The translations under genes and the position numbers were made by a program. The notes below the pieces were generated by a model, which saw only the letters and a list, made by a program, of their open reading frames with translations, ran no database searches and was not told the origin of the DNA. From contig JAFECQ010000016.1 of assembly GCA_018242065.1 (NCBI GenBank), positions 1 through 64,000 on the forward strand: a stretch of 64,000 nucleotides of DNA. Direction: 5' to 3'. Source of the DNA: Pseudomonadota bacterium. Lineage in GTDB: Bacteria > Pseudomonadota > Alphaproteobacteria > UBA9655. Shown piece by piece: positions 1-64,000 of this stretch (within the stretch, counting starts at the first letter, position 1; each line of letters begins with the position of its first letter).

Positions 1-167
1 ATTAGCCCACAAGGGGAGAGGTAAAAGTCCTCAATAGTTTTCACGAGGTGACCCTGGTTGAAGATGATAAGTTTCTTTATACAAACAAATATCCAGGGTA
101 TTTTGAAGAATAGAGTCAAATTACCTTGGATAAGATGATCAAACGTCCTTATTATTTGAATGAAACA

Positions 168-227
168 GGCTCATAAGCAATGATCCTCTCATGAGTGGAA
201 AAGCTGTGCGATAAAACATTTTCTAAA
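168..227 (-). pseudogene. tpiA-like fragment (partial duplicate)
   Basis: About 60 bases match the stretch at 1088-1147 inside tpiA, in the same orientation, with roughly 80 percent identity by eye, including 18 consecutive identical bases (GGCTCATAAGCAATGATC). In tpiA this segment encodes the region around the catalytic glutamate (AYEPL). Nothing else of tpiA is recognisable around it, so it looks like a short, decaying duplicate left by a local duplication or recombination. Confidence 0.5.
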
Positions 228-254
228 CCGAGAAACCCTCGCGAATAAATTACA

Positions 255-282
255 TTGAAATTTTTAAATTTGTTTTTATAGT
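255..282 (+). promoter_or_regulatory. putative sigma70 promoter of the secreted-protein gene at 326
   Basis: TTGAAA at 255-260 and TATAGT at 277-282 are separated by 16 bases and lie 43 bases before the ATG. An AGGAG ribosome site precedes the start at 326. Seen by eye only. Confidence 0.4.
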
Positions 283-325
283 CATATCAAGATAATTTAT
301 TGATTTAATTTTTCAGGAGTACGGT

Positions 326-736
326 ATGATTAAAAGTTATTTAATGGTTGGCTTAATCGGTACAATGTTAGCATGTACTGAGACTTTCGCAATGGAAGAC
401 GCGCCCTTATTTATAGACGGTCAAAATGTAAACATTCGAGTTTCTTACTTGAAAATGCAACGAGATTCTTTTAAAGAAACGCGGCCCGGGGTCCGTCAGT
501 TTCAAGTTGCAAGAAAAACGCTAGGTACAGAAAAAAATGTGACGCGTTATTCAAGAGTGGATCTTATAGAGCCTCGTAAGGACAATCCTCTAAGCACCTT
601 TAAAACCCACGAATCTCTTCCTTTTCAATGGCACCAAGATGGATATTGGTTTTATCCTCCAAACGTTCCTGCGACGGGTGAAGCTATTTTTATTATTTCT
701 CCAGTCACCAAAATTGTATCATCTAAAAAAAGATAG
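326..736 (+). CDS. small exported protein of unknown function
   Basis: A 136-residue protein I do not recognise. Residues 1-22 form a signal peptide with a hydrophobic core (LMVGLIGTMLA) ending near ETFA. A cysteine at residue 17 follows MLA, so a lipoprotein is possible but the lipobox is poor. The mature part is polar, basic at its end (SSKKR), with an aromatic stretch (WHQDGYWFYPPN), and has no visible repeats or membrane segment. The start is well supported: AGGAG lies six bases upstream and a promoter-like sequence at 255-282. It stands alone, convergent with tpiA. Function unknown; a periplasmic or surface location is inferred from the signal peptide only. Confidence 0.6.
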   Translation: MIKSYLMVGLIGTMLACTETFAMEDAPLFIDGQNVNIRVSYLKMQRDSFKETRPGVRQFQVARKTLGTEKNVTRYSRVDLIEPRKDNPLSTFKTHESLPFQWHQDGYWFYPPNVPATGEAIFIISPVTKIVSSKKR

Positions 737-837
737 ATGGGGCAAGAGTAGCCTCATGGATGGTCACTTCAAAGGCGCTGACTTTAATCATAAATCCTCT
801 CTTTTAATAAGACCACTTTTATCAAAAGTTAGGAATT

Positions 838-1587
838 TTATCGCTGTGACGCATTAATCACATCCCAAAAGTCATCCAGCTTTAGGCTCGCTCCTCCGAC
901 AAGAAGACCGTCTACATGGGGAAGCTCTAAGAGCCCTAATGCGTTTTCCGCCGTAACCGACCCTCCATACAAAATGGGCACAAGCCCACCTCCGGATACA
1001 TGTAAAGAAAGCTCATGTTTAATCAAACCCATAACCTCTTCTATTTCTTCGTGAGAAGGAAGATGTCCCGTACCAATTGCCCATAAAGGCTCATAAGCAA
1101 TGATCATTTCATGAGGAGAAAAGCTCTCTGGTAAATCACTTTTTAACTGACTAGAAATAACATGAAGGGCTTTACCACTTTTTCTTTCTTCGGCACTTTC
1201 GCCTATGCAAAGAATAGGTCGAAGGCCTGCTTTAATAGCAACGTCATTCTTTTTCCGAATGAGGGCACAATCTTCTTTATGATGAAGCCTTCGTTCACTG
1301 TGCCCCACAATAACATATTTACAGCCAACATCCGTAAGTTGGATAGCGCTTACATCTCCCGTGTAAGGACCACTTTTTTCAGGAAAAACATCTTGAGCCC
1401 CCATCTCAATGGGGGAATTTTTTAAAATATCAAAAACTGTTGTTAGATAAGGGTAAGAAGGGCACAAGACTATTTTAGGAAGAGGACGCTCTGCTTCTTG
1501 AATTCGCTTTAAAAAACCACTCGCAAGCTTCTGAGCTTCTGCTTTGGTTCCGTTCATCTTCCAATTGCCAATAATATATTGCTGCAT
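838..1587 (-). CDS. tpiA: triosephosphate isomerase
   Basis: Interconverts dihydroxyacetone phosphate and glyceraldehyde 3-phosphate in the cytoplasm. The TIM-barrel signatures are all present: substrate-binding Asn and Lys in GNWKMNG near the N-terminus, electrophilic His in VIVGHSERR, catalytic Glu in AYEPLWAIGTG, and the phosphate-binding loops LYGGSV and LVGGASL near the end. The frame stays open to an ATG at 1638, but the upstream 16 residues are unlike the family. An AGAGGA ribosome site sits just before two ATG codons at 1590 and 1587, and 1587 gives the better spacing and a normal length of 250 residues. Transcribed divergently from the type VI secretion operon. A short partial copy lies at 168-227. 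Confidence 0.95.
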   Translation of the reverse strand: MQQYIIGNWKMNGTKAEAQKLASGFLKRIQEAERPLPKIVLCPSYPYLTTVFDILKNSPIEMGAQDVFPEKSGPYTGDVSAIQLTDVGCKYVIVGHSERRLHHKEDCALIRKKNDVAIKAGLRPILCIGESAEERKSGKALHVISSQLKSDLPESFSPHEMIIAYEPLWAIGTGHLPSHEEIEEVMGLIKHELSLHVSGGGLVPILYGGSVTAENALGLLELPHVDGLLVGGASLKLDDFWDVINASQR

Positions 1588-1735
1588 CATTTCCTCTTTT
1601 TTATCTTCTGGTAAGACATTTTTGCTTAGAAGCCACACTTATGTCCAGAATGCAATCAGAATGAAGAAAAACTATATCTTTTCCTCAAATTTTTCTGTAG
1701 GGTATAAAAAAATAATAAACTAAAGAAGGATAACT

Positions 1736-2716
1736 GTGCCTTCAACACAGCTAGAACAAATGAAGCAAAGTCCGCAAAACTCTGCACACCCTGTAGCGAA
1801 TGGAGGGAGTTATTCTCCCCCTCCACCTATTCCAACGTTACCTATCCAAACTCAATATGCTCCTGGAGGTGGGCAACCAAAAGGGCTTATTGTTAATTTA
1901 GGTAAAGTATCCTTGTTTGGTATCTTTTTTAGTTTAATCATTATGGGCGCTCTGACTTTTTTAAGTGGCTTTTTACTTGGGGTTTGGTTTGCTGGGCCAA
2001 GCGGTTCAAATATAATTCCCACAAGCGACACATATAATCCAATATATCTTCACTCTCAAAGCCCTGAACAGCAAACTGCTCCTACGTCCGCCGCCGCTGT
2101 GGGAAGCCATGCTATCCAAAGTGCTGCCGGACAGGCAGGATTTGCAACACAATCTGTTGTTTCAAACGTTCACGTCCCTCATGTCCCATCTTTTTTAGCT
2201 CCCCTTGTTACAGCAACACAAACAGCTGTAGGAGAGCAACTCGGGCATAAAGCACAACAGCAAGTTAACCGTAATTTAGATCAAGGGTTACAAGTTTCTG
2301 CGCCTGCAGCCCCTCAACAAAAACCAACAACGCAAAACCCTCCTTTGACGCAGCCAGCCCCTTCAATGTATCCAGCAACTCCCCCACTTCCAGCAACCAC
2401 CACGCCATCATCCTCTTCACCCACGCAACAAAGCGCACCTAAGTCACAGTCTCAACAACAGAATTTTACAATTCAGCTTGGGGCATATGCATCAAAAGAG
2501 AATGCCCATGCTCTTGTAAACCATTTACAAGCACTCAATATTAACTCACGGACAATTGTGGGCAAGGGTGCAGAGGGAAACGTTGTGTATTTTGTTCACA
2601 GCGGACTTTATAAAGATTATAATCAAGCATTAGAGGCAGCTTCGCAATTTGCAAACCAAAATCTTCCAGGTGCAATGGTCGTGAATGTTTCTGAAGAAAA
2701 TAAGAGTGCCTCATGA
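1736..2716 (+). CDS. SPOR-domain inner-membrane protein heading the T6SS operon
   Basis: A 326-residue protein beginning at a GTG preceded by AAGGA. It has a short proline-rich cytoplasmic N-terminus (SYSPPPPIPTLP), one transmembrane segment around residues 58-87, a long Pro/Gln/Ala/Ser-rich linker, and a C-terminal SPOR domain (about 244-321, starting FTIQLGAYASKENA). SPOR domains bind denuded glycan strands in the periplasm. Its last four bases (ATGA) are the start of tssJ, so it is translationally coupled to the T6SS genes. The TssL of this operon lacks a peptidoglycan-binding extension, so this protein may anchor the complex to the wall; that is inference. Alternatively it is a division-type SPOR protein that drifted into the operon. 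Confidence 0.75.
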   Translation: MPSTQLEQMKQSPQNSAHPVANGGSYSPPPPIPTLPIQTQYAPGGGQPKGLIVNLGKVSLFGIFFSLIIMGALTFLSGFLLGVWFAGPSGSNIIPTSDTYNPIYLHSQSPEQQTAPTSAAAVGSHAIQSAAGQAGFATQSVVSNVHVPHVPSFLAPLVTATQTAVGEQLGHKAQQQVNRNLDQGLQVSAPAAPQQKPTTQNPPLTQPAPSMYPATPPLPATTTPSSSSPTQQSAPKSQSQQQNFTIQLGAYASKENAHALVNHLQALNINSRTIVGKGAEGNVVYFVHSGLYKDYNQALEAASQFANQNLPGAMVVNVSEENKSAS

Positions 2717-3495
2717 CACGCATAACAATGACATCTTGGATTCGACAAAAATTTTTAATCGGATTTTCTCTCTTTACCGCTATAGGGCTCACGTCTTGTA
2801 CAAATGATTTACTACCAGAACTTTATATTGATACTGTTTCAATTTATACAGAGTCTGATACTAATCAAAATTCTGCAATCGCTGTTGACCTCGTTCTTGT
2901 TTATGATCAAGAGCTCGCAAAGCTTTTGAGTCAAATGTCAGCTGCTAAATATTTTTCTTCTGCAAAACAACTTCTTTTAGACAACCCGACACTTTTAGAT
3001 ATTTGGCATTGGGAATTAGTTCCTGGCCAAATTGTACAAGATTTTTCTCCTCCACAGGAACAAGGAGACGCTTATGCAGGGTTTGTTTTCGCAAATTATC
3101 TCTCGCCCGGGGATCATCGTATTAAAATCGCCCCAACGGGAATCGTCAAAGTTCTTCTTTTAAAGAATGATTTGAAGAATCTAGCTAATTATGACCTTAA
3201 CGATGCCCGTCTAGGTACGACCATGTCAGATGTTATCAGAACAACCAGTGACACAGGGCCAGAAGACGAAGAAGAACCGTGTAAAATAAAGCTTGGGCCA
3301 ACAAAGAAGCTAATGGCTCCTTGCAAGAAAGTGACACGAGGAACGAAACAGCCTCCTCAGCAAGAGCCATGTGTGTTTTCTACGACTCAGCCTTGCTCAG
3401 CAAAACCAGTGCCTATTTTTACACGTCCACTGTGCCCTCCAGCTGCAATCGTAAGCAAGCCCAAAGGAAATAAGGTGAAAAAATGGCAAAACTAG
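2713..3495 (+). CDS. tssJ: T6SS outer-membrane lipoprotein TssJ-like, with C-terminal extension
   Basis: Residues 1-30 form a lipoprotein signal ending in LTSC, the expected anchor of TssJ, which caps the TssJLM membrane complex at the outer membrane. The following region fits the TssJ beta-sandwich: alternating hydrophobic strands (VDLVLVYDQELAKLL), a central DIWHWELVPGQ segment, and a late GDHRIKIAPTGIVKVLLL. Typical TssJ proteins have about 150-180 residues; this one has 260, the excess being a polar C-terminal tail with six cysteines and many prolines. It overlaps the SPOR gene by 4 bases and tssK by 13 bases. Family assignment rests on the lipobox, partial pattern and position between the SPOR gene and tssK. 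Confidence 0.75.
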   Translation: MTRITMTSWIRQKFLIGFSLFTAIGLTSCTNDLLPELYIDTVSIYTESDTNQNSAIAVDLVLVYDQELAKLLSQMSAAKYFSSAKQLLLDNPTLLDIWHWELVPGQIVQDFSPPQEQGDAYAGFVFANYLSPGDHRIKIAPTGIVKVLLLKNDLKNLANYDLNDARLGTTMSDVIRTTSDTGPEDEEEPCKIKLGPTKKLMAPCKKVTRGTKQPPQQEPCVFSTTQPCSAKPVPIFTRPLCPPAAIVSKPKGNKVKKWQN

Positions 3496-4832
3496 ATTTC
3501 AACCCCATACAATGGCACGAAGGCATGCTTCTTATGCCTCAGCATTTTCAACAAACTGATTTTCGCATAGAAAATATGATGGCTTACTACATGAGTCAAA
3601 TGTCTTCTTTTTTTTGGGGGATTGTAGACATTAAAATTGATGAAGCTCTTTTAACATCTGGCATTTATCGTCCTTTAGAACTTGAGGTTATTATGCCTGA
3701 TGGCCTCGTTATTTCTGGACTCCCCGAAACAACAACACCTTTGCAATTGAATCTGGTTCCTTTTCAAAAAGAACTTCAAAGTGAACCCTATTATATCTAT
3801 TTATGTATTCCTCCTTGGCGAGAAGGAGCCATGGAAGTGGGTGGTGATTTACCACGATATCTTTCTTCCTTAAGCACAAACGTTATGGATATGAATACAG
3901 GGGAACAACCTATTGACATTCCACGCCTTTTACCCAATCTCTCCTTACAGTTAGCTCTTGAGCCTCCTCCCCATTATGTCTCTCTTCCTCTTGCTCAAGT
4001 TATCTATGACGCAAAAAGCTTTTCTTTAACGAATTATCTCCCCCCTCGCTTGAAAGTAACTTTGGTATCGGGGATAGGTGAGATCTGCAATCAACTTTCA
4101 GAACGTCTACGTTTAAAACTAGGATATTTGCAACAAAAAGTTCAAACAGTACAAGAGCAAGTTACTAAGGATCCTTTTTTCGAAGAGATTGAAGATATTC
4201 GCTTAAAATTAATTGCCGGTCTTCTACCTTTTGAAGCATTAATATCTGTTCAAAACGTTCACCCTTTTCTTGTTTATCGCGAGTTATGCAGTCTTGCAGG
4301 ACAAATTTCGGGCGTAAAATATGGCGAACTTCCCCCTCGATTTGATGCTTATAATCACTTAGATATTAGCAAAAGCTTTTCTCAAGTTATTGATTATATT
4401 ACAAAAGTCTTGAACGAAATTGAAGAAAGCTACACAGTTATACCATTCTCCCTAAATGATCGCGTTTTCACTCTTCAACTCCAATCAGCTTGGGTCGGAG
4501 ATAGACTTGTCATTGGTGTTAGAGCTCAACCAAATACAACAACAGAGGACCTTTTAAGTTGGATTAATAACTGTGTTATTGTCACCGACAAGTATATTAC
4601 ACTTGCGAAAGACAACCGCGTCTTGGGGGCAAAGAGAACAATTGTATCAGAAGTCCCTGCAATGAATCTTGTTGCAACCAAAGGTGTTCAGCTTTTTGTT
4701 GTTGATGTTGATCCTCGCTATATTGATCCAAAGGGAATTTTGTGTTTATTTAACATTTCTGACGATGACTTAACTCGACCATTGGAAGTCGTACTTTACA
4801 ATTCAAATCAACAAGCATTGTCAAAGGATTAA
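3483..4832 (+). CDS. tssK: T6SS baseplate protein TssK
   Basis: TssK forms trimers that connect the baseplate wedges (TssEFG) to the cytoplasmic parts of TssL and TssM. The N-terminal signature WHEGMLLMPQHFQQTDFR is highly characteristic. Length (449 residues) is normal, and the C-terminal receptor-binding part contains the usual late VQLFVVD / YNS segments. The start overlaps tssJ by 13 bases, showing translational coupling. No wedge genes are nearby, so the rest of the baseplate must be encoded elsewhere. Confidence 0.92.
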   Translation: MAKLDFNPIQWHEGMLLMPQHFQQTDFRIENMMAYYMSQMSSFFWGIVDIKIDEALLTSGIYRPLELEVIMPDGLVISGLPETTTPLQLNLVPFQKELQSEPYYIYLCIPPWREGAMEVGGDLPRYLSSLSTNVMDMNTGEQPIDIPRLLPNLSLQLALEPPPHYVSLPLAQVIYDAKSFSLTNYLPPRLKVTLVSGIGEICNQLSERLRLKLGYLQQKVQTVQEQVTKDPFFEEIEDIRLKLIAGLLPFEALISVQNVHPFLVYRELCSLAGQISGVKYGELPPRFDAYNHLDISKSFSQVIDYITKVLNEIEESYTVIPFSLNDRVFTLQLQSAWVGDRLVIGVRAQPNTTTEDLLSWINNCVIVTDKYITLAKDNRVLGAKRTIVSEVPAMNLVATKGVQLFVVDVDPRYIDPKGILCLFNISDDDLTRPLEVVLYNSNQQALSKD

Positions 4833-4879
4833 TTAACGAATTTTTAAGAAAAATTAATTTAAAATTTTAGACATTAAGA

Positions 4880-5713
4880 TTGGATGCTTTAGGTACTGCT
4901 GAAAAAACAAGGGCCTCAAATAAAAAGAAAGTAAGATTCGTGGCACGATTTAACGATAGCAAACAAAGAACAACATTTATTGTTGAGTGTTTTGAAGAGT
5001 TCTATAAAGAAGTTTTAAAACATAAGAACTTTGTTCTCAATAAAAGAAAAATAAAAGGTGAAAAAGACTCCTCTCCTAATGCTACAGCCGAATTTATCTT
5101 GTCAAAATTACAAACGTTCCTGGAAAACCAGTCTTTGACCGCATCTTTGGGTGGGAGTAGCTTCGCCGAGACCTTTTATGCGGAAGCTCAATTTTTAATG
5201 GTTGCTCTTGCAGACGAAGTGTTTTTAAACCTTGATTGGCTAGGAAAACCTTACTGGGAATCTAATTTACTCGAACAACGTCTCTATGACACCCATAGCG
5301 CAGGACAAGTTTTTTTTGATAATCTTGATGTTCTTCTCAGAAATAAAGACCCTGTTCGAAAAGATCTAGCAGTTCTCTATCTAAACGCTTTGGGTTTGGG
5401 CTTTAAAGGTAAATATAGACATTTTAATGATGAGGGCGCTTTAAATTCTTATCGTTCAAAATTATTCACGTTTATCAATCGCAGAGAGCCTTATTTATTT
5501 CGACAAAAAATTCATCTTTTCCCTGATGCTTACGCACATACATTAGAAGCAAATGAAGCAAAGGAACTTCCTAATTTACGCAATTGGTTTCTCGTCTTTG
5601 CAGGAATTGGGTTCGGTTATCTTCTAGCTTCGTACATAGTGTGGTATTCTGCAACCGCAGAGATTTCACGCGTCGTTAACAGAATTATTGCCTATAGCGG
5701 TAGAAGTGAGTAG
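4880..5713 (+). CDS. tssL: T6SS inner-membrane protein TssL (DotU/IcmH family)
   Basis: DotU-family component of the membrane complex; its cytoplasmic domain binds TssK. Seen are FAETFYAEAQFLMVALADE (about residues 95-113), DEVFLNLDW, and GLGFKGKYR, followed by a single C-terminal transmembrane helix (about 236-257, FLVFAGIGFGYLLASYIVW). It ends shortly after, so there is no OmpA-like or other peptidoglycan-binding extension. The start must be the TTG at 4880: an in-frame TAG lies just upstream, the ATG at 4884 is out of frame, and there is no strong ribosome site. 47 bases separate it from tssK and 9 from tssM. Confidence 0.9.
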   Translation: MDALGTAEKTRASNKKKVRFVARFNDSKQRTTFIVECFEEFYKEVLKHKNFVLNKRKIKGEKDSSPNATAEFILSKLQTFLENQSLTASLGGSSFAETFYAEAQFLMVALADEVFLNLDWLGKPYWESNLLEQRLYDTHSAGQVFFDNLDVLLRNKDPVRKDLAVLYLNALGLGFKGKYRHFNDEGALNSYRSKLFTFINRREPYLFRQKIHLFPDAYAHTLEANEAKELPNLRNWFLVFAGIGFGYLLASYIVWYSATAEISRVVNRIIAYSGRSE

Positions 5714-5722
5714 AGGGAAGAA

Positions 5723-8700
5723 ATGATAAGTGAACGCTTGACACGCCTGACTTATTACTTTCCATGGAGTCTTGTTGTTGCTCTATTGCTGGCTCTTATC
5801 TTTGCTGTTATAGGCATTATGATTTTTAGAAGTGCGATTAAAAAGGGAGAAGAAGATGGTTCATCACCCGAAAAGACCTCTCCTCTTTTAGATAAGCTTC
5901 AGATATTCGCCGCACGTTTTGGATATTTTGGAACAACCCCTCTCAGCCAATCATTTAACTATGCTCTCAAGCTCATGTATAACTTCATTGGTGGAACCCA
6001 ATTTCGTTATAAACTTCCATGGATTGTTATGCTTGGCACAAGCAACTCGGGGAAAAGTGCAGCACTTGAAGCTTTAAACTTAGATCGTCCCATTGGTCGC
6101 CCTCATTTTGATACCGAAGGCCTCTTAAAACCTCTTTGTGATTGGTGGTTTTATGATCACGGTACCGTTTTAGATCTAGATGGTAAAATTGTTTTGAGTC
6201 CTACGCGAGCCTCTTCTGATGAAGACAATTGGAAACTTTTTTTAAATCTTCTTGTTCACCATCGATCTAAACGACCTCTTGACGGAATTGTTTTAACAAT
6301 TCCTGCAACGGAGCTCATCGGGGATGGTATGCTTTCTCATGATGATCTCATGGTTCGCGCAGAATACCTCTATGGCAAATTATGGCAGGTACAATATTTA
6401 ACTGGCATTAGAGTGCCTATTTATGTCGTCGTGACAAAGTGTGATACGATTCCTGGCTTTCACAGTCTCTGTAATTCTCTGCCAAATCACAGCCGACACG
6501 ATATTTTTGGTTGGTCTAATGATCGTGCTGTTGATTCATCCTATACGAGCGAATGGATTGATGAAGCTTTTGCCTCAATAAATGCCTCACTCTATCGAAT
6601 TCAAGAGGAAATTTATGCTGATGGGAAGACCATTGATGGCCGGGACGGCGTCTTTTTATTCCCGGTCATGTTTAATCAAATAAAAGGAGGGCTTAAAACA
6701 TATGCAAACCACCTTTTTAAAGCTTCCGGCTACCACGAAGCATTCTTTTTAAGAGGACTCTATTTCGTCGGGGATAGCCACGTTGAAAAACCCGGCCGCG
6801 TACGGCAGGTTGCTTCTGATCTTTCATTAAGCTATATGCACGATGATGCGTCTCGCACTCGAAATATCTATTTTATTGATAATCTTTTCGAAAATAAAAT
6901 CTTTCGTGAAGTAGGCTTAGCAAGGCCTGTTTCTCGTGTACTATTAGGTAATACGACAGCGATGCGTTTTGCTAAAATTGGAGTTGCCATAGCTGCAATC
7001 GTTGGAACACTTAGTTTATTACGCGCCAATGAAGTGTTACAAAGCGCAAAAATGAATCTAGTCCCTGCGCTGACTCAAATCGAAGTCACATTAGAGAAAA
7101 TTCACGGCCAAAATGAAGAGACCGAAATTGGGCGCGTTTTCTTTGAAGATCAAGCTCAAGCTCTTCTTAATATGATGACGCAAATTAGTGTAAATACCCT
7201 CTCTTCAGTTTTTATCCCTCCTTCCTGGTTTGATAATTTGGATGCAAAAATTAAATTCGTTATGGGAATCGCTTATGAACGCGTTGTCATTCGATCTCTT
7301 GCCAGTCAGTTAACATATAAAGCTATTCAACTTTTTTCATTGGACACGGTTATCCCAGTAACAGAAGCCACCAGCAATGGAATCGATCCTCTCGAAACGG
7401 CTCAATTTTATCGCTTTAGAAACTACGTTCTTGCTGTACGTGCGCTTGAGTTGGCGGCAAACAAATACAATGACCTAGGTATGACTTCGAGCTTAAAAGA
7501 TGTCTCAGAAATTATAAAATACCTATTTAATTATGATTTACCTGCTGACTTTTATGAACATACAAATTTTTATGTTGATGCACTCAAAGAAACGAATACG
7601 AAATTATTTGATTTTGACGGATTCCGTGATGATGCTTCAATCAAATTACGTAAGCTTTTTGATGAATTTCAACTTGCGAGCTTTGATCCAAACCAAATGA
7701 TTCCGGGGCTTGGCCGTTTAATGACAAGTCTCTATGAATTTTCAGGGGCGCGCAACTATACAGCTTATGATGCGGATCTGCTGCGCGAAATATATGTAAG
7801 CTTAGGCGAAACAATCGGCTCAATTAAAAATCCTGGTTTAGAATGGTTAGATGCGGATCATTTTAATCCTGGCCCCCAATATGAATATGTTGTGGGACTT
7901 ATCGTTGGCTCCGCCTTTTTTACAAGTACAACCGCAAGCGATTTAATCAGTGAACTGGATCAAAATTTTACGGCGTTCCGTAGACGTCTGGCTGGCTATA
8001 CCTCGCCTCTTATTAATGGCGGAAATCTCTTTAATGTTGAAAATGATTTGGCCATTGCGGCTCCTTCAGAAGGAGCTCTTGCTTTGGAACAGAACTTATC
8101 AGTTTTCTTTGCTGAGCCATTTATGGCTGCCACAGAAAGTAGAAATATTATCACAGCAATTCCTATAGGCTCTGTATTATTATGGGATACTCTACGTCTA
8201 CAACAAGCAGTTCAATTGATTAGTAGTTATAATAATTTTATGAACTCTCATCTTTTGAACATGCCAAAAGTTCTACAGCCAATGCTTCAAAAAGTGGGAA
8301 GAGATAATCTAACACTAAACCTTGTTCGGTTTATCGTTGATGCTGAAGTCTTTAGCTCAGAAACCTTGATAGGTGTAAGCACATCTCCAGAAGATGCTCT
8401 TCTCTCTCAAGTTCAAAATTATCGAGCTGCGGCGCCTTACCTAGAACAGATTTTATTTGCCTTAAAAGCAAATAATGCAAACTCCGCTTTCAGTACTCTC
8501 AAAGACCTTTTAACTGGACAAACCTATAATCCTTTAGCAAAGCTTGACGAAATTTTAACAGATGAATCTCCTTACGCGATTAAAATGAATTCTTTTGATT
8601 GGTGGAAGGGTGATTCTTTAGCAGCTCTTGAAGCCTTTGGCGTTTCTACCCTTACAGAACTAAAAGGTTACCTCGAGTTACAACGCGACCGAATCAATTA

Positions 8701-9904
8701 TTTAGCACGCGAGTTTGCTGATCCCCTTGTTTCCTTTCTTGAGCAAGTAAATAAAGAAGGAATGCCAGGGAATTTCCCACTTGCCACGAAATGGTCGGGC
8801 ATTACAAGCGCACTCAACGGATATAGTCGAAAAGAACCAGGTAATGCTCTCCTTGAACTGGAAAATTACATCATGAACCCCCTCAATGAAGTAACGCTTG
8901 CAACGTGTTTAAAATATGCGAGTACGGTGAATCCTCTTTCAGCAAATCAAGACTTTTTTGTTAATATTTTAATCAACCTCCAAGAAAAACTGCACGATCG
9001 TTGTGTAGATCTATCCGGTTATGTATCAGCGGATAATTATTCTGATTTGGCACAATTCTTTAACGCTAATTTAGCTGGAAAATTCCCATTTTCAGATGCA
9101 CAGAATATCTCTGCTCCAGATGCAAACCCAGAAGATATTCGCACCTTATTTGATATGATTGACACTCAATCTAATAATATTAAAGCCACTCTAAAGCAGG
9201 CAACAAATTTAGGACCTGCTGGTAAAAGTGCCCTCACTTTCATTACTCAACTTGAAAAGGTTCGTTCTTTCTTTGGCGACTATTTAGCGCCGAACTCAAC
9301 ATTACCTTCGCCTGCTTTCACCTTTGATGTAACGTTTAGGGTTAACCAAAGCAGAGAAGTTCGAGCCAATGAAATACTAGATTGGGAACTAACAACTCAA
9401 AACACAACCTTAAACATGCGCTCTACATCTCCTTTAGGCTATTGGAGGGAAGGTGATCCTATCAAGATGACTTTCCGTTGGGCTCTTAACAGCCCTCTTC
9501 AACCACAAATGATAAATGATATGTCCAATTTTGATGTACAGGGAGAAAATGCTTCTTTTGCATATGAAGGCACATGGGCACTCCTTCGCCTCTTGAGACA
9601 ACATCAAGCAAAACCATCAGATTTTGACTCTTTAAATGATGAGACCCCCATTACATTACGTTTTGATATTCCTTTAACAAACGTTGTATCAAATTCTCAA
9701 GTATCATCTCAAGATGAAGAGAAAAATGCGATCGTTTTCGTTCGCCTAAAAGTCTCTCCTTTACAAATGGCCTCACCTAAGCAAACGACAAGCGCCGCAC
9801 CTAAAGGAGAAATATCACCAAAACAAGCCATTCGTATGGGAACACCCGTTTCCTTACCTTATTTTCCTTATTCCGCACCACGTCTTAATAACCCAGGGAA
9901 TTGA
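5723..9904 (+). CDS. tssM: T6SS inner-membrane protein TssM (IcmF family)
   Basis: The large scaffold of the TssJLM trans-envelope complex, 1393 residues. A transmembrane segment lies near residues 15-36 and another near 416-434; between them is the cytoplasmic NTPase-like domain with an intact Walker A motif (GTSNSGKS, 105-112) and a TKCD motif (238-241) in the position of the GTPase NKxD box. The long periplasmic part that follows ends in the IcmF C-terminal region, which binds TssJ. An AGGGAAG ribosome site precedes the ATG. It is 9 bases after tssL and 3 bases before tssA. No frameshift is visible over 4.2 kb, so the gene is under selection. Confidence 0.95.
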   Translation: MISERLTRLTYYFPWSLVVALLLALIFAVIGIMIFRSAIKKGEEDGSSPEKTSPLLDKLQIFAARFGYFGTTPLSQSFNYALKLMYNFIGGTQFRYKLPWIVMLGTSNSGKSAALEALNLDRPIGRPHFDTEGLLKPLCDWWFYDHGTVLDLDGKIVLSPTRASSDEDNWKLFLNLLVHHRSKRPLDGIVLTIPATELIGDGMLSHDDLMVRAEYLYGKLWQVQYLTGIRVPIYVVVTKCDTIPGFHSLCNSLPNHSRHDIFGWSNDRAVDSSYTSEWIDEAFASINASLYRIQEEIYADGKTIDGRDGVFLFPVMFNQIKGGLKTYANHLFKASGYHEAFFLRGLYFVGDSHVEKPGRVRQVASDLSLSYMHDDASRTRNIYFIDNLFENKIFREVGLARPVSRVLLGNTTAMRFAKIGVAIAAIVGTLSLLRANEVLQSAKMNLVPALTQIEVTLEKIHGQNEETEIGRVFFEDQAQALLNMMTQISVNTLSSVFIPPSWFDNLDAKIKFVMGIAYERVVIRSLASQLTYKAIQLFSLDTVIPVTEATSNGIDPLETAQFYRFRNYVLAVRALELAANKYNDLGMTSSLKDVSEIIKYLFNYDLPADFYEHTNFYVDALKETNTKLFDFDGFRDDASIKLRKLFDEFQLASFDPNQMIPGLGRLMTSLYEFSGARNYTAYDADLLREIYVSLGETIGSIKNPGLEWLDADHFNPGPQYEYVVGLIVGSAFFTSTTASDLISELDQNFTAFRRRLAGYTSPLINGGNLFNVENDLAIAAPSEGALALEQNLSVFFAEPFMAATESRNIITAIPIGSVLLWDTLRLQQAVQLISSYNNFMNSHLLNMPKVLQPMLQKVGRDNLTLNLVRFIVDAEVFSSETLIGVSTSPEDALLSQVQNYRAAAPYLEQILFALKANNANSAFSTLKDLLTGQTYNPLAKLDEILTDESPYAIKMNSFDWWKGDSLAALEAFGVSTLTELKGYLELQRDRINYLAREFADPLVSFLEQVNKEGMPGNFPLATKWSGITSALNGYSRKEPGNALLELENYIMNPLNEVTLATCLKYASTVNPLSANQDFFVNILINLQEKLHDRCVDLSGYVSADNYSDLAQFFNANLAGKFPFSDAQNISAPDANPEDIRTLFDMIDTQSNNIKATLKQATNLGPAGKSALTFITQLEKVRSFFGDYLAPNSTLPSPAFTFDVTFRVNQSREVRANEILDWELTTQNTTLNMRSTSPLGYWREGDPIKMTFRWALNSPLQPQMINDMSNFDVQGENASFAYEGTWALLRLLRQHQAKPSDFDSLNDETPITLRFDIPLTNVVSNSQVSSQDEEKNAIVFVRLKVSPLQMASPKQTTSAAPKGEISPKQAIRMGTPVSLPYFPYSAPRLNNPGN

Positions 9905-9907
9905 ACG

Positions 9908-10975
9908 ATGGCAAAAAACACCCCTTTGGACTCTAATCTCTCTCTCTTCTTAGATCCCATCGCAGGCAAAAAGTCATGTGGAGAGTCTCTTCGGTATGCG
10001 GACGTCTATGATCAAATACGTGAAGCACGAAGAGAGGAAGATGACAAACTTCCCCAAGGCGTTTGGAAGACAGAAATCAAAAAAGCAGACTGGGAGCTCG
10101 TCAATCGAATTTGTCAGGAGGCCCTTAAAAATCGTTCGAAAGATCTTCAAATCGCCGCCTGGCTTACTGAAGCATGGCTTCATTTGGAAGGTATAAGTGG
10201 GCTCGCTCACGGGCTTGAACTAATCTTAGAACTCACTCGAAAGTACTGGAATGAAATCCATCCTGAAATCGAAAAAAATGGTTTTGAGCTGCGTGTTGTT
10301 CCGTATGAGTGGATTAATACGCGACTGAGCGAGGAAATACCGAGCATTCTTATAAGTATGCCTTCGGACCGTTCAGCCCTCCCCTACAGCTTTTTAAATT
10401 ACAGTGATGCGAATCGCCATGAAATTTCGCTCAAAAGAAATCCTTCACATACGACTAAAGAAGAGAAAACACTTTCACCTGCCAAAGTGTCGCTTAGCAT
10501 TGATCAAACACCTACTGCTTTTTATCGTCATATAGATGAAAGTTGTAGGCTTGCTTTAAAAATCATGACTGAACTCGAGGATGCCCTTCGGCTGCATATA
10601 GGTGCAGATGCACCAGCTTTCTATCGTCTTCGGGAAAAGGTAGATGCAATACAGCGCTTTGCCCATCATATTCTAGATGAGCGTGGCGAAAAGCAGGACC
10701 TCAAAAAATCTGTTCCTGAGGATACGTCTTCTGTACAACCGAAACGCAAAACAACTTCTGGCCCCATTGAAAGTCGCGAACAAGCTTATGCTCTTTTAGG
10801 AGAAGTTGCAGTTTATTTGGAACGTGCTGAACCACACAGCCCAACTCCATATCTTATTCACAGAGCCATTGCATGGGGTGGGATGAGTCTTTCTGAAGTT
10901 GTTTCAGATACCCTCCATAGCGGCCGTGATATGTCTCTTTTATTGGATATCTTGAACGTCAAAAAAGAACAGTAA
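9908..10975 (+). CDS. tssA: T6SS protein TssA (ImpA family)
   Basis: TssA guides baseplate docking and sheath/tube polymerisation. The N-terminal ImpA_N domain is clear: DPIAGKKSCGESLRY, then KKADWELVNRICQEAL, and LQIAAWLTEAWLHLEGISG. The C-terminal part has the conserved block ESREQAYALLGEVAVYLER followed by HSPTPYLIHRAIAWG. At 355 residues it belongs to the shorter class of TssA. It is the last intact gene of the operon, 3 bases after tssM. The TAA stop is followed in the same frame by a long open vapC-like segment. Confidence 0.9.
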   Translation: MAKNTPLDSNLSLFLDPIAGKKSCGESLRYADVYDQIREARREEDDKLPQGVWKTEIKKADWELVNRICQEALKNRSKDLQIAAWLTEAWLHLEGISGLAHGLELILELTRKYWNEIHPEIEKNGFELRVVPYEWINTRLSEEIPSILISMPSDRSALPYSFLNYSDANRHEISLKRNPSHTTKEEKTLSPAKVSLSIDQTPTAFYRHIDESCRLALKIMTELEDALRLHIGADAPAFYRLREKVDAIQRFAHHILDERGEKQDLKKSVPEDTSSVQPKRKTTSGPIESREQAYALLGEVAVYLERAEPHSPTPYLIHRAIAWGGMSLSEVVSDTLHSGRDMSLLLDILNVKKEQ

Positions 10976-11302
10976 GGATTCTTAAAAATTCTGTCTAACC
11001 TTTTTTGGACAAAGAGAATCTCATTAGAACAGCGCCACAAAGCTCTTTATACGCTTAAAGAACTTCCTATTATCGTTGATACACTTACTTCTGATCACGC
11101 TTGGTTAGAAACAATGGAATTGGCAGAACGTTATGGATTAACTCTGTATGATGCAAGTTATCTGGAACTCTCGCTGCGTCGTTCCCTACCTCTTATAACT
11201 TTTGATAAGTCTCTTAAAAAAGCTGCTGAAATGGCATCCAGCACTCATTCAACCTTACCGAGCGACGATGAAGACAAGACAAGCTATCTTCACGAATCAT
11301 AA
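10976..11302 (+). pseudogene. 5'-truncated VapC-type PIN-domain toxin
   Basis: The frame directly after the tssA stop stays open for 108 codons to a stop at 11302 and reads as the C-terminal two thirds of a type II VapC ribonuclease: LPIIVD, then the hallmark YGLTLYDASYLELSLRRSLP and LITFDKSLKKAA. The family's N-terminal segment with its first catalytic aspartate is absent, no usable start codon precedes the conserved region (the first ATG is at 11114, inside the domain), and no vapB antitoxin is present. An inactive relic of a toxin-antitoxin module is the simplest reading. A 62-residue product from ATG 11114 could not form a complete PIN domain. Confidence 0.7.
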
Positions 11303-11307
11303 TACGA

Positions 11308-12402
11308 CTAATAAGCTGACTCGTTAACTGTCACCCTTAGCATTGCTGTCGGACCGTCCACCGTAAGCCAAGCTTTTGTCCCAAAAGGCATGATATCGTT
11401 ATGAGCTCCATGTCCAAAACGCGGGGAATAGATCACTGGAATATTCAATCGCGGTAAAAGAAATTCCCGAACAAATCCTCTCACGAAATCTTTTGTCATT
11501 TCAATTGATTCCTCATGTCCCGTCAGAGGCATATGTCCAAAAACAATTGCTTTAGCTCCCTTAAAAACACCTGCACGACGCAGGGCGAGAAGACGTCGAT
11601 TGAGTCTTTTAGGATCTTCTGCTGTATCTTCAAGAAAAATAAATTTCCCTGCACCGCAAAGAGCTGTCCGTGTTCCATTGTGGCTTTCAACGATCGAAAG
11701 ATTTCCACCTAAAACGCTCCCTTCAATCAACTCTGAACCTCCCTCACCTGGGTGGATTACCTCAAACGTATGAGAAAGCTCTCGTATATTTCCTTTAAGA
11801 ATCTCAGTAACAACTGTCAGACTAGCTTCTTTATTAACGCCTGACTTTGTTACAGGGAAAAGTTCCTTCCCTAAGCCCACAACAGGACCGTGTAGAGATG
11901 GCCATCTCCAAGTTGCGAAAAGCAAGTGCAGCGCTGTAACGTCACTAAAGCCAATCAAAGCTTTTGGTGGTAGAGATGGCCGCTCAAAACTTGTTTCTTC
12001 TAAAGAATCAACAATCTCCTGACATCCAAATCCCCCTCGTATGGCCCAGAGTACAAGTGCTTCTCCTTGCAAAGCTCTTATAAAGAGCTCTGCTCTTGCC
12101 TTATGAGTGTTTGCATAATAACCATAGGGCGCTTCCTCCTTATTGAAGGCTCCTTCTGCAATATAAGCTTTAAACCCTCTTACTCCAACAAATTCTCGAG
12201 CAACAACCGCCTGAGCGTCTGACATAGGAGCTGCTGCAGGCGCAATGATTTCCACCATCTCACCTTCTTCTAAAAATCTCCATGTCAGAGGAACTGAATG
12301 TGCGAGTTCTTCTCGGTCATCCATTGCAAGCACTGGGCTTATTAATATCGTTGTAAGGCTTATTAGAAAAACAGAAAAATATTTTATCATATCAAAATTC
12401 AC
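11308..12402 (-). CDS. exported LD-carboxypeptidase, peptidase S66 family
   Basis: S66 enzymes cleave the L,D bond of muropeptide tetrapeptides, and relatives (MccF) hydrolyse microcin-type amide bonds. The family landmarks are present: VEIIAPAAAP at the start of the fold, WAIRGGFG, the nucleophile region LIGFSDVTAL (Ser), the glutamate in FLEDTAEDP, and the histidine in RFGHGAHN. Residues 1-26 form a signal peptide (hydrophobic core YFSVFLISLTTILISP, cleavage near VLA), whereas E. coli LdcA is cytoplasmic, so this version should act in the periplasm on its own wall or on foreign muropeptides. 364 residues. It stands alone, convergent with the vapC remnant. Confidence 0.82.
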   Translation of the reverse strand: MNFDMIKYFSVFLISLTTILISPVLAMDDREELAHSVPLTWRFLEEGEMVEIIAPAAAPMSDAQAVVAREFVGVRGFKAYIAEGAFNKEEAPYGYYANTHKARAELFIRALQGEALVLWAIRGGFGCQEIVDSLEETSFERPSLPPKALIGFSDVTALHLLFATWRWPSLHGPVVGLGKELFPVTKSGVNKEASLTVVTEILKGNIRELSHTFEVIHPGEGGSELIEGSVLGGNLSIVESHNGTRTALCGAGKFIFLEDTAEDPKRLNRRLLALRRAGVFKGAKAIVFGHMPLTGHEESIEMTKDFVRGFVREFLLPRLNIPVIYSPRFGHGAHNDIMPFGTKAWLTVDGPTAMLRVTVNESAY

Positions 12403-12532
12403 TCATTCATAAGGTATGTTTATAGGATTGCTTGTTGACTAGTGCAGACTTAAGGGATTAGTTAATTCCTAAAATCAAAATCTTGCCACCTGACAGATTT
12501 CTTAAAAATAAGAAAAATGACGTCAAAAAAAT

Positions 12533-13069
12533 TTAACGAATAACGCTCAGAATCCTTGCTTCGCGCCCTCTTTCCGAACTGGAAACTTTAATTGCGACGC
12601 GAACACCTGGCTCAAGGGATTCATACCCTGCGGCGCGTAATACAGAAGCGTGCAAGAAGACATCTCTTCCACCATCATCAGGGTATACAAAACCAAATCC
12701 CTTTAAGGGGTTAAACCATTTTACTTCGCCTTCAATTTCCTCAAGGGTTTCAGGATCAAAAGCTGGCGAACGTGGCCCCATAAATGCAGGTGCAAATCTT
12801 GGCTCTCTCGGCACAAACTTCACTTCTAAAACACGCAAGACTTGGCGTCCACGACGACCAGGGCCGATATCACATACAACGCGGTCACCTTCCTCTACAC
12901 GACGGCAACCGGCGGCATCCAACACAGAGAAATGCATAAATATGTCTGCTGATTCATCATCTGGAACTAAGAAGCCATAGCCCTTTTCAGGATTATACCA
13001 CTTAACTTTTGCGTCAATACGCTCGATCTCGCTTGTACTAATTTCGTTTATTGCAGCTTGGTTGATCAT
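12533..13069 (-). CDS. protein with two cold-shock domains
   Basis: Single-stranded nucleic-acid-binding protein with tandem cold-shock domains, as in many alphaproteobacteria. Each copy carries the RNP motifs: VKWYNPEKGYGFLVPDD / DIFMHFSVL (about residues 23-52) and VKWFNPLKGFGFVYPDD / DVFLHASVL (about 114-142). 178 residues. The upstream region is long, AT-rich and contains a short inverted repeat (AAGTTG at 13162, CAACTT at 13176); cold-shock genes often have structured leaders, but none can be proved here. Confidence 0.9.
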   Translation of the reverse strand: MINQAAINEISTSEIERIDAKVKWYNPEKGYGFLVPDDESADIFMHFSVLDAAGCRRVEEGDRVVCDIGPGRRGRQVLRVLEVKFVPREPRFAPAFMGPRSPAFDPETLEEIEGEVKWFNPLKGFGFVYPDDGGRDVFLHASVLRAAGYESLEPGVRVAIKVSSSERGREARILSVIR

Positions 13070-13663
13070 TTTTTACTACCCCCACTCAATTATTTGCAAC
13101 TTATGCTTTTCTCTCTTCTAAAATCAAGTAATCAAAGAGACTGTTTCTTATTTTTTTCAAAAAGTTGCATAATTACAACTTAAATCGATCGTCAAGAAAA
13201 ATATATCACATTTCTACATTATTTATCAATACTGATTTTTAACTCATAATATAAAGTTATTAATAAATGAACATATTATCAAAAAAAACGCTGTTAATAC
13301 GAAAGGCAACAAAGGCATTCCAAAAAAGATCCTTTGTTTCAATATGCTTTTATATTTGCAAGATCGCTTTGCTAACATCCAAAGATGGATTTATAGCGTC
13401 GAATAAGATTTCTTTATTATTCTTTTATAAATCTAAGAAGGCTTGTTTTATCTACACTTTAGCTATGCAAATGCGCATAAAACCGTACAATTTATATTCT
13501 TAAAATTTCGTTAAAAAATTGCTTTAATCCTTTTAAAAGTATGCTAAGATGTGATAAGAAGCTAGATCTTTTCTATCTTTATTTTATTATACTTATTATT
13601 TTTTTAAATTGAACTCATTAATATTTAAGAACTCACAGTTTTTTATTCACAAAGGAGAAGCCC
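13070..13663. other. AT-rich intergenic region between divergent genes
   Basis: 594 bases between the cold-shock gene (minus) and the coiled-coil gene (plus). It must hold two promoters. It also contains a small inverted repeat at 13162-13181 and an open frame at 13267-13503 whose product is Lys/Ile/Phe-rich and has no ribosome site; I regard that frame as chance. No RNA gene is recognised. Confidence 0.5.
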
Positions 13664-13990
13664 ATGACGGTAAAAGATACTGTAAAAAGCACAATTCTAA
13701 AGCTTGAATCTTTGTGTGAAACTTATAAAAAAGATCCACTTTTTAAGCTCGAAGACCTTGAGGAAACTGTAGTACATTTAAGCCAAGAGGTGCAAACGAT
13801 TGATCTTGCTTCAGATCAAAATCTGAAAATCGAACTTAATACCTTACAAGGTACTCTTTTAAAGCTTTTTTCTGTCTTAAAAGAAAAACAAGACAGTATT
13901 GAAAAACAAGCTCAAGAAATTCACGTTTATCAACGCGCTCTTCATGCTTATTCACGCGTTGCGAACAACAACATGGGATCTTTTATTTAA
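13664..13990 (+). CDS. small coiled-coil protein of unknown function
   Basis: A 108-residue, helical, Lys/Glu/Leu-rich protein without signal peptide or membrane segment. Heptad-like spacing of Leu/Ile over residues 40-90 (LNTLQGTLLKLFSVLKEKQ) suggests a coiled coil, ending with an aromatic basic stretch (YQRALHAYSRVANNN). An AAGGAG ribosome site lies 7 bases before the ATG. The fold resembles small export chaperones in general terms only; no family is assigned. Convergent with the EamA pair. Confidence 0.6.
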   Translation: MTVKDTVKSTILKLESLCETYKKDPLFKLEDLEETVVHLSQEVQTIDLASDQNLKIELNTLQGTLLKLFSVLKEKQDSIEKQAQEIHVYQRALHAYSRVANNNMGSFI

Positions 13991-14019
13991 ACAGCGACGT
14001 GAATTCCAAACATTTTTTG

Positions 14020-14949
14020 CTATACAGAATACTGTAAGGATTTCCGCCTTAATTCCCCATAGCTCAGTGAAATAATTGCACCCATAAGGACAAAAGCCCC
14101 AAAGCACGTCCAGAAAGATGGGATTTCACCAAATGCTGCCAAACCGATAAGGGCGCTTGCAAACCATTTCGTAAATCCATACGGGATAAGATAACTCACT
14201 TCAGCAGAAGCATAAGCATTGCTTAGACAAAGGTGAGCGCTCGCTGCAAGACCTCCCATCATAAGCAACCATGGCCATTGCCACATTTGTGGCATTGCGC
14301 CATAGAAAAAAGTTGGAATAAAAAGCATGGGCGCCATAAATACAAGAAGGTATGTAACGATTAATTGAGGCGAATCTTCCTTTGTAAGTCGACGAATCAT
14401 CAAAGTCGCCCCTGAAAAACACGTCGCCGCCAATACAGGCAAAAGAGCACCAAAACTAAGGGAGCCGGAGATAAAAGTTGTTTGAGAAATCAATCCCCCA
14501 CCTACAAACCCGATAATAATAGCAAAGCTCCGCTCTCTTCCAATACCCTCTTTCAAAAAGATACGTGCCCCCACCGCCGTAATTAAGGGACCCAAGAACA
14601 TAAGCGCTACCGCTTGAGCAAGCTGCATATAGGCTAGCGATGTATACCACAACACCACACCTACAGCGGAAAGGCCAATTCGACAGGTCTGTAAGAGAGG
14701 CTGGCTTGTTTTTAAAGACTCTGGACCGTTTTGAAGAATCCAAGGTACAAGAAAAATAAGGCCAAATAAGTTTTGGAAAAAAGCAATTTCATAAGCTGGA
14801 AGCGGGACTTGACCAATGGCTTCAGTCGTTTGAGAAAGATAGCGCACGATACCATTAATAGCTGAAAAGCACAAAAAAGAGGTGACTTTCCAAAAGGCTC
14901 CCCTAAAATGGGGGGAAGCTTTCCAATATGTAAGACTCGATTTAATCAT
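14020..14949 (-). CDS. EamA/DMT-superfamily transporter (second of a tandem pair)
   Basis: About ten transmembrane helices in two EamA repeats, 309 residues. The start of the first repeat (FLCFSAINGIVRYLSQ, then EIAFFQNLFGLIFLVPW) and the glycine/alanine-rich helices typical of the drug/metabolite transporter superfamily are clear. Its ATG overlaps the stop of the upstream paralogue by 4 bases (14946-14949), so the two are co-translated. In Rickettsia a related transporter imports S-adenosylmethionine; the substrate here is unknown. The two proteins are similar throughout, implying tandem duplication. Confidence 0.85.
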   Translation of the reverse strand: MIKSSLTYWKASPHFRGAFWKVTSFLCFSAINGIVRYLSQTTEAIGQVPLPAYEIAFFQNLFGLIFLVPWILQNGPESLKTSQPLLQTCRIGLSAVGVVLWYTSLAYMQLAQAVALMFLGPLITAVGARIFLKEGIGRERSFAIIIGFVGGGLISQTTFISGSLSFGALLPVLAATCFSGATLMIRRLTKEDSPQLIVTYLLVFMAPMLFIPTFFYGAMPQMWQWPWLLMMGGLAASAHLCLSNAYASAEVSYLIPYGFTKWFASALIGLAAFGEIPSFWTCFGAFVLMGAIISLSYGELRRKSLQYSV

Positions 14950-15932
14950 GCTGCAGCAGGAAGAGGTGAATCGTTCTTTGCTTTCATATGTTGAACCTCA
15001 TTTTTACAAAGGCTAATTGTCGCTAACAGAATAAAGAATGATCCAATCCCTGTCCAGATGGTTGGCCACTCATTAAAGAGAACCATTCCAATAACCGCTC
15101 CCGCAATAAGTCGCGTAAAGCTCATCGGAATAAGAAAAGTGATATCTGCGATAACATAAGCATTTTGTAAGAAGATATAGGCCGTTGCTAATAATCCACC
15201 CATGATCGCAAGGTATGGCCATTGCCAAGCAAGAGGCGTCACCCATTGAAAGGAAGCTGCAAATCCTAAGATCGGTAAAGTTAGGAGAAAAAGATACAAA
15301 CAAACCGTTTGAGGACTATCTTTTTTCACTTGCTTTTTTGCGAGAATGGCAGACGTTGAATAACAAGCTGTCGCTCCCACAGGAAAAAGAATCAGAAGAC
15401 CAATATCGGTCCAATGGGCACTTCCTTCAAAAAGTTCATGGGCCGTAATCATAAGCGCCCCTGCTAAAGCTGTTCCAATAGCCATGGCGCGAGCCCATCC
15501 ACACTTTTCACCAAGAAAAATTTTAGCGCCTAAAATCGTAAAAATAGGGGCTGTATATTTAAATGCCACGACTTGCACAATTGGCATTTTTGAAAGAGCC
15601 GTAAACCAAAGAATAATGCCGAATGATGCTGCAAAAGCACGCGCGAGATAAAGATGAGGGTTAGATGCCTTGAATGCTACTTTACCCGTTGACAGTATCC
15701 AGGGAAGAATAAAAAGAAGTCCAAAGAAAGTTTCAAAAAAAGCCAATTCAGTTGCTGGCAAAGGGGTTAACCCTGTTTCCTTTGCGTTCAGAGTAAAATA
15801 CCGAACAAATCCGTTAATTCCTGAAAAACATAAGCATGAGCAAACTTTAAATACAGCCCCTCGAACTGCTGGGTCCTGCCATTTTACCCACAAACCCCCA
15901 ACACCAGGTAGAACTGTTGATGCTTCAGCCAT
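14946..15932 (-). CDS. EamA/DMT-superfamily transporter (first of a tandem pair)
   Basis: 328 residues, about ten helices. It has the same block order as its downstream neighbour: RGAVFKVCSCLCFSGINGFVRYF, ELAFFETFFGLLFILPW, and a second repeat beginning near GLLILFPVGATACYSTSAIL. A hydrophilic N-terminus of about 25 residues and a lysine-rich C-terminal tail lie outside the membrane part. Member of a two-gene operon coupled through a 4-base overlap. In a host-dependent bacterium, metabolite import is the likely role, but the sequence does not reveal the solute; a heteromeric pair is also possible. Confidence 0.85.
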   Translation of the reverse strand: MAEASTVLPGVGGLWVKWQDPAVRGAVFKVCSCLCFSGINGFVRYFTLNAKETGLTPLPATELAFFETFFGLLFILPWILSTGKVAFKASNPHLYLARAFAASFGIILWFTALSKMPIVQVVAFKYTAPIFTILGAKIFLGEKCGWARAMAIGTALAGALMITAHELFEGSAHWTDIGLLILFPVGATACYSTSAILAKKQVKKDSPQTVCLYLFLLTLPILGFAASFQWVTPLAWQWPYLAIMGGLLATAYIFLQNAYVIADITFLIPMSFTRLIAGAVIGMVLFNEWPTIWTGIGSFFILLATISLCKNEVQHMKAKNDSPLPAAA

Positions 15933-16066
15933 AGATTTATCTTTCCCTTTCGAAAGGCTCCGTCAACTTCCATATAGCAATTCAAACTCTCTTTTTCCAG
16001 CTTTCTTTTCAGAGAATGGAAGAATATTTTTAACCTATTGAAAGAAAAATTCTTTTCCAAAACGTT

Positions 16067-16091
16067 CTTAGAGACATGATACGTCTCTAAG
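16067..16091 (-). terminator. hairpin downstream of the repeat-protein gene
   Basis: CTTAGAGAC at 16067-16075 and GTCTCTAAG at 16083-16091 are perfect 9-bp arms around a 7-base loop, 57 bases after the stop of the minus-strand gene ending at 16148. The following bases (minus strand) are only moderately T-rich, so termination strength is uncertain. Confidence 0.4.
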
Positions 16092-16147
16092 CGCAACCGC
16101 ATGGGCAATGTTGGAGCCAGGTTGAGTTGTAGTATAAGACTTTACGC

Positions 16148-17821
16148 CTAATCCCAATCATCCCCATTATCATCTTCAGTCTCTTTCTTAGAACGCAGGG
16201 CTTCTGCCTTTTTTAAGAATGCAGACATAGAGTCAGCGGTTGAAGAAGATGCTGCTGCAGAAGCAGGTGATTCGACGGTAGAAATTCTTTTTGAAGAAGG
16301 AGGCGACTTTTTTAGTTGCACTCTTGCAAGCTGTTCTGCCTGTGGGGGAAACTCTCCTACTTCATCAGATACCGAACTGGCCAAAACCTTCCTGTGAGCC
16401 TCTGCAATTCGTTGAGCTTTTTCTATACTTCTTTGGGCCTCTTCTACGGCCTCTCTCTCTTGTTGAATCTTTTGCTGTTCCAACCTTTCTATTTCAAAGC
16501 GTAAGCTAATCAACCGGTCTTTTTCATCTTTTACTGCCTGCCTAGCGTTCAATATTCTTGTTGATTCTGCCTTAATTGCTCTGGAGAATCCTGATGGAAT
16601 ACGTTTTTCAGCAGTTTCCTTCAATGCCTGTATGTTTAAGTTAATGTTTTCAACCTCCTGTCTTTTTTCATCAATTATCTCATCAAATGTTTTAACTTTT
16701 GGGGCTACTTCACTCGCCATAAATGGGGAAGATGAAGGAGGAGGAGCAGGCAAATCCTTATCTTCCGACTCATATGTATCATCATCAGAAACGTCCCTAT
16801 TAATAAGCTTAAGTCTCTCTTGAAGCAGCTCAAACGCATCCTTACTCATTCCCGCAGTTGCAGAATCCCGTTTAGATAAAGACGAACGAGGAGGAGGAGA
16901 CCATTTTTGTTCCTTCTCTGCTAAAGATTGTTCCTTCTTTGCTGAAGATTTTCTTTTCTCTTTAAAAGAAGGATCAAAAGGAGGAGGAGGCGGCGGAATA
17001 GGAATAGCAGAAGCAGCTTTTTCACTTTCACTTACCCTTGAGTGTGGTTTTGGAGCTCTCGGAGGAGGTATTGGCTTCCCAGTAATCTTAGAAACAACCC
17101 ACCGTTTAGTGTCAGAATCTACTGTATCCCATCCTGGATACGCATTGCTCGTCATAAGAAAAGTCACGATCTCTGTATCAGAAACATGTGGGAGGTCTGC
17201 CTTCGTTGACCTAAAAGCTCCTGAATAATCTTGTTTGCTTAGAAAATTCTCTAAGTCTTTTCTCTTCGCTGCTTTTGCGATTTTAGAAACAACCCATCCT
17301 TTTGTGCCAGAATCTACTGTATCCCATCCCGGATATTTATTACTTGTCATAAGAAAATTCACGATCTCTTCATCAGAAACATGTGGAACAGCCGTCTTCG
17401 TTGCACTAAAAGCTCCTGAATAATCTTGTTGGCTTAGAAAACTCTCTAAATCTTTTCTTTTCGCTTCCTTTGTAATTTTAGAAACAACCCATCCTTTTGT
17501 GTTAGGATCTACTGTATCCCATCCCGGATATTTATTACTTGCCATAAGAAAATTCACGATCTCTTCATCAGAAACATGTGGAACAGCCGTCTTCGTTGCA
17601 CTAAAAGCTCCTGAATAATCTTGCTTGCTTAGGAATTCCTTTAAACCACTTCTCCTTACTCCTACTTCAGCAGTCTCTTGTTCCTCAGAGGCTTCTTTTT
17701 TTACTTTTGACCCCTGACGAACAACACGTCCTACATGTTCATCTTGCATAGCCGAACCAGGCGTTCCAAAGAATGCAACGCTGGAGAGTAAAGTCAACAA
17801 ACCAATAACACTTAATCTCAT
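16148..17821 (-). CDS. exported protein with three 65-residue QDYS repeats
   Basis: Family not recognised. A signal peptide (LSVIGLLTLLSSVAFF, cleavage near GSA) is followed by three tandem 65-residue repeats from about residue 60 to 250. Each runs L..FLSKQDYSGAF, then PHVSDEEIVNFLM.SN.YPGWDTVD, then GWVVSKI. The first two are nearly identical, showing recent duplication. The rest is low-complexity: proline clusters (PIPPPPPPFD), Lys/Ser/Glu-rich segments and a predicted coiled coil around residues 375-475. The frame extends to a GTG at 17827, but the ATG at 17821 is the more likely start. The same repeat occurs in the genes at 34406 and 43367. Likely periplasmic, surface or secreted; the role is unknown. 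Confidence 0.75.
   Translation of the reverse strand: MRLSVIGLLTLLSSVAFFGTPGSAMQDEHVGRVVRQGSKVKKEASEEQETAEVGVRRSGLKEFLSKQDYSGAFSATKTAVPHVSDEEIVNFLMASNKYPGWDTVDPNTKGWVVSKITKEAKRKDLESFLSQQDYSGAFSATKTAVPHVSDEEIVNFLMTSNKYPGWDTVDSGTKGWVVSKIAKAAKRKDLENFLSKQDYSGAFRSTKADLPHVSDTEIVTFLMTSNAYPGWDTVDSDTKRWVVSKITGKPIPPPRAPKPHSRVSESEKAASAIPIPPPPPPFDPSFKEKRKSSAKKEQSLAEKEQKWSPPPRSSLSKRDSATAGMSKDAFELLQERLKLINRDVSDDDTYESEDKDLPAPPPSSSPFMASEVAPKVKTFDEIIDEKRQEVENINLNIQALKETAEKRIPSGFSRAIKAESTRILNARQAVKDEKDRLISLRFEIERLEQQKIQQEREAVEEAQRSIEKAQRIAEAHRKVLASSVSDEVGEFPPQAEQLARVQLKKSPPSSKRISTVESPASAAASSSTADSMSAFLKKAEALRSKKETEDDNGDDWD
17075..17644 (-). repeat. three tandem 195-bp coding repeats
   Basis: Direct repeats of 195 bases (65 codons) within the exported protein gene. 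Units 1 and 2 are almost identical at the DNA level and unit 3 has diverged. Because the unit is an exact multiple of three, copy number can change without frameshift. Confidence 0.85.
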
Positions 17822-17913
17822 AACCACAATACCCTAACAAAAATAACAACCACATATATATTATAATTTATTATACATCAACAAAGAATAAATATCAAAT
17901 TTAATTTTTATCT

Positions 17914-17944
17914 TAGAAAAAGCGGTGTCTTTCAACACCGCTTT
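17914..17944 (-). terminator. Rho-independent terminator of the ihfA / polyproline-protein unit
   Basis: Arms AAAGCGGTGT (17919-17928) and ACACCGCTTT (17935-17944) pair perfectly over 10 bp with a 6-base loop. Read on the minus strand the hairpin ends in a short T tract, 16 bases after the stop codon at 17961. Confidence 0.8.
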
Positions 17945-17960
17945 ACCTCCCAGACTTAAA

Positions 17961-18557
17961 CTACTTAGCTGGCGCTGCTGGCTTTGCAGGAGCTGCTGGT
18001 GCTGCTGGTGCTGCTGGTTTAATAACAGGCACAGCAGGCGCAACTAACTCTGTTGGAATAGCCACACTACGCCCTTTAAGGGCATTTCTCAACTCTTCCA
18101 TGAGAGCTTCTTGATTTTTTGGAGGAAGTTTACTGCGCTTAACTCTCGCTTCCATATTTTGGATCACATCAGATGATGAGTCTTGATTTTGGACTTCTTT
18201 CGAAAGTGAAGATGTCCACCTTTGAATGTTGATTATTGCCTTGCCCACATTAGCTGCCGCAGTGGCCAAAGCTTTATTAGCATTCCCTAAAGCAACTGCA
18301 TCTAATGTTTCTGCAGGAGCTCCCGCCATACTCAAATAAGCTTTTAAAGCTGCAGTATACGCATCATATTGCACTTTTAAAGTTTTTGCCTCTCGCATTA
18401 CCCTCGTAGCGTTGTCTACCGTCTCACTTACAGGAGGAGGAGGTGGTGGCGGAGGGGGCGGTGGATCCGCTAAAATAGGAGTACTCAAAAGGACGCCCAT
18501 TGTTGCTAGGATTCCAACTGAAACCAAACGCTTTCTAAACATTTCATATTTTTTCAT
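17961..18557 (-). CDS. exported polyproline / Ala-Pro-rich protein
   Basis: 198 residues, no family recognised. A signal peptide (about 1-31, LVSVGILATMGVLLSTPILA) is followed at once by eleven consecutive prolines, then a helical region of about 120 residues without cysteine (alternating Ala/Leu, e.g. LGNANKALATAAANVGKAI), and a C-terminal Ala-Pro-Lys tail (PAAPAAPAKPAAPAK). Polyproline after the signal peptide and an Ala-Pro tail suggest a periplasmic spacer or wall-spanning protein. An AGGGAGAAG ribosome site precedes the ATG. It lies 17 bases downstream of ihfA and shares its strand and terminator. Confidence 0.65.
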   Translation of the reverse strand: MKKYEMFRKRLVSVGILATMGVLLSTPILADPPPPPPPPPPPVSETVDNATRVMREAKTLKVQYDAYTAALKAYLSMAGAPAETLDAVALGNANKALATAAANVGKAIINIQRWTSSLSKEVQNQDSSSDVIQNMEARVKRSKLPPKNQEALMEELRNALKGRSVAIPTELVAPAVPVIKPAAPAAPAAPAKPAAPAK

Positions 18558-18574
18558 TTCTACTTCTCCCTAAA

Positions 18575-18874
18575 TTAAGCTTTTCGACGTTGAACTTTTT
18601 CACGCATATATTGCGAGGGTTTAAAGGAAAGAACGCGCCGAGGTGTAATGACAGCTTCCTTTCCTGTTTTTGGATTGCGTCCGATGCGTTTTGCTTTTTG
18701 CCGTACGTTAAAAGACCCAAATGAAGAAATCTTAACAGCGTCTTTATCGATTAAGGCTTCCATCATATCTTCAAGAGCGGCTTCTAAAAAGTCACTTGCC
18801 TGATGACGAGGAAAATCCACTTCTCGAACCAGACTATCAATGATATCTGCGCGCGTTAAAGTCGTCACTGCCAT
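18575..18874 (-). CDS. ihfA: integration host factor alpha subunit (HU/IHF family)
   Basis: 99-residue DNA-bending protein. The family signature is intact: LTRADIIDSLVREVDF at the N-terminus, the beta-arm with GRNPKTGKEAVITPRRV, and FKPSQYMREKV near the end. The KRIGRNPKTG arm and TRADI start match IhfA better than HupB. In the cell it forms a heterodimer with IhfB and shapes promoters and recombination complexes. The exported polyproline gene follows after 17 bases. Confidence 0.9.
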   Translation of the reverse strand: MAVTTLTRADIIDSLVREVDFPRHQASDFLEAALEDMMEALIDKDAVKISSFGSFNVRQKAKRIGRNPKTGKEAVITPRRVLSFKPSQYMREKVQRRKA

Positions 18875-18981
18875 ATTGATTCCCTTTTTTGTCTTTAGAT
18901 TCTGATTAAGAATATCAAAAAAATGACAAAAGTTACATCATTATTTAATTATAGGATCTAAAAGTTAAAATTATGTGAAGG

Positions 18982-20253
18982 TTATGTATCCAACTCTAGA
19001 ATTTCAGCCCCTAGAATCCCATCATAAAAATGAATTTGAATCTTTTGATGAGGGAACGCTTTTGCTTTCGAAGGGATAAGGGTTTGATCAATTCCTGTAA
19101 CAAAGGAAAATCCTCTCTCTAGTGTACGCGTATAAGAATAACTCTCCAAAAGTTGAGCGAGTGAGTCAAACCGGTGCTCTACTTTTTGCAAAATATGCAT
19201 CAGGGCTGGAGAGAAACGACTATCTAAATGATTTAAACTGAGGGTTTGCTGCTGAATAAATCGTATTTCACTGTTAATTAAACGCTCGAATAATTCATCT
19301 ACTTTCTGTGTTTGCTCTTCAAGCCACATTCCCAAAGGAGGTAGTCCTCGACGTAACGCCTCAAGCCGACTTTCGCAAAGTGATAAGAGATGCTCAAAAC
19401 GCGTTGACAGTTGAAGCCCCTGTTGTAACAAAGTTTGGGCAATCTGAGATCGAACCGGAACCACAAATTCTGCTGCCGCCGTTGGCGTTGGAGCCCTTCG
19501 ATCAGCTGCAAAATCGATCAATGTCACATCTGTTTCATGACCAACAGCAGAAATAACTGGGATCTCACTTTCTGCAACAGCCCTCACAACATTTTCTTCA
19601 TTAAAGGCCCATAAATCCTCAAGACTTCCCCCACCCCGGGCCACAATCAAAACGTCTGGTTTTGTCTCAAGTAGATTAAAGCCCTTTATTGCCGCAGCAA
19701 TTTGGTGAGAGGCCCCCTCCCCTTGTACAGCCACCGGCCACAATAAAACAGACACAGGGAAACGGTCAGCTAATCGGTGGAGCATGTCTTTTATCACAGC
19801 TCCTGTTGGCGAAGTGACAATGCCAACCAGCTGGGGGAGGAAAGGAAGCGGTTTTTTACGCGATTCATCAAAAAGACCTTCAACTGCTAATTTCCTTTTG
19901 CGTTCTTCAAGGAGTTTTAAAAGGGCCCCCTCACCCGCAAGCTCCATGCCCTCAACCACAATTTGATACTTGGAACGACCTGGATAGGTTGTCAGCCTTC
20001 CTGTAGCGATAACTTCCATTCCTTCTTGTGGGGAAAGAGAAAGCCCCTGAAAACTCCCTCGCCAACATACAGCATCGAGTACAGCGTCTTGATCTTTAAG
20101 CGCAAAGTAGACGTGCCCGGATGTATGCCGCTTTAATCCTGAAATTTCTCCGCGTACACGCACGCGAGCAAACCCGGTTTCAACAACTTTTTTCAAAGCC
20201 AACGAAAGTTCCGTGACTGTATATTCAGGAAGAGTTGAAGAAAGTGGCAACAT
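18982..20253 (-). CDS. xseA: exodeoxyribonuclease VII large subunit
   Basis: Processive single-strand exonuclease with XseB, used in repair. An N-terminal OB fold ([22 protein letters not shown]) is followed by the catalytic domain with [36 protein letters not shown], and [20 protein letters not shown], then coiled-coil helices and a C-terminal segment with ERGFSFV. 423 residues, near the normal size. The ATG start at 20253 begins with [10 protein letters not shown] as in the family. Confidence 0.95.
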
Positions 20254-20280
20254 TGTTCAAGCTTTTATCTGTTTGGTTTT

Positions 20281-20529
20281 TATAATTAACCTGAGTTTTG
20301 GATAAAGGCACCAGATCCCGGATACCAAGTCAACCTATCCCTTCCCCGATAAATCGGGGATCGGGAAGGTTTCCTAGGTTCCGGGATGACGCGACTGTGT
20401 GTACTTTTTCTCTTAAAAAATCGTCATCCCGTGACTTAGAAACTCAATGCGAATTTATGAGCATATGAGTTTCTTAGTACCCGGGATCTAAAGAAGGATT
20501 CTTCCTTATCCAAACTCAGATTAATTATA
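20281..20529. mobile_element. MITE-like palindromic element A
   Basis: A 249-bp non-coding element bounded by imperfect terminal inverted repeats of about 26-28 bases: 20281-20308 begins TATAATTAACCTGAG and 20504-20529 is its inverse (CTCAGATTAATTATA at its end), with one mismatch and two single-base gaps. Inside are nested palindromes: GATCCCGGATA near the left and GTACCCGGGATC near the right, plus TTCCGGGATGACG facing CGTCATCCCG, plus a small CCCCGAT hairpin. It lies between xseA and the MerC-like gene, and no protein is encoded. Confidence 0.7.
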
Positions 20530-20657
20530 TACTTTTGACATTCTTAGTGAAAACTTTAAAGACATTTCTTCTCGCTTGGCAGATATTTTCTCCTTGAAAC
20601 AAGAAAAAGAAGTTCCTACATTAAATATAGCAATCATCATTTAAAGGAATACTTATC

Positions 20658-21038
20658 ATGAGACGATGGAGCGATGTTTTTAGTGGTACAGGTACGGTTG
20701 TCACCTCTCTTTTATCTTGTGCGGCTTGTCCTGTTTGTCTTCCTATTTATGCAGGTTTTTTAAGTCTTATCGGCATTGAATTAGCAGAAATTCATGTACT
20801 TTTCTTTCCCATTATGATGATTTTTGCAACGTGTACCTTAGGTTTTATGGCCTATCAAATTCATAGTCATCAAGGAACGTGGGAACCTTTCAAACTTGCT
20901 CTTGCTGCCGCTTTTGGCATTATTATTTCAGCTTTGCTTGGATATGAATATATTCTTTACATCTCTTTAGCCTTTTTTATGGGAAGTGTAATTTGGAGTA
21001 AAAAAACACTTATCCATGGGGATCATGGCTGTTGCTAA
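20658..21038 (+). CDS. small four-helix membrane protein, MerC-like
   Basis: 126 residues with about four transmembrane helices. The first helix carries a cysteine cluster, SCAACPVCLPIYAGF, resembling the metal-binding CxxC of MerC/MerT-type mercury transporters, and the C-terminus ends HGDHGCC, a further possible metal site. AAAGGAA precedes the ATG. The gene overlaps the HAD gene by 7 bases, so the two are likely co-translated. A metal ion or thiol role at the inner membrane is inferred from the cysteines; there is no merR or merA nearby. Confidence 0.6.
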   Translation: MRRWSDVFSGTGTVVTSLLSCAACPVCLPIYAGFLSLIGIELAEIHVLFFPIMMIFATCTLGFMAYQIHSHQGTWEPFKLALAAAFGIIISALLGYEYILYISLAFFMGSVIWSKKTLIHGDHGCC

Positions 21039-21988
21039 CCTCCTCCCCTCTGCCTCTTGTTCTTGATTTAGACGGAACCTTAATTCGAACAGACACATTT
21101 CATGAAATGATGGTTTGTCTTCTCATCACAAAACCGTGGAGGCTATTTCTTTTACCTTTTTGGTTACTTAAGGGAAGGCCTTATGCAAAAGCACGTCTTG
21201 CGCAACAAACAGATCTTTCTCCTACCCATCTTCCCTATAATATTTCTCTTTTAACTTTTATCAAAACAGAAGTTCAAAAAGGGCGCCCCTTAATTCTTGC
21301 AACAGGCACAAATCAAAAGGTAGCTCAACGCATCGCAACCCATCTTGGTTTTTTTCAAGAAGTTATTGGAAGCGATGATAACACCAACATGACAGGACTT
21401 TTTAAGCGGCAAGCTCTTCTAAAGAAGCTTGAACCGCTGGGTTTTGATTACGCAGGCGATTCAAAAGTTGATAGTTATATTTGGCAAGTAGCACACAAAG
21501 CTATCGTTGTTCATCCCAAAGCTGGCGTTCTAAAGCGGGCTCTTACTTTAAGAGGAGCTGAACTCACGCATGTTTTCCCTAGAGAAAAAGCTCGTTTTTG
21601 GGCCCTGCTGCAAACATTTCGACCCCAATTTTGGCTTTTAAATCTTCTTGTTCCATCTTGGCCCCTCTTTTTTGCCCTTAGCTTTCTTTCTTCTGGCCTT
21701 TTTATAGGAGATGATCTTGTGATGCTTTCACATGAAAGAAAAGGACTCGCTCACCAATCCATGTTTGCAAAGGGACATCTTCACCTCATAACGGCTTTCG
21801 CTCTGGCTCCTCTTTTGATACTTCCATCAGTTGCATTTCTTACTTTTTCATCAGGAGTATTCTTAACGTTAGCCTATGTTCTTTTATTTATAGGCGTTGA
21901 TCGAGCCACCCGTTCTCAATCCCGAGAGACAAGAGGCCTTCTTTTAGGCCTCTTACAACTTTTAGCTGCGTGGACATTTAGCAAATGA
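21032..21988 (+). CDS. HAD phosphatase fused to a shortened UbiA-like membrane domain
   Basis: 318 residues from a TTG start. Residues 8-170 form a HAD hydrolase: motif I LDLDGTLIRTD, motif II in ILATGT, a lysine before motif III, and YAGDSKVD. The rest resembles the UbiA prenyltransferase domain often fused to this HAD type in alphaproteobacteria: RPQFWLLNLLVPSWPLF, then a segment at the position of the NDxxDxxxD motif reading GDDLVMLSHERKG, then FAKGHL. The family's full UbiA half has about 290 residues and two Asp-rich motifs; here it has about 135 residues, the first motif has lost key aspartates and the second is absent. The prenyltransferase half is therefore probably inactive, while the HAD half looks intact. 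Confidence 0.6.
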   Translation: MLTSSPLPLVLDLDGTLIRTDTFHEMMVCLLITKPWRLFLLPFWLLKGRPYAKARLAQQTDLSPTHLPYNISLLTFIKTEVQKGRPLILATGTNQKVAQRIATHLGFFQEVIGSDDNTNMTGLFKRQALLKKLEPLGFDYAGDSKVDSYIWQVAHKAIVVHPKAGVLKRALTLRGAELTHVFPREKARFWALLQTFRPQFWLLNLLVPSWPLFFALSFLSSGLFIGDDLVMLSHERKGLAHQSMFAKGHLHLITAFALAPLLILPSVAFLTFSSGVFLTLAYVLLFIGVDRATRSQSRETRGLLLGLLQLLAAWTFSK

Positions 21989-22670
21989 CCTCTACCTCAT
22001 CTTCATAAACAGCCAAAGGTTGAAGTTTCTTCTCAAATCGAATCTGATTTACATAAATTAAAAGTTGTGCCTTAGAAAAATATCTCCCTTCTTTCCAATA
22101 AGAAATACCACGTTGATATAAATTTCGTTCAACGTGAAGGAAACCTTCAGAAGCTGCCCATTTTTCCATATGAGCGAATGAAATATAATAGGGATCCCCA
22201 AAATTTGTTTTTCTTTTTTCTTTTTGAGGTATGTGATCTTGTTTAAGAATATAATCTAAGGTTGGCAAAAAAGAAAAAGAAGTTTTTTCCTCTTTTATAT
22301 ACCCTAAAGATTGGCCCCTGCTTGGATTTTTTATCGATTGTGTTGAAGCAGTCCAATACCCCCGTTTCAAGGCAAGCTGACCTTCTTGAGAGGCCTTGAG
22401 TGGAGCACATTTTTGTAAAATCAAACTCATTTTGTTTAATTCAAAAGATGTTCGTTCGCCTAAAGGAATATCACCTTTATCTCCCTTCAATCGGCCTCGT
22501 CTTGAAGTTGCTCCTCTTAACCCAAGTTTTCGAATTTTCTTACTAACTGATGTAAGCGTTCTCCCTAAAGCAAGAGCCATTATTTTTAATTGGATTTTTT
22601 GCTCGACAGACTTTTGTATGCATTTATTTTCCCACGTTTTCCACCGTGGTTTGATGATTGCCTTAGACAT
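21978..22670 (-). CDS. helix-turn-helix protein of unknown function
   Basis: 230 residues, cytoplasmic and basic. Residues 9-52 look like a Myb/GcrA-type helix-turn-helix: WKTWENKCIQKSVEQKIQ, then ALALGRTLTSVSKKIRKLGL, i.e. a tryptophan-anchored three-helix unit ending in a recognition helix. The central part is Lys/Ser-rich and the C-terminal 70 residues form another folded region (ISFAHMEKWAASEGFLH). Its 3' end overlaps the convergent HAD gene by 11 bases. DNA binding is inferred; target and regulon are unknown. Confidence 0.6.
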   Translation of the reverse strand: MSKAIIKPRWKTWENKCIQKSVEQKIQLKIMALALGRTLTSVSKKIRKLGLRGATSRRGRLKGDKGDIPLGERTSFELNKMSLILQKCAPLKASQEGQLALKRGYWTASTQSIKNPSRGQSLGYIKEEKTSFSFLPTLDYILKQDHIPQKEKRKTNFGDPYYISFAHMEKWAASEGFLHVERNLYQRGISYWKEGRYFSKAQLLIYVNQIRFEKKLQPLAVYEDEVEVIC

Positions 22671-22832
22671 ACTTTTCCTCCCTGTTGCTTAAGACACCTG
22701 ATTTTATCATAGCTAATATGATAAAATCAACCATCTCAGCTTTGTCCGAAATATATGACTTGTCAAGAAATTAATGGAAGAATTTGGCCATTTCATGTAT
22801 TAAAACTTAACAGCATTGAAGATTTTATTTTG

Positions 22833-23103
22833 ATTAATTAACCCGTTTTGAATAAGAACTGACGAAAACTCAATAAAAAGACGTCATTGCGAGGAGGTGC
22901 GCAGCACTGAGGAAGCAATCTAGCGCACTGATTTATTGCAAAGCAATATAACTTTAAAAAAACAAGAGTGCCTTCATGTCCTACGGACATGAAGTTATTG
23001 GCACTAGATTGCTTTGTCGAGCCTATGGCTCTCCTCGCAATGACACTACGGCACCGTATTTTAATATAAAATTATTTTTCTTATCCAACTCAGATTAATT
23101 AAT
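22833..23103. mobile_element. MITE-like palindromic element B
   Basis: A 271-bp element with terminal inverted repeats of 26 bases (22833-22858 and 23078-23103, about 21 of 26 matching). The termini are related to those of element A: both right ends carry CTCAGATTAATTA. The interior differs: a long stem with GTCATTGCGAGGAG near 22883 facing CTCCTCGCAATGAC at 23031, a second pair around GCAATCTAG / CTAGATTGC, and a perfect 10-bp hairpin CTTCATGTCC-TAC-GGACATGAAG at 22972-22994. The right terminus runs over the last codons and stop of the gene at 23095. Confidence 0.7.
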
Positions 23104-24510
23104 AATTTCCATAAGCTGAAGTACGTGTGGGATTTGCCCTGGTAAGTCTTCCGCTATCAAACCAATACCCATACGATTTGCAGCTTCTCCATGAATCCAA
23201 ACAGCAGCAGCAGCAGCTTCAAAAGGAGGCACACCTTGCGCCAAAAGACCAGACATGAGCCCCGCCAACACATCTCCCGTTCCAGCAGTCGCGAGTGTTG
23301 CGGGCGCATTGGCATTAATACAGACCTTACCTTCAGGCGACGCGATAACTGTATCGTGTCCCTTAAGCACAACAACCGCTCCCCCTTCCAATGCAGCTTT
23401 TAGTGCTTTTTCAACTTTACTCTTTAAAAAAGCAAGATGAGGAAACAAGCGATGAAATTCTCCTTCATGGGGTGTTAAAATGACATTTTTATGTAAATGG
23501 TTTGTCAACTCTCCTGTTTTACCTTCAAAACTAGAAAGGGCACCTCCATCCAAAACACATGGTTTCTTTGAGGAAAGCAATACTAAAGCCTGTTCGCGCG
23601 TTGACTGATGGGGAAAGGCTCCCGCCCCCCATAATAAAGCTTTAAATCGCTCATCTATGATCCATCCCAAAAATTCCTCTGCTGAAGCAATGGGAGTCAC
23701 CACATCTCCCCATGCAACAGCTGCAAAAATGGGATATTCTTCAACTTTACAGATAAGGCGAACAAGGGCTGCACCCACGCGCCTTGCTGACAATGACGCA
23801 AGTCGTACTGCACCTGGCATGCATCCCGTCCCTATGATAAGACATGCCCCTCGCGTATATTTGTGGTCAGAAGGGAGAGGACCTTTTAAACATTCTTTCC
23901 ATAAATGAGGTGTATTTAAATGATAAGCCATCATGGGTAGATGTTGGTCAGCTATACCAATGTCTTTTACAAAGAGTTTTCCAACGTAAATACGACCTGG
24001 CAAAAGAAAATGTCCGGGACGCGCTCTCCAAAATGTTACCGTAGAATGTGCTCGAATAGCCTCTCCCCAACATACCCCCGAATTGGTATCAATCCCAGTA
24101 GGAATATCAATTGCAACAATAGGCTTGCCTGAAGCATTAATTAACTTTACGAGTTTTAATACGTCCTCTTCTAAAGGACGGGAAAGCCCGGTTCCAAAAA
24201 GACCATCCACAATCAAAGATGCTTGATTTACTAAGGATTCGATTTCTTTAAGCGAAGGAACTTCTGAAAGCTTGACGACTTGAACAAGCCAGCCTTGCTT
24301 TTTTAAAAGACGAGCAACAACTTGAGCATCACCTCCATTTTTTCCAGGGCCGCAGAAAACAAGCGTAGGACAAGGCGAAAACTCTTTTAAGATAACGTCA
24401 ACAACACCTTGAGCCGCGCGCTCCATCAAAAATTCTGCTGACTTCCCTTCTGCAATAGTAGCGCTTTCACCTGCTTTAATTTCTTCGGACGTTAAAAGCT
24501 CGCTTTTCAC
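23095..24510 (-). CDS. nnr: bifunctional NAD(P)H-hydrate repair enzyme (epimerase and dehydratase)
   Basis: Repairs hydrated NAD(P)H. The N-terminal epimerase half (about 1-205) shows FCGPGKNGGDAQVVARLL, LIVDGLFGTGLSRPL and VAIDIPTGIDTNSG. The C-terminal ADP-dependent dehydratase half (about 220-471) shows KYTRGACLIIGT, VLTPHEGEF, VVLKGHDTVI and the signature ATAGTGDVLAGL. 471 residues, normal for the fusion. The last three codons and the stop lie inside the terminal repeat of element B, so the C-terminus may have been altered by insertion. Confidence 0.93.
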   Translation of the reverse strand: MKSELLTSEEIKAGESATIAEGKSAEFLMERAAQGVVDVILKEFSPCPTLVFCGPGKNGGDAQVVARLLKKQGWLVQVVKLSEVPSLKEIESLVNQASLIVDGLFGTGLSRPLEEDVLKLVKLINASGKPIVAIDIPTGIDTNSGVCWGEAIRAHSTVTFWRARPGHFLLPGRIYVGKLFVKDIGIADQHLPMMAYHLNTPHLWKECLKGPLPSDHKYTRGACLIIGTGCMPGAVRLASLSARRVGAALVRLICKVEEYPIFAAVAWGDVVTPIASAEEFLGWIIDERFKALLWGAGAFPHQSTREQALVLLSSKKPCVLDGGALSSFEGKTGELTNHLHKNVILTPHEGEFHRLFPHLAFLKSKVEKALKAALEGGAVVVLKGHDTVIASPEGKVCINANAPATLATAGTGDVLAGLMSGLLAQGVPPFEAAAAAVWIHGEAANRMGIGLIAEDLPGQIPHVLQLMEIIN

Positions 24511-24869
24511 GTTGTTTTTCCTTCAAAAGAACTAAGCTCATTTGTGAGCCTATTATATGATTTTATTAAACCATAAAAACAGAACATTTTGCAAAGAATA
24601 GAGACGTCTAAGGAAGACCTTTTAAATTGCCTCCCAAAAATCCTTTCATTATGAAATTTCACTTGAAACCAGGGTAAAAATAGCACACCATAATGCCTAA
24701 CACCTAAAATATGCTGTCTTACATAATTCTCTACTTGCCGAACGACAAAAAAAATGCTAACTGCTTTGCTGTTTTAAGACTAGACTTAGAACTTTAACGT
24801 CGCGTTAACTTTTTTATATAAATATTGTGTAATCATTAGCCAATAAGTGGCAACATAAGAGGAAGTAAG
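24511..24869. other. intergenic region upstream of the ATP/ADP translocase
   Basis: 359 bases between divergent genes. Apart from the promoter-like pair at 24805-24833 and the AGAGGAAG ribosome site just before 24870, I see no gene, RNA or strong repeat. It must also contain the promoter of the nnr gene on the minus strand. Confidence 0.5.
24805..24833 (+). promoter_or_regulatory. putative promoter of the ATP/ADP translocase gene
   Basis: TTAACT at 24805-24810 and TGTAAT at 24828-24833 with a 17-base AT-rich spacer, 36 bases before the ATG at 24870. Confidence 0.4.
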
Positions 24870-26423
24870 ATGTCAGTACAAGCAATGCCGCAACAGGAGC
24901 CTCAGTTTTCAAAGCTTCGTGCAGCAATTTGGCCCGTCCAAGGTTCAGAAATGAAGAAATTTTTGCCCATGGGCCTCATGATGTTTTTCGTTTTGTTTAA
25001 CTATACTATTTTAAGAGACACAAAAGATACGCTCGTCGTAGGAGCTTCTGGTGCAGAGGCCATTAACTTTCTAAAGTTCTGGGGAGTTACGCCAACATCA
25101 ATTCTTTTCGTCATCTTATATGCAAAACTTAGCAATACACTTTCAAAAGAAAGTCTTTTTTATGCTTGCCTCACTCCTTTTATCCTCTTTTTTGGAGCTT
25201 TTGCATTTATAATTTATCCTAACAAAGATTTACTTCATCCATCTGCTGAAACTGTTCAAGCACTCCAACAATCTATTCCAACGCTAAGATTTATCTTTGC
25301 ATTATGGGGAGCTTGGTCTTATGCCGTTTTCTACATTATGGCTGAGATGTGGGGAAGCGTTGTTGTTTCTTTGTTGTTCTGGCAATTTGCTAACGAAATT
25401 ACACGTACAAACGAAGCAAAGCGTTTTTATTCACTTTTCCCTCTTTTAGGAAACGTTGCCTTAATTTTATCTGGTCAAACCGTCACTTATCTCTCCGATA
25501 TTCGTGACCTTTATCCACCTGAAGTTGATGCGTGGGGTATTAGCTTGAATTATATGATGGGAGCAGTTGTGGTTGCCGGACTTGCGACAATTCTGACTTA
25601 CTGGTGGATGAACCGTGCCGTTTTGACGGATCCCTTCTATTATGATGCAGCGTCAATGCCTAAAAAGGAAAAGAAAGAAAAACCAAAACTTTCTATGACT
25701 GAAAGCTTTAAATACCTTTTCACTTCTCGTTACTTGGGATTTATTGCTCTCTTGGTCTTGGGTTATGGTATGGCCATTAACCTTGTGGAAGTAACATGGA
25801 AAAGCCAACTCAAGTTACTTTATACAGTCGACGGTGTTTTCAGCGAAAACAGTTACAGCGCCTTCATGGGTAACTTTTCTACATTCACAGGAATTGCAAC
25901 CATTGCTCTTATTTTGATGTGTAAAGGAATTGTACGTCGTTTTGGTTGGTTTACAGGTGCTATTCTAACGCCTGCCATTCTCTTGATAACGGGCGTTCTT
26001 TTTTACATCTTTGTGATCTTCCGTGATCAACTTGATTGGATGACAATTGCAATGGGTCTAACGCCTGTTTTCTTAGCGGTAATGATTGGAGCTGCTCAGA
26101 ATATTTTAAGTAAGGGAACGAAGTACTCCCTTTTTGATCCAACCAAAGAAATGTCATATATTCCTTTGGATCAGGAGCTTAAGGTAAAAGGTAAGGCTGC
26201 TGTTGACGTTATCGGAGGTCGTTTAGGCAAATCTGGTGGTGCGATTGTGCAACAATTCCTTCTTCTGACGGTCTCAACAACTGCAACACAAATCACGATT
26301 GCTCCTTATTCTTGTGGCGTCATGATTATCGTCATCTTGGCTTGGATGTTTGCAGCTGGCGGCCTTAGCAAGATGTACAACCAAAAGGTAGCTGAGAGAG
26401 AGCGTGAACTCAAAGCTGCATAG
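24870..26423 (+). CDS. tlc: ATP/ADP translocase (Tlc/NTT family)
   Basis: Non-mitochondrial nucleotide transporter that exchanges host ATP for bacterial ADP across the inner membrane, found in obligate intracellular bacteria and plastids. The family's N-terminal block is clear (FNYTILRDTKDTLVVGASGA), followed by about twelve hydrophobic helices and other NTT motifs (FWGVTPTSILFVI, ANEITRTNEAKRFYSLFPL, DPTKEMSYIPLDQE, KGKAAVDVIGGRLGKSGG). 517 residues, the normal length. AGAGGAAG lies before the ATG. A strong terminator follows at 26468. The sequence cannot separate an ATP/ADP exchanger from paralogues with other nucleotide specificity. Confidence 0.95.
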   Translation: MSVQAMPQQEPQFSKLRAAIWPVQGSEMKKFLPMGLMMFFVLFNYTILRDTKDTLVVGASGAEAINFLKFWGVTPTSILFVILYAKLSNTLSKESLFYACLTPFILFFGAFAFIIYPNKDLLHPSAETVQALQQSIPTLRFIFALWGAWSYAVFYIMAEMWGSVVVSLLFWQFANEITRTNEAKRFYSLFPLLGNVALILSGQTVTYLSDIRDLYPPEVDAWGISLNYMMGAVVVAGLATILTYWWMNRAVLTDPFYYDAASMPKKEKKEKPKLSMTESFKYLFTSRYLGFIALLVLGYGMAINLVEVTWKSQLKLLYTVDGVFSENSYSAFMGNFSTFTGIATIALILMCKGIVRRFGWFTGAILTPAILLITGVLFYIFVIFRDQLDWMTIAMGLTPVFLAVMIGAAQNILSKGTKYSLFDPTKEMSYIPLDQELKVKGKAAVDVIGGRLGKSGGAIVQQFLLLTVSTTATQITIAPYSCGVMIIVILAWMFAAGGLSKMYNQKVAERERELKAA

Positions 26424-26467
26424 GTTTGAACTATTTTAAAACTGTCCTCTTGGATAACCAACAAAAT

Positions 26468-26499
26468 CAACGCCCCCTTTTAGGGGGCGTTGTATTTTG
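26468..26499 (+). terminator. Rho-independent terminator after the ATP/ADP translocase gene
   Basis: Arms CAACGCCCCC (26468-26477) and GGGGGCGTTG (26483-26492) pair over 10 bp with a 5-base loop, followed by TATTTTGTT. It separates the translocase from the downstream antiporter. Confidence 0.85.
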
Positions 26500-26677
26500 T
26501 TGATACTAAAGTTTTTGAAATTTAACTCCTAAAAGGATCCTCAAATCTCTGTTAAATAAGGCCTCAATAGATAATTTTATCTAAGTTATTGAAGTTATAA
26601 GAGAAAATTTTATTTGAATTCTTAGCACCTTCTTGTCTACACTTTGCCATCGATTATAAGCTGTAAGGATGGTTTTA

Positions 26678-28030
26678 ATGGCAACAGTAGCGAAAGCAAT
26701 TTCTCGAAATGTAAGTGGAACCTTTGAAAAAGTTTTTTATGCTGAAAAAGGAAGTTTTTCGTACTGGAGGTTGCGTATTCTATATGCAAGCATTATTGGA
26801 TATGCGGCTTTTTACCTTGTAAGACAAAATTTTTCCATGTGTATGCCTGGCATTATGGAAGAATTTGGCTATTCTAAGATTGAACTAGGTTGGGTTGCCA
26901 CAACTTTTTCTGTCGTCTATGGAATCGGTAAATTTGTAAACGGCTATCTCAGTGACCGTTCTGATGCACGTTATTTTATGACCGTAGGTCTTTTCCTGTC
27001 AGCCATTATTAGTATTTTCATGGGACTTGGTTCGAGTCTTATCTTCTTTGCTGTCCTGTGGGGCTTAAATGGGTGTTTTCAATCCATGGGATGGCCTCCT
27101 TGTGCACGTTTAATTACTCATTGGTTTAGTCCTACTGAACTTGGGTCGAAATGGGCTCTTTGGGCTTCTTCTCACCAAATTGGAGCTGTTGCTATTTTTG
27201 GTCTTGGCGGATTTTTAATCGAGCAATTTGGTTGGAGAGCAGCTTTTATCATACCTGCTTTTGTGTCGATAGGTCTTTCTTTCCTCATTTTTAACCGCAT
27301 CAGAGATACACCAAAGCAAGTTGGACTTCCGCCAGTTGAAGAATATAAAGGTGATGTAAGCCGTGTTTCTCAGCAGTACGAAGAACGGATTACTTTCAAA
27401 GAAGTCATCACAACTGTTCTAGCGAACAAACTTGTCTGGTACATGGCAATTGCGAATATGTGCCTTTATATTCCTCGCATGGGCATTTTCTTCTGGGCAC
27501 CTACTTTCTTAAAAGAGCTGAAAGGAGTCACTCTTATTATTGCAGGAATGCAATTGGTTGGCTTTGAAATTGCTAGCCTTATAGGAGGTATTACCGCCGG
27601 CTGGATATCGGATAAATTCTTTCGTGGTCGCCGTGGCCCTGTTGGAACCTTCTTTTTAATTGGACTTTCTATTGCTCTTTTTATTGTCTGGAAAATTCCT
27701 GCGGGGCACCCTTTCTTTGATGCCCTTATGCTCATGATTGCGGGCTTTTTACTGAATGGACCGCAAGTTCTTAATGGCGTTGCAACTGCAGATTTTGCTT
27801 CAAAACGTGCTGTGGGTGTAGCAACAGGAGTGACAGGCGTTTGTGCTTATGCGGGATCTGCTCTTGCAGGAGTTGGTATTGGTCTTATTGTTGAAAACTA
27901 TGGATGGGATGGAGGTTTCCTTCTGTTTATCCTAACTGCACTGGTAGGCGCCTTTTTCTTTTCTCTGACATGGAATAATCGGGCTAAAATCCTTGAGGAA
28001 CAGGTAGAAGACGTCGATAGCCCCTACTAA
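26678..28030 (+). CDS. organophosphate:phosphate antiporter (GlpT/UhpT-type MFS)
   Basis: Major facilitator of the OPA family, which exchanges phosphorylated compounds such as glycerol 3-phosphate or hexose phosphates for phosphate. Diagnostic blocks: YLVRQNFSMCMPGIMEEFGYSK with its conserved arginine, NGYLSDRSDARYFM, NGCFQSMGWPPCARLITHW (very close to UhpC/UhpT/GlpT), and GWISDKFFRGRRGPV at the start of the second half. About twelve helices. The frame opens at ATG 26669, but AAGGA overlaps that codon and is well placed for the ATG at 26678. It follows the ATP/ADP translocase in the same direction. Import of a host phospho-metabolite is likely; which one is not visible. Ends convergent with erpA, overlapping by 4 bases. 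Confidence 0.88.
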   Translation: MATVAKAISRNVSGTFEKVFYAEKGSFSYWRLRILYASIIGYAAFYLVRQNFSMCMPGIMEEFGYSKIELGWVATTFSVVYGIGKFVNGYLSDRSDARYFMTVGLFLSAIISIFMGLGSSLIFFAVLWGLNGCFQSMGWPPCARLITHWFSPTELGSKWALWASSHQIGAVAIFGLGGFLIEQFGWRAAFIIPAFVSIGLSFLIFNRIRDTPKQVGLPPVEEYKGDVSRVSQQYEERITFKEVITTVLANKLVWYMAIANMCLYIPRMGIFFWAPTFLKELKGVTLIIAGMQLVGFEIASLIGGITAGWISDKFFRGRRGPVGTFFLIGLSIALFIVWKIPAGHPFFDALMLMIAGFLLNGPQVLNGVATADFASKRAVGVATGVTGVCAYAGSALAGVGIGLIVENYGWDGGFLLFILTALVGAFFFSLTWNNRAKILEEQVEDVDSPY

Positions 28031-28356
28031 AGAGAGAACGAGTTTCCACAACCACAGGAGGAACTTGCGTTGGGGTTTTTCACCTGGAAGGAGGCTCCGA
28101 TAAGATCCTCTACATAATCTATCTCAACACCTTCCAAAAAAGGCATTGACGCTTCATCAAGCACTATGGTGACACCTTTATCTTGAAAAATATGATCGTC
28201 ATCACGTGAGACATTATCTAAAGAAAAAATATATTGGAATCCTGCACACCCTCCCCCCGAAACCATAATACGAAACTTGAAGGATGCGGGGTCAGATTCT
28301 TCTTGAATCAAGTTTAAAATCTTTTTTGCAGCGTTTTCAGAGAGTGTTAATGTCAT
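28027..28356 (-). CDS. erpA: iron-sulfur cluster insertion protein, A-type carrier
   Basis: HesB/IscA-family carrier that delivers Fe-S clusters to apo-proteins. The three conserved cysteines are present: one in GGGCAGFQY and two in the C-terminal SSCGCGNSF. 109 residues. The LTLSENAAKKI start, and DYVEDLIGASFQVKNPNA before the CGCG motif, favour ErpA over IscA. Overlaps the antiporter's 3' end by 4 bases. Confidence 0.88.
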   Translation of the reverse strand: MTLTLSENAAKKILNLIQEESDPASFKFRIMVSGGGCAGFQYIFSLDNVSRDDDHIFQDKGVTIVLDEASMPFLEGVEIDYVEDLIGASFQVKNPNASSSCGCGNSFSL

Positions 28357-28383
28357 ATCAAATCCATTTTTATAATCTTTAGA

Positions 28384-28535
28384 GATCCCGGATATTAAGA
28401 AAAGCAGATACTCACTTCGTTCGCTGTGCTTTTCTAAATTCCGGGATGACGATTTATGAAAAACGTCGTCATCCCGGGACTTAGAAAATCTTCCCCTGCA
28501 AAGCAGGGGTTAGATTTTGTTAGTACCCGGGACCC
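28384..28535. repeat. palindromic repeat C (same core as element A)
   Basis: A non-coding element sharing four blocks with element A in the same order: GATCCCGGATA, TTCCGGGATGACG, CGTCATCCCGGGACTTAGAA and TTAGTACCCGGGA. Blocks one and four pair with each other, as do blocks two and three; the sequence between blocks differs from A (AAGAAAAGCAG facing CTGTGCTTTTCT, and a CCCCTGCAAAGCAGGGG hairpin). It lacks the TTAATTA-type terminal repeats. It lies between erpA and argS. Confidence 0.75.
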
Positions 28536-28641
28536 AGGAGTAATTTCTTAATTTCTACCATAACCCAACTTTACTTTCAAAAGATAGCATGTTGGACGAA
28601 TCATATTTCCTATGGTAAAACCCTTTTAGAACAGTTGATAT

Positions 28642-30399
28642 ATGGTGACAGGAATGAATTTTTTCCATACCTTCAGAGATGAAATTTTAAAAACCCTACA
28701 AATTCTTGTAAAAGAAGGCTCTCTACCAGAGGGACTCGACTTTGACAAAATAACAACAGAGCCTCCTCGCGACCCTTCCCATGGAGATTTAGCAACAAAT
28801 GCTGCCATGGTCTTAGCAAAACCCGCGAAAAAAAATCCTCGAGATTTGGGCCAACTGATCGCGAAAGAACTTGAAACACTTTCTTTTGTAGAAGAAGTGT
28901 CAGTCGCTGGGCCTGGGTTTATTAATCTCAAACTATCATCTGACTTTTGGTACCAAGAACTGAAAACTATTTTAAAAGAAAAAGAAGAGTACGGTGCTTC
29001 ATCCATTGGATTAGGCAAAAAAATCAACCTTGAATACGTCTCAGCAAACCCTACGGGACCTATTCACGCTGGACATGGGCGGGTGGCCGTCGTTGCAGAT
29101 GTTCTTGCCAATCTCTTGGAAAAGGTTGGTTATCGCGTCTTACGTGAATATTATGTTAATGATGCAGGAGGCCAAGCCGAAAAGCTAGCGAAATCAACCT
29201 ATTTACGCTATCGCGAAGCTTTAGGAGAAAAAATCTCCCACATCCCAGAAGGCTTTTATCCAGGAGATTACTTAAAAGAAGTTGGGCAAGCTCTAGCTGA
29301 CCGCGATGGAACTCTTTGGCTAAGCATACCCGAAAAAGAGTGGTTAGAACCGTTCCGGGAATTCGCGGTTAATGCTATGATGACTAAAATTCGTAAGAAT
29401 TTGGCTTTGATGGGCATTACTCATGAAGTCTTTACGTCTGAAACCGAGCTCCATCGAAGTGGCGCTATTGAGGAGGTAATCAGCACATTAACCGATTATG
29501 GCCTTATCTATGAGGGCATCCTCGAACGCCCTAAAGGAAAAGTGATCGAAGATTGGGAACCACGTGTCCAACTCCTCTTTCGCTCCACCCTCTTTGGAGA
29601 TGATACGGATAGAGCCCTTCAGAAAGCTGATGGCTCGTGGACTTATTTTGCAGGCGACATAGCCTATCATTATGACAAGTTCCGTCGCGGATACTCGCAT
29701 ATGATTAATGTCTGGGGGGCAGACCATGTCGGTACTGTCAAAAGAGTGACATCAGCTGTAAAAGCAATAACCCAAGAGAAGGGACACCTTGATGTCATTC
29801 TTTGCCAAATCGTAAATTTCTTGGAAGGGGGAAAACCCCTCAAAATGTCAAAGCGAGCTGGAACTTTTGTTGAAGTCCACGATGTTATTGAAAAAGTAGG
29901 AAAAGATGCTTTTCGCTTTATGATGATTAGCCGAAAAAGCGATGCTCATCTCGATTTTGATTTTCAAAAAGTTCTTGAGCAAACAAGGGATAACCCTGTC
30001 TTCTATATTCAATATGCACATGCTCGCTGTCACTCAGTTATGCGAATGGCTCATGACGTCTTTCCAGGATGGAATCAAACTCCACCGCATAATTTTGAAG
30101 ATCTTCAAGATCCAGATGAGCTCCATCTTCTAAAACTTTTAGCTTCTTGGCCCCGTCAAGTAGAAATTGCTGCTGTCGCTCAAGAACCTCATCGTTTATG
30201 TTATTACCTCTATGACGTTGCCCAGCAATTTCATATGCTGTGGAATAAGGGAAAGGATAATACTCTTTTGCGATTTATCGTTGTTCAAAATCGTGATCTT
30301 ACACAAGCACGATTAGCTATGATTCAAGGCGTGGCCCATGTCATTGCTTCTGGTTTTCAAGTCATCGGAATCACCCCTGTTCAGGAGATGAGAGAATGA
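28642..30399 (+). CDS. argS: arginyl-tRNA synthetase
   Basis: Charges tRNA-Arg in the cytoplasm. Class I signatures: the HIGH-like motif HAGH in NPTGPIHAGHGRVAV and KMSK in GGKPLKMSKRAGTFVEV. Additional family blocks are YYVNDAGGQAEKLAKS and the C-terminal DALR anticodon-binding domain (YYLYDVAQQFHMLWN). 585 residues. The start at 28642 lacks a clear ribosome site; a second ATG four codons later (28654) is an alternative. It overlaps the next gene by 4 bases (ATGA), beginning an operon of at least three genes. Confidence 0.95.
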   Translation: MVTGMNFFHTFRDEILKTLQILVKEGSLPEGLDFDKITTEPPRDPSHGDLATNAAMVLAKPAKKNPRDLGQLIAKELETLSFVEEVSVAGPGFINLKLSSDFWYQELKTILKEKEEYGASSIGLGKKINLEYVSANPTGPIHAGHGRVAVVADVLANLLEKVGYRVLREYYVNDAGGQAEKLAKSTYLRYREALGEKISHIPEGFYPGDYLKEVGQALADRDGTLWLSIPEKEWLEPFREFAVNAMMTKIRKNLALMGITHEVFTSETELHRSGAIEEVISTLTDYGLIYEGILERPKGKVIEDWEPRVQLLFRSTLFGDDTDRALQKADGSWTYFAGDIAYHYDKFRRGYSHMINVWGADHVGTVKRVTSAVKAITQEKGHLDVILCQIVNFLEGGKPLKMSKRAGTFVEVHDVIEKVGKDAFRFMMISRKSDAHLDFDFQKVLEQTRDNPVFYIQYAHARCHSVMRMAHDVFPGWNQTPPHNFEDLQDPDELHLLKLLASWPRQVEIAAVAQEPHRLCYYLYDVAQQFHMLWNKGKDNTLLRFIVVQNRDLTQARLAMIQGVAHVIASGFQVIGITPVQEMRE

Positions 30400-31199
30400 C
30401 ATTCACACCCAATGATGACGATCGTTTATGGAAAGAAGAAGAAGACAAAGGATGGTTTCGTTTCCCTTCCCCATTGAGGTATATCATTCTGCTTCTTATC
30501 ATTATCTGTGTTGTCGCAGGTATATGGTACGCTCTTTCTCCTGATCGCCGTAGTTTTAATAGCTCTACGCTTTCTCTTATCCAAGCGGATGAGACACCTT
30601 ATAAAACAAAACCTCAAGATCAGGAGGTACCAGGTATTAAACATCAAGATAAGCTCGTCTATGGACGAATTCGGAATGATCAAAATACGCCCACGGTTGA
30701 GCACATTCTACCTGACCCTGAACCTCCTATTGTTCTCGCCAAAGAAGAAGAAACAGCTGTTAAAATGGTCGACCAATACGTGCCTGAGGATATTCAACTC
30801 GATCCCGTATCAGACACAGCCTCCGAGGCACCAAAAGCCTCCATTTCCGCAATCACGTCGATTGAAGACTTGATTGAAGGTCAACCGGCAGAAGATTCAA
30901 AAGTAACAGCAGAACCTCAGAAAACACCTAAGCCGGAGAAAAAAGTTAGTCACAACCCTATTTTTATTCAATTGGGATCACTTAAAAGTTACGAGCTTGC
31001 TCAATCAGAATGGACACGAATTACGGGGAAACACAAAGACATCTTAGGAAATCATGAGCCCCTTATTCAAAAGGTTGATCTGGGGGTAGATAAAGGAATT
31101 TATTATCGTTTGCGTATAGGTCAAGACGATATAGAACGCGCACAGAAGACCTGTACAGATTTAAAAGAAAGAAAGGTGGATTGCCTTGTTATTTATTAA
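30396..31199 (+). CDS. SPOR-domain membrane protein
   Basis: 267 residues. One transmembrane segment near residues 27-46 (RYIILLLIIICVVAGIWYAL), an acidic, proline-rich periplasmic linker, and a C-terminal SPOR domain (about 188-267, FIQLGSLKSYELAQSEW through RLRIGQ). SPOR proteins bind division-site glycans denuded of stem peptides. The position between argS and nagZ is usual for alphaproteobacteria. It overlaps argS by 4 bases and nagZ by 14. It is unrelated in sequence, outside the SPOR domain, to the one heading the T6SS operon. Confidence 0.85.
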   Translation: MTFTPNDDDRLWKEEEDKGWFRFPSPLRYIILLLIIICVVAGIWYALSPDRRSFNSSTLSLIQADETPYKTKPQDQEVPGIKHQDKLVYGRIRNDQNTPTVEHILPDPEPPIVLAKEEETAVKMVDQYVPEDIQLDPVSDTASEAPKASISAITSIEDLIEGQPAEDSKVTAEPQKTPKPEKKVSHNPIFIQLGSLKSYELAQSEWTRITGKHKDILGNHEPLIQKVDLGVDKGIYYRLRIGQDDIERAQKTCTDLKERKVDCLVIY

Positions 31200-32115
31200 C
31201 CACGCTTCTCCTGTCATCTTCGGTTGCTCTGGACATGCTTTAACAGCCGAAGAAAGAGACTTTTTTACTCAACACAAACCTCTGGGCTTTATTCTCTTTA
31301 GTCGCAATATCAAGGATAAACCTCAACTCAAAGCTTTAGTCGAAGACTTAAAGTCAACGCTTGATCAACGCGATCCTCCCATTCTCATTGATCAGGAAGG
31401 TGGGCGAGTTGCACGTCTTTCTTCGCCTGAGTGGTATCATCCTCCTTCAAGCGCTGAACTCGCTCGCGGAACTCTTGAAGAGTCTAAAAAGCGTGTTTAT
31501 GAGGCGTATGCGCAAATTGCTCATGAACTCAGAGAAATGGGAATCACCGTTGACTGTGCACCTGTTTTAGATTTGAGAGTGAGAGGCGCAGACCCAATCA
31601 TGGGAGATCGAACATTTAGCTCTGATCCTCATATAGTCAGTGAGCTAGGAGCAGCGGCTATCAGAGCTCTTCAGGCAGGAGGAGTAGCGCCCATTATGAA
31701 ACATATTCCTGGGCACGGTGCTGCAACTTGCGATAGTCATAAAACTTTGCCAATTGTATCTTTGTCTCTTAAAAAACTCCGGGATCATTTTGTCCCTTTT
31801 AAAGAAAACTCCCATTGCCCAGCTGCGATGACAGCTCATATTGTCTATTCTGCGATTGATCCAGATCACCCAGCTACACAATCATTTTCTGTTATTCACG
31901 ATATTATTCGAGGAGAGATCGGCTTCCAGGGATTTCTTTTAAGCGATGACCTCGGTATGAATGCCCTCAAAGGCACTTTTGCAGAGCGTGCACAACTTTC
32001 TCTTCAAGCAGGCTGTGATGCGGTTCTACATTGTTCTGGGAAAATGGACGAAATGGTCGCAGTCATGCAGGGAGTCCTCCCCTACTCTCCTCTCTTAAAA
32101 AAGAAGGCTATCTAA
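31186..32115 (+). CDS. nagZ: beta-N-acetylhexosaminidase (glycoside hydrolase family 3)
   Basis: Cytoplasmic muropeptide-recycling enzyme releasing N-acetylglucosamine from anhydro-muropeptides. Family signatures: LGFILFSRNI, LIDQEGGRVARL, DCAPVLDL and the active loop KHIPGHGAATCDSHKTLP, with the catalytic Asp in SDDLGM. 309 residues. The start is a TTG at 31186 with AAGGTGGA upstream, 14 bases inside the SPOR gene. Its TAA shares a base with the ATG of the M50 protease gene. Confidence 0.93.
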   Translation: MLFINHASPVIFGCSGHALTAEERDFFTQHKPLGFILFSRNIKDKPQLKALVEDLKSTLDQRDPPILIDQEGGRVARLSSPEWYHPPSSAELARGTLEESKKRVYEAYAQIAHELREMGITVDCAPVLDLRVRGADPIMGDRTFSSDPHIVSELGAAAIRALQAGGVAPIMKHIPGHGAATCDSHKTLPIVSLSLKKLRDHFVPFKENSHCPAAMTAHIVYSAIDPDHPATQSFSVIHDIIRGEIGFQGFLLSDDLGMNALKGTFAERAQLSLQAGCDAVLHCSGKMDEMVAVMQGVLPYSPLLKKKAI

Positions 32116-32774
32116 TGGAAATTCTTCTCAAAGTTATCACCATTGGAATTCCCATCTTGCTTGCGGTTACCTTGCATGAAGCTGCACATGGTTATGCAGC
32201 ACTCCGATACGGAGATGATACAGCCAAACGCATGGGGCGCATCTCCTTAAATCCCTTCCGTCACGTAGACCTTTTTGGAACGATTCTCTTGCCCGGTTTT
32301 TTGCTTCTTTCAGGATCTCCTATCTTATTTGGTTATGCAAAGCCTGTTCCCGTCGATTTTACACGTCTTCGCAATCCACGCAGAGATAGCGTCTTCGTTG
32401 CGGGTGCTGGTCCTGCTACGAATCTCTCACTTGCCTTTATCTCCGCCTTGCTTTTCCATACTCTCATCTTTATGCCACCCACATTCGTTCCTCTCTTGCA
32501 AGAGATGTTCTCGTTTTCTATCCTCATCAATGTCACTCTTGCGGTTTTTAATATGCTTCCTCTTCCTCCTTTAGATGGCGGACGCGTAGCCGTTGGTCTG
32601 TTGCCTAATAATTTAGCTATTCCTTTGGCGCGCCTTGAACCCTATGGCTTTTTCATTATTTTTGGACTTCTTCTGATTCCTCCTCTTTTTGGTGTTAATT
32701 TACTTACCTGGCTTTTTTTGCATCCCATTCGATTTATTGTTGATTTTATTTCTCTTTTAACTGGATTATCATAA
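32115..32774 (+). CDS. site-2-protease family membrane metalloprotease (M50)
   Basis: Multi-pass zinc protease of about 220 residues. HEAAH (in VTLHEAAHGYAALRYGDD) provides the zinc ligands and the catalytic Glu, and NMLPLPPLDGGRV contains the third zinc ligand Asp. Helices flank both. The frame is open upstream to 32031, but the ATG at 32115 with AAGAAGG before it is the proper start and overlaps the nagZ stop as TAATG. Belongs to the short rhomboid-like S2P group seen next to nagZ in alphaproteobacteria; the substrate is unknown. Confidence 0.85.
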   Translation: MEILLKVITIGIPILLAVTLHEAAHGYAALRYGDDTAKRMGRISLNPFRHVDLFGTILLPGFLLLSGSPILFGYAKPVPVDFTRLRNPRRDSVFVAGAGPATNLSLAFISALLFHTLIFMPPTFVPLLQEMFSFSILINVTLAVFNMLPLPPLDGGRVAVGLLPNNLAIPLARLEPYGFFIIFGLLLIPPLFGVNLLTWLFLHPIRFIVDFISLLTGLS

Positions 32775-32819
32775 AAAACACTCTATATTAATCTTTAATT
32801 TCAAAAAAGGAGTTATTTT

Positions 32820-33011
32820 ATGGGATTAAGTTTTAGTCATCTTCTTCTAGTTCTTCTTGCTGTCCTACTTGTCTTTGGCGCAGGTAGACTTCCCTCTATC
32901 ATGAAAGATCTTGCTAAAGGTTTAAGGGCTTTTAAAGAAGGTATTAAAGATGATGAGGATAAACACCCTCTCTTAAAGGATACAGCCTCAAAAACAGAGA
33001 AAGAATCATGA
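32820..33011 (+). CDS. tatA: twin-arginine translocase subunit TatA
   Basis: 63 residues: one N-terminal membrane helix ([16 protein letters not shown]), the hinge [22 protein letters not shown] as amphipathic helix, and a charged tail. TatA polymerises to form the translocation path for folded proteins. GGAG precedes the ATG. The stop overlaps tatB by 4 bases. Confidence 0.92.
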
Positions 33012-33229
33012 GCCTTGCAAGTTGGGTTGAAATTCTTTTTATAGCTATTCTTGCCTTCGTTATCATCGGCCCGAAGGACTTACCAAAAGTTCTTTTTACA
33101 TTAGGACGGTTTGTCCAAAGTTTACGACGACTTTCTAATGAATTTATGGCTGAATTTGAAGCAATTCACCACATTAAAGAAGTACAAGAGAAAAAGGCAA
33201 AAGTTCAAAAAGAAAGAGACATAAAATGA
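33008..33229 (+). CDS. tatB: twin-arginine translocase subunit TatB
   Basis: 73 residues: [24 protein letters not shown] is the usual TatB membrane helix with the glutamate at the membrane edge and the GPKDLP hinge; an amphipathic helix follows ([14 protein letters not shown]). It forms the receptor with TatC. TatC lies 3.8 kb downstream because two other genes intervene; the ELM1-like gene begins in the last 4 bases of tatB. Confidence 0.9.
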
Positions 33230-34401
33230 AAAATTTATTTCTTAGCCTCAGTGTTTTATTCTTAACAAGCTGGAATGCGCAGGCCTTGAAACTTATTCTT
33301 CTTTCAAATCATGATAACGCGGGTGATCATAATCAGGTTTTAGGCATCGCTGCAGCTTTGGAAAACATTGCTTCTCCCAAAATTACAACCGAAGACTTGA
33401 ATACAAAAACGATATCTTTAAAGGAGATTCAAGCGCAAGTTAACAATGATCTTTTGCAAGGAAAGGTTATTATTATAGGAGCGGGTGAAGGAGGTATTCA
33501 TGGCATAACGGATCTTTCACCTAGTCCCAATCTTATCATTTGCTTAACATCCCATATGTTCCTGAAAGAGTTTGCAAATCCAACTCTCTTAAATAAGGTT
33601 AGCTTCTTTGCGCTTCCCTCTCATGCAACAGAAGAAGCGAAAGCCATTTTTGGCTCAAAGCTAATAGAAACAACGGGTGTATCCCATAATCGTCAAGCAA
33701 ATATTGTAACACAAGTTTATAATAAATGGGAAAAACAGGAGTTGCCTCAGAATTGTTCTAAATATTTAGGTGTCATTTTAGGAGGTGATGCCCCAACTTT
33801 AACGAAAGACATCCAGTTGTTCACCGAACAAGATGCGGTAAAACTTGCTACGTTTACCGCTAAAATGGTAGCAAACGCTTGCGTCCTCGTTCTTAATGGT
33901 CCTCGAACAGGAAAGCATGATGCAAATAAGCAAGAAATTAAAACCGTTCATCGTCAAGGCTACTCTGATCGCATTACAGAGCTTTTTCAAAAAGAACTTA
34001 TAGCGCAGGGAATCAAAAATATGAAAGTATTTGATTTCCAGCATGACACAAAAATGCCTTATAATTCCTTTGATCTTGTTATTGGTGCTGTGAAAGCAAA
34101 AGATGGCACGATCATAGTGCCTGGTGAATCAACCTCAATGATATCTGAAGCAATTGATACACTTCCAGCTAAAAGCGTGTTGATTTACGAAGATAGTGCT
34201 ATGAATGAAGCGCACAGGGCCCATGTTGAAAGCGAGCTTACTGCTGGTCGAGCTTCCATTCTTAAAAACTACTGTGAAATCGAAGTGCCCTCTCTTAATA
34301 GTTCAGAACCAAAAGCCGGTGCTGCAAAAGTTATTGCGGAAAAGCTTTGGCAAGCAGCAAGTTCCTCTCATTTCGTAAATATTATACCGTTTCAATCATA
34401 A
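33226..34401 (+). CDS. exported ELM1-like protein
   Basis: 391 residues. Residues 1-20 are a signal peptide (LFLSLSVLFLTSWNAQA). The remainder resembles the ELM1 / DUF1022 group (mitochondrial fission ELM1 family, with glycosyltransferase-like fold): GDHNQVLGIAAALE early, VILGGDAPT in the middle, VLNGPRTGKHD, and VPGESTSMISEAI late, in the order expected for that family (NQ..GLA..L, GGD, SRRT, D/E S.SM..EA). Known bacterial members are generally cytoplasmic or inner-membrane proteins, so the signal peptide is odd. It starts in the last bases of tatB. The function is unknown, and the assignment is by motif pattern only. Confidence 0.5.
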   Translation: MKNLFLSLSVLFLTSWNAQALKLILLSNHDNAGDHNQVLGIAAALENIASPKITTEDLNTKTISLKEIQAQVNNDLLQGKVIIIGAGEGGIHGITDLSPSPNLIICLTSHMFLKEFANPTLLNKVSFFALPSHATEEAKAIFGSKLIETTGVSHNRQANIVTQVYNKWEKQELPQNCSKYLGVILGGDAPTLTKDIQLFTEQDAVKLATFTAKMVANACVLVLNGPRTGKHDANKQEIKTVHRQGYSDRITELFQKELIAQGIKNMKVFDFQHDTKMPYNSFDLVIGAVKAKDGTIIVPGESTSMISEAIDTLPAKSVLIYEDSAMNEAHRAHVESELTAGRASILKNYCEIEVPSLNSSEPKAGAAKVIAEKLWQAASSSHFVNIIPFQS

Positions 34402-34405
34402 TCCT

Positions 34406-36832
34406 TCATATCCTAGGAAAGGACGTTTCCAAACCATCTTCTACAATAGAGAAATACTCCTCTTTGGGAAAGTCAAGTTTGATTGATCCTTTCATAAAAG
34501 AGACAAAATCATTACGAGCATTCTCTCCTAACCTATCCCAATCTTTATATCCCATTTTCTCGAGAGCGTGCTTTACAATTTCCGTATCCGAAACCGACGC
34601 TTTCTGAATCTTCATGTCGCGATAGGTTTTCCAAAGATCTAAATCGTTAAATACTTGCAAAGCATACAAACAATTAAATTTCTTTATTGAATTTTTAATT
34701 ATATTTTGATTTCTATAAGATAAATTATCCCAATTTTTATATCCATTACTCTCGAGAAGGAATTTAACAATTTCTTTATCAGAAGCTGCGTTTTTTTTAT
34801 TGCTTCTTATGGACTGAAAGGCACTTGAATAATCCTGTGTGCTTAGGAGTTTTCGTATTTCTCTCAAGTATACTGCATTTGTAATTTGTTCAACAACCGA
34901 CTCACGCTGCCTTGCGTTTAGTCGATTCCATCTTACAAAGCCATTACTCTCGAGAAGGAATTTGACAATCTCTTCATTAGAAGCTGTATTTTTTTTGTCG
35001 TTTCTTATGGACTGAAAGGCACTTGAATAATCCTGTGCGCTTAGGAATTCCCGAGAGTATCTTAGCTCTGCTTCACCTGTGATTTTATCATAAATCCATT
35101 TACGCTTGCTAAAGCCGAGCCGTTTCCATCTCTTATAGCCATTGCTCTCGAGAAGGAATTTGATAATCTCTTCATTAGAGGCTGAAATTTGTGAGGATAG
35201 CGATATATAAGCTCCTATATAATCCTGCTTGCTTAGAAATTCTCTTAAATATTCATCATCAGCTTTGTTTGTAATTGTACCAATGATCCATATTTTACCG
35301 TCATAAGATAACTGATCCCAATTTTTATATCCATTACTCGTAAGAAGAAATTTTACAATTTCACTATCAGAAGCTAGATTTTCTGTATTCGCAATTGCAC
35401 TAAAGGCTTTCGAATAATTCTGCTGACTTATAAGATTACGTAATACGTTTAACTCAGTTTCTTCTTCTCTTTTTTGTTTTTTAATCTCTTTTGGAGCCAT
35501 TTTAAACAAGGAATCTGAAAGAGCAACTTTCGCAAGATCAAGCCAACAATTCCAAAATTTTTCGTATCCCAATTGGATGACATGCTGTTTTTCCCGTGCC
35601 GAAAGATCGACCCATTTCTCTTTTTGTAAAAAGAAATCGTTCAGAATAAATTCCTCATCTCTACCAAATTCTCTGTACCTACGTTCCATATCAACAAGCA
35701 TGTGCTTGCTTGCGTTCGTAAATAATTCTTGCTTCTTTGACGCATTTCTCCATTTAACTTTCTCTATCATAGCTAATTTAATGGCATTTATTATTTTGTC
35801 GATGGATTTTAACGTCCTGGTTTTTTCCGAAGTTAGAGGGCTTTCGTGTATCAGGATATACAAACCATGCTCAATAATTTTTCTTTTATTTTCTTTCTCA
35901 TCATATTTTTTATAAAAAGAAAAAATTTTTCTCATTTTTTTCATTAGGGCCTTATCGTTACAAACTTGGCCATCTACTATTATGTGAGTAAAATCATGGG
36001 TTAAAAAATTGCGAGTGCCACTAACGGAAGACCAATGAGGATCTTTTTTTGATCTTTTCTTTTTATCTTCCTTTTGCAAAACATCAAATACAGCTAAATA
36101 GCCTTCATACTTTGGATTGAAGAACTCCCATACAAAGCGACGGGGCATCAAATGGCGCTTCTGACCAGGTTTGGGAGACAGATATATGATAGAAACGATG
36201 GGGAGGTTAATTTTGTCGAAGACGCTGAACCATTTGAGAGCCTCGGGTACAATTTTTTTTCTTATCTCACTATCAAAAACATCATAATAATTTTTACTAA
36301 AATGATTATTTTCACCTCCTTTATAAAAACTTAAAAGATCTGATAAAATATAATTAAATTGACAAAAATCATATGTATCAATCATTCCTGTTGGAAAACC
36401 TTTGTTTAAAGACATCCACAAATTTTTAAGAAGACGAAGGGAATACTGTTTTTTATGTTCATTTATAAATCCCTTCATGGGGACTTTTATATCACCAGCA
36501 ATAGAATCATGAACTAAAGCAAAGCCATTTTTTAAAATACTATAAAGTCCTTCAATAGGTTGAGTCTTGAGTTTTTCAACATCACCACCGTATTTACTGA
36601 AAGCCTTATCATAAATTTTACGATAATTCATAATTTGGGCGGGAAGAGGAAGGTGCGTATATTTAGAGGGAAGTTTAGGCTCAACTTTTTCGTCAGATGA
36701 AATGGCTATTTTCTTAATAAGCGTCCTCTTATTATCCTTCTCTTCCACTGCTTGCACTGCAAAAGAGAAAGATAACAAAATCATTGCGCTACTTATTAAC
36801 ATCTTTAATTTAATAAATATGCTCACAACCAC
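34406..36832 (-). CDS. large exported protein with five QDYS repeats
   Basis: 808 residues, no known family. A signal peptide (LISSAMILLSFSFAVQA) is followed by a unique region of about 430 residues, rich in Lys and aromatics, containing NFLTHDFTHIIVDG, i.e. an HDxxH pattern. From residue 464 to about 782 come five tandem repeats of about 65 residues related to those of the genes at 16148 and 43367 (LREFLSKQDYIGAY, EEIIKFLLESNGYKRW, W/I..KIT); units 3 and 4 are close copies and unit 5 is divergent. The start is a GTG at 36832; the ATG at 36802 is an alternative. It is the only minus-strand gene between tatB and tatC. Likely exported; role unknown. Confidence 0.7.
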   Translation of the reverse strand: MVVSIFIKLKMLISSAMILLSFSFAVQAVEEKDNKRTLIKKIAISSDEKVEPKLPSKYTHLPLPAQIMNYRKIYDKAFSKYGGDVEKLKTQPIEGLYSILKNGFALVHDSIAGDIKVPMKGFINEHKKQYSLRLLKNLWMSLNKGFPTGMIDTYDFCQFNYILSDLLSFYKGGENNHFSKNYYDVFDSEIRKKIVPEALKWFSVFDKINLPIVSIIYLSPKPGQKRHLMPRRFVWEFFNPKYEGYLAVFDVLQKEDKKKRSKKDPHWSSVSGTRNFLTHDFTHIIVDGQVCNDKALMKKMRKIFSFYKKYDEKENKRKIIEHGLYILIHESPLTSEKTRTLKSIDKIINAIKLAMIEKVKWRNASKKQELFTNASKHMLVDMERRYREFGRDEEFILNDFFLQKEKWVDLSAREKQHVIQLGYEKFWNCWLDLAKVALSDSLFKMAPKEIKKQKREEETELNVLRNLISQQNYSKAFSAIANTENLASDSEIVKFLLTSNGYKNWDQLSYDGKIWIIGTITNKADDEYLREFLSKQDYIGAYISLSSQISASNEEIIKFLLESNGYKRWKRLGFSKRKWIYDKITGEAELRYSREFLSAQDYSSAFQSIRNDKKNTASNEEIVKFLLESNGFVRWNRLNARQRESVVEQITNAVYLREIRKLLSTQDYSSAFQSIRSNKKNAASDKEIVKFLLESNGYKNWDNLSYRNQNIIKNSIKKFNCLYALQVFNDLDLWKTYRDMKIQKASVSDTEIVKHALEKMGYKDWDRLGENARNDFVSFMKGSIKLDFPKEEYFSIVEDGLETSFPRI
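34488..35443 (-). repeat. five tandem ~195-bp coding repeats
   Basis: Units encode about 64-66 residues. The segments near 34742-34853 and 34940-35045 are nearly identical in DNA sequence (for example GGACTGAAAGGCACTTGAAT in both), indicating recent duplication within the gene. Confidence 0.8.
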
Positions 36833-37026
36833 TCGTTTAACACATTAACTTTCAAATAATAAATAAGCATGAAAATGTATACTTCAATAAAAACTTATTT
36901 TTATTTTTTATAAACAACATAAAATTATTTAAATTTTTTATCTTACGAATAACAATGATGTAAAAAACTATATGAGATAAGCTTTTTCTCTTTAAAAATT
37001 ACAAAAAGCATATTATATTCTCTATC

Positions 37027-37794
37027 ATGCAAAAAGCACTTCTTGAGCATCTTATCGAATTACGGCATCGTTTGATTTATAGCCTTTTGGCTCTCGTGGG
37101 AGGGATCGCTATTTGCTATCCGTTCACACCGACTTTATTCCAATTCCTAACCGAACCTTTATGGCACGCCATGGGAGCAGAAGCTGGGCGGCGAATGATA
37201 TACACAGGCCTTACGGAAGCTTTTCTAACCTATTTAAAACTTGCGTGTTTTTCAGGGTTTGCGTTGGTTTTTCCTTTTATCTTTTGGCAAATTTGGCTTT
37301 TTGTTGGACCGGGACTTTATGACCATGAGCGAAAAGCAATATGGCCGGCTCTTATTGCAAGCCCTCTTCTCTTTTTAGCAGGTGCCAGTCTTGCCTATTA
37401 CGTTGTTTGCCCATGGGCTTGGCAATTTTTCTTAAGCTTTGAATTACCTACCTCAAGCCAAGGATTATCTCTTCAACTTGAAGCACGCATGAGTGAGTAT
37501 CTCTCGCTCATCTTAAAATTAATGCTTGCTTTTGGTCTGTGTTTCCAACTCCCTCTTCTCCTTTTTGGACTTACAAAATTAGGTTTCCTCACGCTTGAAA
37601 CTTTAGAACGAAAACGAAAATATGCTTTCTTAATCATTGTCATTGTAGCTGCGATTATAACGCCTCCAGATATTATCAGCCCCTTAAGTTTAATCATTCC
37701 TCTTTATACCCTCTATGAAATTTCTATAATTTTGGTAAAAATATCCTTGAAAAGGAAAGGATTAGGTTGTGTTAGACATCAAGTGGATTCGTGA
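37027..37794 (+). CDS. tatC: twin-arginine translocase subunit TatC
   Basis: Six-helix membrane receptor for twin-arginine signal peptides, 255 residues. Signatures: [18 protein letters not shown] at the N-terminus, the periplasmic loop with [31 protein letters not shown], and the last helices with [21 protein letters not shown]. It lies 3.8 kb from tatAB, and its 3' end overlaps serS by 26 bases. Confidence 0.95.
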
Positions 37795-39052
37795 AAACCC
37801 AGAAGCCTTTGATAAAGCTTTAAAAAATCGTGGACTTGAAAGCGTATCAGCCCAAGTCATCGCTCTGGACGAAAGACGCCGGGCGGGCATTCAAGCTGTT
37901 CAAGATATGCAAAGTCGTCGCAACGGCCTTGCAAAGCAGATTGGCGAAGTTAAATCTAAGGGGGGAGATGCTGAAGCCCTGATGGAAGAAGCGAGTCTCT
38001 TGCGACAAAAACTTCCTGAAGCTGAGGAAGAGCTTCGTAATCTAGAAGAAGACTTAAAAAAAATTCTGGATTTTCTACCCAATGTTCCCGCAGCAGAGGT
38101 TCCCATTGGAACAAGCGAAAATGATAATAAAGAAGTCCACCGTTGGGGCGAAAAGCCAAATTTTTCTTTTACACCGAAACAACATTTTGAAATTGGCGAA
38201 ACACTTAAGCTTATGAATTTCGAGGAGTCAGCAAGAATCTCTGGCTCTCGATTTGTCATTCTTAAAGGAGATCTCGCACGCTTAGAACGTGCTCTTGGAT
38301 CATTTATGCTTGATGTACATACACAAGAGTACGGCTATGAAGAAATCTCTCCTCCTTATCTTGTGCGTACGCAAGCCATGTATGGAGCAGGTCAATTACC
38401 CAAATTTGCGGAAGATGCCTTTGTAACTACAAACGAATACTGGTTAATCCCCACGGCCGAAGTCCCTCTCACCAATTTAGTCGCGGACAGTCTTTTAGAT
38501 TACGAGCAACTGCCCAAGCGCTTTGTTGCCTATACACCTTGTTTCCGCTCAGAAGCGGGTTCAGCAGGGAAAGACACGCGGGGGATGTTTCGCCAACATC
38601 AATTCCATAAGGTCGAATTGGTGAGCATCGTCATCCCTGAAGCTGCTGAGGCTGAACATCAACGTATGCTAGGCGCGGCTCAATCTATTCTTGAGCGCTT
38701 GAAAATTCATTATCGAACCGTTATTTTATGTACGGGTGATATGGGTACGTGTCCTCAAAAAACCTACGATATTGAAGTTTGGCTTCCGGGCCAGAATGCC
38801 TACCGTGAGATTTCAAGCTGTTCTAACTTTGGCGATTATCAAGCACGACGCATGCAAACCCGCTTTCGCGATGAAGGGAAAAAAACGCGTTTTGTCCATA
38901 CATTAAATGGCTCAGGTCTTGCTGTTGGGCGTACACTTATTGCTATTTTAGAAAATTATCAACAAGAGGATGGATCTGTCATCATCCCTGATGTATTAAG
39001 ACCCTATATGAGAGGAGAATCTCATATTAAAGTTCAAAAGGTGACGGTATGA
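37769..39052 (+). CDS. serS: seryl-tRNA synthetase
   Basis: Charges tRNA-Ser. An N-terminal long coiled-coil arm (about residues 35-105) that binds the tRNA long variable arm is followed by the class II catalytic core with motif 2 ([20 protein letters not shown]) and motif 3 ([20 protein letters not shown]). 427 residues. The start is a GTG ([15 protein letters not shown]) inside the end of tatC. The tatC-serS-M23 order is typical of alphaproteobacteria. It overlaps the next gene by 4 bases. Confidence 0.95.
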
Positions 39053-40236
39053 AAGTTAGAAGTTTTGTGTTATATTTAGGATGTTCTCTTCTAATGGGAG
39101 AAGCAACTTTCGCAAACCCAAAAAGACAAGTTATTGTTGGGCCTGATGATACGGTCTATGGCATTGCTTATAACAATGGCATTCCCACCCGCGCTCTCAT
39201 TTCGGCCAATAATCTGAAGCCTCCTTATGCTCTTAGAAATGGACAGGTCCTTATTATCCCTGGCCCGAGTGAGCATATTGTAGGAGATGGAGAAAGCCTA
39301 CAAAGCATTGCCGAGGATTACGGTATTAACATAGATGTGCTCGCCCAAGAAAATAACATCAAGTCACCGTTCTTTGTAACGCCCGGGACCCCCCTTTCTA
39401 TTCCTTCACGTGATACTGCAGCAATGGCAGAGGCCTTAAAACCACCATCTCAAGAAATTTCATCAACAACTTTAGCACCTTTGCCTCTCATTAAATCTGA
39501 GCCCGCTCCCTCCAAGACAGCAAGCTCTTCACCTTCTATCGCACCTCCGGTCGCAGCTGTTGCAGGAGCAGCTGCAGGAGCCGCAGCTTCGGTCTTACCG
39601 GATGATCTTGCAGCAGAATTAGCGCAAGAGAAAGGAACGACCACTGCACCTGACTCTTCGACTAAGCCTATCATAGGAAATTTAGCCGAGAAAAAAAATA
39701 CTTCTCCCGTTGCTGTCTCTGACAACACCGAGGAGAAAGCAAAAGAAGAGCCAAAACCTAAGAAAGTTGCGAAAAAAGAAGAAGCTAACGAAGAGAAGAA
39801 ACCAGAGAAAAAAGAAGAAAAAAAGGAAGTTAAAAAAGAAGAAAAAAAGAAACTCGAAGACCAAGAGGTCAGCTTTATTTGGCCCCTTGAAGGTGAAGTC
39901 ATCAGCAAATTTGCCGCTGGTGGAAAAAATGATGGTATTAACATCAAGGTCGCATCGGGAACACCTGTAAAAGCGTCAGCCCATGGAACGGTAATGTATG
40001 CGGGGAACGAACTGAAGGGGTTTGGCAATCTCCTTCTGATTAAACACAAAGATGGATGGGTAACGGCATACGCACACAACTCTGAGCTCCTCGTTAGCAA
40101 AGGAGATAAAGTCAAACAAGGTCAAGAAATTGCAAAATCTGGTAAAACAGAAGGTGATGCAGGTGAGCAACAGTTGCATTTTGAAATCAGAAAAGTAAAA
40201 CAACCCATTGATCCACTCACCAAACTTGGGTCATAA
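39049..40236 (+). CDS. LysM / M23 (LytM-type) envelope protein, probably non-catalytic
   Basis: 395 residues, NlpD-like. A signal peptide is followed by two LysM-like units (about 28-70 and 73-115: [19 protein letters not shown] and [19 protein letters not shown]), an Ala/Pro then Lys/Glu-rich linker (about 225-275), and a C-terminal M23 domain. The zinc site appears degenerate: the usual HxGID reads NDGIN, so both the first His and the Asp are replaced, and the later YAHN lacks the second His, although LHFEI is kept. By analogy with NlpD/EnvC this would activate an amidase and not cut peptides itself. Coupled to serS by ATGA. Confidence 0.85.
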
Positions 40237-40270
40237 AGATATAGACGAACATATAACAAAAAGAGGAAAC

Positions 40271-40693
40271 ATGAATTTACTTATCCCTCCCACAAACGCA
40301 CAGGCTGCAGCACCGAGTGCCGCAGGTTTTGACTTTATGTCATTGCTCCCTCTCGTTTTGATTTTTGCTGTCTTTTATTTTTTGCTTATTCGTCCTCAGC
40401 AAAAAAAGGCACAACAGCAAAAAGCCCTTCTTTCTGCTTTAAAGCGCGGAGATCGTATTATCACTAACGGAGGATTGATCGGTGTCATTTCTAAGATTGT
40501 TAGTGATCAAGAGCTGCAAGTTGAGATCGCTGAAGGCGTTCGCGTTCGTATTGCTCGCCCCATGGTTGCAGATGTTCTCTCTCGCACTGAGCCTGTGCCA
40601 GGTTTTGCAGAAGAATCATCCGCTGTAGAGAACAAACCAAAGCCAAAGGCTAAAGCACCACAAAAAAGCGCACCTGTTCGTAAGAAAAAATAG
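40271..40693 (+). CDS. yajC: preprotein translocase auxiliary subunit YajC
   Basis: 140 residues with one helix (about 23-43, LLPLVLIFAVFYFLLIRPQQ) ending in the diagnostic RPQQKKAQ, then a beta domain with LKRGDRIITNGGLIGVI. The frame extends upstream to 40208, but the ATG at 40271 with GAGG before it is the correct start. Forms part of the SecDF-YajC complex. The C-terminal 35 residues are Lys/Ala/Pro-rich. Confidence 0.92.
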   Translation: MNLLIPPTNAQAAAPSAAGFDFMSLLPLVLIFAVFYFLLIRPQQKKAQQQKALLSALKRGDRIITNGGLIGVISKIVSDQELQVEIAEGVRVRIARPMVADVLSRTEPVPGFAEESSAVENKPKPKAKAPQKSAPVRKKK

Positions 40694-40719
40694 TTATAAG
40701 ATAAGATTGGGCTGCAATC

Positions 40720-42285
40720 ATGATTCACATACCTTTATGGAAGACCCTTCTAACAATAGGAATTTGTCTTTTAGGGATCGTGTTTGTCAGCCCAAACTTT
40801 CTTTCTCGCGAACAACTAGATCGTTTGCCAAATTGGTTGCCTAAAAATCAGGTTGTTTTAGGACTAGATTTACAAGGCGGCGCTCACCTTTTACTCGAAG
40901 TAGATTTTAATGCAGTCGTTCATGAGCAAATGAATACACTTGCTGATGCCACACGTTCTTCCCTTCGAAAAGAAAGAATTGGTTATATCGGACTTTCTGC
41001 AAAAAAGGATTTCGTTACACTTAATTTGCGCAATCCTGCAGATTTAGAAAAAACCATCTCTCTTTTGAAGAAAGAAGATAAAGACGTTGAAATTACATCC
41101 ACGCCAGAAGGACAACTCACCCTTCGTCTTAATGAAATAGCCATTAATGAGCGGAAAAAATCTGCTTTGGCTCAATCCATTGAAATTGTCCGTCGCCGCG
41201 TTGATGAAATGGGAACAGCCGAGCCTTTTATCCAACGCCAAGGCGATGATCGTATTTTGGTTCAGCTTCCTGGCCTTCAAGATCCAACGCGTATTAAAGA
41301 ACTTTTAGGAAAAACAGCAAAATTACAATTCCGATTTGTGGATCTCTCAGCAGCTGCAGAACCTGGAAAGCCTAGTCCTGGTAATGACGTCCTTCCTTCT
41401 CAAGAAGAGCACAATGGTCAACCCATTTATTATGCCGTTAAAAAGCAATTAATCGTAAGCGGCGAAAATCTCGTTGATGCACAACCAGGGTTTGATCAAT
41501 ATAACCGACCGGTTGTTTCTTTAAAATTCGATTCTCTGGGATCCAGAAAGTTCGGTGAAGCCACAAAGAACAACGTTGGCAAACCGTTTGCCATTGTTTT
41601 AGATGATAAAGTCCTAAGTGCCCCACGGATTAATGAACCTATTTTAGATGGGCATGCTCAAATCTCAGGCTCTTTTACGGTTCAAGAAGCTCAAGACTTA
41701 GCCCTTCTGATGCGGGCAGGTGCTTTACCTGCTCCTTTAAAGGTTCTAGAAGAACGTACGGTGGGCCCTGGCCTTGGTGCTGACTCCATTGTAGCAGGTG
41801 AGCATGCTACAATTATTGCGATTCTTATGGTGGCTGCATTTATGTTCATTGCCTATTCCTTTTTTGGAGCTGTGGCCAATATTGCCGTTATCTTTAATCT
41901 TATCCTTCTTTTTGCAGCACTCTCTGTCACTCATGCAACTCTTACCCTTCCTGGAATTGCAGGCATCGCTTTAACAATTGGTATGGCTGTTGATGCGAAC
42001 GTGTTAATTAACGAGCGCATCAAAGAAGAAATGCGTTTAGGACGAAAAATGTTAAGCGCTATTGATGCTGGCTATAATCGAGCCATGACCACGATCATCG
42101 ACTCAAACTTAACTACACTTATTGGCGTTGGAATTCTTTATTATTTCGGCACGGGCCCAACGCGCGGATTTGCAGTCACAACATCCCTTGGAATTATTAT
42201 TTCGATGTTTACAGCGATTTCACTCACCAAGCAAATTCTGGCCTGGTGGATTCAGTGGAAGCGCCCTAGCCGACTTCCCATTTAA
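40720..42285 (+). CDS. secD: protein translocase subunit SecD
   Basis: RND-type export motor subunit that uses the proton gradient to pull proteins through SecYEG. The N-terminal helix is followed by the large periplasmic P1 domain (LGLDLQGGAHLLLEVD at its start), then six helices with the conserved GMAVDANVLINERIKEE block. 521 residues. Followed by secF after 13 bases. Confidence 0.95.
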   Translation: MIHIPLWKTLLTIGICLLGIVFVSPNFLSREQLDRLPNWLPKNQVVLGLDLQGGAHLLLEVDFNAVVHEQMNTLADATRSSLRKERIGYIGLSAKKDFVTLNLRNPADLEKTISLLKKEDKDVEITSTPEGQLTLRLNEIAINERKKSALAQSIEIVRRRVDEMGTAEPFIQRQGDDRILVQLPGLQDPTRIKELLGKTAKLQFRFVDLSAAAEPGKPSPGNDVLPSQEEHNGQPIYYAVKKQLIVSGENLVDAQPGFDQYNRPVVSLKFDSLGSRKFGEATKNNVGKPFAIVLDDKVLSAPRINEPILDGHAQISGSFTVQEAQDLALLMRAGALPAPLKVLEERTVGPGLGADSIVAGEHATIIAILMVAAFMFIAYSFFGAVANIAVIFNLILLFAALSVTHATLTLPGIAGIALTIGMAVDANVLINERIKEEMRLGRKMLSAIDAGYNRAMTTIIDSNLTTLIGVGILYYFGTGPTRGFAVTTSLGIIISMFTAISLTKQILAWWIQWKRPSRLPI

Positions 42286-42298
42286 AGAGAGGACTCCC

Positions 42299-43216
42299 AT
42301 GGGATTACATATTATTCCATATGATGCAAACTATGACTTCGTCGCCAAGAAAAATATTATCTTTGGCATCTTAATTGCTATCGCGCTTGTTTGCTTTGCC
42401 GCGATCTTCATGAAAGGCTTTAATTACGGAATTGACTTTAAGGGAGGACTTTTATTAGAGGTTCGAACTCAAGGACCTGCGGATACAGCAAAGATACGCT
42501 CTGATTTAAGTGGCATTGTTCACGGGGAAGTGACTCTCCAGGAATTCGGATCGCCAAACGATCTCCTCATTCGTGTAGAGCGGCAACCAGGCGGTGAAGA
42601 CGCGCAAATGGAAGCTCTTGGAAAGATTAAAGAAAAACTCGGCACAGGTGTTGAGTACAGACGAGTTGAAACTGTTGGACCAAAGGTCAGTGAAGATCTT
42701 ATTCGAAATGGAATTTATGCTATCTTTTGGGCATTGGTTGCCATGCTTATCTATATTTGGTTTCGTTTTGAATGGCAATTTGGGGTATGTTCGGTTATTA
42801 CCCTTGCGCATGACGCCCTTATCGTTCTTGGACTTTTTTCACTCTTTCAGTTTGAGTTTAATGAAACAGCCATCATTGCCGTCCTTATTACGGTCACGTA
42901 TTCTATTAATGATACGGTTGTGATCTATGACCGCATTCGAGAAAACTTGCGTAAATTCAAGAAAATGTCTTTGTCTGACCTTATCAACCGCAGCATAAAC
43001 GAAACACTTTCGCGTACAATTTTAACGTCAACAACAACCCTTCTCTCTCTCTTGGGACTTTACTTTTTTGGCGGCCCCGTCATTGCCTCTTTTAGTCTTC
43101 CTATTATTATTGGAATCTTAGCAGGAACAGTTTCATCCATTACGGTGTCTGCCCCTCTCCTTCTACATATGCATTTACGTCCTGATCAGTTAGGAATTGA
43201 CGAAAAGAAGGTTTGA
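42299..43216 (+). CDS. secF: protein translocase subunit SecF
   Basis: Partner of SecD, 305 residues. GIDFKGGLLLEV begins the periplasmic domain; the membrane part contains YSINDTVVIYDRIREN and the NRSINETLSRTILTS block typical of SecF. The frame is open upstream into secD, but the ATG at 42299, with AGAGGA before it and 13 bases after the secD stop, is the right start. Confidence 0.95.
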   Translation: MGLHIIPYDANYDFVAKKNIIFGILIAIALVCFAAIFMKGFNYGIDFKGGLLLEVRTQGPADTAKIRSDLSGIVHGEVTLQEFGSPNDLLIRVERQPGGEDAQMEALGKIKEKLGTGVEYRRVETVGPKVSEDLIRNGIYAIFWALVAMLIYIWFRFEWQFGVCSVITLAHDALIVLGLFSLFQFEFNETAIIAVLITVTYSINDTVVIYDRIRENLRKFKKMSLSDLINRSINETLSRTILTSTTTLLSLLGLYFFGGPVIASFSLPIIIGILAGTVSSITVSAPLLLHMHLRPDQLGIDEKKV

Positions 43217-43305
43217 AACTTGTGGAGACGTTTATTGGCTCCTCAATTAAAAACTCCGAAATACCGATCAAAGACTACGCTATTACTACTTCTTCTTCAC
43301 ATTCC

Positions 43306-43335
43306 TTGACAATTCTAATATTGAACTTATATAAA
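43306..43335 (+). promoter_or_regulatory. putative sigma70 promoter of the repeat-protein gene at 43367
   Basis: A consensus TTGACA at 43306-43311 is followed after 16 bases by TATATA (43328-43333) or after 18 bases by TATAAA (43330-43335). It lies 31 bases before the ATG. Confidence 0.6.
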
Positions 43336-43366
43336 TAAAAGATATAATATTTTAATTGGAATTGTT

Positions 43367-44704
43367 ATGAAATTTCGTATTGCTAGTTTGTTAACTTTGT
43401 TGGCCAGTATTTCTTTTCTTCAATCTCCTGCTTTAGGTATGCTAGATGAGGAATACAGCTCTTCTGTGCCTTCTAGACCAAGAGAAGTTTTAACAGAAGA
43501 AAAAAGAAGTTTAGACAGTTTTCTTGGTTTACAGAATTACCCAAAAGCTTTTCTCTCACTGAGAGCAGAACTTCCCTCAACAACTTCCGATGAAGAGATT
43601 GTAAAACATCTTATCACAAGTAATAAATATAAAAAAAGTTGGGATGCATTAGGCAGAGAAGATCAAATATGGGTTAGCGCTAAAATTATAAACGAAGCAC
43701 GAAAAATAGAATTGGACGATTTTATCAGCAAGCAAAATTATGCGTCTGCATTTAATGCAACAAGGAAAATTGTTAGAGCAGATCTTCCTGATGAAGAGGT
43801 TGTCAAATATCTTCTTGAAAGCAATGGATACAAAAAGTGGTCTGAGCTATCTGAACCAAATAAAATTGCAGTCACTAAAAAAATCGCAACGCAAGCACAA
43901 CAATTAGAATTAAAGGATCTTCTGAGCAAACAAAATTACCCGAAAGCCTTTAAGTCATTAAGGACAACCCTACCCGCAACTGCTTCTAACGAACAGATCG
44001 TCCAATTCCTTCTTGAAAGCAATGGATATAAAAAGTGGAAAGAGATAGCTCCTGAAAATCGCAAATGGCTGATCCATAAAGTTAAGGGAGAGAAGATAAT
44101 TGATTTAGATAAATTAATATCTACTTCTGCAGATACATACATTGCCCTCAGAAACAAAGGCGATGACACTCCTGTTGATGAACTTATAAAGTCTATTCTT
44201 AGCAAAAATGATGATTGGAAAACTCTAAGTGATAAGGATAAAGAGGAAGTGGTTGAAAAAATCTATGATAAAAAAGAAGAATATTTTGCTTCGATCGCTG
44301 ACAAAATTGATGAGCTTAAGGTCGACTTAACCGAGCTAAATCGCGTGGTGGATGAACTGGCACTGAAGTTAGCCCCTACTTTTACATTGAAGGAGCGAGA
44401 AAAAGATTGGGAAGCAATTCCAGTTATAACGCTAGAAGAACGTGAGAGACGTAAGGCAGAACAAGAAAAAGATCGAGAAGCAACTCCAGTTATAACGCTA
44501 AAAGAACGTGAGAGACGTAAGGCAGAACGAGAAAAAGATCGAGATGAAGCTCCAGTTATAACGCTAAAAGAACGTGAGAGACGTAAGGCAGAACGAGAAA
44601 AAGATCGAGATGAAACTCCCTTCCTAACGATAGAAGATCGCGAGAGGCTTAAGGCTGAGCGAGAGGAACGTGCCAAAGGACATGAAGACGATGCCCTCTT
44701 TTAA
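43367..44704 (+). CDS. exported protein with three QDYS-type repeats and a 22-residue tandem repeat
   Basis: 445 residues, no known family. A signal peptide (IASLLTLLASISFLQSPALG) is followed by three repeats of 66-67 residues (49-243) of the same family as in the genes at 16148 and 34406: LDDFISKQNYASAF, EEVVKYLLESNGYKKW. A helical region follows (to about 345). The C-terminus has four copies of a highly charged 22-residue unit (EKDREATPVITLKERERRKA). It has its own consensus promoter and is transcribed away from secF. Export is supported by the signal peptide; the final site (periplasm, surface or host) is unknown. Confidence 0.75.
   Translation: MKFRIASLLTLLASISFLQSPALGMLDEEYSSSVPSRPREVLTEEKRSLDSFLGLQNYPKAFLSLRAELPSTTSDEEIVKHLITSNKYKKSWDALGREDQIWVSAKIINEARKIELDDFISKQNYASAFNATRKIVRADLPDEEVVKYLLESNGYKKWSELSEPNKIAVTKKIATQAQQLELKDLLSKQNYPKAFKSLRTTLPATASNEQIVQFLLESNGYKKWKEIAPENRKWLIHKVKGEKIIDLDKLISTSADTYIALRNKGDDTPVDELIKSILSKNDDWKTLSDKDKEEVVEKIYDKKEEYFASIADKIDELKVDLTELNRVVDELALKLAPTFTLKEREKDWEAIPVITLEERERRKAEQEKDREATPVITLKERERRKAEREKDRDEAPVITLKERERRKAEREKDRDETPFLTIEDRERLKAEREERAKGHEDDALF
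43511..44095 (+). repeat. three tandem ~200-bp coding repeats (QDYS family)
   Basis: Units of 67, 66 and about 62 codons with the shared pattern L..L.SKQNY..AF, then EEIVK.LL.SNGYKKW. They are less alike at the DNA level than the repeats of the two other genes. Confidence 0.8.
44399..44662 (+). repeat. four tandem 66-bp coding repeats
   Basis: Four 22-codon units, each containing PVITLKERERRKAE or a variant and starting EKD. The middle two are almost identical in DNA. A partial unit (TLKERE) precedes them. Confidence 0.85.
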
Positions 44705-44840
44705 AATGAAGTGCAATTCCGTAAAGCTTTTAGCGGAAACAAAATAAAAAGCGGAGATTCCCTAAAAAACTTTTATCCCTTAACTGGATAGGAAGAGTGC
44801 AATGCAGAAAAAAATGTCAACTTAATTTCTTTAATTGGTA

Positions 44841-46328
44841 CTAATTATAAAACTGTCCATGCAACCCGAAAGGAACAAAATGTGGCAAGTAGGATCGTGC
44901 TAACTCTTTAAGATTTTGTGCATCAAGAACTAAAAGAAATGACGTTTTTTTATTTCCGTCCAGAACAAGGGATAGAATGACACCATCATCTTCATGTTCA
45001 TGTTTTGACGGGTTCTGTATAAATACGGGTTCACCCGCATAGCATCCTTCTTCGGCCCAGAAGATAACCTTGTTCTTTTGGATATCCCATTTAATAATGC
45101 CATGGCGATCCTTATCAAACTTTACCGCATAAAAATATCGGTGGAAGTAGCCATTATATGCCGGGTTTATACGGGGGAAATCCATCGTACCTATGGTCGT
45201 TTTCCACGTATTAATTTTATTTTCTGCCAAATTTATCCGCACATTTAATAAATATGAAGGATCTAAAAACTCGGGAAAAAAACCAATTCTTTCAACAATG
45301 TTACCATCTTGATAAGCAACTACATTTATAAAGAGATTTGCATTAGCGTCCTCATAAGCATTGATGTGATGAAAGCTAAAAAATGGCTCTGTATAATACG
45401 TTCTTATATCACAAGGGTTATATTTGTTGATAATGGTTATCCTGGTTTTATCATTTTTACACCACGTATAATTCTTTATGAATGGCTTTGTAGAAAGTAC
45501 CAGGTTCTGGGTTAATTTCAGAGGATACTCGGTTAAGATAATATAATTCTCTGTAATCGAGAAGCTATGCATGTAAGAAGGTTTATCTACCTCTATTTCT
45601 GAAACAAGTATACGCTCTGAAGAATTTTCAAAAATTTTATAAATGAGGTAAGATGTCCTTGGAAAAAATTTCACGATGTAATTGTAAAAACATTTCTGCT
45701 TTAAATCATATTGAGGATGGGCAGATTCAAATACATTTGCTTTTGGTAACGAATCGGTATAAACAAAATTTCCAACTGTGTGAAGTGTTGCTTGATCAAA
45801 GGAAACAGGAGGAGTTAATTCTGTAAGGGCCAGATAATTCCCAGCTACTTTATAAATATTTACATTAGCATTTGGAGACTCATCACTCGCAAACAACATA
45901 GAAGCTAAGTGTTGAAAAAAATCATCATAAAGATTTGTATCAAAACCAAAAAAAGCAAAAATATTTTCATTTTTCGCTCTAAGAAACGCTTCTGTATCTA
46001 AAAATTTGTTATAATAAAGAATCCTATTATTTTTAATTTCAAAAGCATGAAGCATTGAAAGGCCATCGAACCAATGCAGTGATGCTTTGGAAGGGTTATC
46101 TCCAAACCATGAAGGGCCTATGCGCAACAAAGAACCGTGCAGCCACGACGGAATATTTCCCTGAACGGGTAAATCCACAGAGTCCATTTCAGCTAACAAA
46201 TTTTGTCGACCCAAATGGGAAGAGTGATATTTCAGATTTTCTTTACTATCCATAGGCGAGCACCCAGCAAGGATGGCAAGCACTACAAAAAAATTAAGAT
46301 GTTTTAGATAGTAGATTATTTTCCCCAT
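44841..46328 (-). CDS. lipoprotein of the carotenoid oxygenase family
   Basis: 495 residues. The N-terminus is a lipoprotein signal (FFVVLAILAGC). The rest has the landmarks of the carotenoid cleavage oxygenase / RPE65 / lignostilbene dioxygenase family: PSWLHGSLLRIGP near residue 60, HWFDGLSMLHAFE, and four candidate iron-binding histidines in AHPQYD, YMHSFSIT, FSFHHINAYED and GLHGQFY at the C-terminus. Such enzymes cleave carotenoids, retinoids or stilbenes with a non-haem iron. The exported, lipid-anchored form next to exported repeat proteins is unusual; a host-derived substrate is conceivable but speculative. Stands alone. Confidence 0.8.
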   Translation of the reverse strand: MGKIIYYLKHLNFFVVLAILAGCSPMDSKENLKYHSSHLGRQNLLAEMDSVDLPVQGNIPSWLHGSLLRIGPSWFGDNPSKASLHWFDGLSMLHAFEIKNNRILYYNKFLDTEAFLRAKNENIFAFFGFDTNLYDDFFQHLASMLFASDESPNANVNIYKVAGNYLALTELTPPVSFDQATLHTVGNFVYTDSLPKANVFESAHPQYDLKQKCFYNYIVKFFPRTSYLIYKIFENSSERILVSEIEVDKPSYMHSFSITENYIILTEYPLKLTQNLVLSTKPFIKNYTWCKNDKTRITIINKYNPCDIRTYYTEPFFSFHHINAYEDANANLFINVVAYQDGNIVERIGFFPEFLDPSYLLNVRINLAENKINTWKTTIGTMDFPRINPAYNGYFHRYFYAVKFDKDRHGIIKWDIQKNKVIFWAEEGCYAGEPVFIQNPSKHEHEDDGVILSLVLDGNKKTSFLLVLDAQNLKELARSYLPHFVPFGLHGQFYN

Positions 46329-46509
46329 TCGTTATTTAAACATAAATAAAGGGTGGGTGACAAGACCGCCTTTGATATCTGTTTTTAGGAAAAATTCCTA
46401 TCCTAAAACTTATCCACAAGTTTTTTTGTAAGTCTTTTATCATCTCTAAAAAACTTCTTTTATCTTTCAAAGAGTTAACGCTTTAACACCTTTAAAGAGA
46501 TAATAATCC

Positions 46510-46537
46510 AAATTATTAACAAACCTGTTAATAATTT
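46510..46537. promoter_or_regulatory. perfect inverted repeat upstream of the small membrane peptide gene
   Basis: AAATTATTAAC (46510-46520) and GTTAATAATTT (46527-46537) are perfect 11-bp arms with a 6-base centre, 66 bases before the small gene at 46603. The lack of a following T tract and the AT-rich dyad fit an operator better than a terminator. A single exact DnaA-box sequence (TTATCCACA) lies nearby at 46410-46418. Confidence 0.4.
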
Positions 46538-46602
46538 AGTAACTATTTTCGATCATACTTCCCTCCAGCAAAAACTTGCAAAGACATAAATAGGAGGAAA
46601 TC

Positions 46603-46776
46603 ATGTCAAAAACCCAATTGTTAAAAGCCATAGATATTGCAAACCAGACCTTGCCATTTCTTATGATTACAGCTACTTTTATAGGGCTTGCTTATACTTA
46701 TGGCCAATCCCTTTCACCATTGCACATCGATCCTTCCTTTGATCTTATTAGGCTGAGCTGTAACTACGCCCCCTAA
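46603..46776 (+). CDS. small single-span membrane peptide
   Basis: A 57-residue open frame that I believe is real. It has an excellent ribosome site (AGGAGG, 5 bases before the ATG), one hydrophobic segment (about residues 17-34, LPFLMITATFIGLAYTYG), a polar C-terminus ending LSCNYAP, and a strong terminator 39 bases after its stop. A perfect 11-bp palindrome lies upstream. No family recognised. The short length and single helix would fit a regulator of a membrane complex, or a toxin-like peptide, but there is no direct evidence for either. Confidence 0.6.
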   Translation: MSKTQLLKAIDIANQTLPFLMITATFIGLAYTYGQSLSPLHIDPSFDLIRLSCNYAP

Positions 46777-46815
46777 GTAAAGCTGGAAAAGAGTTAAAAT
46801 GAGCTGGGAGGCTCT

Positions 46816-46840
46816 GGGGGCTTTATGCCCCCTTTTTTTT
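46816..46840 (+). terminator. Rho-independent terminator after the small membrane peptide gene
   Basis: GGGGGC and GCCCCC form a 6-bp GC stem with a 5-base loop, directly followed by eight T residues. Confidence 0.9.
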
Positions 46841-46950
46841 AATTGATTAAGGCTAAATTAATAAAACATGGGGATAATTCGTAAAATGCACCCGAACTGC
46901 TTCAAAGCACATTTTCAAATTGCATTGTGTGTGCTATGAATTTTTTTCAT

Positions 46951-47035
46951 GCGGGCGTGGTGGAATTGGTAGACACGCCAGACTTAGGATCTGGTGGCGA
47001 AAGCCGTGGGGGTTCAAGTCCCTTCGCCCGTACCA
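46951..47035 (+). tRNA. tRNA-Leu (TAG anticodon)
   Basis: 85 bases with encoded CCA. Acceptor GCGGGCG pairs with CGCCCGT; the D arm contains GGTAGACACG; the anticodon stem CCAGA/TCTGG encloses the loop CTTAGGA, giving anticodon TAG; a long variable arm (GGCGAAAGCCGT region) and a T arm GGGGGTTCAAGTCCC follow. The long variable arm is as expected for leucine. Lies directly upstream of tig. Confidence 0.97.
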
Positions 47036-47117
47036 AACAACTGTACAAAGAAAGGTACGACTTTTAAGATTTTTTCAATAATTGTCTTAAAATTCGTTAA
47101 TTAAGTGAGGCCAGGTT

Positions 47118-48563
47118 ATGCAAATCAAAGAAACTCTTTCTCAAGGTCTAAAACGGTCGTTCGAAGTTACTTTTCCATCTGCAGATGTGGAAACCAAACT
47201 TACCAATCGACTCCAAAAAATTGGGAAGAATGCAAAAATTCCAGGTTTCAGGCCCGGCAACATACCTTTACCTATCTTAAAACAGCGTTATAAAAACGAA
47301 GCTCTATCAGCTGTTCTTGAAGAATGCGTCGAAAAAGGTGTTGAAAAAGTTCTTAAAGATCATGACCTTAAACCCGCCCTTAAACCGAATGTCGATCTTA
47401 AATCCTTTGAGGATGGAAAAGAACTTATTTTTAACGTTTCTCTTGAAATTTTACCAACCGTTGGAGATGTAAAACTCGACAATCTTTCTTTTGAGAAATA
47501 CGTCATAAAAGTGCCTTCTCACGAAGTGTCTCGTGTTCTTGAAAATTTTGCACGTCACTCACGTAAAACACGCCCACTCGAAAAACTTCGCAAAACACGA
47601 AAAGGTGACATTGTCATCATTGACTTTGAAGGCTTTATCGACAATAAGCCCATTGAAGGAGCCAAAGAGCAAGATCATGCGCTCGAACTGGGATCTGGCG
47701 CGTTTATTCCCGGATTTGAAGATCAACTTGTTGGTCATGAAAAGGGAACACGCCTTGATGTAAATGTGACTTTCCCTGAAGACTACCATGAATTTCAATA
47801 CGCTAAAAAGCCTGCTCGCTTTGATGTCCTGATTAAGGATATTCATGAAGCTGACCCCATTGCAGTTGATCTTGCACTCGCGAAGAAACTTGGGTTTGAG
47901 TCTGTTGAAACAATGGAGAGTTGGGCTGAGAGCAATTTATCCAAGAATTACGAAGCCCAGTGTTTTCTTCATGTAAAGCGTCACGTTTTAGATGCACTAG
48001 CTGAAAGGTTTTCCTTTGACGTTCCAGAAAATATGACAGAGCTGGAATTCGATAATATTTGGAAACAATTATGCAAAGAAATTGGGATTGAAGAGCCCAC
48101 AACCGCAGCAAACGCAAATGCAAAAAATAAAAAAGCTTCAAAAACATTTGAAGAGGCCACTGGCAAAAGCGAAGAAGAGCTTCGCGCTGAATACAAAGCC
48201 ATCGCCACTCGACGTGTTCGACTTGGAATATTGCTAGCGGAAATCGGCCGCCAACACAAAATCTCTGTTACAAACCCGGAACTCTTAGAGGGACTTAAGG
48301 CTCGCGCACGGGAATTTCCTGGCCAAGAAAAGGAAGTCTATGATTTTTATCGTAACAACGAATCCGCGATGGCTACATTAAGAGCCCCCATCTACGAAAA
48401 TAAAGTTATTAATTTTATTCTGGACCAATCAAAAATAACTGAAAAGCCCATAACGCCTGAAGAGCTTGAAGCACTTCTTCTCCATGATGAGGAAGAAGCT
48501 GAAAAAATGATCGCGTCTCAAGCTAAACAAGCAAAAAAGAAAACGAAAAAGAAAGACACATAA
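47118..48563 (+). CDS. tig: trigger factor
   Basis: Ribosome-bound chaperone and peptidyl-prolyl isomerase. An N-terminal ribosome-binding domain ([19 protein letters not shown]) is followed by the FKBP domain (about 165-245, [20 protein letters not shown]) and the helical C-terminal substrate-binding domain. 481 residues, ending in a Lys-rich tail. A run of Ala/Asn/Lys ([13 protein letters not shown], about residue 332) is a low-complexity insertion. Followed by clpP after 11 bases. Confidence 0.95.
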
Positions 48564-48574
48564 GGAGAAAAAGA

Positions 48575-49201
48575 ATGCAAACTCAAATGAGCAATTTAGT
48601 CCCTGTTGTCATTGAACAAACCCCTCGCGGTGAGCGGTCTTTTGATATTTTTTCACGGCTTTTGAAAGAAAGAATTATATTTTTAAATGGCCCTATTGAT
48701 GATGTTATCTCAGGCCTTATTTGTGCTCAGCTCCTTTTTTTGGAGTCAGAAAATCCGAATAAAGATATTTACCTTTATATTAATTCCCCAGGGGGTGTCG
48801 TCACGTCAGGTATGGCCATATACGATACCATGAACTATATTCGCCCCGATATTTCCACTCTTTGTTTTGGGCAAGCAGCTTCTTTTGGATCCCTCCTGCT
48901 AACCGCAGGAACAAAAGGAAAGCGATATTGTTTACCGAATAGCCGCGTCATGCTTCACCAACCCTTAGGAGGATTCCAAGGGCAAGCTTCCGACATTGAG
49001 ATTCATGCGCGTGAAATCATTGAAATTAAAGCGCGTTTAAATGGTATTTATGCGCAATGCACCGGACAACCGCTTGAAAAGATTGAAAAAGCTATGGATC
49101 GCGACAATTTTTTAACGGCTGAGGCTGCGCAAGAATTTGGTCTTATCGATGCAGTTGTTACAACGCGACCGACAACACTTGAAACGAAAAAAAGTGCATA
49201 A
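48575..49201 (+). CDS. clpP: ATP-dependent Clp protease proteolytic subunit
   Basis: Serine protease of the ClpXP/ClpAP complexes, 208 residues. The catalytic Ser is in [11 protein letters not shown] (the family usually has GQAASMG), His in RVMLHQP, and Asp in the later MDRDNFLTA segment. The N-terminal [15 protein letters not shown] is typical. An AAGGAG ribosome site precedes the ATG. Genes tig-clpP-clpX are in the conserved order. Confidence 0.95.
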
Positions 49202-49332
49202 GGATCAAAAAAACTTTATTTTTATGTTGTTTGTTAACCATTTCTTGGCAGATCCGTGCGATTCTAAAAGAAGAGGGGAAAAAGCAAATAAGTTAAGATC
49301 CCATCAACTTATGAAAAACAAAGGAGGGTGCC

Positions 49333-50604
49333 ATGACAAAGTCTAAATCAGAAGATCCACGAAACCCCCTTTACTGCTCATTCTGTGGTAAAAGCCAACA
49401 TGAGGTCAGAAAACTTATTGCTGGCCCATCTGTTTTTATTTGTGACGAATGCGTCGACCTTTGCACAGATATCATCAAAGAAGAAAACAAAGGCCCACTC
49501 ATTCGATCCCCAGAAGGCGTTCCCACACCAAAGCAAATCTTTGATGTATTGAATGATTATGTAATTGGTCAAGATAAAGCGAAGAAAGTCTTATCCGTTG
49601 CTGTTCATAATCACTATAAGCGACTTGAGCATGGAAATCATTCAGCTGATGTTGAGCTTTCAAAGTCCAATATTCTGCTCGTTGGTCCAACGGGATGTGG
49701 AAAAACGCTTCTAGCTCAAACACTTGCACGTATTATAGATGTGCCATTTACGATGGCAGATGCAACAACCTTAACTGAAGCAGGTTACGTTGGTGAGGAT
49801 GTTGAAAATATTATTCTAAAACTGTTACAAGCTGCGGATTATAACGTTGAAAAGGCACAGCGTGGGATCGTTTACATTGATGAGGTTGATAAAATCTCAC
49901 GCAAGTCAGACAATCCCTCTATTACACGCGATGTGTCAGGTGAAGGTGTGCAACAAGCACTTCTTAAAATTATGGAAGGAACGGTTGCTTCTGTACCACC
50001 ACAGGGTGGACGCAAACATCCACAACAAGAATTCTTACAAGTTGATACAACGAATATTCTATTCATTTGTGGAGGTGCTTTTGCTGGTATTGAGAGAATT
50101 ATCTCTGCCCGTGGAAGAGGTACGTCGATTGGTTTTGGCGCAGATGTAAGAGGCCCCGAAGATCGTCGTACAGGTGAACTATTGCAAGAACTTGAAACAG
50201 AAGATCTCTTGAAATTTGGTCTTATTCCAGAGTTCATCGGACGCTTACCAGTTGTTGCTACTCTTAATGATTTGGATGAACAAGCTCTTATTCAAATTCT
50301 AACCGAGCCCAAGAATGCCCTTATCAAACAATACAAACGCCTTTTTAATATGGAAGGGGTTGAATTAACCTTTACTGACGGGGCTCTTAAAACAATTGCT
50401 GAGAAAGCTATTGATCGAAAAACAGGTGCACGCGGCTTAAGATCCATCCTGGAATCAACCCTTTTAAATACGATGTTTGAACTTCCTAACACAGAAAACG
50501 TCGAAGAGGTTGTGATTAATGAGGAAGTCATTCTCAACAATGCTGAACCGCTCTTCATTTATGGTAAAAAAGAGACCAAAAACGCAGAAGGCACAGGGAC
50601 TTAG
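49333..50604 (+). CDS. clpX: ATP-dependent Clp protease ATP-binding subunit ClpX
   Basis: Unfoldase partner of ClpP, 423 residues. An N-terminal C4 zinc finger ([11 protein letters not shown], then CDECVDLC) is followed by the AAA+ module with Walker A GPTGCGKT, Walker [11 protein letters not shown], the pore loop GYVGED and the arginine finger region. A strong AGGAGG site precedes the ATG. In most alphaproteobacteria lon follows; here a palindromic repeat and a surface-protein gene follow instead. Confidence 0.96.
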
Positions 50605-51060
50605 TTTCAAATTAAAGGCTATATCTATTAGATAAGCTGCCTAGGTCGCACGAACCCGAAATGCTCGGGTTATACCCCGTCTTATTTAGTACCTTCACTG
50701 ATAGTCAAAAGTTTTTTTCTTGACCATGTAATAATGAAGGATTATTTCTTAAATAATGCACTGTGCAAGTTTATAAGAAGAGAATCTTCCGTGGATCCTC
50801 GGGACAAGAAAAGTTATTGTTTTTCTTTGAAAAACAAGCCTTTTCTAGCCCAAGGATGACACCTTAGGTGCTCAAGATTTCGTGTCATCCTTGGCAAGGA
50901 ATGCTTTGTTTTCAATAGGAAAACATTAGCATTTCTTGGTCGAGGATCTAAATAATCAAAAAACTTGCACACTGCGTTAACTAAGAAAATTAATAACTAG
51001 TTTTCTTACATAAAAGAAATGCCTTTATAAGGATTTAGAAGAATAAAATTGGAGACATCA
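50605..51060. other. intergenic region with palindromic repeat D
   Basis: 456 bases between clpX and the membrane-protein gene. The palindromic element occupies 50793-50948. No lon gene, tRNA or other gene is present. GGAG at 51050-51053 is the ribosome site of the next gene. Confidence 0.6.
50793..50948. repeat. palindromic repeat D
   Basis: Outer arms GGATCCTCGGGACAAGAAA (from 50793) and TTTCTTGGTCGAGGATC (to 50948) pair imperfectly; inner arms CCAAGGATGACAC (50850-50862) and GTGTCATCCTTGG (50882-50894) pair perfectly over 13 bp. The outer-inner-inner-outer layout equals that of elements A and C, with compensating changes that keep the pairing. Confidence 0.7.
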
Positions 51061-52563
51061 ATGATGTGGAAGTATCTTCAAAAACTTTGTGTTTTATGCC
51101 TATCTTTTTCTCTTATTTTTTCTCCTCTTACCCCTGTTTGGGCTGGCAGAACCCCTTCTTCTTTAAAGGTTGAATTTGAACAATCTGTGCTGCCTGCTCA
51201 TTCACTTCATAGTAAGAGTCAAATAGACAAGGATGTGACTGACTTAATCTTAAGCTCAAAATCCTCTGTAATGACAAGAAAGGTCTTACCTACCGATCCT
51301 CCTCAAACTTCTATATTTAGACAAACAATTAATTTTTTGTACGCAGGATTCAACTACGTCAAGAAAAACCCCCTAAAAGCGCTCGTTCTCGTTTTGACCG
51401 CTTCCATTCCGGGCACCAAAGCTGTAACAGCCAGTGGATTAAACCAAACCTACTTCTTTACTGAAGATGTTATTTCGCCAAATAATACTTTACAGCCCAT
51501 AACTGTTTCTGATTGTGTTGAGCCATGTACTTTTGAGTTTTTCTTTAATCACGCTTCGTTTATGGGTCCTTACGGTAACTTAGGTTTTAGACCTGGAGTT
51601 TTTAAAAGCAACAATAACGCAAATGTCACGATCACAACAGGCAGTGTCGGTGACCAATACATTCAAGGATCGATGGCAGAGGTAACTAAATGGTTGTCTT
51701 CTGTTTATTTCGCCCCTGAACCAAACTATGATCAAAACACAACTGCTAAGACTATGGTTTGGGATAATGTCACAACACCAGGCACAGGCCCATCAGGTAG
51801 CATTACGATGACTGGAGCACCTGTTACAGACAAACCTCTTATAGTAGCCAACAGAATAGCGATTCGAAGAGGACAGTCTATCGCTCTTACTCAAGCTAAT
51901 ATAAATGGAGAAAGTGTGGATGTTGATTCTTCTGCTCTCTCGTACTGGTTTAGTGAGGTTGAGCATGGTCGTTTTTTCTTAGGTGTCAATCCTTCTGCTG
52001 ATTTAACCAGTGTCACTCAATCAATCCTCAAAAACGGAGAAGCGACGTTTCAACATGACGGAAGTAATGTCCCTCCATCCTTTGTGGTTACAGCGTTTGA
52101 TGGTAATGCCTATTCTCTTCCCTCTCAAGTGTTTGTAAATTTTACCGATGAGCCTCTTCGTACAAGCAGCTCTATTCTTAGAACATCCACCGATCCTATT
52201 TTTTCACAAATATCTACAGATATGTCTCCTCGTGCATCCAGCAAGTCTAATACCAAAGAATTTATAATTATTGGTGTTTCAACAGGGATAGGAGGATCCT
52301 TGTTTGGAACTTTCTTCGTTTTATTAATTAAATGGGCTTATAACAAGAGTCATAAACCTTCTTCAGATCAAGCTCATGCGATTGAATCGAGCTCCCACGC
52401 TAGAATGGATGGGGGATATTCAAGCCCCCCTCCACCTGACTATCAGCATTCTTCTGATCAATCCCATGCAATTGCATTGACTCAAAATCAAAGCGGACTT
52501 TATCGTTCCCCTCTTGGACTGGAAAGTGGGTATGCAAGTCCCGCTGAAAAATTAGAGTTTTAA
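51061..52563 (+). CDS. type I membrane protein with a CSPG-like extracytoplasmic domain
   Basis: About 500 residues; GGAG six bases before the ATG at 51061 sets the start, although the frame opens at a TTG at 51049. A signal peptide (LCVLCLSFSLIFSPLTPVWA) leads to a large exported region. About residues 265-370 match the CSPG/cadherin-like repeat pattern: NRIAIRRGQSIALTQANING, SALSYWFSEVEHGRFFL, and FQHDGSNVPPSFVVTAFDG. One transmembrane helix follows (about 412-432, IIIGVSTGIGGSLFGTFFVLL) and a proline/tyrosine-rich cytoplasmic tail with a partly duplicated segment (SSDQAHAIESS / SSDQSHAIAL). A surface adhesin-like role is possible; the membrane in which it sits is not decided by the sequence. 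Confidence 0.7.
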   Translation: MMWKYLQKLCVLCLSFSLIFSPLTPVWAGRTPSSLKVEFEQSVLPAHSLHSKSQIDKDVTDLILSSKSSVMTRKVLPTDPPQTSIFRQTINFLYAGFNYVKKNPLKALVLVLTASIPGTKAVTASGLNQTYFFTEDVISPNNTLQPITVSDCVEPCTFEFFFNHASFMGPYGNLGFRPGVFKSNNNANVTITTGSVGDQYIQGSMAEVTKWLSSVYFAPEPNYDQNTTAKTMVWDNVTTPGTGPSGSITMTGAPVTDKPLIVANRIAIRRGQSIALTQANINGESVDVDSSALSYWFSEVEHGRFFLGVNPSADLTSVTQSILKNGEATFQHDGSNVPPSFVVTAFDGNAYSLPSQVFVNFTDEPLRTSSSILRTSTDPIFSQISTDMSPRASSKSNTKEFIIIGVSTGIGGSLFGTFFVLLIKWAYNKSHKPSSDQAHAIESSSHARMDGGYSSPPPPDYQHSSDQSHAIALTQNQSGLYRSPLGLESGYASPAEKLEF

Positions 52564-52572
52564 ATAAGAAGC

Positions 52573-52869
52573 TTAGGGCTCCTGAGCAGCAGACTTTGGG
52601 CAAGCCTGTTTGCAATGCAAGTGATGTCCTGATGCAGAATCCAATTTTTCTTTAGATTCGCTCTTGCACTGCACTTGAGCGTTTCTACAGACAGTTAGAC
52701 AGTTAGAACATTCTTCAGAATTAGCTGGATTCAAATTTATTGAAAGCGAGCGACAGCTGTCTAAGATTTGTTTGCATCCTTCCGCTGGGGCACTTCTTGC
52801 ATCATCCGCGCCTACGCATTGTGCTATGACAATTAGAATAAGTGCTAAAGCTATGGATATTTTTTTCAT
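52573..52869 (-). CDS. small exported Cys-rich protein
   Basis: 98 residues. A signal peptide (ISIALALILIVIAQCVGA) is followed by about 77 residues with eight cysteines in the spacing GC..SC, EC..NC, VC..QC, HC..AC, which suggests four disulfides in an oxidising compartment. No family recognised. A GGGAG ribosome site precedes the ATG. Convergent with the CSPG-like protein gene, 9 bases apart. Confidence 0.65.
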   Translation of the reverse strand: MKKISIALALILIVIAQCVGADDARSAPAEGCKQILDSCRSLSINLNPANSEECSNCLTVCRNAQVQCKSESKEKLDSASGHHLHCKQACPKSAAQEP

Positions 52870-53036
52870 GTGACTGTCTCCCTTAACCTTTTATTTTCAT
52901 TAATTATTAAAGTCTATACGTTAAGAATCCCCTAAGCAATCCAAAGAAAAAATTTCTTACTCAAAAGCTGTAATAAATCCAGATGCAGCGAGAGGTCTCT
53001 GAGAAGGCTTCGCGCCATCTCACTATTGTGAGAGGA

Positions 53037-53447
53037 TCACCAAAAACTCATTTCTGAAGGGTCCCAAGGCGTAGCTAAGATATTGACTAAATTTTCACTG
53101 AGCTGTCCCCCACCCATCTTATAGATAGGAATGTGATTCTCTTGGCAAAATTTTAATTCTTGTTGAACGCCCCATGAATCCTGCCAACCTTCAATACTCA
53201 TTAAAACGAGGCCCCTTGAAACCTTCAAAAAGTCTAAGAGATACGGCATTACAATTGCTCTGCGCTTTTCGAGCGACGTGAAGCCAATCTCTTCCGCTAT
53301 TTCATTGACGTAAAGAACAGGAGAAAACAAATAAATTCCCTGACGTAGAAATTCTGCGGCGGCTTTGAGCGAGAGTTCAGTACGAACTTTCTTTTCTGCA
53401 TCAGTACCCTGATACGGAATAGCCAAGTAGTAAGGACCTTTTTGCAT
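53037..53447 (-). CDS. DUF1937-family protein (nucleoside deoxyribosyltransferase-like fold)
   Basis: 136 residues, cytoplasmic. YLAIPYQGTDAEKKVR, then FLRQGIYLFSPVLYV, and LVLMSIEGWQDSWGVQQELKF follow the pattern of the DUF1937 / nucleoside 2-deoxyribosyltransferase-like group, where the Asp and Glu of the last block sit in the presumed active site. AGGAG precedes the ATG. Substrate unknown; a role in nucleotide salvage or hydrolysis is possible but not shown. Confidence 0.65.
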   Translation of the reverse strand: MQKGPYYLAIPYQGTDAEKKVRTELSLKAAAEFLRQGIYLFSPVLYVNEIAEEIGFTSLEKRRAIVMPYLLDFLKVSRGLVLMSIEGWQDSWGVQQELKFCQENHIPIYKMGGGQLSENLVNILATPWDPSEMSFW

Positions 53448-53717
53448 TAAGCATCTCCTTTTAATCTAAACAACTTAAATGCACGACTACATAGGTGCAA
53501 GTGATCGTAAATTGTATTTCTTAAAATTTATTCATCACCGCTTTTCTTCTTGCCAAATTCTTTATCAATAGATTTTTATTTTTTGCAAGATTTTGAGACA
53601 GTTGCTTTTTCTACTTGTAATTCTCGAACGAGCGATCTAAAAATTTGTGAACCTTTTCAGCATTATCTTTAAATTTAAAAAAATATTTTCTCCATAAGGA
53701 TATGAAAATAAAACAAT

Positions 53718-54707
53718 ATGGCTCATGAAATTCCTTCGACGACTTTTAAAATTGTGGACATTTTAAATGATTGCAAACTGCATACCGGCACCAATATTGC
53801 AGAAACTTTGGGTATTTCTCGTACCGCTGTGTGGAAAGTCGTACAACGATTAAAACAATACAACATTCATATAGAATCACAGCACCAAGGATATTATTTT
53901 AACTCTCCACTTCTCCTCATTGATAAAAAGAGGATCAAGAATTCGTTAAAAGACCCAAGAATAACGTTGGAAATCTTCGAAAGCATACCTTCAACGTGTG
54001 ATTATTTAAAAAAGAAAGCATCCTTAAAAAACTTAAACTTTTGTTTTGCTGAACATCAATCCAAGGGAAGAGGCCGCTTGGGAAGATCATGGATCTCTCC
54101 CTTTGGAAAAAACATTTATTGTAGCTTCAGCTATACGTTCAACAAGGACATCAGTGAAATGTCAGGGTTAAGTCTAGTGATAGGTATTTTGGTAGCAAGA
54201 GCCCTTGAATCCTTGAACCCAATATTAAAACCACTCCTTAAATGGCCAAATGATATCTACATTGACGATCAAAAAGGAGGGGGAATTTTAATTGATTTAA
54301 TCGCTGAAGCCCATGGAAATTGTACAGCCATTATTAGCATCGGTTTGAATGTAAATATGAAAGACGTAAAGCTTGAAGGGATTGATCAGCCTTGGACATC
54401 TTTAGAACATATATTGAATGAAAAAATAGACCGAAATGTTGTTATTACCCAAATGCTGAAATCTATTCTTAAAGGGATGGAAGTTTTTCAGTGGGAGGGA
54501 ATTGAACCTTTTCTATCCGAATGGAAGCAGTATGATTTATTAAAAGATGAAAAAATTTCGCTCAATACTGGAACAGAGGTTATCTCAGGAATTGCAAAGG
54601 GAATCAGTCCTCAAGGACACCTACTTTTGGAACTTCCCTCTGGAAAGATAGAAAAATTTTCCTATGGGGATACAACTCTGTTTCTTAAGGGGATACGTTG
54701 TCCTTAA
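53718..54707 (+). CDS. birA: biotin-protein ligase / biotin operon repressor BirA
   Basis: Attaches biotin to carboxylase carrier domains and, in the bifunctional class, represses bio genes. An N-terminal winged helix (about residues 13-62, TGTNIAETLGISRTAVWKVV) marks the regulatory class. The ligase core has GRGRLGRSWISPFGKNIY (adenylate-binding GRGRxGR) and LKWPNDIYIDDQKGGGILI. 329 residues. The ribosome site is weak (AAGGA 17 bases upstream). Its 3' end overlaps the convergent bioD by 23 bases. The presence of the DNA-binding domain fits the operator seen at 58945. Confidence 0.93.
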   Translation: MAHEIPSTTFKIVDILNDCKLHTGTNIAETLGISRTAVWKVVQRLKQYNIHIESQHQGYYFNSPLLLIDKKRIKNSLKDPRITLEIFESIPSTCDYLKKKASLKNLNFCFAEHQSKGRGRLGRSWISPFGKNIYCSFSYTFNKDISEMSGLSLVIGILVARALESLNPILKPLLKWPNDIYIDDQKGGGILIDLIAEAHGNCTAIISIGLNVNMKDVKLEGIDQPWTSLEHILNEKIDRNVVITQMLKSILKGMEVFQWEGIEPFLSEWKQYDLLKDEKISLNTGTEVISGIAKGISPQGHLLLELPSGKIEKFSYGDTTLFLKGIRCP

Positions 54708-55341
54708 AGAGTTCGACTCCTTCAAAAGGGACATAGCCTAAATAAGGTATATTTTTTAAATAATATTTTAGAGTCGTGATATTTTCATGAGCACAGGCCA
54801 TATATGGATCTATGTGGTTGATAACCCATCCCTTTATAGGTATTTGATGGGCTTTAAGAACAGCTATGCTTAATAAAGCATGATTAAGACACCCCAATTT
54901 TAACCCAATGACAAAGACAACTGGAAAATTTAAAGCCTTCATCAAATCGAGTTGAAGCTCCTCCTTATTCAAGGGCACCATAAGCCCTCCAACGCCTTCA
55001 ACAATCATACGATTATGCGTTATTTGAGAAATTTTTTGAATATGGCTACAAATTTCTTGAACAGTAAGTTTTACTCGTTCCTTTTCCGCTACAATGTGAG
55101 GAGAAACAGGGGGAATGAAACAATAGGGATTAACTTGTTCATAAGTTAGGCGAATGGATGCCGTATGCTGTAATAAGTGTGCATCTCGATTTATATAGTG
55201 TTTATCAATCCCCTCACATCCTGAAGAAATTGGTTTTAATCCAATTGTTTTAAATCCTCGGCTATTCCAATTTTTCAACATGAGGCACGATATGTACGTT
55301 TTCCCTATGTCTGTATCAGTTCCTGTTATAAAAACTTTCAT
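54685..55341 (-). CDS. bioD: dethiobiotin synthetase
   Basis: ATP-dependent ring closure of diaminopelargonic acid to dethiobiotin. P-loop ITGTDTDIGKTY at the N-terminus, the substrate region GLKPISSG, and VEGVGGLMVPLN are typical. 218 residues. Last gene of the bioB-F-H-C-D operon; it overlaps bioC by 26 bases. Confidence 0.92.
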   Translation of the reverse strand: MKVFITGTDTDIGKTYISCLMLKNWNSRGFKTIGLKPISSGCEGIDKHYINRDAHLLQHTASIRLTYEQVNPYCFIPPVSPHIVAEKERVKLTVQEICSHIQKISQITHNRMIVEGVGGLMVPLNKEELQLDLMKALNFPVVFVIGLKLGCLNHALLSIAVLKAHQIPIKGWVINHIDPYMACAHENITTLKYYLKNIPYLGYVPFEGVELFKDNVSP

Positions 55342-56089
55342 CTTTTGAACTCTTTATTACGATAAAAATTCCAATTTTGTATGTAAGCATTGAAGGAAGA
55401 AAGAGTTTCGTTCTCTCAATCATTTTAAGTTTACAATTTTGATGGACGTAACTTGCCCCGCATCGTTTAATTGATTTTAAAGCGTGCAGATGGGTTCTAA
55501 ATTCTTGATTCAATAAGATTTGATCCGACTTAAGGATATAAAACCCTATGTTGGATAAAATCTGACATATCCTATCAAAAGTATGGAATGGAATAATTTG
55601 GTGAGGACTAAGCTCAAAAAAAGATCCCGTTATAGGAAGGGAAAACGCCAAAATTGCATTTTGCTTTAAATGGCTATGGCATTTTTTCAAGACCACAGGC
55701 AGGTCCAAACTCCACTGAAGAGCCATATTAGAGAAGATCAAATCATATAAGCCCCTACATAACCATTCCTCATCAAAATTAAAAAACATTCCCTCAGGCT
55801 GAACTTCTTTCAAACGATGACAAGCTTTCGTGAGTGACCCTTGGGCAAAATCATTGAGATGAAGTGAGGAAATCGAAAGCGTCTTACAAAGATGATCTGT
55901 CACAAGACCCGTTCCACATCCTAAATCTAAAACTTTTTTTGGAGAAGGCTTTAGATGAGCAAAGTAATCAATGAGAAATTTACTGATTTGAAGTTGAATA
56001 ATGGCTTCATCATCATAGGTATGAAGCGCTTTTTCAAATGACTTTTGAATGCCTAAATAGTGGCTATTTTTTTCCTGTAACATATTCAT
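55316..56089 (-). CDS. bioC: malonyl-ACP O-methyltransferase BioC
   Basis: Methylates malonyl-ACP so that it enters fatty acid synthesis as a disguised primer for pimeloyl-ACP. SAM-binding motif VLDLGCGTGLVTDHL, the start region FEKALHTYDDEAIIQ, and SNMALQWSLD are all BioC-like. 257 residues. Overlaps bioH by 4 bases and bioD by 26. Confidence 0.88.
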   Translation of the reverse strand: MNMLQEKNSHYLGIQKSFEKALHTYDDEAIIQLQISKFLIDYFAHLKPSPKKVLDLGCGTGLVTDHLCKTLSISSLHLNDFAQGSLTKACHRLKEVQPEGMFFNFDEEWLCRGLYDLIFSNMALQWSLDLPVVLKKCHSHLKQNAILAFSLPITGSFFELSPHQIIPFHTFDRICQILSNIGFYILKSDQILLNQEFRTHLHALKSIKRCGASYVHQNCKLKMIERTKLFLPSMLTYKIGIFIVIKSSKDESFYNRN

Positions 56090-56799
56090 GAAATTTTTTT
56101 TAAAAAGTCTGTCACGATTTTATTTGTTTCTTTTTGATGAGTCATAAAAGGAAGATGGCCTGCATTATGAATAGTATGATATTCAGGGGATGGATTTAAT
56201 TTTACCAGGTACTGATTGAGGCCTGATGGAATAATCGCATCCTTTTCTCCTTGAATAACGAGAGTTGGTATTTGAATTTTTGAATATGCTAATCGCAGAT
56301 CCGCTTTAAAAAGAATGTCTTTATAGGATTTGCAACCATTAAAAGCCTCTTTTGGAATCATATGGGACTGCAGATAAGGGTTGAATTTGGAAAAGCGAAA
56401 TGGTTTTGAGAGAAGCGTAAGATAATAAGCTAAAAAAATTGGATATTCCTGATTTAGAGCATTTGTAAAAATGGTTTGATGCTCTTTTGATATGCCTAGC
56501 CAGTTAGATTGAGCCCAAAAACAAGGAGTAGACGTTATCAAAATAAGAGATTTATAACGCTCTGGATGGCGCGCATATAAATTTATGGATATTAAGCCAC
56601 CCAAAGACCAACCTATAAGAATAGTCTCGCTTGGCTGCATTTCTTTTTCAATAGCATCGCAGAGAGTATCAATTGTGGTTGGACTTGTTTCTAAAGAAGG
56701 CAAATTAATCAATCTCTTACAAGGAAAAAAAATGTTCTTTGCAATGCTCGCTTGAAATCCCCATCCTGGAATAAATGTAATTGGTCTTAAAATACTCAT
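56086..56799 (-). CDS. bioH: pimeloyl-ACP methyl ester carboxylesterase BioH
   Basis: Removes the methyl ester from pimeloyl-ACP, ending the BioC-initiated chain. Alpha/beta hydrolase, 237 residues: GWGFQ oxyanion region, nucleophile Ser in IGWSLGGLIS, Asp in VIQGEKDAIIP, His in NAGHLPFMTH. Position between bioC and bioF supports BioH over other hydrolases. Overlaps bioF by 4 bases. Confidence 0.87.
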   Translation of the reverse strand: MSILRPITFIPGWGFQASIAKNIFFPCKRLINLPSLETSPTTIDTLCDAIEKEMQPSETILIGWSLGGLISINLYARHPERYKSLILITSTPCFWAQSNWLGISKEHQTIFTNALNQEYPIFLAYYLTLLSKPFRFSKFNPYLQSHMIPKEAFNGCKSYKDILFKADLRLAYSKIQIPTLVIQGEKDAIIPSGLNQYLVKLNPSPEYHTIHNAGHLPFMTHQKETNKIVTDFLKKIS

Positions 56800-57938
56800 T
56801 GCAGAGCATCTCTAATCGATTTCACAAGGTACTGGATATCAGACTTTTGATGAGCACAAACAAGAGAAATGCGTAACCGAGATGTATTTTTAGGAACAGT
56901 GGGTGGGCGAATGGCAGCAACATAAATGCCCATATTTTTTAAATATTTTGCAATTGCTAAAGTTTTTATAGAATCTCCAATATGAATAGATCGGATTGGG
57001 GTTATATCTTGCGATACCATATGAAGATCATATTCTAGAGCATATTGATTGAAGTACTCGATAAGTTTCTTTAATTTTTCTAGACGCCATTTTTCGTTAA
57101 GTATGACATCGAGACTTTCTAATGCCCCAGCACAGATGACAGGAGAAATAGCTGTGCTATATCGATAGCTTCGGCAATGTTGTAAAATGAGACTAATCGT
57201 ATCCTTTTTTGCTAAAACGATTGCACCGCTCATCCCTAGTGCTTTTCCAAAAGGAATGGTTAGGATATCTGGTTTTAATTTCCAATAACTAACAGCTCCT
57301 AATCCATTTTCTCCAAGAACACCAAACCCATGAGCATCGTCCATCAAAAAAGGTGTATGAGAGGAGCGACATAAAGAGGATAATTCATCAATGGGTGCTA
57401 TATCCCCCTCCATACTAAAAACGCTTTCTGTAATGAATAAATCTGGTGGGTGTGATTTCATAAGCTCTTGGGCATGACGGCTATCATTGTGTCGAAATCG
57501 TTTTATTTTTGATCTGGAAAGGAGAATTCCATCCAGCAGTGACGCATGACATAAGCGGTCACAAAGAGCTATGGAGTCTCTTGTTAACAAAGACGAAAGG
57601 ATGCCAATATTGGCCTGATATCCAGATGGAAAAACAAGAGCATCTTCAAAACCAAGGATATGACAAAATGTCTTTTCGAGCTCTTTACATTCAACTGAAT
57701 ATCCAGACAAAAGAGGAGACGATGAACTTCCAAAGCCAGCATTCTGAAGACATGATTGCATAGCTTTTATTATTTTAGGGTGGTTGCTCAGTCCTAAATA
57801 ATCGCTAGAGCAAAAATTTATATACTTTTCATTATTGATTTGAACTTTAGCATCTGGGAGAGATTGAGTTACACATCTTGTGCGCCATAATCCTCTTTGC
57901 CAAATCTTTTGTTTATGTTTCTCTAATTTTTTAAACAT
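56796..57938 (-). CDS. bioF: 8-amino-7-oxononanoate synthase
   Basis: PLP enzyme condensing pimeloyl-ACP with alanine. Class II aminotransferase-fold signatures: NFCSSDYLGLSNHPK, the PLP-ring contact MDDAHGFGVLGENGLG, and the PLP lysine in FGKALGMSG. 380 residues, normal. One base separates it from bioB; overlaps bioH by 4 bases. Confidence 0.93.
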   Translation of the reverse strand: MFKKLEKHKQKIWQRGLWRTRCVTQSLPDAKVQINNEKYINFCSSDYLGLSNHPKIIKAMQSCLQNAGFGSSSSPLLSGYSVECKELEKTFCHILGFEDALVFPSGYQANIGILSSLLTRDSIALCDRLCHASLLDGILLSRSKIKRFRHNDSRHAQELMKSHPPDLFITESVFSMEGDIAPIDELSSLCRSSHTPFLMDDAHGFGVLGENGLGAVSYWKLKPDILTIPFGKALGMSGAIVLAKKDTISLILQHCRSYRYSTAISPVICAGALESLDVILNEKWRLEKLKKLIEYFNQYALEYDLHMVSQDITPIRSIHIGDSIKTLAIAKYLKNMGIYVAAIRPPTVPKNTSRLRISLVCAHQKSDIQYLVKSIRDALQ

Positions 57939-57939
57939 T

Positions 57940-58884
57940 TCACAGATATTTAGGCTGAATGGGTTGAATACCCAATTCCTTCATGAGAAGAAGATCTGAC
58001 ACGTAGCTCTTGTTTTGAGACGTAAGGAGAACATCCCCAACGTGTATTGAATTTGCTCCGGCATAAAAGCATAATGCTTGATCTGATTCGGATAATTCAA
58101 TGCGACCTCCTGCTAGCCTAACTCTGGATTTTGGAAAGAGAATTCGTGCCACAGCAATCGTTCGGATATATTCGAACATATGCAGTACTTTCACATCTTG
58201 AAGAGGCGTTTTGGGAAATCGAATCATCCTATTAATAGGGATACTTTCAGGAGGGCTTTTAAGATTTATGAGGGATAAGAAGAAACTAATACGATCCTCT
58301 CGCGTTTCACCCATACCAAAAAGCCCCCCACAACAGACCTTTATATCAGCCTTAGCGACAGTTTCTACAGTATCTATGCGATCTTGAAAGGTGTGGGTTG
58401 AAACCACGGATGCATAAAACTCAGGGCTTGTTTCAATATTATGGTTATAATAATCAAGTCCCGCATTTTTTAGCTGTTCGGCTTGTTCTTTGTCTAAAAA
58501 CCCTAGAGTAAAACAAGTCTCAAAGCCTAATTTTTTTATTTCCGTAACCATCTCAAGGATTTTGGGAAACTCTTTTTTAGGAGGAGTCCGCCATGCTGCA
58601 CCCAAACAACATCTTTGAACCCCCATATTCTTTAATTTTTTTGCTTTTTCAACAACGTCTTCCAGACTCATAAGGGATTCTTTTTTAAGACCTGTTTTAA
58701 AATGTGCGCTCTGGTTACAAAATCCACAGTCCTCGGGACAAGCCCCTGTTTTGATATTAATCAGCGCACAGAGCTCTATTTGGTTGTGATTAAAATTCTG
58801 ATGATGCACATCGTGCGCTTGTTTTAGGAGATCAAAAAAGGGTTTTTTAAAAAGCTCTGCAATTAACTTTTTATTCCAGATCAT
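57940..58884 (-). CDS. bioB: biotin synthase
   Basis: Radical SAM enzyme inserting sulfur into dethiobiotin. The cluster motif is GACPEDCGFCNQSAH (CxxxCxxC); YNHNIETS and VCCGGLFGMGE follow, and SIHVGDVLLTS near the end matches the family. 314 residues. GAGAGGA lies 7 bases before the ATG. First gene of the five-gene bio operon, controlled by the promoter/operator at 58924-58977. Confidence 0.95.
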   Translation of the reverse strand: MIWNKKLIAELFKKPFFDLLKQAHDVHHQNFNHNQIELCALINIKTGACPEDCGFCNQSAHFKTGLKKESLMSLEDVVEKAKKLKNMGVQRCCLGAAWRTPPKKEFPKILEMVTEIKKLGFETCFTLGFLDKEQAEQLKNAGLDYYNHNIETSPEFYASVVSTHTFQDRIDTVETVAKADIKVCCGGLFGMGETREDRISFFLSLINLKSPPESIPINRMIRFPKTPLQDVKVLHMFEYIRTIAVARILFPKSRVRLAGGRIELSESDQALCFYAGANSIHVGDVLLTSQNKSYVSDLLLMKELGIQPIQPKYL

Positions 58885-58923
58885 TTTGTCGTCCTCTCTT
58901 CATAGGGTCTTGATCCGTTAAGC

Positions 58924-58952
58924 TTAATATGCGAAGAAGAATAATTGGTCAA
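58924..58952 (-). promoter_or_regulatory. putative sigma70 promoter of the bioBFHCD operon
   Basis: On the minus strand TTGACC (58952-58947) and TATTAA (58929-58924) are separated by exactly 17 bases, 40 bases before the bioB start. The -35 box lies inside the left half of the BirA-like operator. Confidence 0.7.
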
Positions 58953-60302
58953 CCTAAAATTTTAAAGAGGTTAACGATTCATATTTTACAGAGTAAGGAT
59001 CTAGAGTATCACTGGCACCCTGGTACTCCCTTAAAAGACTTGAGGAGAACCCCTCCATTCATTGTTACAAAAGCAAGTGGCTCTTATATTGAAGGAATCG
59101 ACGGACATCGTGTTATTGATGGGATCTCAAGTTGGTGGTGTAAGACGCTTGGCCATAACCACCCACGACTTAAATCAGCTTTAATAGAGCAAATTAATAA
59201 ATTTGAGCATGTCATTAATGCTACCTCCACAAACCAAATCTTGGTTGATTTGTCAGCGCTTTTGGTTAGTTTGGTTCCGGGTATGGGTAAAGTATTCTAT
59301 GCCAGTGATGGGTCCAGCGCTGTAGAAATTTCTTTAAAGATGAGCCTCCATAGTAGATTGAATCAAGGCAATCAAACGAAGATAAAATTTCTTTCCTTGG
59401 CCAATGGCTATCATGGAGAAACGTGTGGAGCCTTAAGTATCACTCATACTGGAAAATTTAAAAAAGCTTACCACCCTATGTTATTCGATTGCTTGGCTAT
59501 TGAAGGAATCCCTTATACTAACACACCTAACAATGATTTATGGCATAGCTGTCAGGATCATTGGCTTAAAATTCAAGATTTTCTCCAAAAACACCATCAT
59601 GAAATAACAGCCATCATTGTTGAGCCCATTGTCCAAGGTGCAGGCAATATGAAAATTTACAGTCAAGATTTCTTAAGACGTTTACGGACTTGGACAACAG
59701 AGCACGATATTCATTTAATCGCAGATGAGATTATGACAGGGATTGGACGTACCGGAAAAATGTTTGCGTGCGAACATGCAAACATAACCCCAGATTTTAT
59801 GTGCTTATCCAAAGGGTTAACCTCTGGATGGCTCCCTTTTAGTTGTGTCTTAACAACAAATGATATCTATAATTGCTTTTATGACAAAATAGGACAGGAT
59901 GAGGTCTTTTATCACTCCCATACACATTCTGGAAATGTTCTTGGTGCTTGTCTTGCCCTTGAAACATTAAAAATCATGACAGAGGATTTTGATTGGAGCG
60001 AACTTAATGAAAAAGCGACATATCTTCTAAACTCAATGCATGACATAGCTGATGAAAGCAAAGTTCTCTCGAATGTTCGAGGAATTGGTATGATCGCAGC
60101 CGCAGATATAAATCAAGAAGCATTTTCTTTAGAGCGAATGAATGAGATGATTCATATAGCTTTTCAAAATGGAGCCTTATTAAGACCTTTAGGAAAGACA
60201 GTGTATTGGCTTCCTCCTTTAAACATTGAAAATAAAACGATTGATGAATTAAAAGAAATTACAAAAAAATCAATAGTTTATGCTTTTAAAAAAGAAACGT
60301 GA
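58929..60302 (+). CDS. bioA: adenosylmethionine-8-amino-7-oxononanoate aminotransferase
   Basis: PLP aminotransferase that converts 8-amino-7-oxononanoate to 7,8-diaminopelargonate using S-adenosylmethionine. Typical blocks: YHWHPGTPL at the start of the fold, GISSWWCKTLGHNHPRL, GYHGETCGALS, DEIMTGIGRTG and the PLP lysine in CLSKGLTSGWLPFS. The ATG at 58929 has no ribosome site and adds about 16 residues over the usual N-terminus, and the BirA operator lies downstream of it. An ATT at 58977, with AAAGAGG six bases upstream, would give the usual N-terminus, so the true start is uncertain. Transcribed divergently from bioB. Confidence 0.9.
   Translation: MRRRIIGQPKILKRLTIHILQSKDLEYHWHPGTPLKDLRRTPPFIVTKASGSYIEGIDGHRVIDGISSWWCKTLGHNHPRLKSALIEQINKFEHVINATSTNQILVDLSALLVSLVPGMGKVFYASDGSSAVEISLKMSLHSRLNQGNQTKIKFLSLANGYHGETCGALSITHTGKFKKAYHPMLFDCLAIEGIPYTNTPNNDLWHSCQDHWLKIQDFLQKHHHEITAIIVEPIVQGAGNMKIYSQDFLRRLRTWTTEHDIHLIADEIMTGIGRTGKMFACEHANITPDFMCLSKGLTSGWLPFSCVLTTNDIYNCFYDKIGQDEVFYHSHTHSGNVLGACLALETLKIMTEDFDWSELNEKATYLLNSMHDIADESKVLSNVRGIGMIAAADINQEAFSLERMNEMIHIAFQNGALLRPLGKTVYWLPPLNIENKTIDELKEITKKSIVYAFKKET
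58945..58977. promoter_or_regulatory. BirA operator-like palindrome
   Basis: TGGTCAACC (58946-58954) and GGTTAACGA (58969-58977) are inverted half-sites separated by 14 bases. The known BirA site has half-sites TTGTAAACC / GGTTTACAA with about 14-16 bases between. The AACC / GGTT cores are conserved and the site sits over the -35 box of the bioB promoter. Binding is inferred. Confidence 0.65.
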
Positions 60303-60409
60303 CACAGCCTATCTGAAAGCATTTCTTATACTTTCAAGGAAGGAACTTTTAAAAAGCAAATGAGTGGTGTATGGATTAGAATAAAATGACTAAAAAATAA
60401 GGAACAAAT

Positions 60410-62011
60410 TTGAAGCTTAGTGATTTTTTGAGTTCAATCCATAGGAATTTTCTTCTTACAATCTCTAAATCCTGGCATCGCTTCCTTATTGCTTTTACCT
60501 TAGGAAGCTTGAGTGCTTTATCTTTTGCGCCCCTTTTTATTTTTCCAGCTCTGCTCTTGTCCTTATGTGGTATTTTATTTTTGCTAAACCAAGAAATTGA
60601 GAAGCAAGTTTCTCTTACAAAAATCTTTTGGTTAGGGTGGTGGTTCGGTTTTGGACACTTTATTGCCGGTCTTCATTGGATTACATGTGCCTTAATGGTG
60701 AATCTAGAATCAGTCTGGTGGTTAGTACCTTTTGCTTTTTTGGGTCTGCCAGCCGTTCTTGCAATATTTACGGGTGTTTCTTTTAGTTTAACAGCTTTAT
60801 GGCCATATAATGGGTTGAGCCGTGGGTTGGCTTTTGGAGCTATTTGGATAGGTCTTGAATGGCTAAGAGGTCATCTTTTTACCGGATTTCCCTGGAACCT
60901 CCTAGGGTACACGTGGGCATTTAGCCCTGAAATGCTGCAAGTTGCTTCTTTTGCAGGAGTTTACGGATTAAGCCTTTTAATCCTTTTATTAGCTGTTTCA
61001 TTAACACATGTTATAGGACGCAATGCTTTTGAGAGAATCCTATCCTTTGGTATTTGCCTCATGATAGGGTTAGGTTGGGTCTGGGGAAAATATCGGTTAA
61101 ACCATCAGGATGTGCTCTTCTCTCCCCCTTTTGCCGTTCGCCTTGTTCAACCAAATGTCCCTGAAGACCAGAAGAAAACGCTGGAACAACAGGAATCAAG
61201 TTTTCAGCTGTTGCTTAAAATGACAGCTGAGCCTTCCTCTCTGCCTCTTAGAGCCATTATCTGGCCAGAATCGGCCGTGAGCTTCTTTTTAGAACTTGAT
61301 TCCTCTTCTCGTTTTTTAATAGCAGAAACATTGCCTAAAGGCGCATTGTTATTTACAGGGGCTTTTCGTCGAACAGAATTAGAAGGAACACCCCATAAAA
61401 TGTGGAATAGTCTTTTTGTCGTGAATGATCAGGGAGAGATCGTGACTCATTATGATAAGCTACACCTCGTTCCCTTTGCAGAGTACATTCCATTTAGAGA
61501 GGCCATCGACACTCTATTTGGAAAGGGACGAGTCAGAACGATTATGATGGGACAGGATCTTACAGCAGGCATAAACAGTCGGTCTCTTTCTCTTCCTCAG
61601 GAGTTCCCTGTATGTGCAGGACTTATTTGTTATGAAGCGATTTTTCCCCATACTATCATTAACCCCACACAAGTGAGGCCAAGATGGATCATAAACATCA
61701 GCAATGATGCATGGTTTGGCAATCTCTCTGGTCCTTATCAGCATTTTGAAAGTGCACGACTTCGAGCCATTGAAGAAGGAATCCCTCTTGTGCGTGTAGC
61801 AAATACCGGGATTTCAGCTGTTTTTAATGCCTACGGCCAGCCCTTAGGAACCCTTGGACTTAACAAGCAAGGTATTTTGGACGTCTTTCTTCCCTCTCCA
61901 ACCTCCCATGTCCCTTTTTATGGGCAGTGGGGAGATTGGATAACATTGGTTCTGATAATGGTAATACTCGCCATCGCTTTCTTTATCACTTTTAAAAGAC
62001 ACCAATTCTGA
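60410..62011 (+). CDS. lnt: apolipoprotein N-acyltransferase
   Basis: Adds the third acyl chain to lipoproteins at the inner membrane. About six to eight N-terminal helices (FPALLLSLCGILFLL, FGHFIAGLHWI, GFPWNLLGYTW) are followed by a periplasmic nitrilase domain with the catalytic triad: Glu in WPESAVSF, Lys in HYDKLHLVPFAEY, Cys in GLICYEAIFP; a final C-terminal helix follows. 533 residues. The start is a TTG with GGA upstream. It serves the several predicted lipoproteins of the window. Confidence 0.93.
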   Translation: MKLSDFLSSIHRNFLLTISKSWHRFLIAFTLGSLSALSFAPLFIFPALLLSLCGILFLLNQEIEKQVSLTKIFWLGWWFGFGHFIAGLHWITCALMVNLESVWWLVPFAFLGLPAVLAIFTGVSFSLTALWPYNGLSRGLAFGAIWIGLEWLRGHLFTGFPWNLLGYTWAFSPEMLQVASFAGVYGLSLLILLLAVSLTHVIGRNAFERILSFGICLMIGLGWVWGKYRLNHQDVLFSPPFAVRLVQPNVPEDQKKTLEQQESSFQLLLKMTAEPSSLPLRAIIWPESAVSFFLELDSSSRFLIAETLPKGALLFTGAFRRTELEGTPHKMWNSLFVVNDQGEIVTHYDKLHLVPFAEYIPFREAIDTLFGKGRVRTIMMGQDLTAGINSRSLSLPQEFPVCAGLICYEAIFPHTIINPTQVRPRWIINISNDAWFGNLSGPYQHFESARLRAIEEGIPLVRVANTGISAVFNAYGQPLGTLGLNKQGILDVFLPSPTSHVPFYGQWGDWITLVLIMVILAIAFFITFKRHQF

Positions 62012-62025
62012 GAGAGTAGGTGTTT

Positions 62026-62463
62026 TTATTTGTGACTAATGGTAACGCTTTGAGGCTTCCCATTAACCGTATAAGAAACTGTATAACGCCCATCTTTTAG
62101 ATCCGTAACCGTAATATCTTCGCCTATATCGGTTATACTGATGGGAACGTCATTAGAAGTATTTCCTCTAAGCACTGTCCAAGTTTTGTTTACTTCCTTC
62201 TGTTTTTCTTCACTTGTTGCGTAGGTGAATATATCCTCAGCCGTGATTTTGGGTAGCGTTCTCATTTTGGGTGGAAGTCCTGGAGAGCTTGTGTCGTCCG
62301 GAAGACAACATTCACAACAATCACCAAGCGTTCCACAACATCTCGTATATCCTGGGCCATTTGAGGGTGGGCAAGAACATGCCTGCACCATATTATTACA
62401 AGTCAAAAAAGTTATAAAAGAAATGGTTCCTAATATTTGATTTGTAAAATTCTTTTTTTTCAT
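62026..62463 (-). CDS. small exported protein with a Cys-dense N-terminus
   Basis: 145 residues from the ATG at 62463, which has AAGGA seven bases upstream; the frame is open further to 62520 but without a ribosome site. A signal peptide (ILGTISFITFLTCNNMVQA) is followed by nine cysteines within about 25 residues (ACSCPPSNG, RCCGTLGDCCECC), and then a domain of beta character (GEDITVTDLKDGRYTVSYTV) resembling a single Ig-like or cystatin-like strand set, not assigned. The first Cys could be lipidated, but VQAC is a poor lipobox. Function unknown; metal binding or a disulfide-knotted surface protein are possible. Confidence 0.6.
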   Translation of the reverse strand: MKKKNFTNQILGTISFITFLTCNNMVQACSCPPSNGPGYTRCCGTLGDCCECCLPDDTSSPGLPPKMRTLPKITAEDIFTYATSEEKQKEVNKTWTVLRGNTSNDVPISITDIGEDITVTDLKDGRYTVSYTVNGKPQSVTISHK

Positions 62464-62680
62464 TATTTTTTCCTTTTTATATTTTATTATAAGATAAAGT
62501 TTATTCAGTAGTAAATTCAAAGCGAGTTCCCTTACCCTTCTTGAATAGGAACATACTATCTCATGCCCAGGAAGTTTTCCAAGACCTAAACTGCGATCAT
62601 AAAATCTCTTTTAACTTTTATTTTAAAAAACTCTCTAGGAAAAATCGTGAGGGTTATTGTTATTCCCTTTTAAAAATCAT

Positions 62681-62755
62681 GGTGGGCGATGAGGGATTTG
62701 AACCCCCGACCCTCTCGGTGTAAACGAGACGCTCTCCCGCTGAGCTAATCGCCCC
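62681..62755 (-). tRNA. tRNA-Val (TAC anticodon)
   Basis: 75 bases on the minus strand with encoded CCA. Acceptor GGGCGAT pairs with ATCGCCC; the D arm TAGCTCAGCGGGAGAGC and the anticodon stem TCTCG/CGAGA enclose the loop TTTACAC, giving anticodon TAC; the T arm GGGGGTTCAAATCCCT is normal. Confidence 0.97.
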
Positions 62756-62817
62756 CATAAGGGTTGGTATACCCTAGACTTAAGTATATTTCCAGAGGAA
62801 ATTATGAAAATGTTGTC

Positions 62818-63369
62818 TCACATATGCTTTAAACCGGCACGAAGATAATCAAACCCTGTAATCAAGGTTAAAAATGCTGCAATCCAAAGTCCCGCTGTAC
62901 CAATCATATCAATAGGAATCATAAAACCTGGTATATCTTCAATAATCAAAAGACTTAAAGCCATCATTTGGATGGCTGTCTTCCATTTAGCTAATTGTGT
63001 GACGGGAACGGACACATGGGCTTCAGCAAGGAATTCCCGAAGACCTGACACCAAAATTTCTCGACAGAGAATAATAACTGCTGGGATCAATGTAAATCCT
63101 TGGATTCGACCAAATCCCACAAGCATCAACAACGTTGCAGCGACCAGTAGTTTATCGGCTATAGGATCAAGGAAAACACCAAACCGTGTCGTCTGTTTGA
63201 GTGTTCTAGCAAAGTAACCATCTAGATAATCGGTGATACACGCTAAGATAAAAATAGAAGCCGCAATCCAATTGCTAAGAGGGCGCTCAAAATAGAATAA
63301 GCATACGATAACGGGGATCAAACCGATTCGAAAGAACGTTAAAAGATTAGGTAAAGTTGTAGAAGTCAT
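62818..63369 (-). CDS. pgsA: CDP-diacylglycerol--glycerol-3-phosphate 3-phosphatidyltransferase
   Basis: Phosphatidylglycerol-phosphate synthase at the inner membrane. The CDP-alcohol phosphotransferase motif D-x2-D-G-x2-A-R-x8-G-x3-D-x3-D is intact (TDYLDGYFARTLKQ, then FGVFLDPIADK, about residues 40-70). 183 residues, four to five helices. Follows uvrC by 38 bases on the same strand, the usual alphaproteobacterial order. Confidence 0.93.
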   Translation of the reverse strand: MTSTTLPNLLTFFRIGLIPVIVCLFYFERPLSNWIAASIFILACITDYLDGYFARTLKQTTRFGVFLDPIADKLLVAATLLMLVGFGRIQGFTLIPAVIILCREILVSGLREFLAEAHVSVPVTQLAKWKTAIQMMALSLLIIEDIPGFMIPIDMIGTAGLWIAAFLTLITGFDYLRAGLKHM

Positions 63370-63407
63370 AAGTTTTATTCATCAGTCCCAGTCATGCGTG
63401 TAACATC

Positions 63408-64000
63408 TTAACTCTTATCGTGAAAATATTCATATATTTTTTTTGCTAAATTTTTGCTGACGCCATCAACCATTTCTAAGTCTTTTAGACCCGCTCCTTC
63501 CACAGCTTTGGCAGAGCCAAAATATTGCAAAAGAGCTCGCTTACGCGCCGCGCCAACACCTGGAATTTCATCAAGTTTTGAAACTGAAATGGCTTTCATT
63601 CGCCTTTTTCGGTGAGCCCCTATAGCAAATCGATGGGCTTCATCACGAAGACGTTGCAGATAATATAAGACTTTATTGTTGGGGGGAAGTTGAAAAGGTT
63701 TTCTCCCCGGCAAATAGAACGTTTCTCGCCCAGCGTTGCGATCAGGCCCTTTTGCAATCGCAATCAACTGAATATCTGAAATCCCTAAATCCGCAAAGGT
63801 TGCTTCAGCCGTCGAAAGCTGCCCCTTCCCCCCATCGATTAGAACGACGTCCGGCCACTGAGCTGTGTCGTCTTTGTCATGCTCTAAAGCTTTAGAAAAT
63901 CGTCGTGTCAGAACCTCCCGGAGCATTCCATAATCATCTCCCGGCGAGAGGACTTGGGAGCGAATATTGTACTTACGATAAGCATTTTTTATAAAACCTT
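63408..64000 (-). CDS. uvrC: excinuclease ABC subunit C, C-terminal part (cut by window end)
   Basis: Nuclease of the UvrABC repair system. The frame is open to the window edge, so the N-terminal half with the GIY-YIG domain lies outside. Visible: VLSPGDDYGMLREVL, the RNase H-like 5' endonuclease domain (VVLIDGGKGQLSTAEATF with the metal-binding Asp, FAIGAHRKRR with the His), and the C-terminal HhH pair (IPGVGAARKRALLQYFGS). About 197 codons in the window. Confidence 0.95.
   Translation of the reverse strand, partial: GFIKNAYRKYNIRSQVLSPGDDYGMLREVLTRRFSKALEHDKDDTAQWPDVVLIDGGKGQLSTAEATFADLGISDIQLIAIAKGPDRNAGRETFYLPGRKPFQLPPNNKVLYYLQRLRDEAHRFAIGAHRKRRMKAISVSKLDEIPGVGAARKRALLQYFGSAKAVEGAGLKDLEMVDGVSKNLAKKIYEYFHDKS

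Follow-up and report, generated by a model that had tools for sequence, protein, structure and literature searches.

Organization of the T6SS locus

The stretch of DNA analysed here, called the window in the following, comprises 64,000 bp of contig JAFECQ010000016.1 from an alphaproteobacterium and harbors a T6SS operon in which a gene for a SPOR-domain protein is followed by tssJ-K-L-M-A. The following features were assigned, one of them being a SPOR gene outside the T6SS for contrast.

1736–2716 (+): SPOR protein gene, GTG start, 326 aa (Pfam PF05036)
2453–2698 (+): region coding for the SPOR domain (alignment; profile match to FtsN 1uta, DamX 2lfv, and RlpA 6i05)
2713–2716 (+): ATGA stop-start overlap of the SPOR gene and tssJ (sequence)
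2713–3495 (+): tssJ, putative outer-membrane lipoprotein, 260 aa (TssJ/SciN fold, lipobox)
3483–4832 (+): tssK, adaptor of baseplate and membrane complex (TIGR03353, E 3.4e-63, over cut-off; PF05936)
4880–5713 (+): tssL, short form without peptidoglycan-binding extension (PF09850 DotU, E 9.4e-24)
5723–9904 (+): tssM/IcmF, 1393 aa (PF14331, E 1.3e-47; TIGR03348, E 2.2e-59, below the NCBIfam cut-off)
9908–10975 (+): tssA (TIGR03363, E 6.7e-81, over cut-off)
30396–31199 (+): FtsN-like SPOR gene outside the T6SS, between argS and nagZ (PF05036, E 3.1e-6)

The SPOR gene is oriented divergently from tpiA, and its GTG start is preceded by a good ribosome-binding sequence (aagaagga). As the initial annotation had claimed, its stop codon overlaps the start of tssJ in an ATGA at 2713–2716, and ORF coordinates revealed the same 4-bp overlap in 11 same-genus relatives. 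The claim that TssL carries no peptidoglycan-binding extension was likewise confirmed, as the protein matched the DotU family alone in Pfam and an OmpA extension was absent. A fusion of SPOR to TssL at this locus was rejected on the same grounds, both being encoded by separate ORFs. Elsewhere, the genome carries intact tssB-C-hcp-like-tssE and tssF-G genes. The gene between tssC and tssE (L010 10327–11043, G000:C33), at the place expected for Hcp, encodes a protein with a Gly-rich tail and no Pfam match.

Outside the operon, a short degenerate partial copy of tpiA was noticed by eye (window c. 165–235 compared to 1085–1150). Three signal-peptide-like proteins (16148–17827, minus strand; 34406–36832, minus strand; 43367–44704, plus strand) consist of tandem modules of about 60–65 residues with the pattern FLSKQDYSxAF...SDEEIVxFLLxSNxYKxWDxL, and a biotin block (birA-like, bioD, bioC, bioH-like, bioF, bioB, bioA) occupies 53718–60302.

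Identification of TssJ

Since the product of 2713–3495 revealed no Pfam, NCBIfam, or PDB sequence match to a TssJ, it was identified via fold comparison. An AlphaFold model built from 46 homologues, with a confident core, gave 6ixh_A, 3rx9 SciN, 4a1r, and 3zhn TssJ1 as best structural matches in Foldseek (best E 8e-5, probability 1.00), and the lipobox Cys29 was invariant in the 46 homologues. By its modelled fold the protein is a TssJ, the missing profile match showing divergence and not exclusion. Its tail after about residue 160 (window 3200–3492; genus relatives L066–L078) is Cys/Pro-rich, very variable in length, and fast evolving (dN/dS 0.4–0.65), and is absent outside the window's family in nearly all rows.

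A TssK tree grouped the window with Caedimonas, Paracaedibacter, Odyssella, and Finniella, so that the earlier placement in the Holosporales is plausible. The TssJ is thus identified in a lineage whose T6SSs are said in a 2025 review to apparently lack TssD and TssJ genes (PMC11909080); a TssJ-like gene has been noted in Bodocaedibacter (PMC8163844).

Domain architecture and selection in the SPOR protein

The deduced protein consists of a cytosolic Pro/Gln-rich tail (residues 1–56), a transmembrane (TM) helix (c. 57–85), a periplasmic Pro/Gln/Ser-rich linker with a predicted helix (152–183), and the SPOR domain (242–318). The initial annotation of the first operon gene product, a protein with one membrane span and SPOR at its C-terminus, held for ORF 1736–2716: PF05036 matched residues 242–316 (E 1.4e-9, 38.6 bits versus a cut-off of 21), and a single TM stretch was found, modelled as a helix by AlphaFold. 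Since positive residues flank this helix on its N side only, its orientation is predicted to be N-in. The SPOR domain was modelled with high pLDDT in a beta-alpha-beta-beta-alpha-beta fold (residues 243–318), for which Foldseek detected matches to CwlC, SPOR-glycan structures of RlpA, and DedD (1x60, 6i09, and 6i05 with probability 1.00).

Comparison of five same-genus pairs revealed dN/dS values of 0–0.15 for the TM region, 0.13–0.27 for the SPOR domain, and 0.36–0.54 for the linker. The SPOR fold is under purifying selection, and the TM helix is the best conserved and most constrained part of the protein. An F..G[FY] motif within the helix was present in 21 of 31 T6SS SPOR proteins versus 2 of 317 other membrane-type ORFs at the same loci. 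In addition, a short cytosolic P.P.[FY][LF] motif recurs in five otherwise dissimilar tails and may be another contact. We take the helix as the putative docking part and the SPOR domain as the putative wall-facing head.

Conservation of the SPOR-tssJ pair

Among 190 relatives searched, tssK was present in 42 alphaproteobacterial genomes. SPOR gene and tssJ were adjacent in 23 of these 42 genomes from eight families. All 15 tssK-positive members of the window's family are among them; the remaining eight (G028, G120, G055, G100, G137, G032, G163, and G149) belong to seven other families. The SPOR domains of G032, G163, and G149 are weak matches, near or below the Pfam cut-off, and their calls rest also on position and architecture. 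For the GC-rich Azospirillum loci, a six-frame profile search was used. Named genomes with the pair comprise Azospirillum brasilense and relatives, Arenibaculum, Caenispirillum, Pacificispira, Marivibrio, Hyphomicrobiales bacterium UR115, and a Caedimonas MAG; in one Acidobacteriota MAG the SPOR gene is located one ORF further upstream. Mapped onto a 115-row TssK tree, the SPOR label required 7 changes versus a mean of 35.7 after shuffling, a value reached by none of 500 shuffles. Even in G149, where tssJ is not located with the tssK operon, it is directly preceded by the SPOR gene.

The linkage is not universal. No SPOR gene adjoins tssK in Paracaedibacter, Odyssella, and Finniella, which are Holosporales with a related T6SS, or is linked in a second Azospirillum clade, and the linkage is absent from most Desulfobacterota, Nitrospinota, and Acidobacteriota relatives. 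The arrangement also occurs outside the Holosporales. The gene preceding tssJ in G021 and G126 retains tail and TM helix, including the F..G[FY] motif, without the SPOR domain. Based on these two relatives and the related T6SSs without a linked SPOR gene, some lineages can do without the SPOR domain. Two further genomes (G009 and G016) kept VipB/TssC and had no detectable TssK, TssJ, or SPOR partner; since the whole operon is missing or unassembled there, this co-loss cannot separate SPOR from the other operon genes. OmpA-fused TssL was detected at five loci, all in one separate TssK clade and none of them a SPOR locus, and no SPOR-TssL fusion was seen in the genomes searched.

Some loci showed further peculiarities. 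Two SPOR genes precede tssJ in Azospirillum (A. brasilense and relatives, in tandem), Arenibaculum, Caenispirillum, and Hyphomicrobiales UR115 (L088, L135–L140, L142, L145–L147, L149, L150, L160, and L175). In the SPOR-less Azospirillum clade, a gene for a helix-turn-helix protein lies directly before tssJ in the two loci read (L085 and L093). The MAG records L107 (titled Mesoflavibacter sp.) and L172 (Bordetella parapertussis) look mislabelled; the T6SS genes of L107 are nearly those of Rhodospirillales.

Other wall-related genes in the genome

The genome carries three SPOR genes over cut-off, namely the T6SS-linked gene, the FtsN-like gene, and an RlpA gene adjoining a gene for a D-Ala-D-Ala carboxypeptidase. 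Alphaproteobacterial FtsN-like genes are found in an argS-nagZ neighbourhood, which is where the FtsN-like gene of the window lies. With these two located elsewhere, 1736–2716 is a third, T6SS-specific SPOR gene. That a division-type SPOR gene came to lie upstream of the T6SS operon by chance is hardly credible: a weak NCBIfam ftsN match (E 1.2e-6) would fit this explanation, but its score of 28.4 bits is far from the cut-off of 107.65, an FtsN-like gene exists at 30396–31199, the TM motif is family-specific, and the linkage is conserved in eight families and within Azospirillum, which contradicts a chance neighbour. A misplaced FtsN was rejected as well, as the ftsN equivalog cut-off was not reached and the argS-nagZ place holds another SPOR gene.

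Three OmpA-domain proteins are encoded, a Pal, a MotB-like membrane protein, and a lipoprotein. All three were located, and none of their genes adjoins the T6SS genes. Thus, with SPOR linked to tssJ in relatives and no TagL-like gene linked to the T6SS, neither of the two findings that would have spoken against the initial annotation was made. The MotB-like protein (C27, L007), an OmpA protein of the inner membrane with its gene away from the T6SS, might act as an anchor as well.

Glycan contacts and amidases

The SPOR domains studied so far bind peptide-free glycan; the contacting residues of RlpA have been named, and most contacts are made by the main chain, independent of residue identity (PMC6895207). 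In our alignment, the Gln of the motif FTIQLGAY in beta-1 of the window protein occupies the position of FtsN Q251 and RlpA Q270. It is kept in nearly all aligned members of the window's genus, with Arg in G008, and is Glu in Azospirillum. Of the RlpA basic patch compared (R302, R309, and R311), the R309 position (FtsN R285) is Phe or Tyr in the window's genus, and the R311 position, as deduced from the alignment, would be His (Gln in a few), versus Arg in many other T6SS SPOR domains. A nearby Lys could substitute for the lost basic residues.

These changes (His at G-2, Phe or Tyr at G-4, and Glu for Gln in Azospirillum) would fit a SPOR fold that serves a protein-protein contact with TssJ or TssM and has lost wall binding, as would the loss of the domain in G021 and G126 while the membrane part stays. 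Since the published glycan contacts are mostly main-chain (PMC6895207) and the Gln is so widely retained in the genus, we regard this explanation as rather improbable.

Amidases of the Amidase_3 class (AmiA/B/C-type) normally make denuded glycan. No Amidase_3 gene was found in any of 12 genomes tested, i.e., the window genome and 11 SPOR-carrying small-genome relatives (window family, f13, f85, f17, and f134), whereas all three SPOR-carrying genomes of free-living size tested possess one. The window genome encodes one secreted Amidase_2 (L208). The other genus members have one Amidase_2 only and revealed no counterpart of the secreted enzyme; the genus-wide Amidase_2 showed no signal peptide in the two sequences read. 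A LytM-type gene in the window (39049–40236), whose LysM-M23 product has a degenerate active site (NDGIN replacing HxGxD) as in amidase activators, is kept despite the missing Amidase_3 gene in the window genome and its close relatives.

These data bear on the suggestion that the protein couples to the T6SS membrane complex and directs it to denuded glycan. The coupling is supported by synteny, the ATGA overlap, and co-migration with tssJ; the targeting is unproven and was weakened. A SPOR domain that reads denuded glycan as a cue for T6SS assembly at septa or growing poles would agree with the glycan preference of studied SPOR domains, the retained Gln, and the secreted Amidase_2, and the alphaproteobacterial SPOR protein RgsS uses denuded glycan as a polar landmark (PMC7822825). 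Speaking against it are the altered basic-patch positions, the lack of Amidase_3 in the window genome and all tested small-genome relatives with SPOR, though not in those of free-living size, and the failure to find the secreted Amidase_2 in other members of the genus, so that we consider such a cue unlikely. Based on the changed basic contacts and the missing Amidase_3, plain wall anchoring is better supported than division-site targeting, both roles being predictions.

The SPOR protein might also recruit or position a lytic transglycosylase or amidase for the passage of TssJ-TssM during assembly. This would fit the pairing with tssJ, since the complex of TssJ has to pass through the wall, the occurrence of SPOR proteins in wall-cleaving pathways, and the need for local wall cleavage in T6SS assembly (PMC8253398). 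Among the genes of the window operon, however, none was recognised as encoding a hydrolase, and such a helper function appears very doubtful to us.

Proposed role as a wall anchor

In our assessment, 1736–2716 rather likely encodes an accessory subunit dedicated to the T6SS membrane complex, comparable to TagL with SPOR replacing OmpA. In the inner membrane, its TM helix would dock on TssL/TssM, the linker would span the periplasm, and the SPOR domain would hold glycan strands of the peptidoglycan beside the TssJ-TssM channel, so that the complex could stay put during sheath contraction. We favour this anchor because of the SPOR-tssJ synteny, the pairing with tssJ in G149, the TM-helix homology, and the dN/dS values; moreover, OmpA-fused TssL never occurs in SPOR loci, no T6SS-linked OmpA protein is present in the genome, and the other T6SS genes (tssB, C, E, F, and G) are intact. 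Counting against it are the alteration of two of three RlpA arginine positions in the window's genus and the Glu for the key Gln in Azospirillum, as well as the Holosporales and the Azospirillum clade that have a related T6SS and no linked SPOR gene, the two relatives with the membrane part alone, and the MotB-like OmpA protein as another possible anchor. It is also conceivable, though unlikely, that the protein detects opened or remodelled wall and thereby limits construction of the machines to sites that can be crossed, with SPOR as an optional wall-reading head on an ancestral helix module.

Altogether, the SPOR protein probably represents an undescribed component by which the T6SS is attached to the cell wall in this alphaproteobacterium and many of its relatives, and we found no account of wall attachment of this T6SS lineage in the literature. 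T6SSs are thought to need wall anchoring, and the best-known anchors are OmpA-type domains gripping peptide stems. A SPOR anchor, if true, would grip the sugar chain, possibly of remodelled wall only, and would tie weapon assembly to the state of the wall. As the gene pair is present in A. brasilense, the question is testable in a culturable plant-growth-promoting bacterium, whose T6SS is reported to act on both E. coli and A. tumefaciens as targets (PMC11837500).

Comparison with known systems

Reviews of wall-binding T6SS proteins name TagL, TagP, TagN, TagW, and evolved TssL and do not list a SPOR protein that stands alone (PMC10433429, PMC8253398). Full-text literature searches likewise revealed none, and older work on wall anchors or the A. 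brasilense T6SS may mention one. The general statement in the initial annotation that other T6SSs attach through OmpA-like domains was incomplete, since 14 TssL-SPOR fusions (DotU group 3) were reported in silico in 2012 (PMC3326028). In these fusions, too, SPOR serves the T6SS membrane complex; there it is part of the TssL chain, whereas here the domain has a protein and a TM helix to itself.

The closest counterpart is TagL (SciZ) of enteroaggregative E. coli, likewise an accessory inner-membrane protein of a T6SS cluster with a C-terminal wall-binding domain and a short TssL. While TagL spans the membrane three times and carries an OmpA/Pal/MotB domain, for which diaminopimelate is the presumed ligand (PMC8253398), the window protein has one TM segment and SPOR, reveals no PF00691 (OmpA/Pal/MotB) match in Pfam, and is encoded directly upstream of tssJ. 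TagV of Serratia marcescens is also an accessory protein encoded beside tssJ and a proposed peptidoglycan binder; unlike the window protein, it is an outer-membrane lipoprotein with an SH3b domain, for which no interaction with TssL or TssM was detected (PMC7614798). FtsN and the alphaproteobacterial FtsN-like RgsS share the layout of cytosolic tail, one TM helix, low-complexity linker, and C-terminal SPOR domain, but are products of cell-division genes, and the FtsN-like gene of the window genome is a different one, located at argS-nagZ. Finally, a SPOR-like domain in a secretion machine is found in LspD of the Legionella T2SS, where it lies within the outer-membrane secretin itself (PMC9239104).
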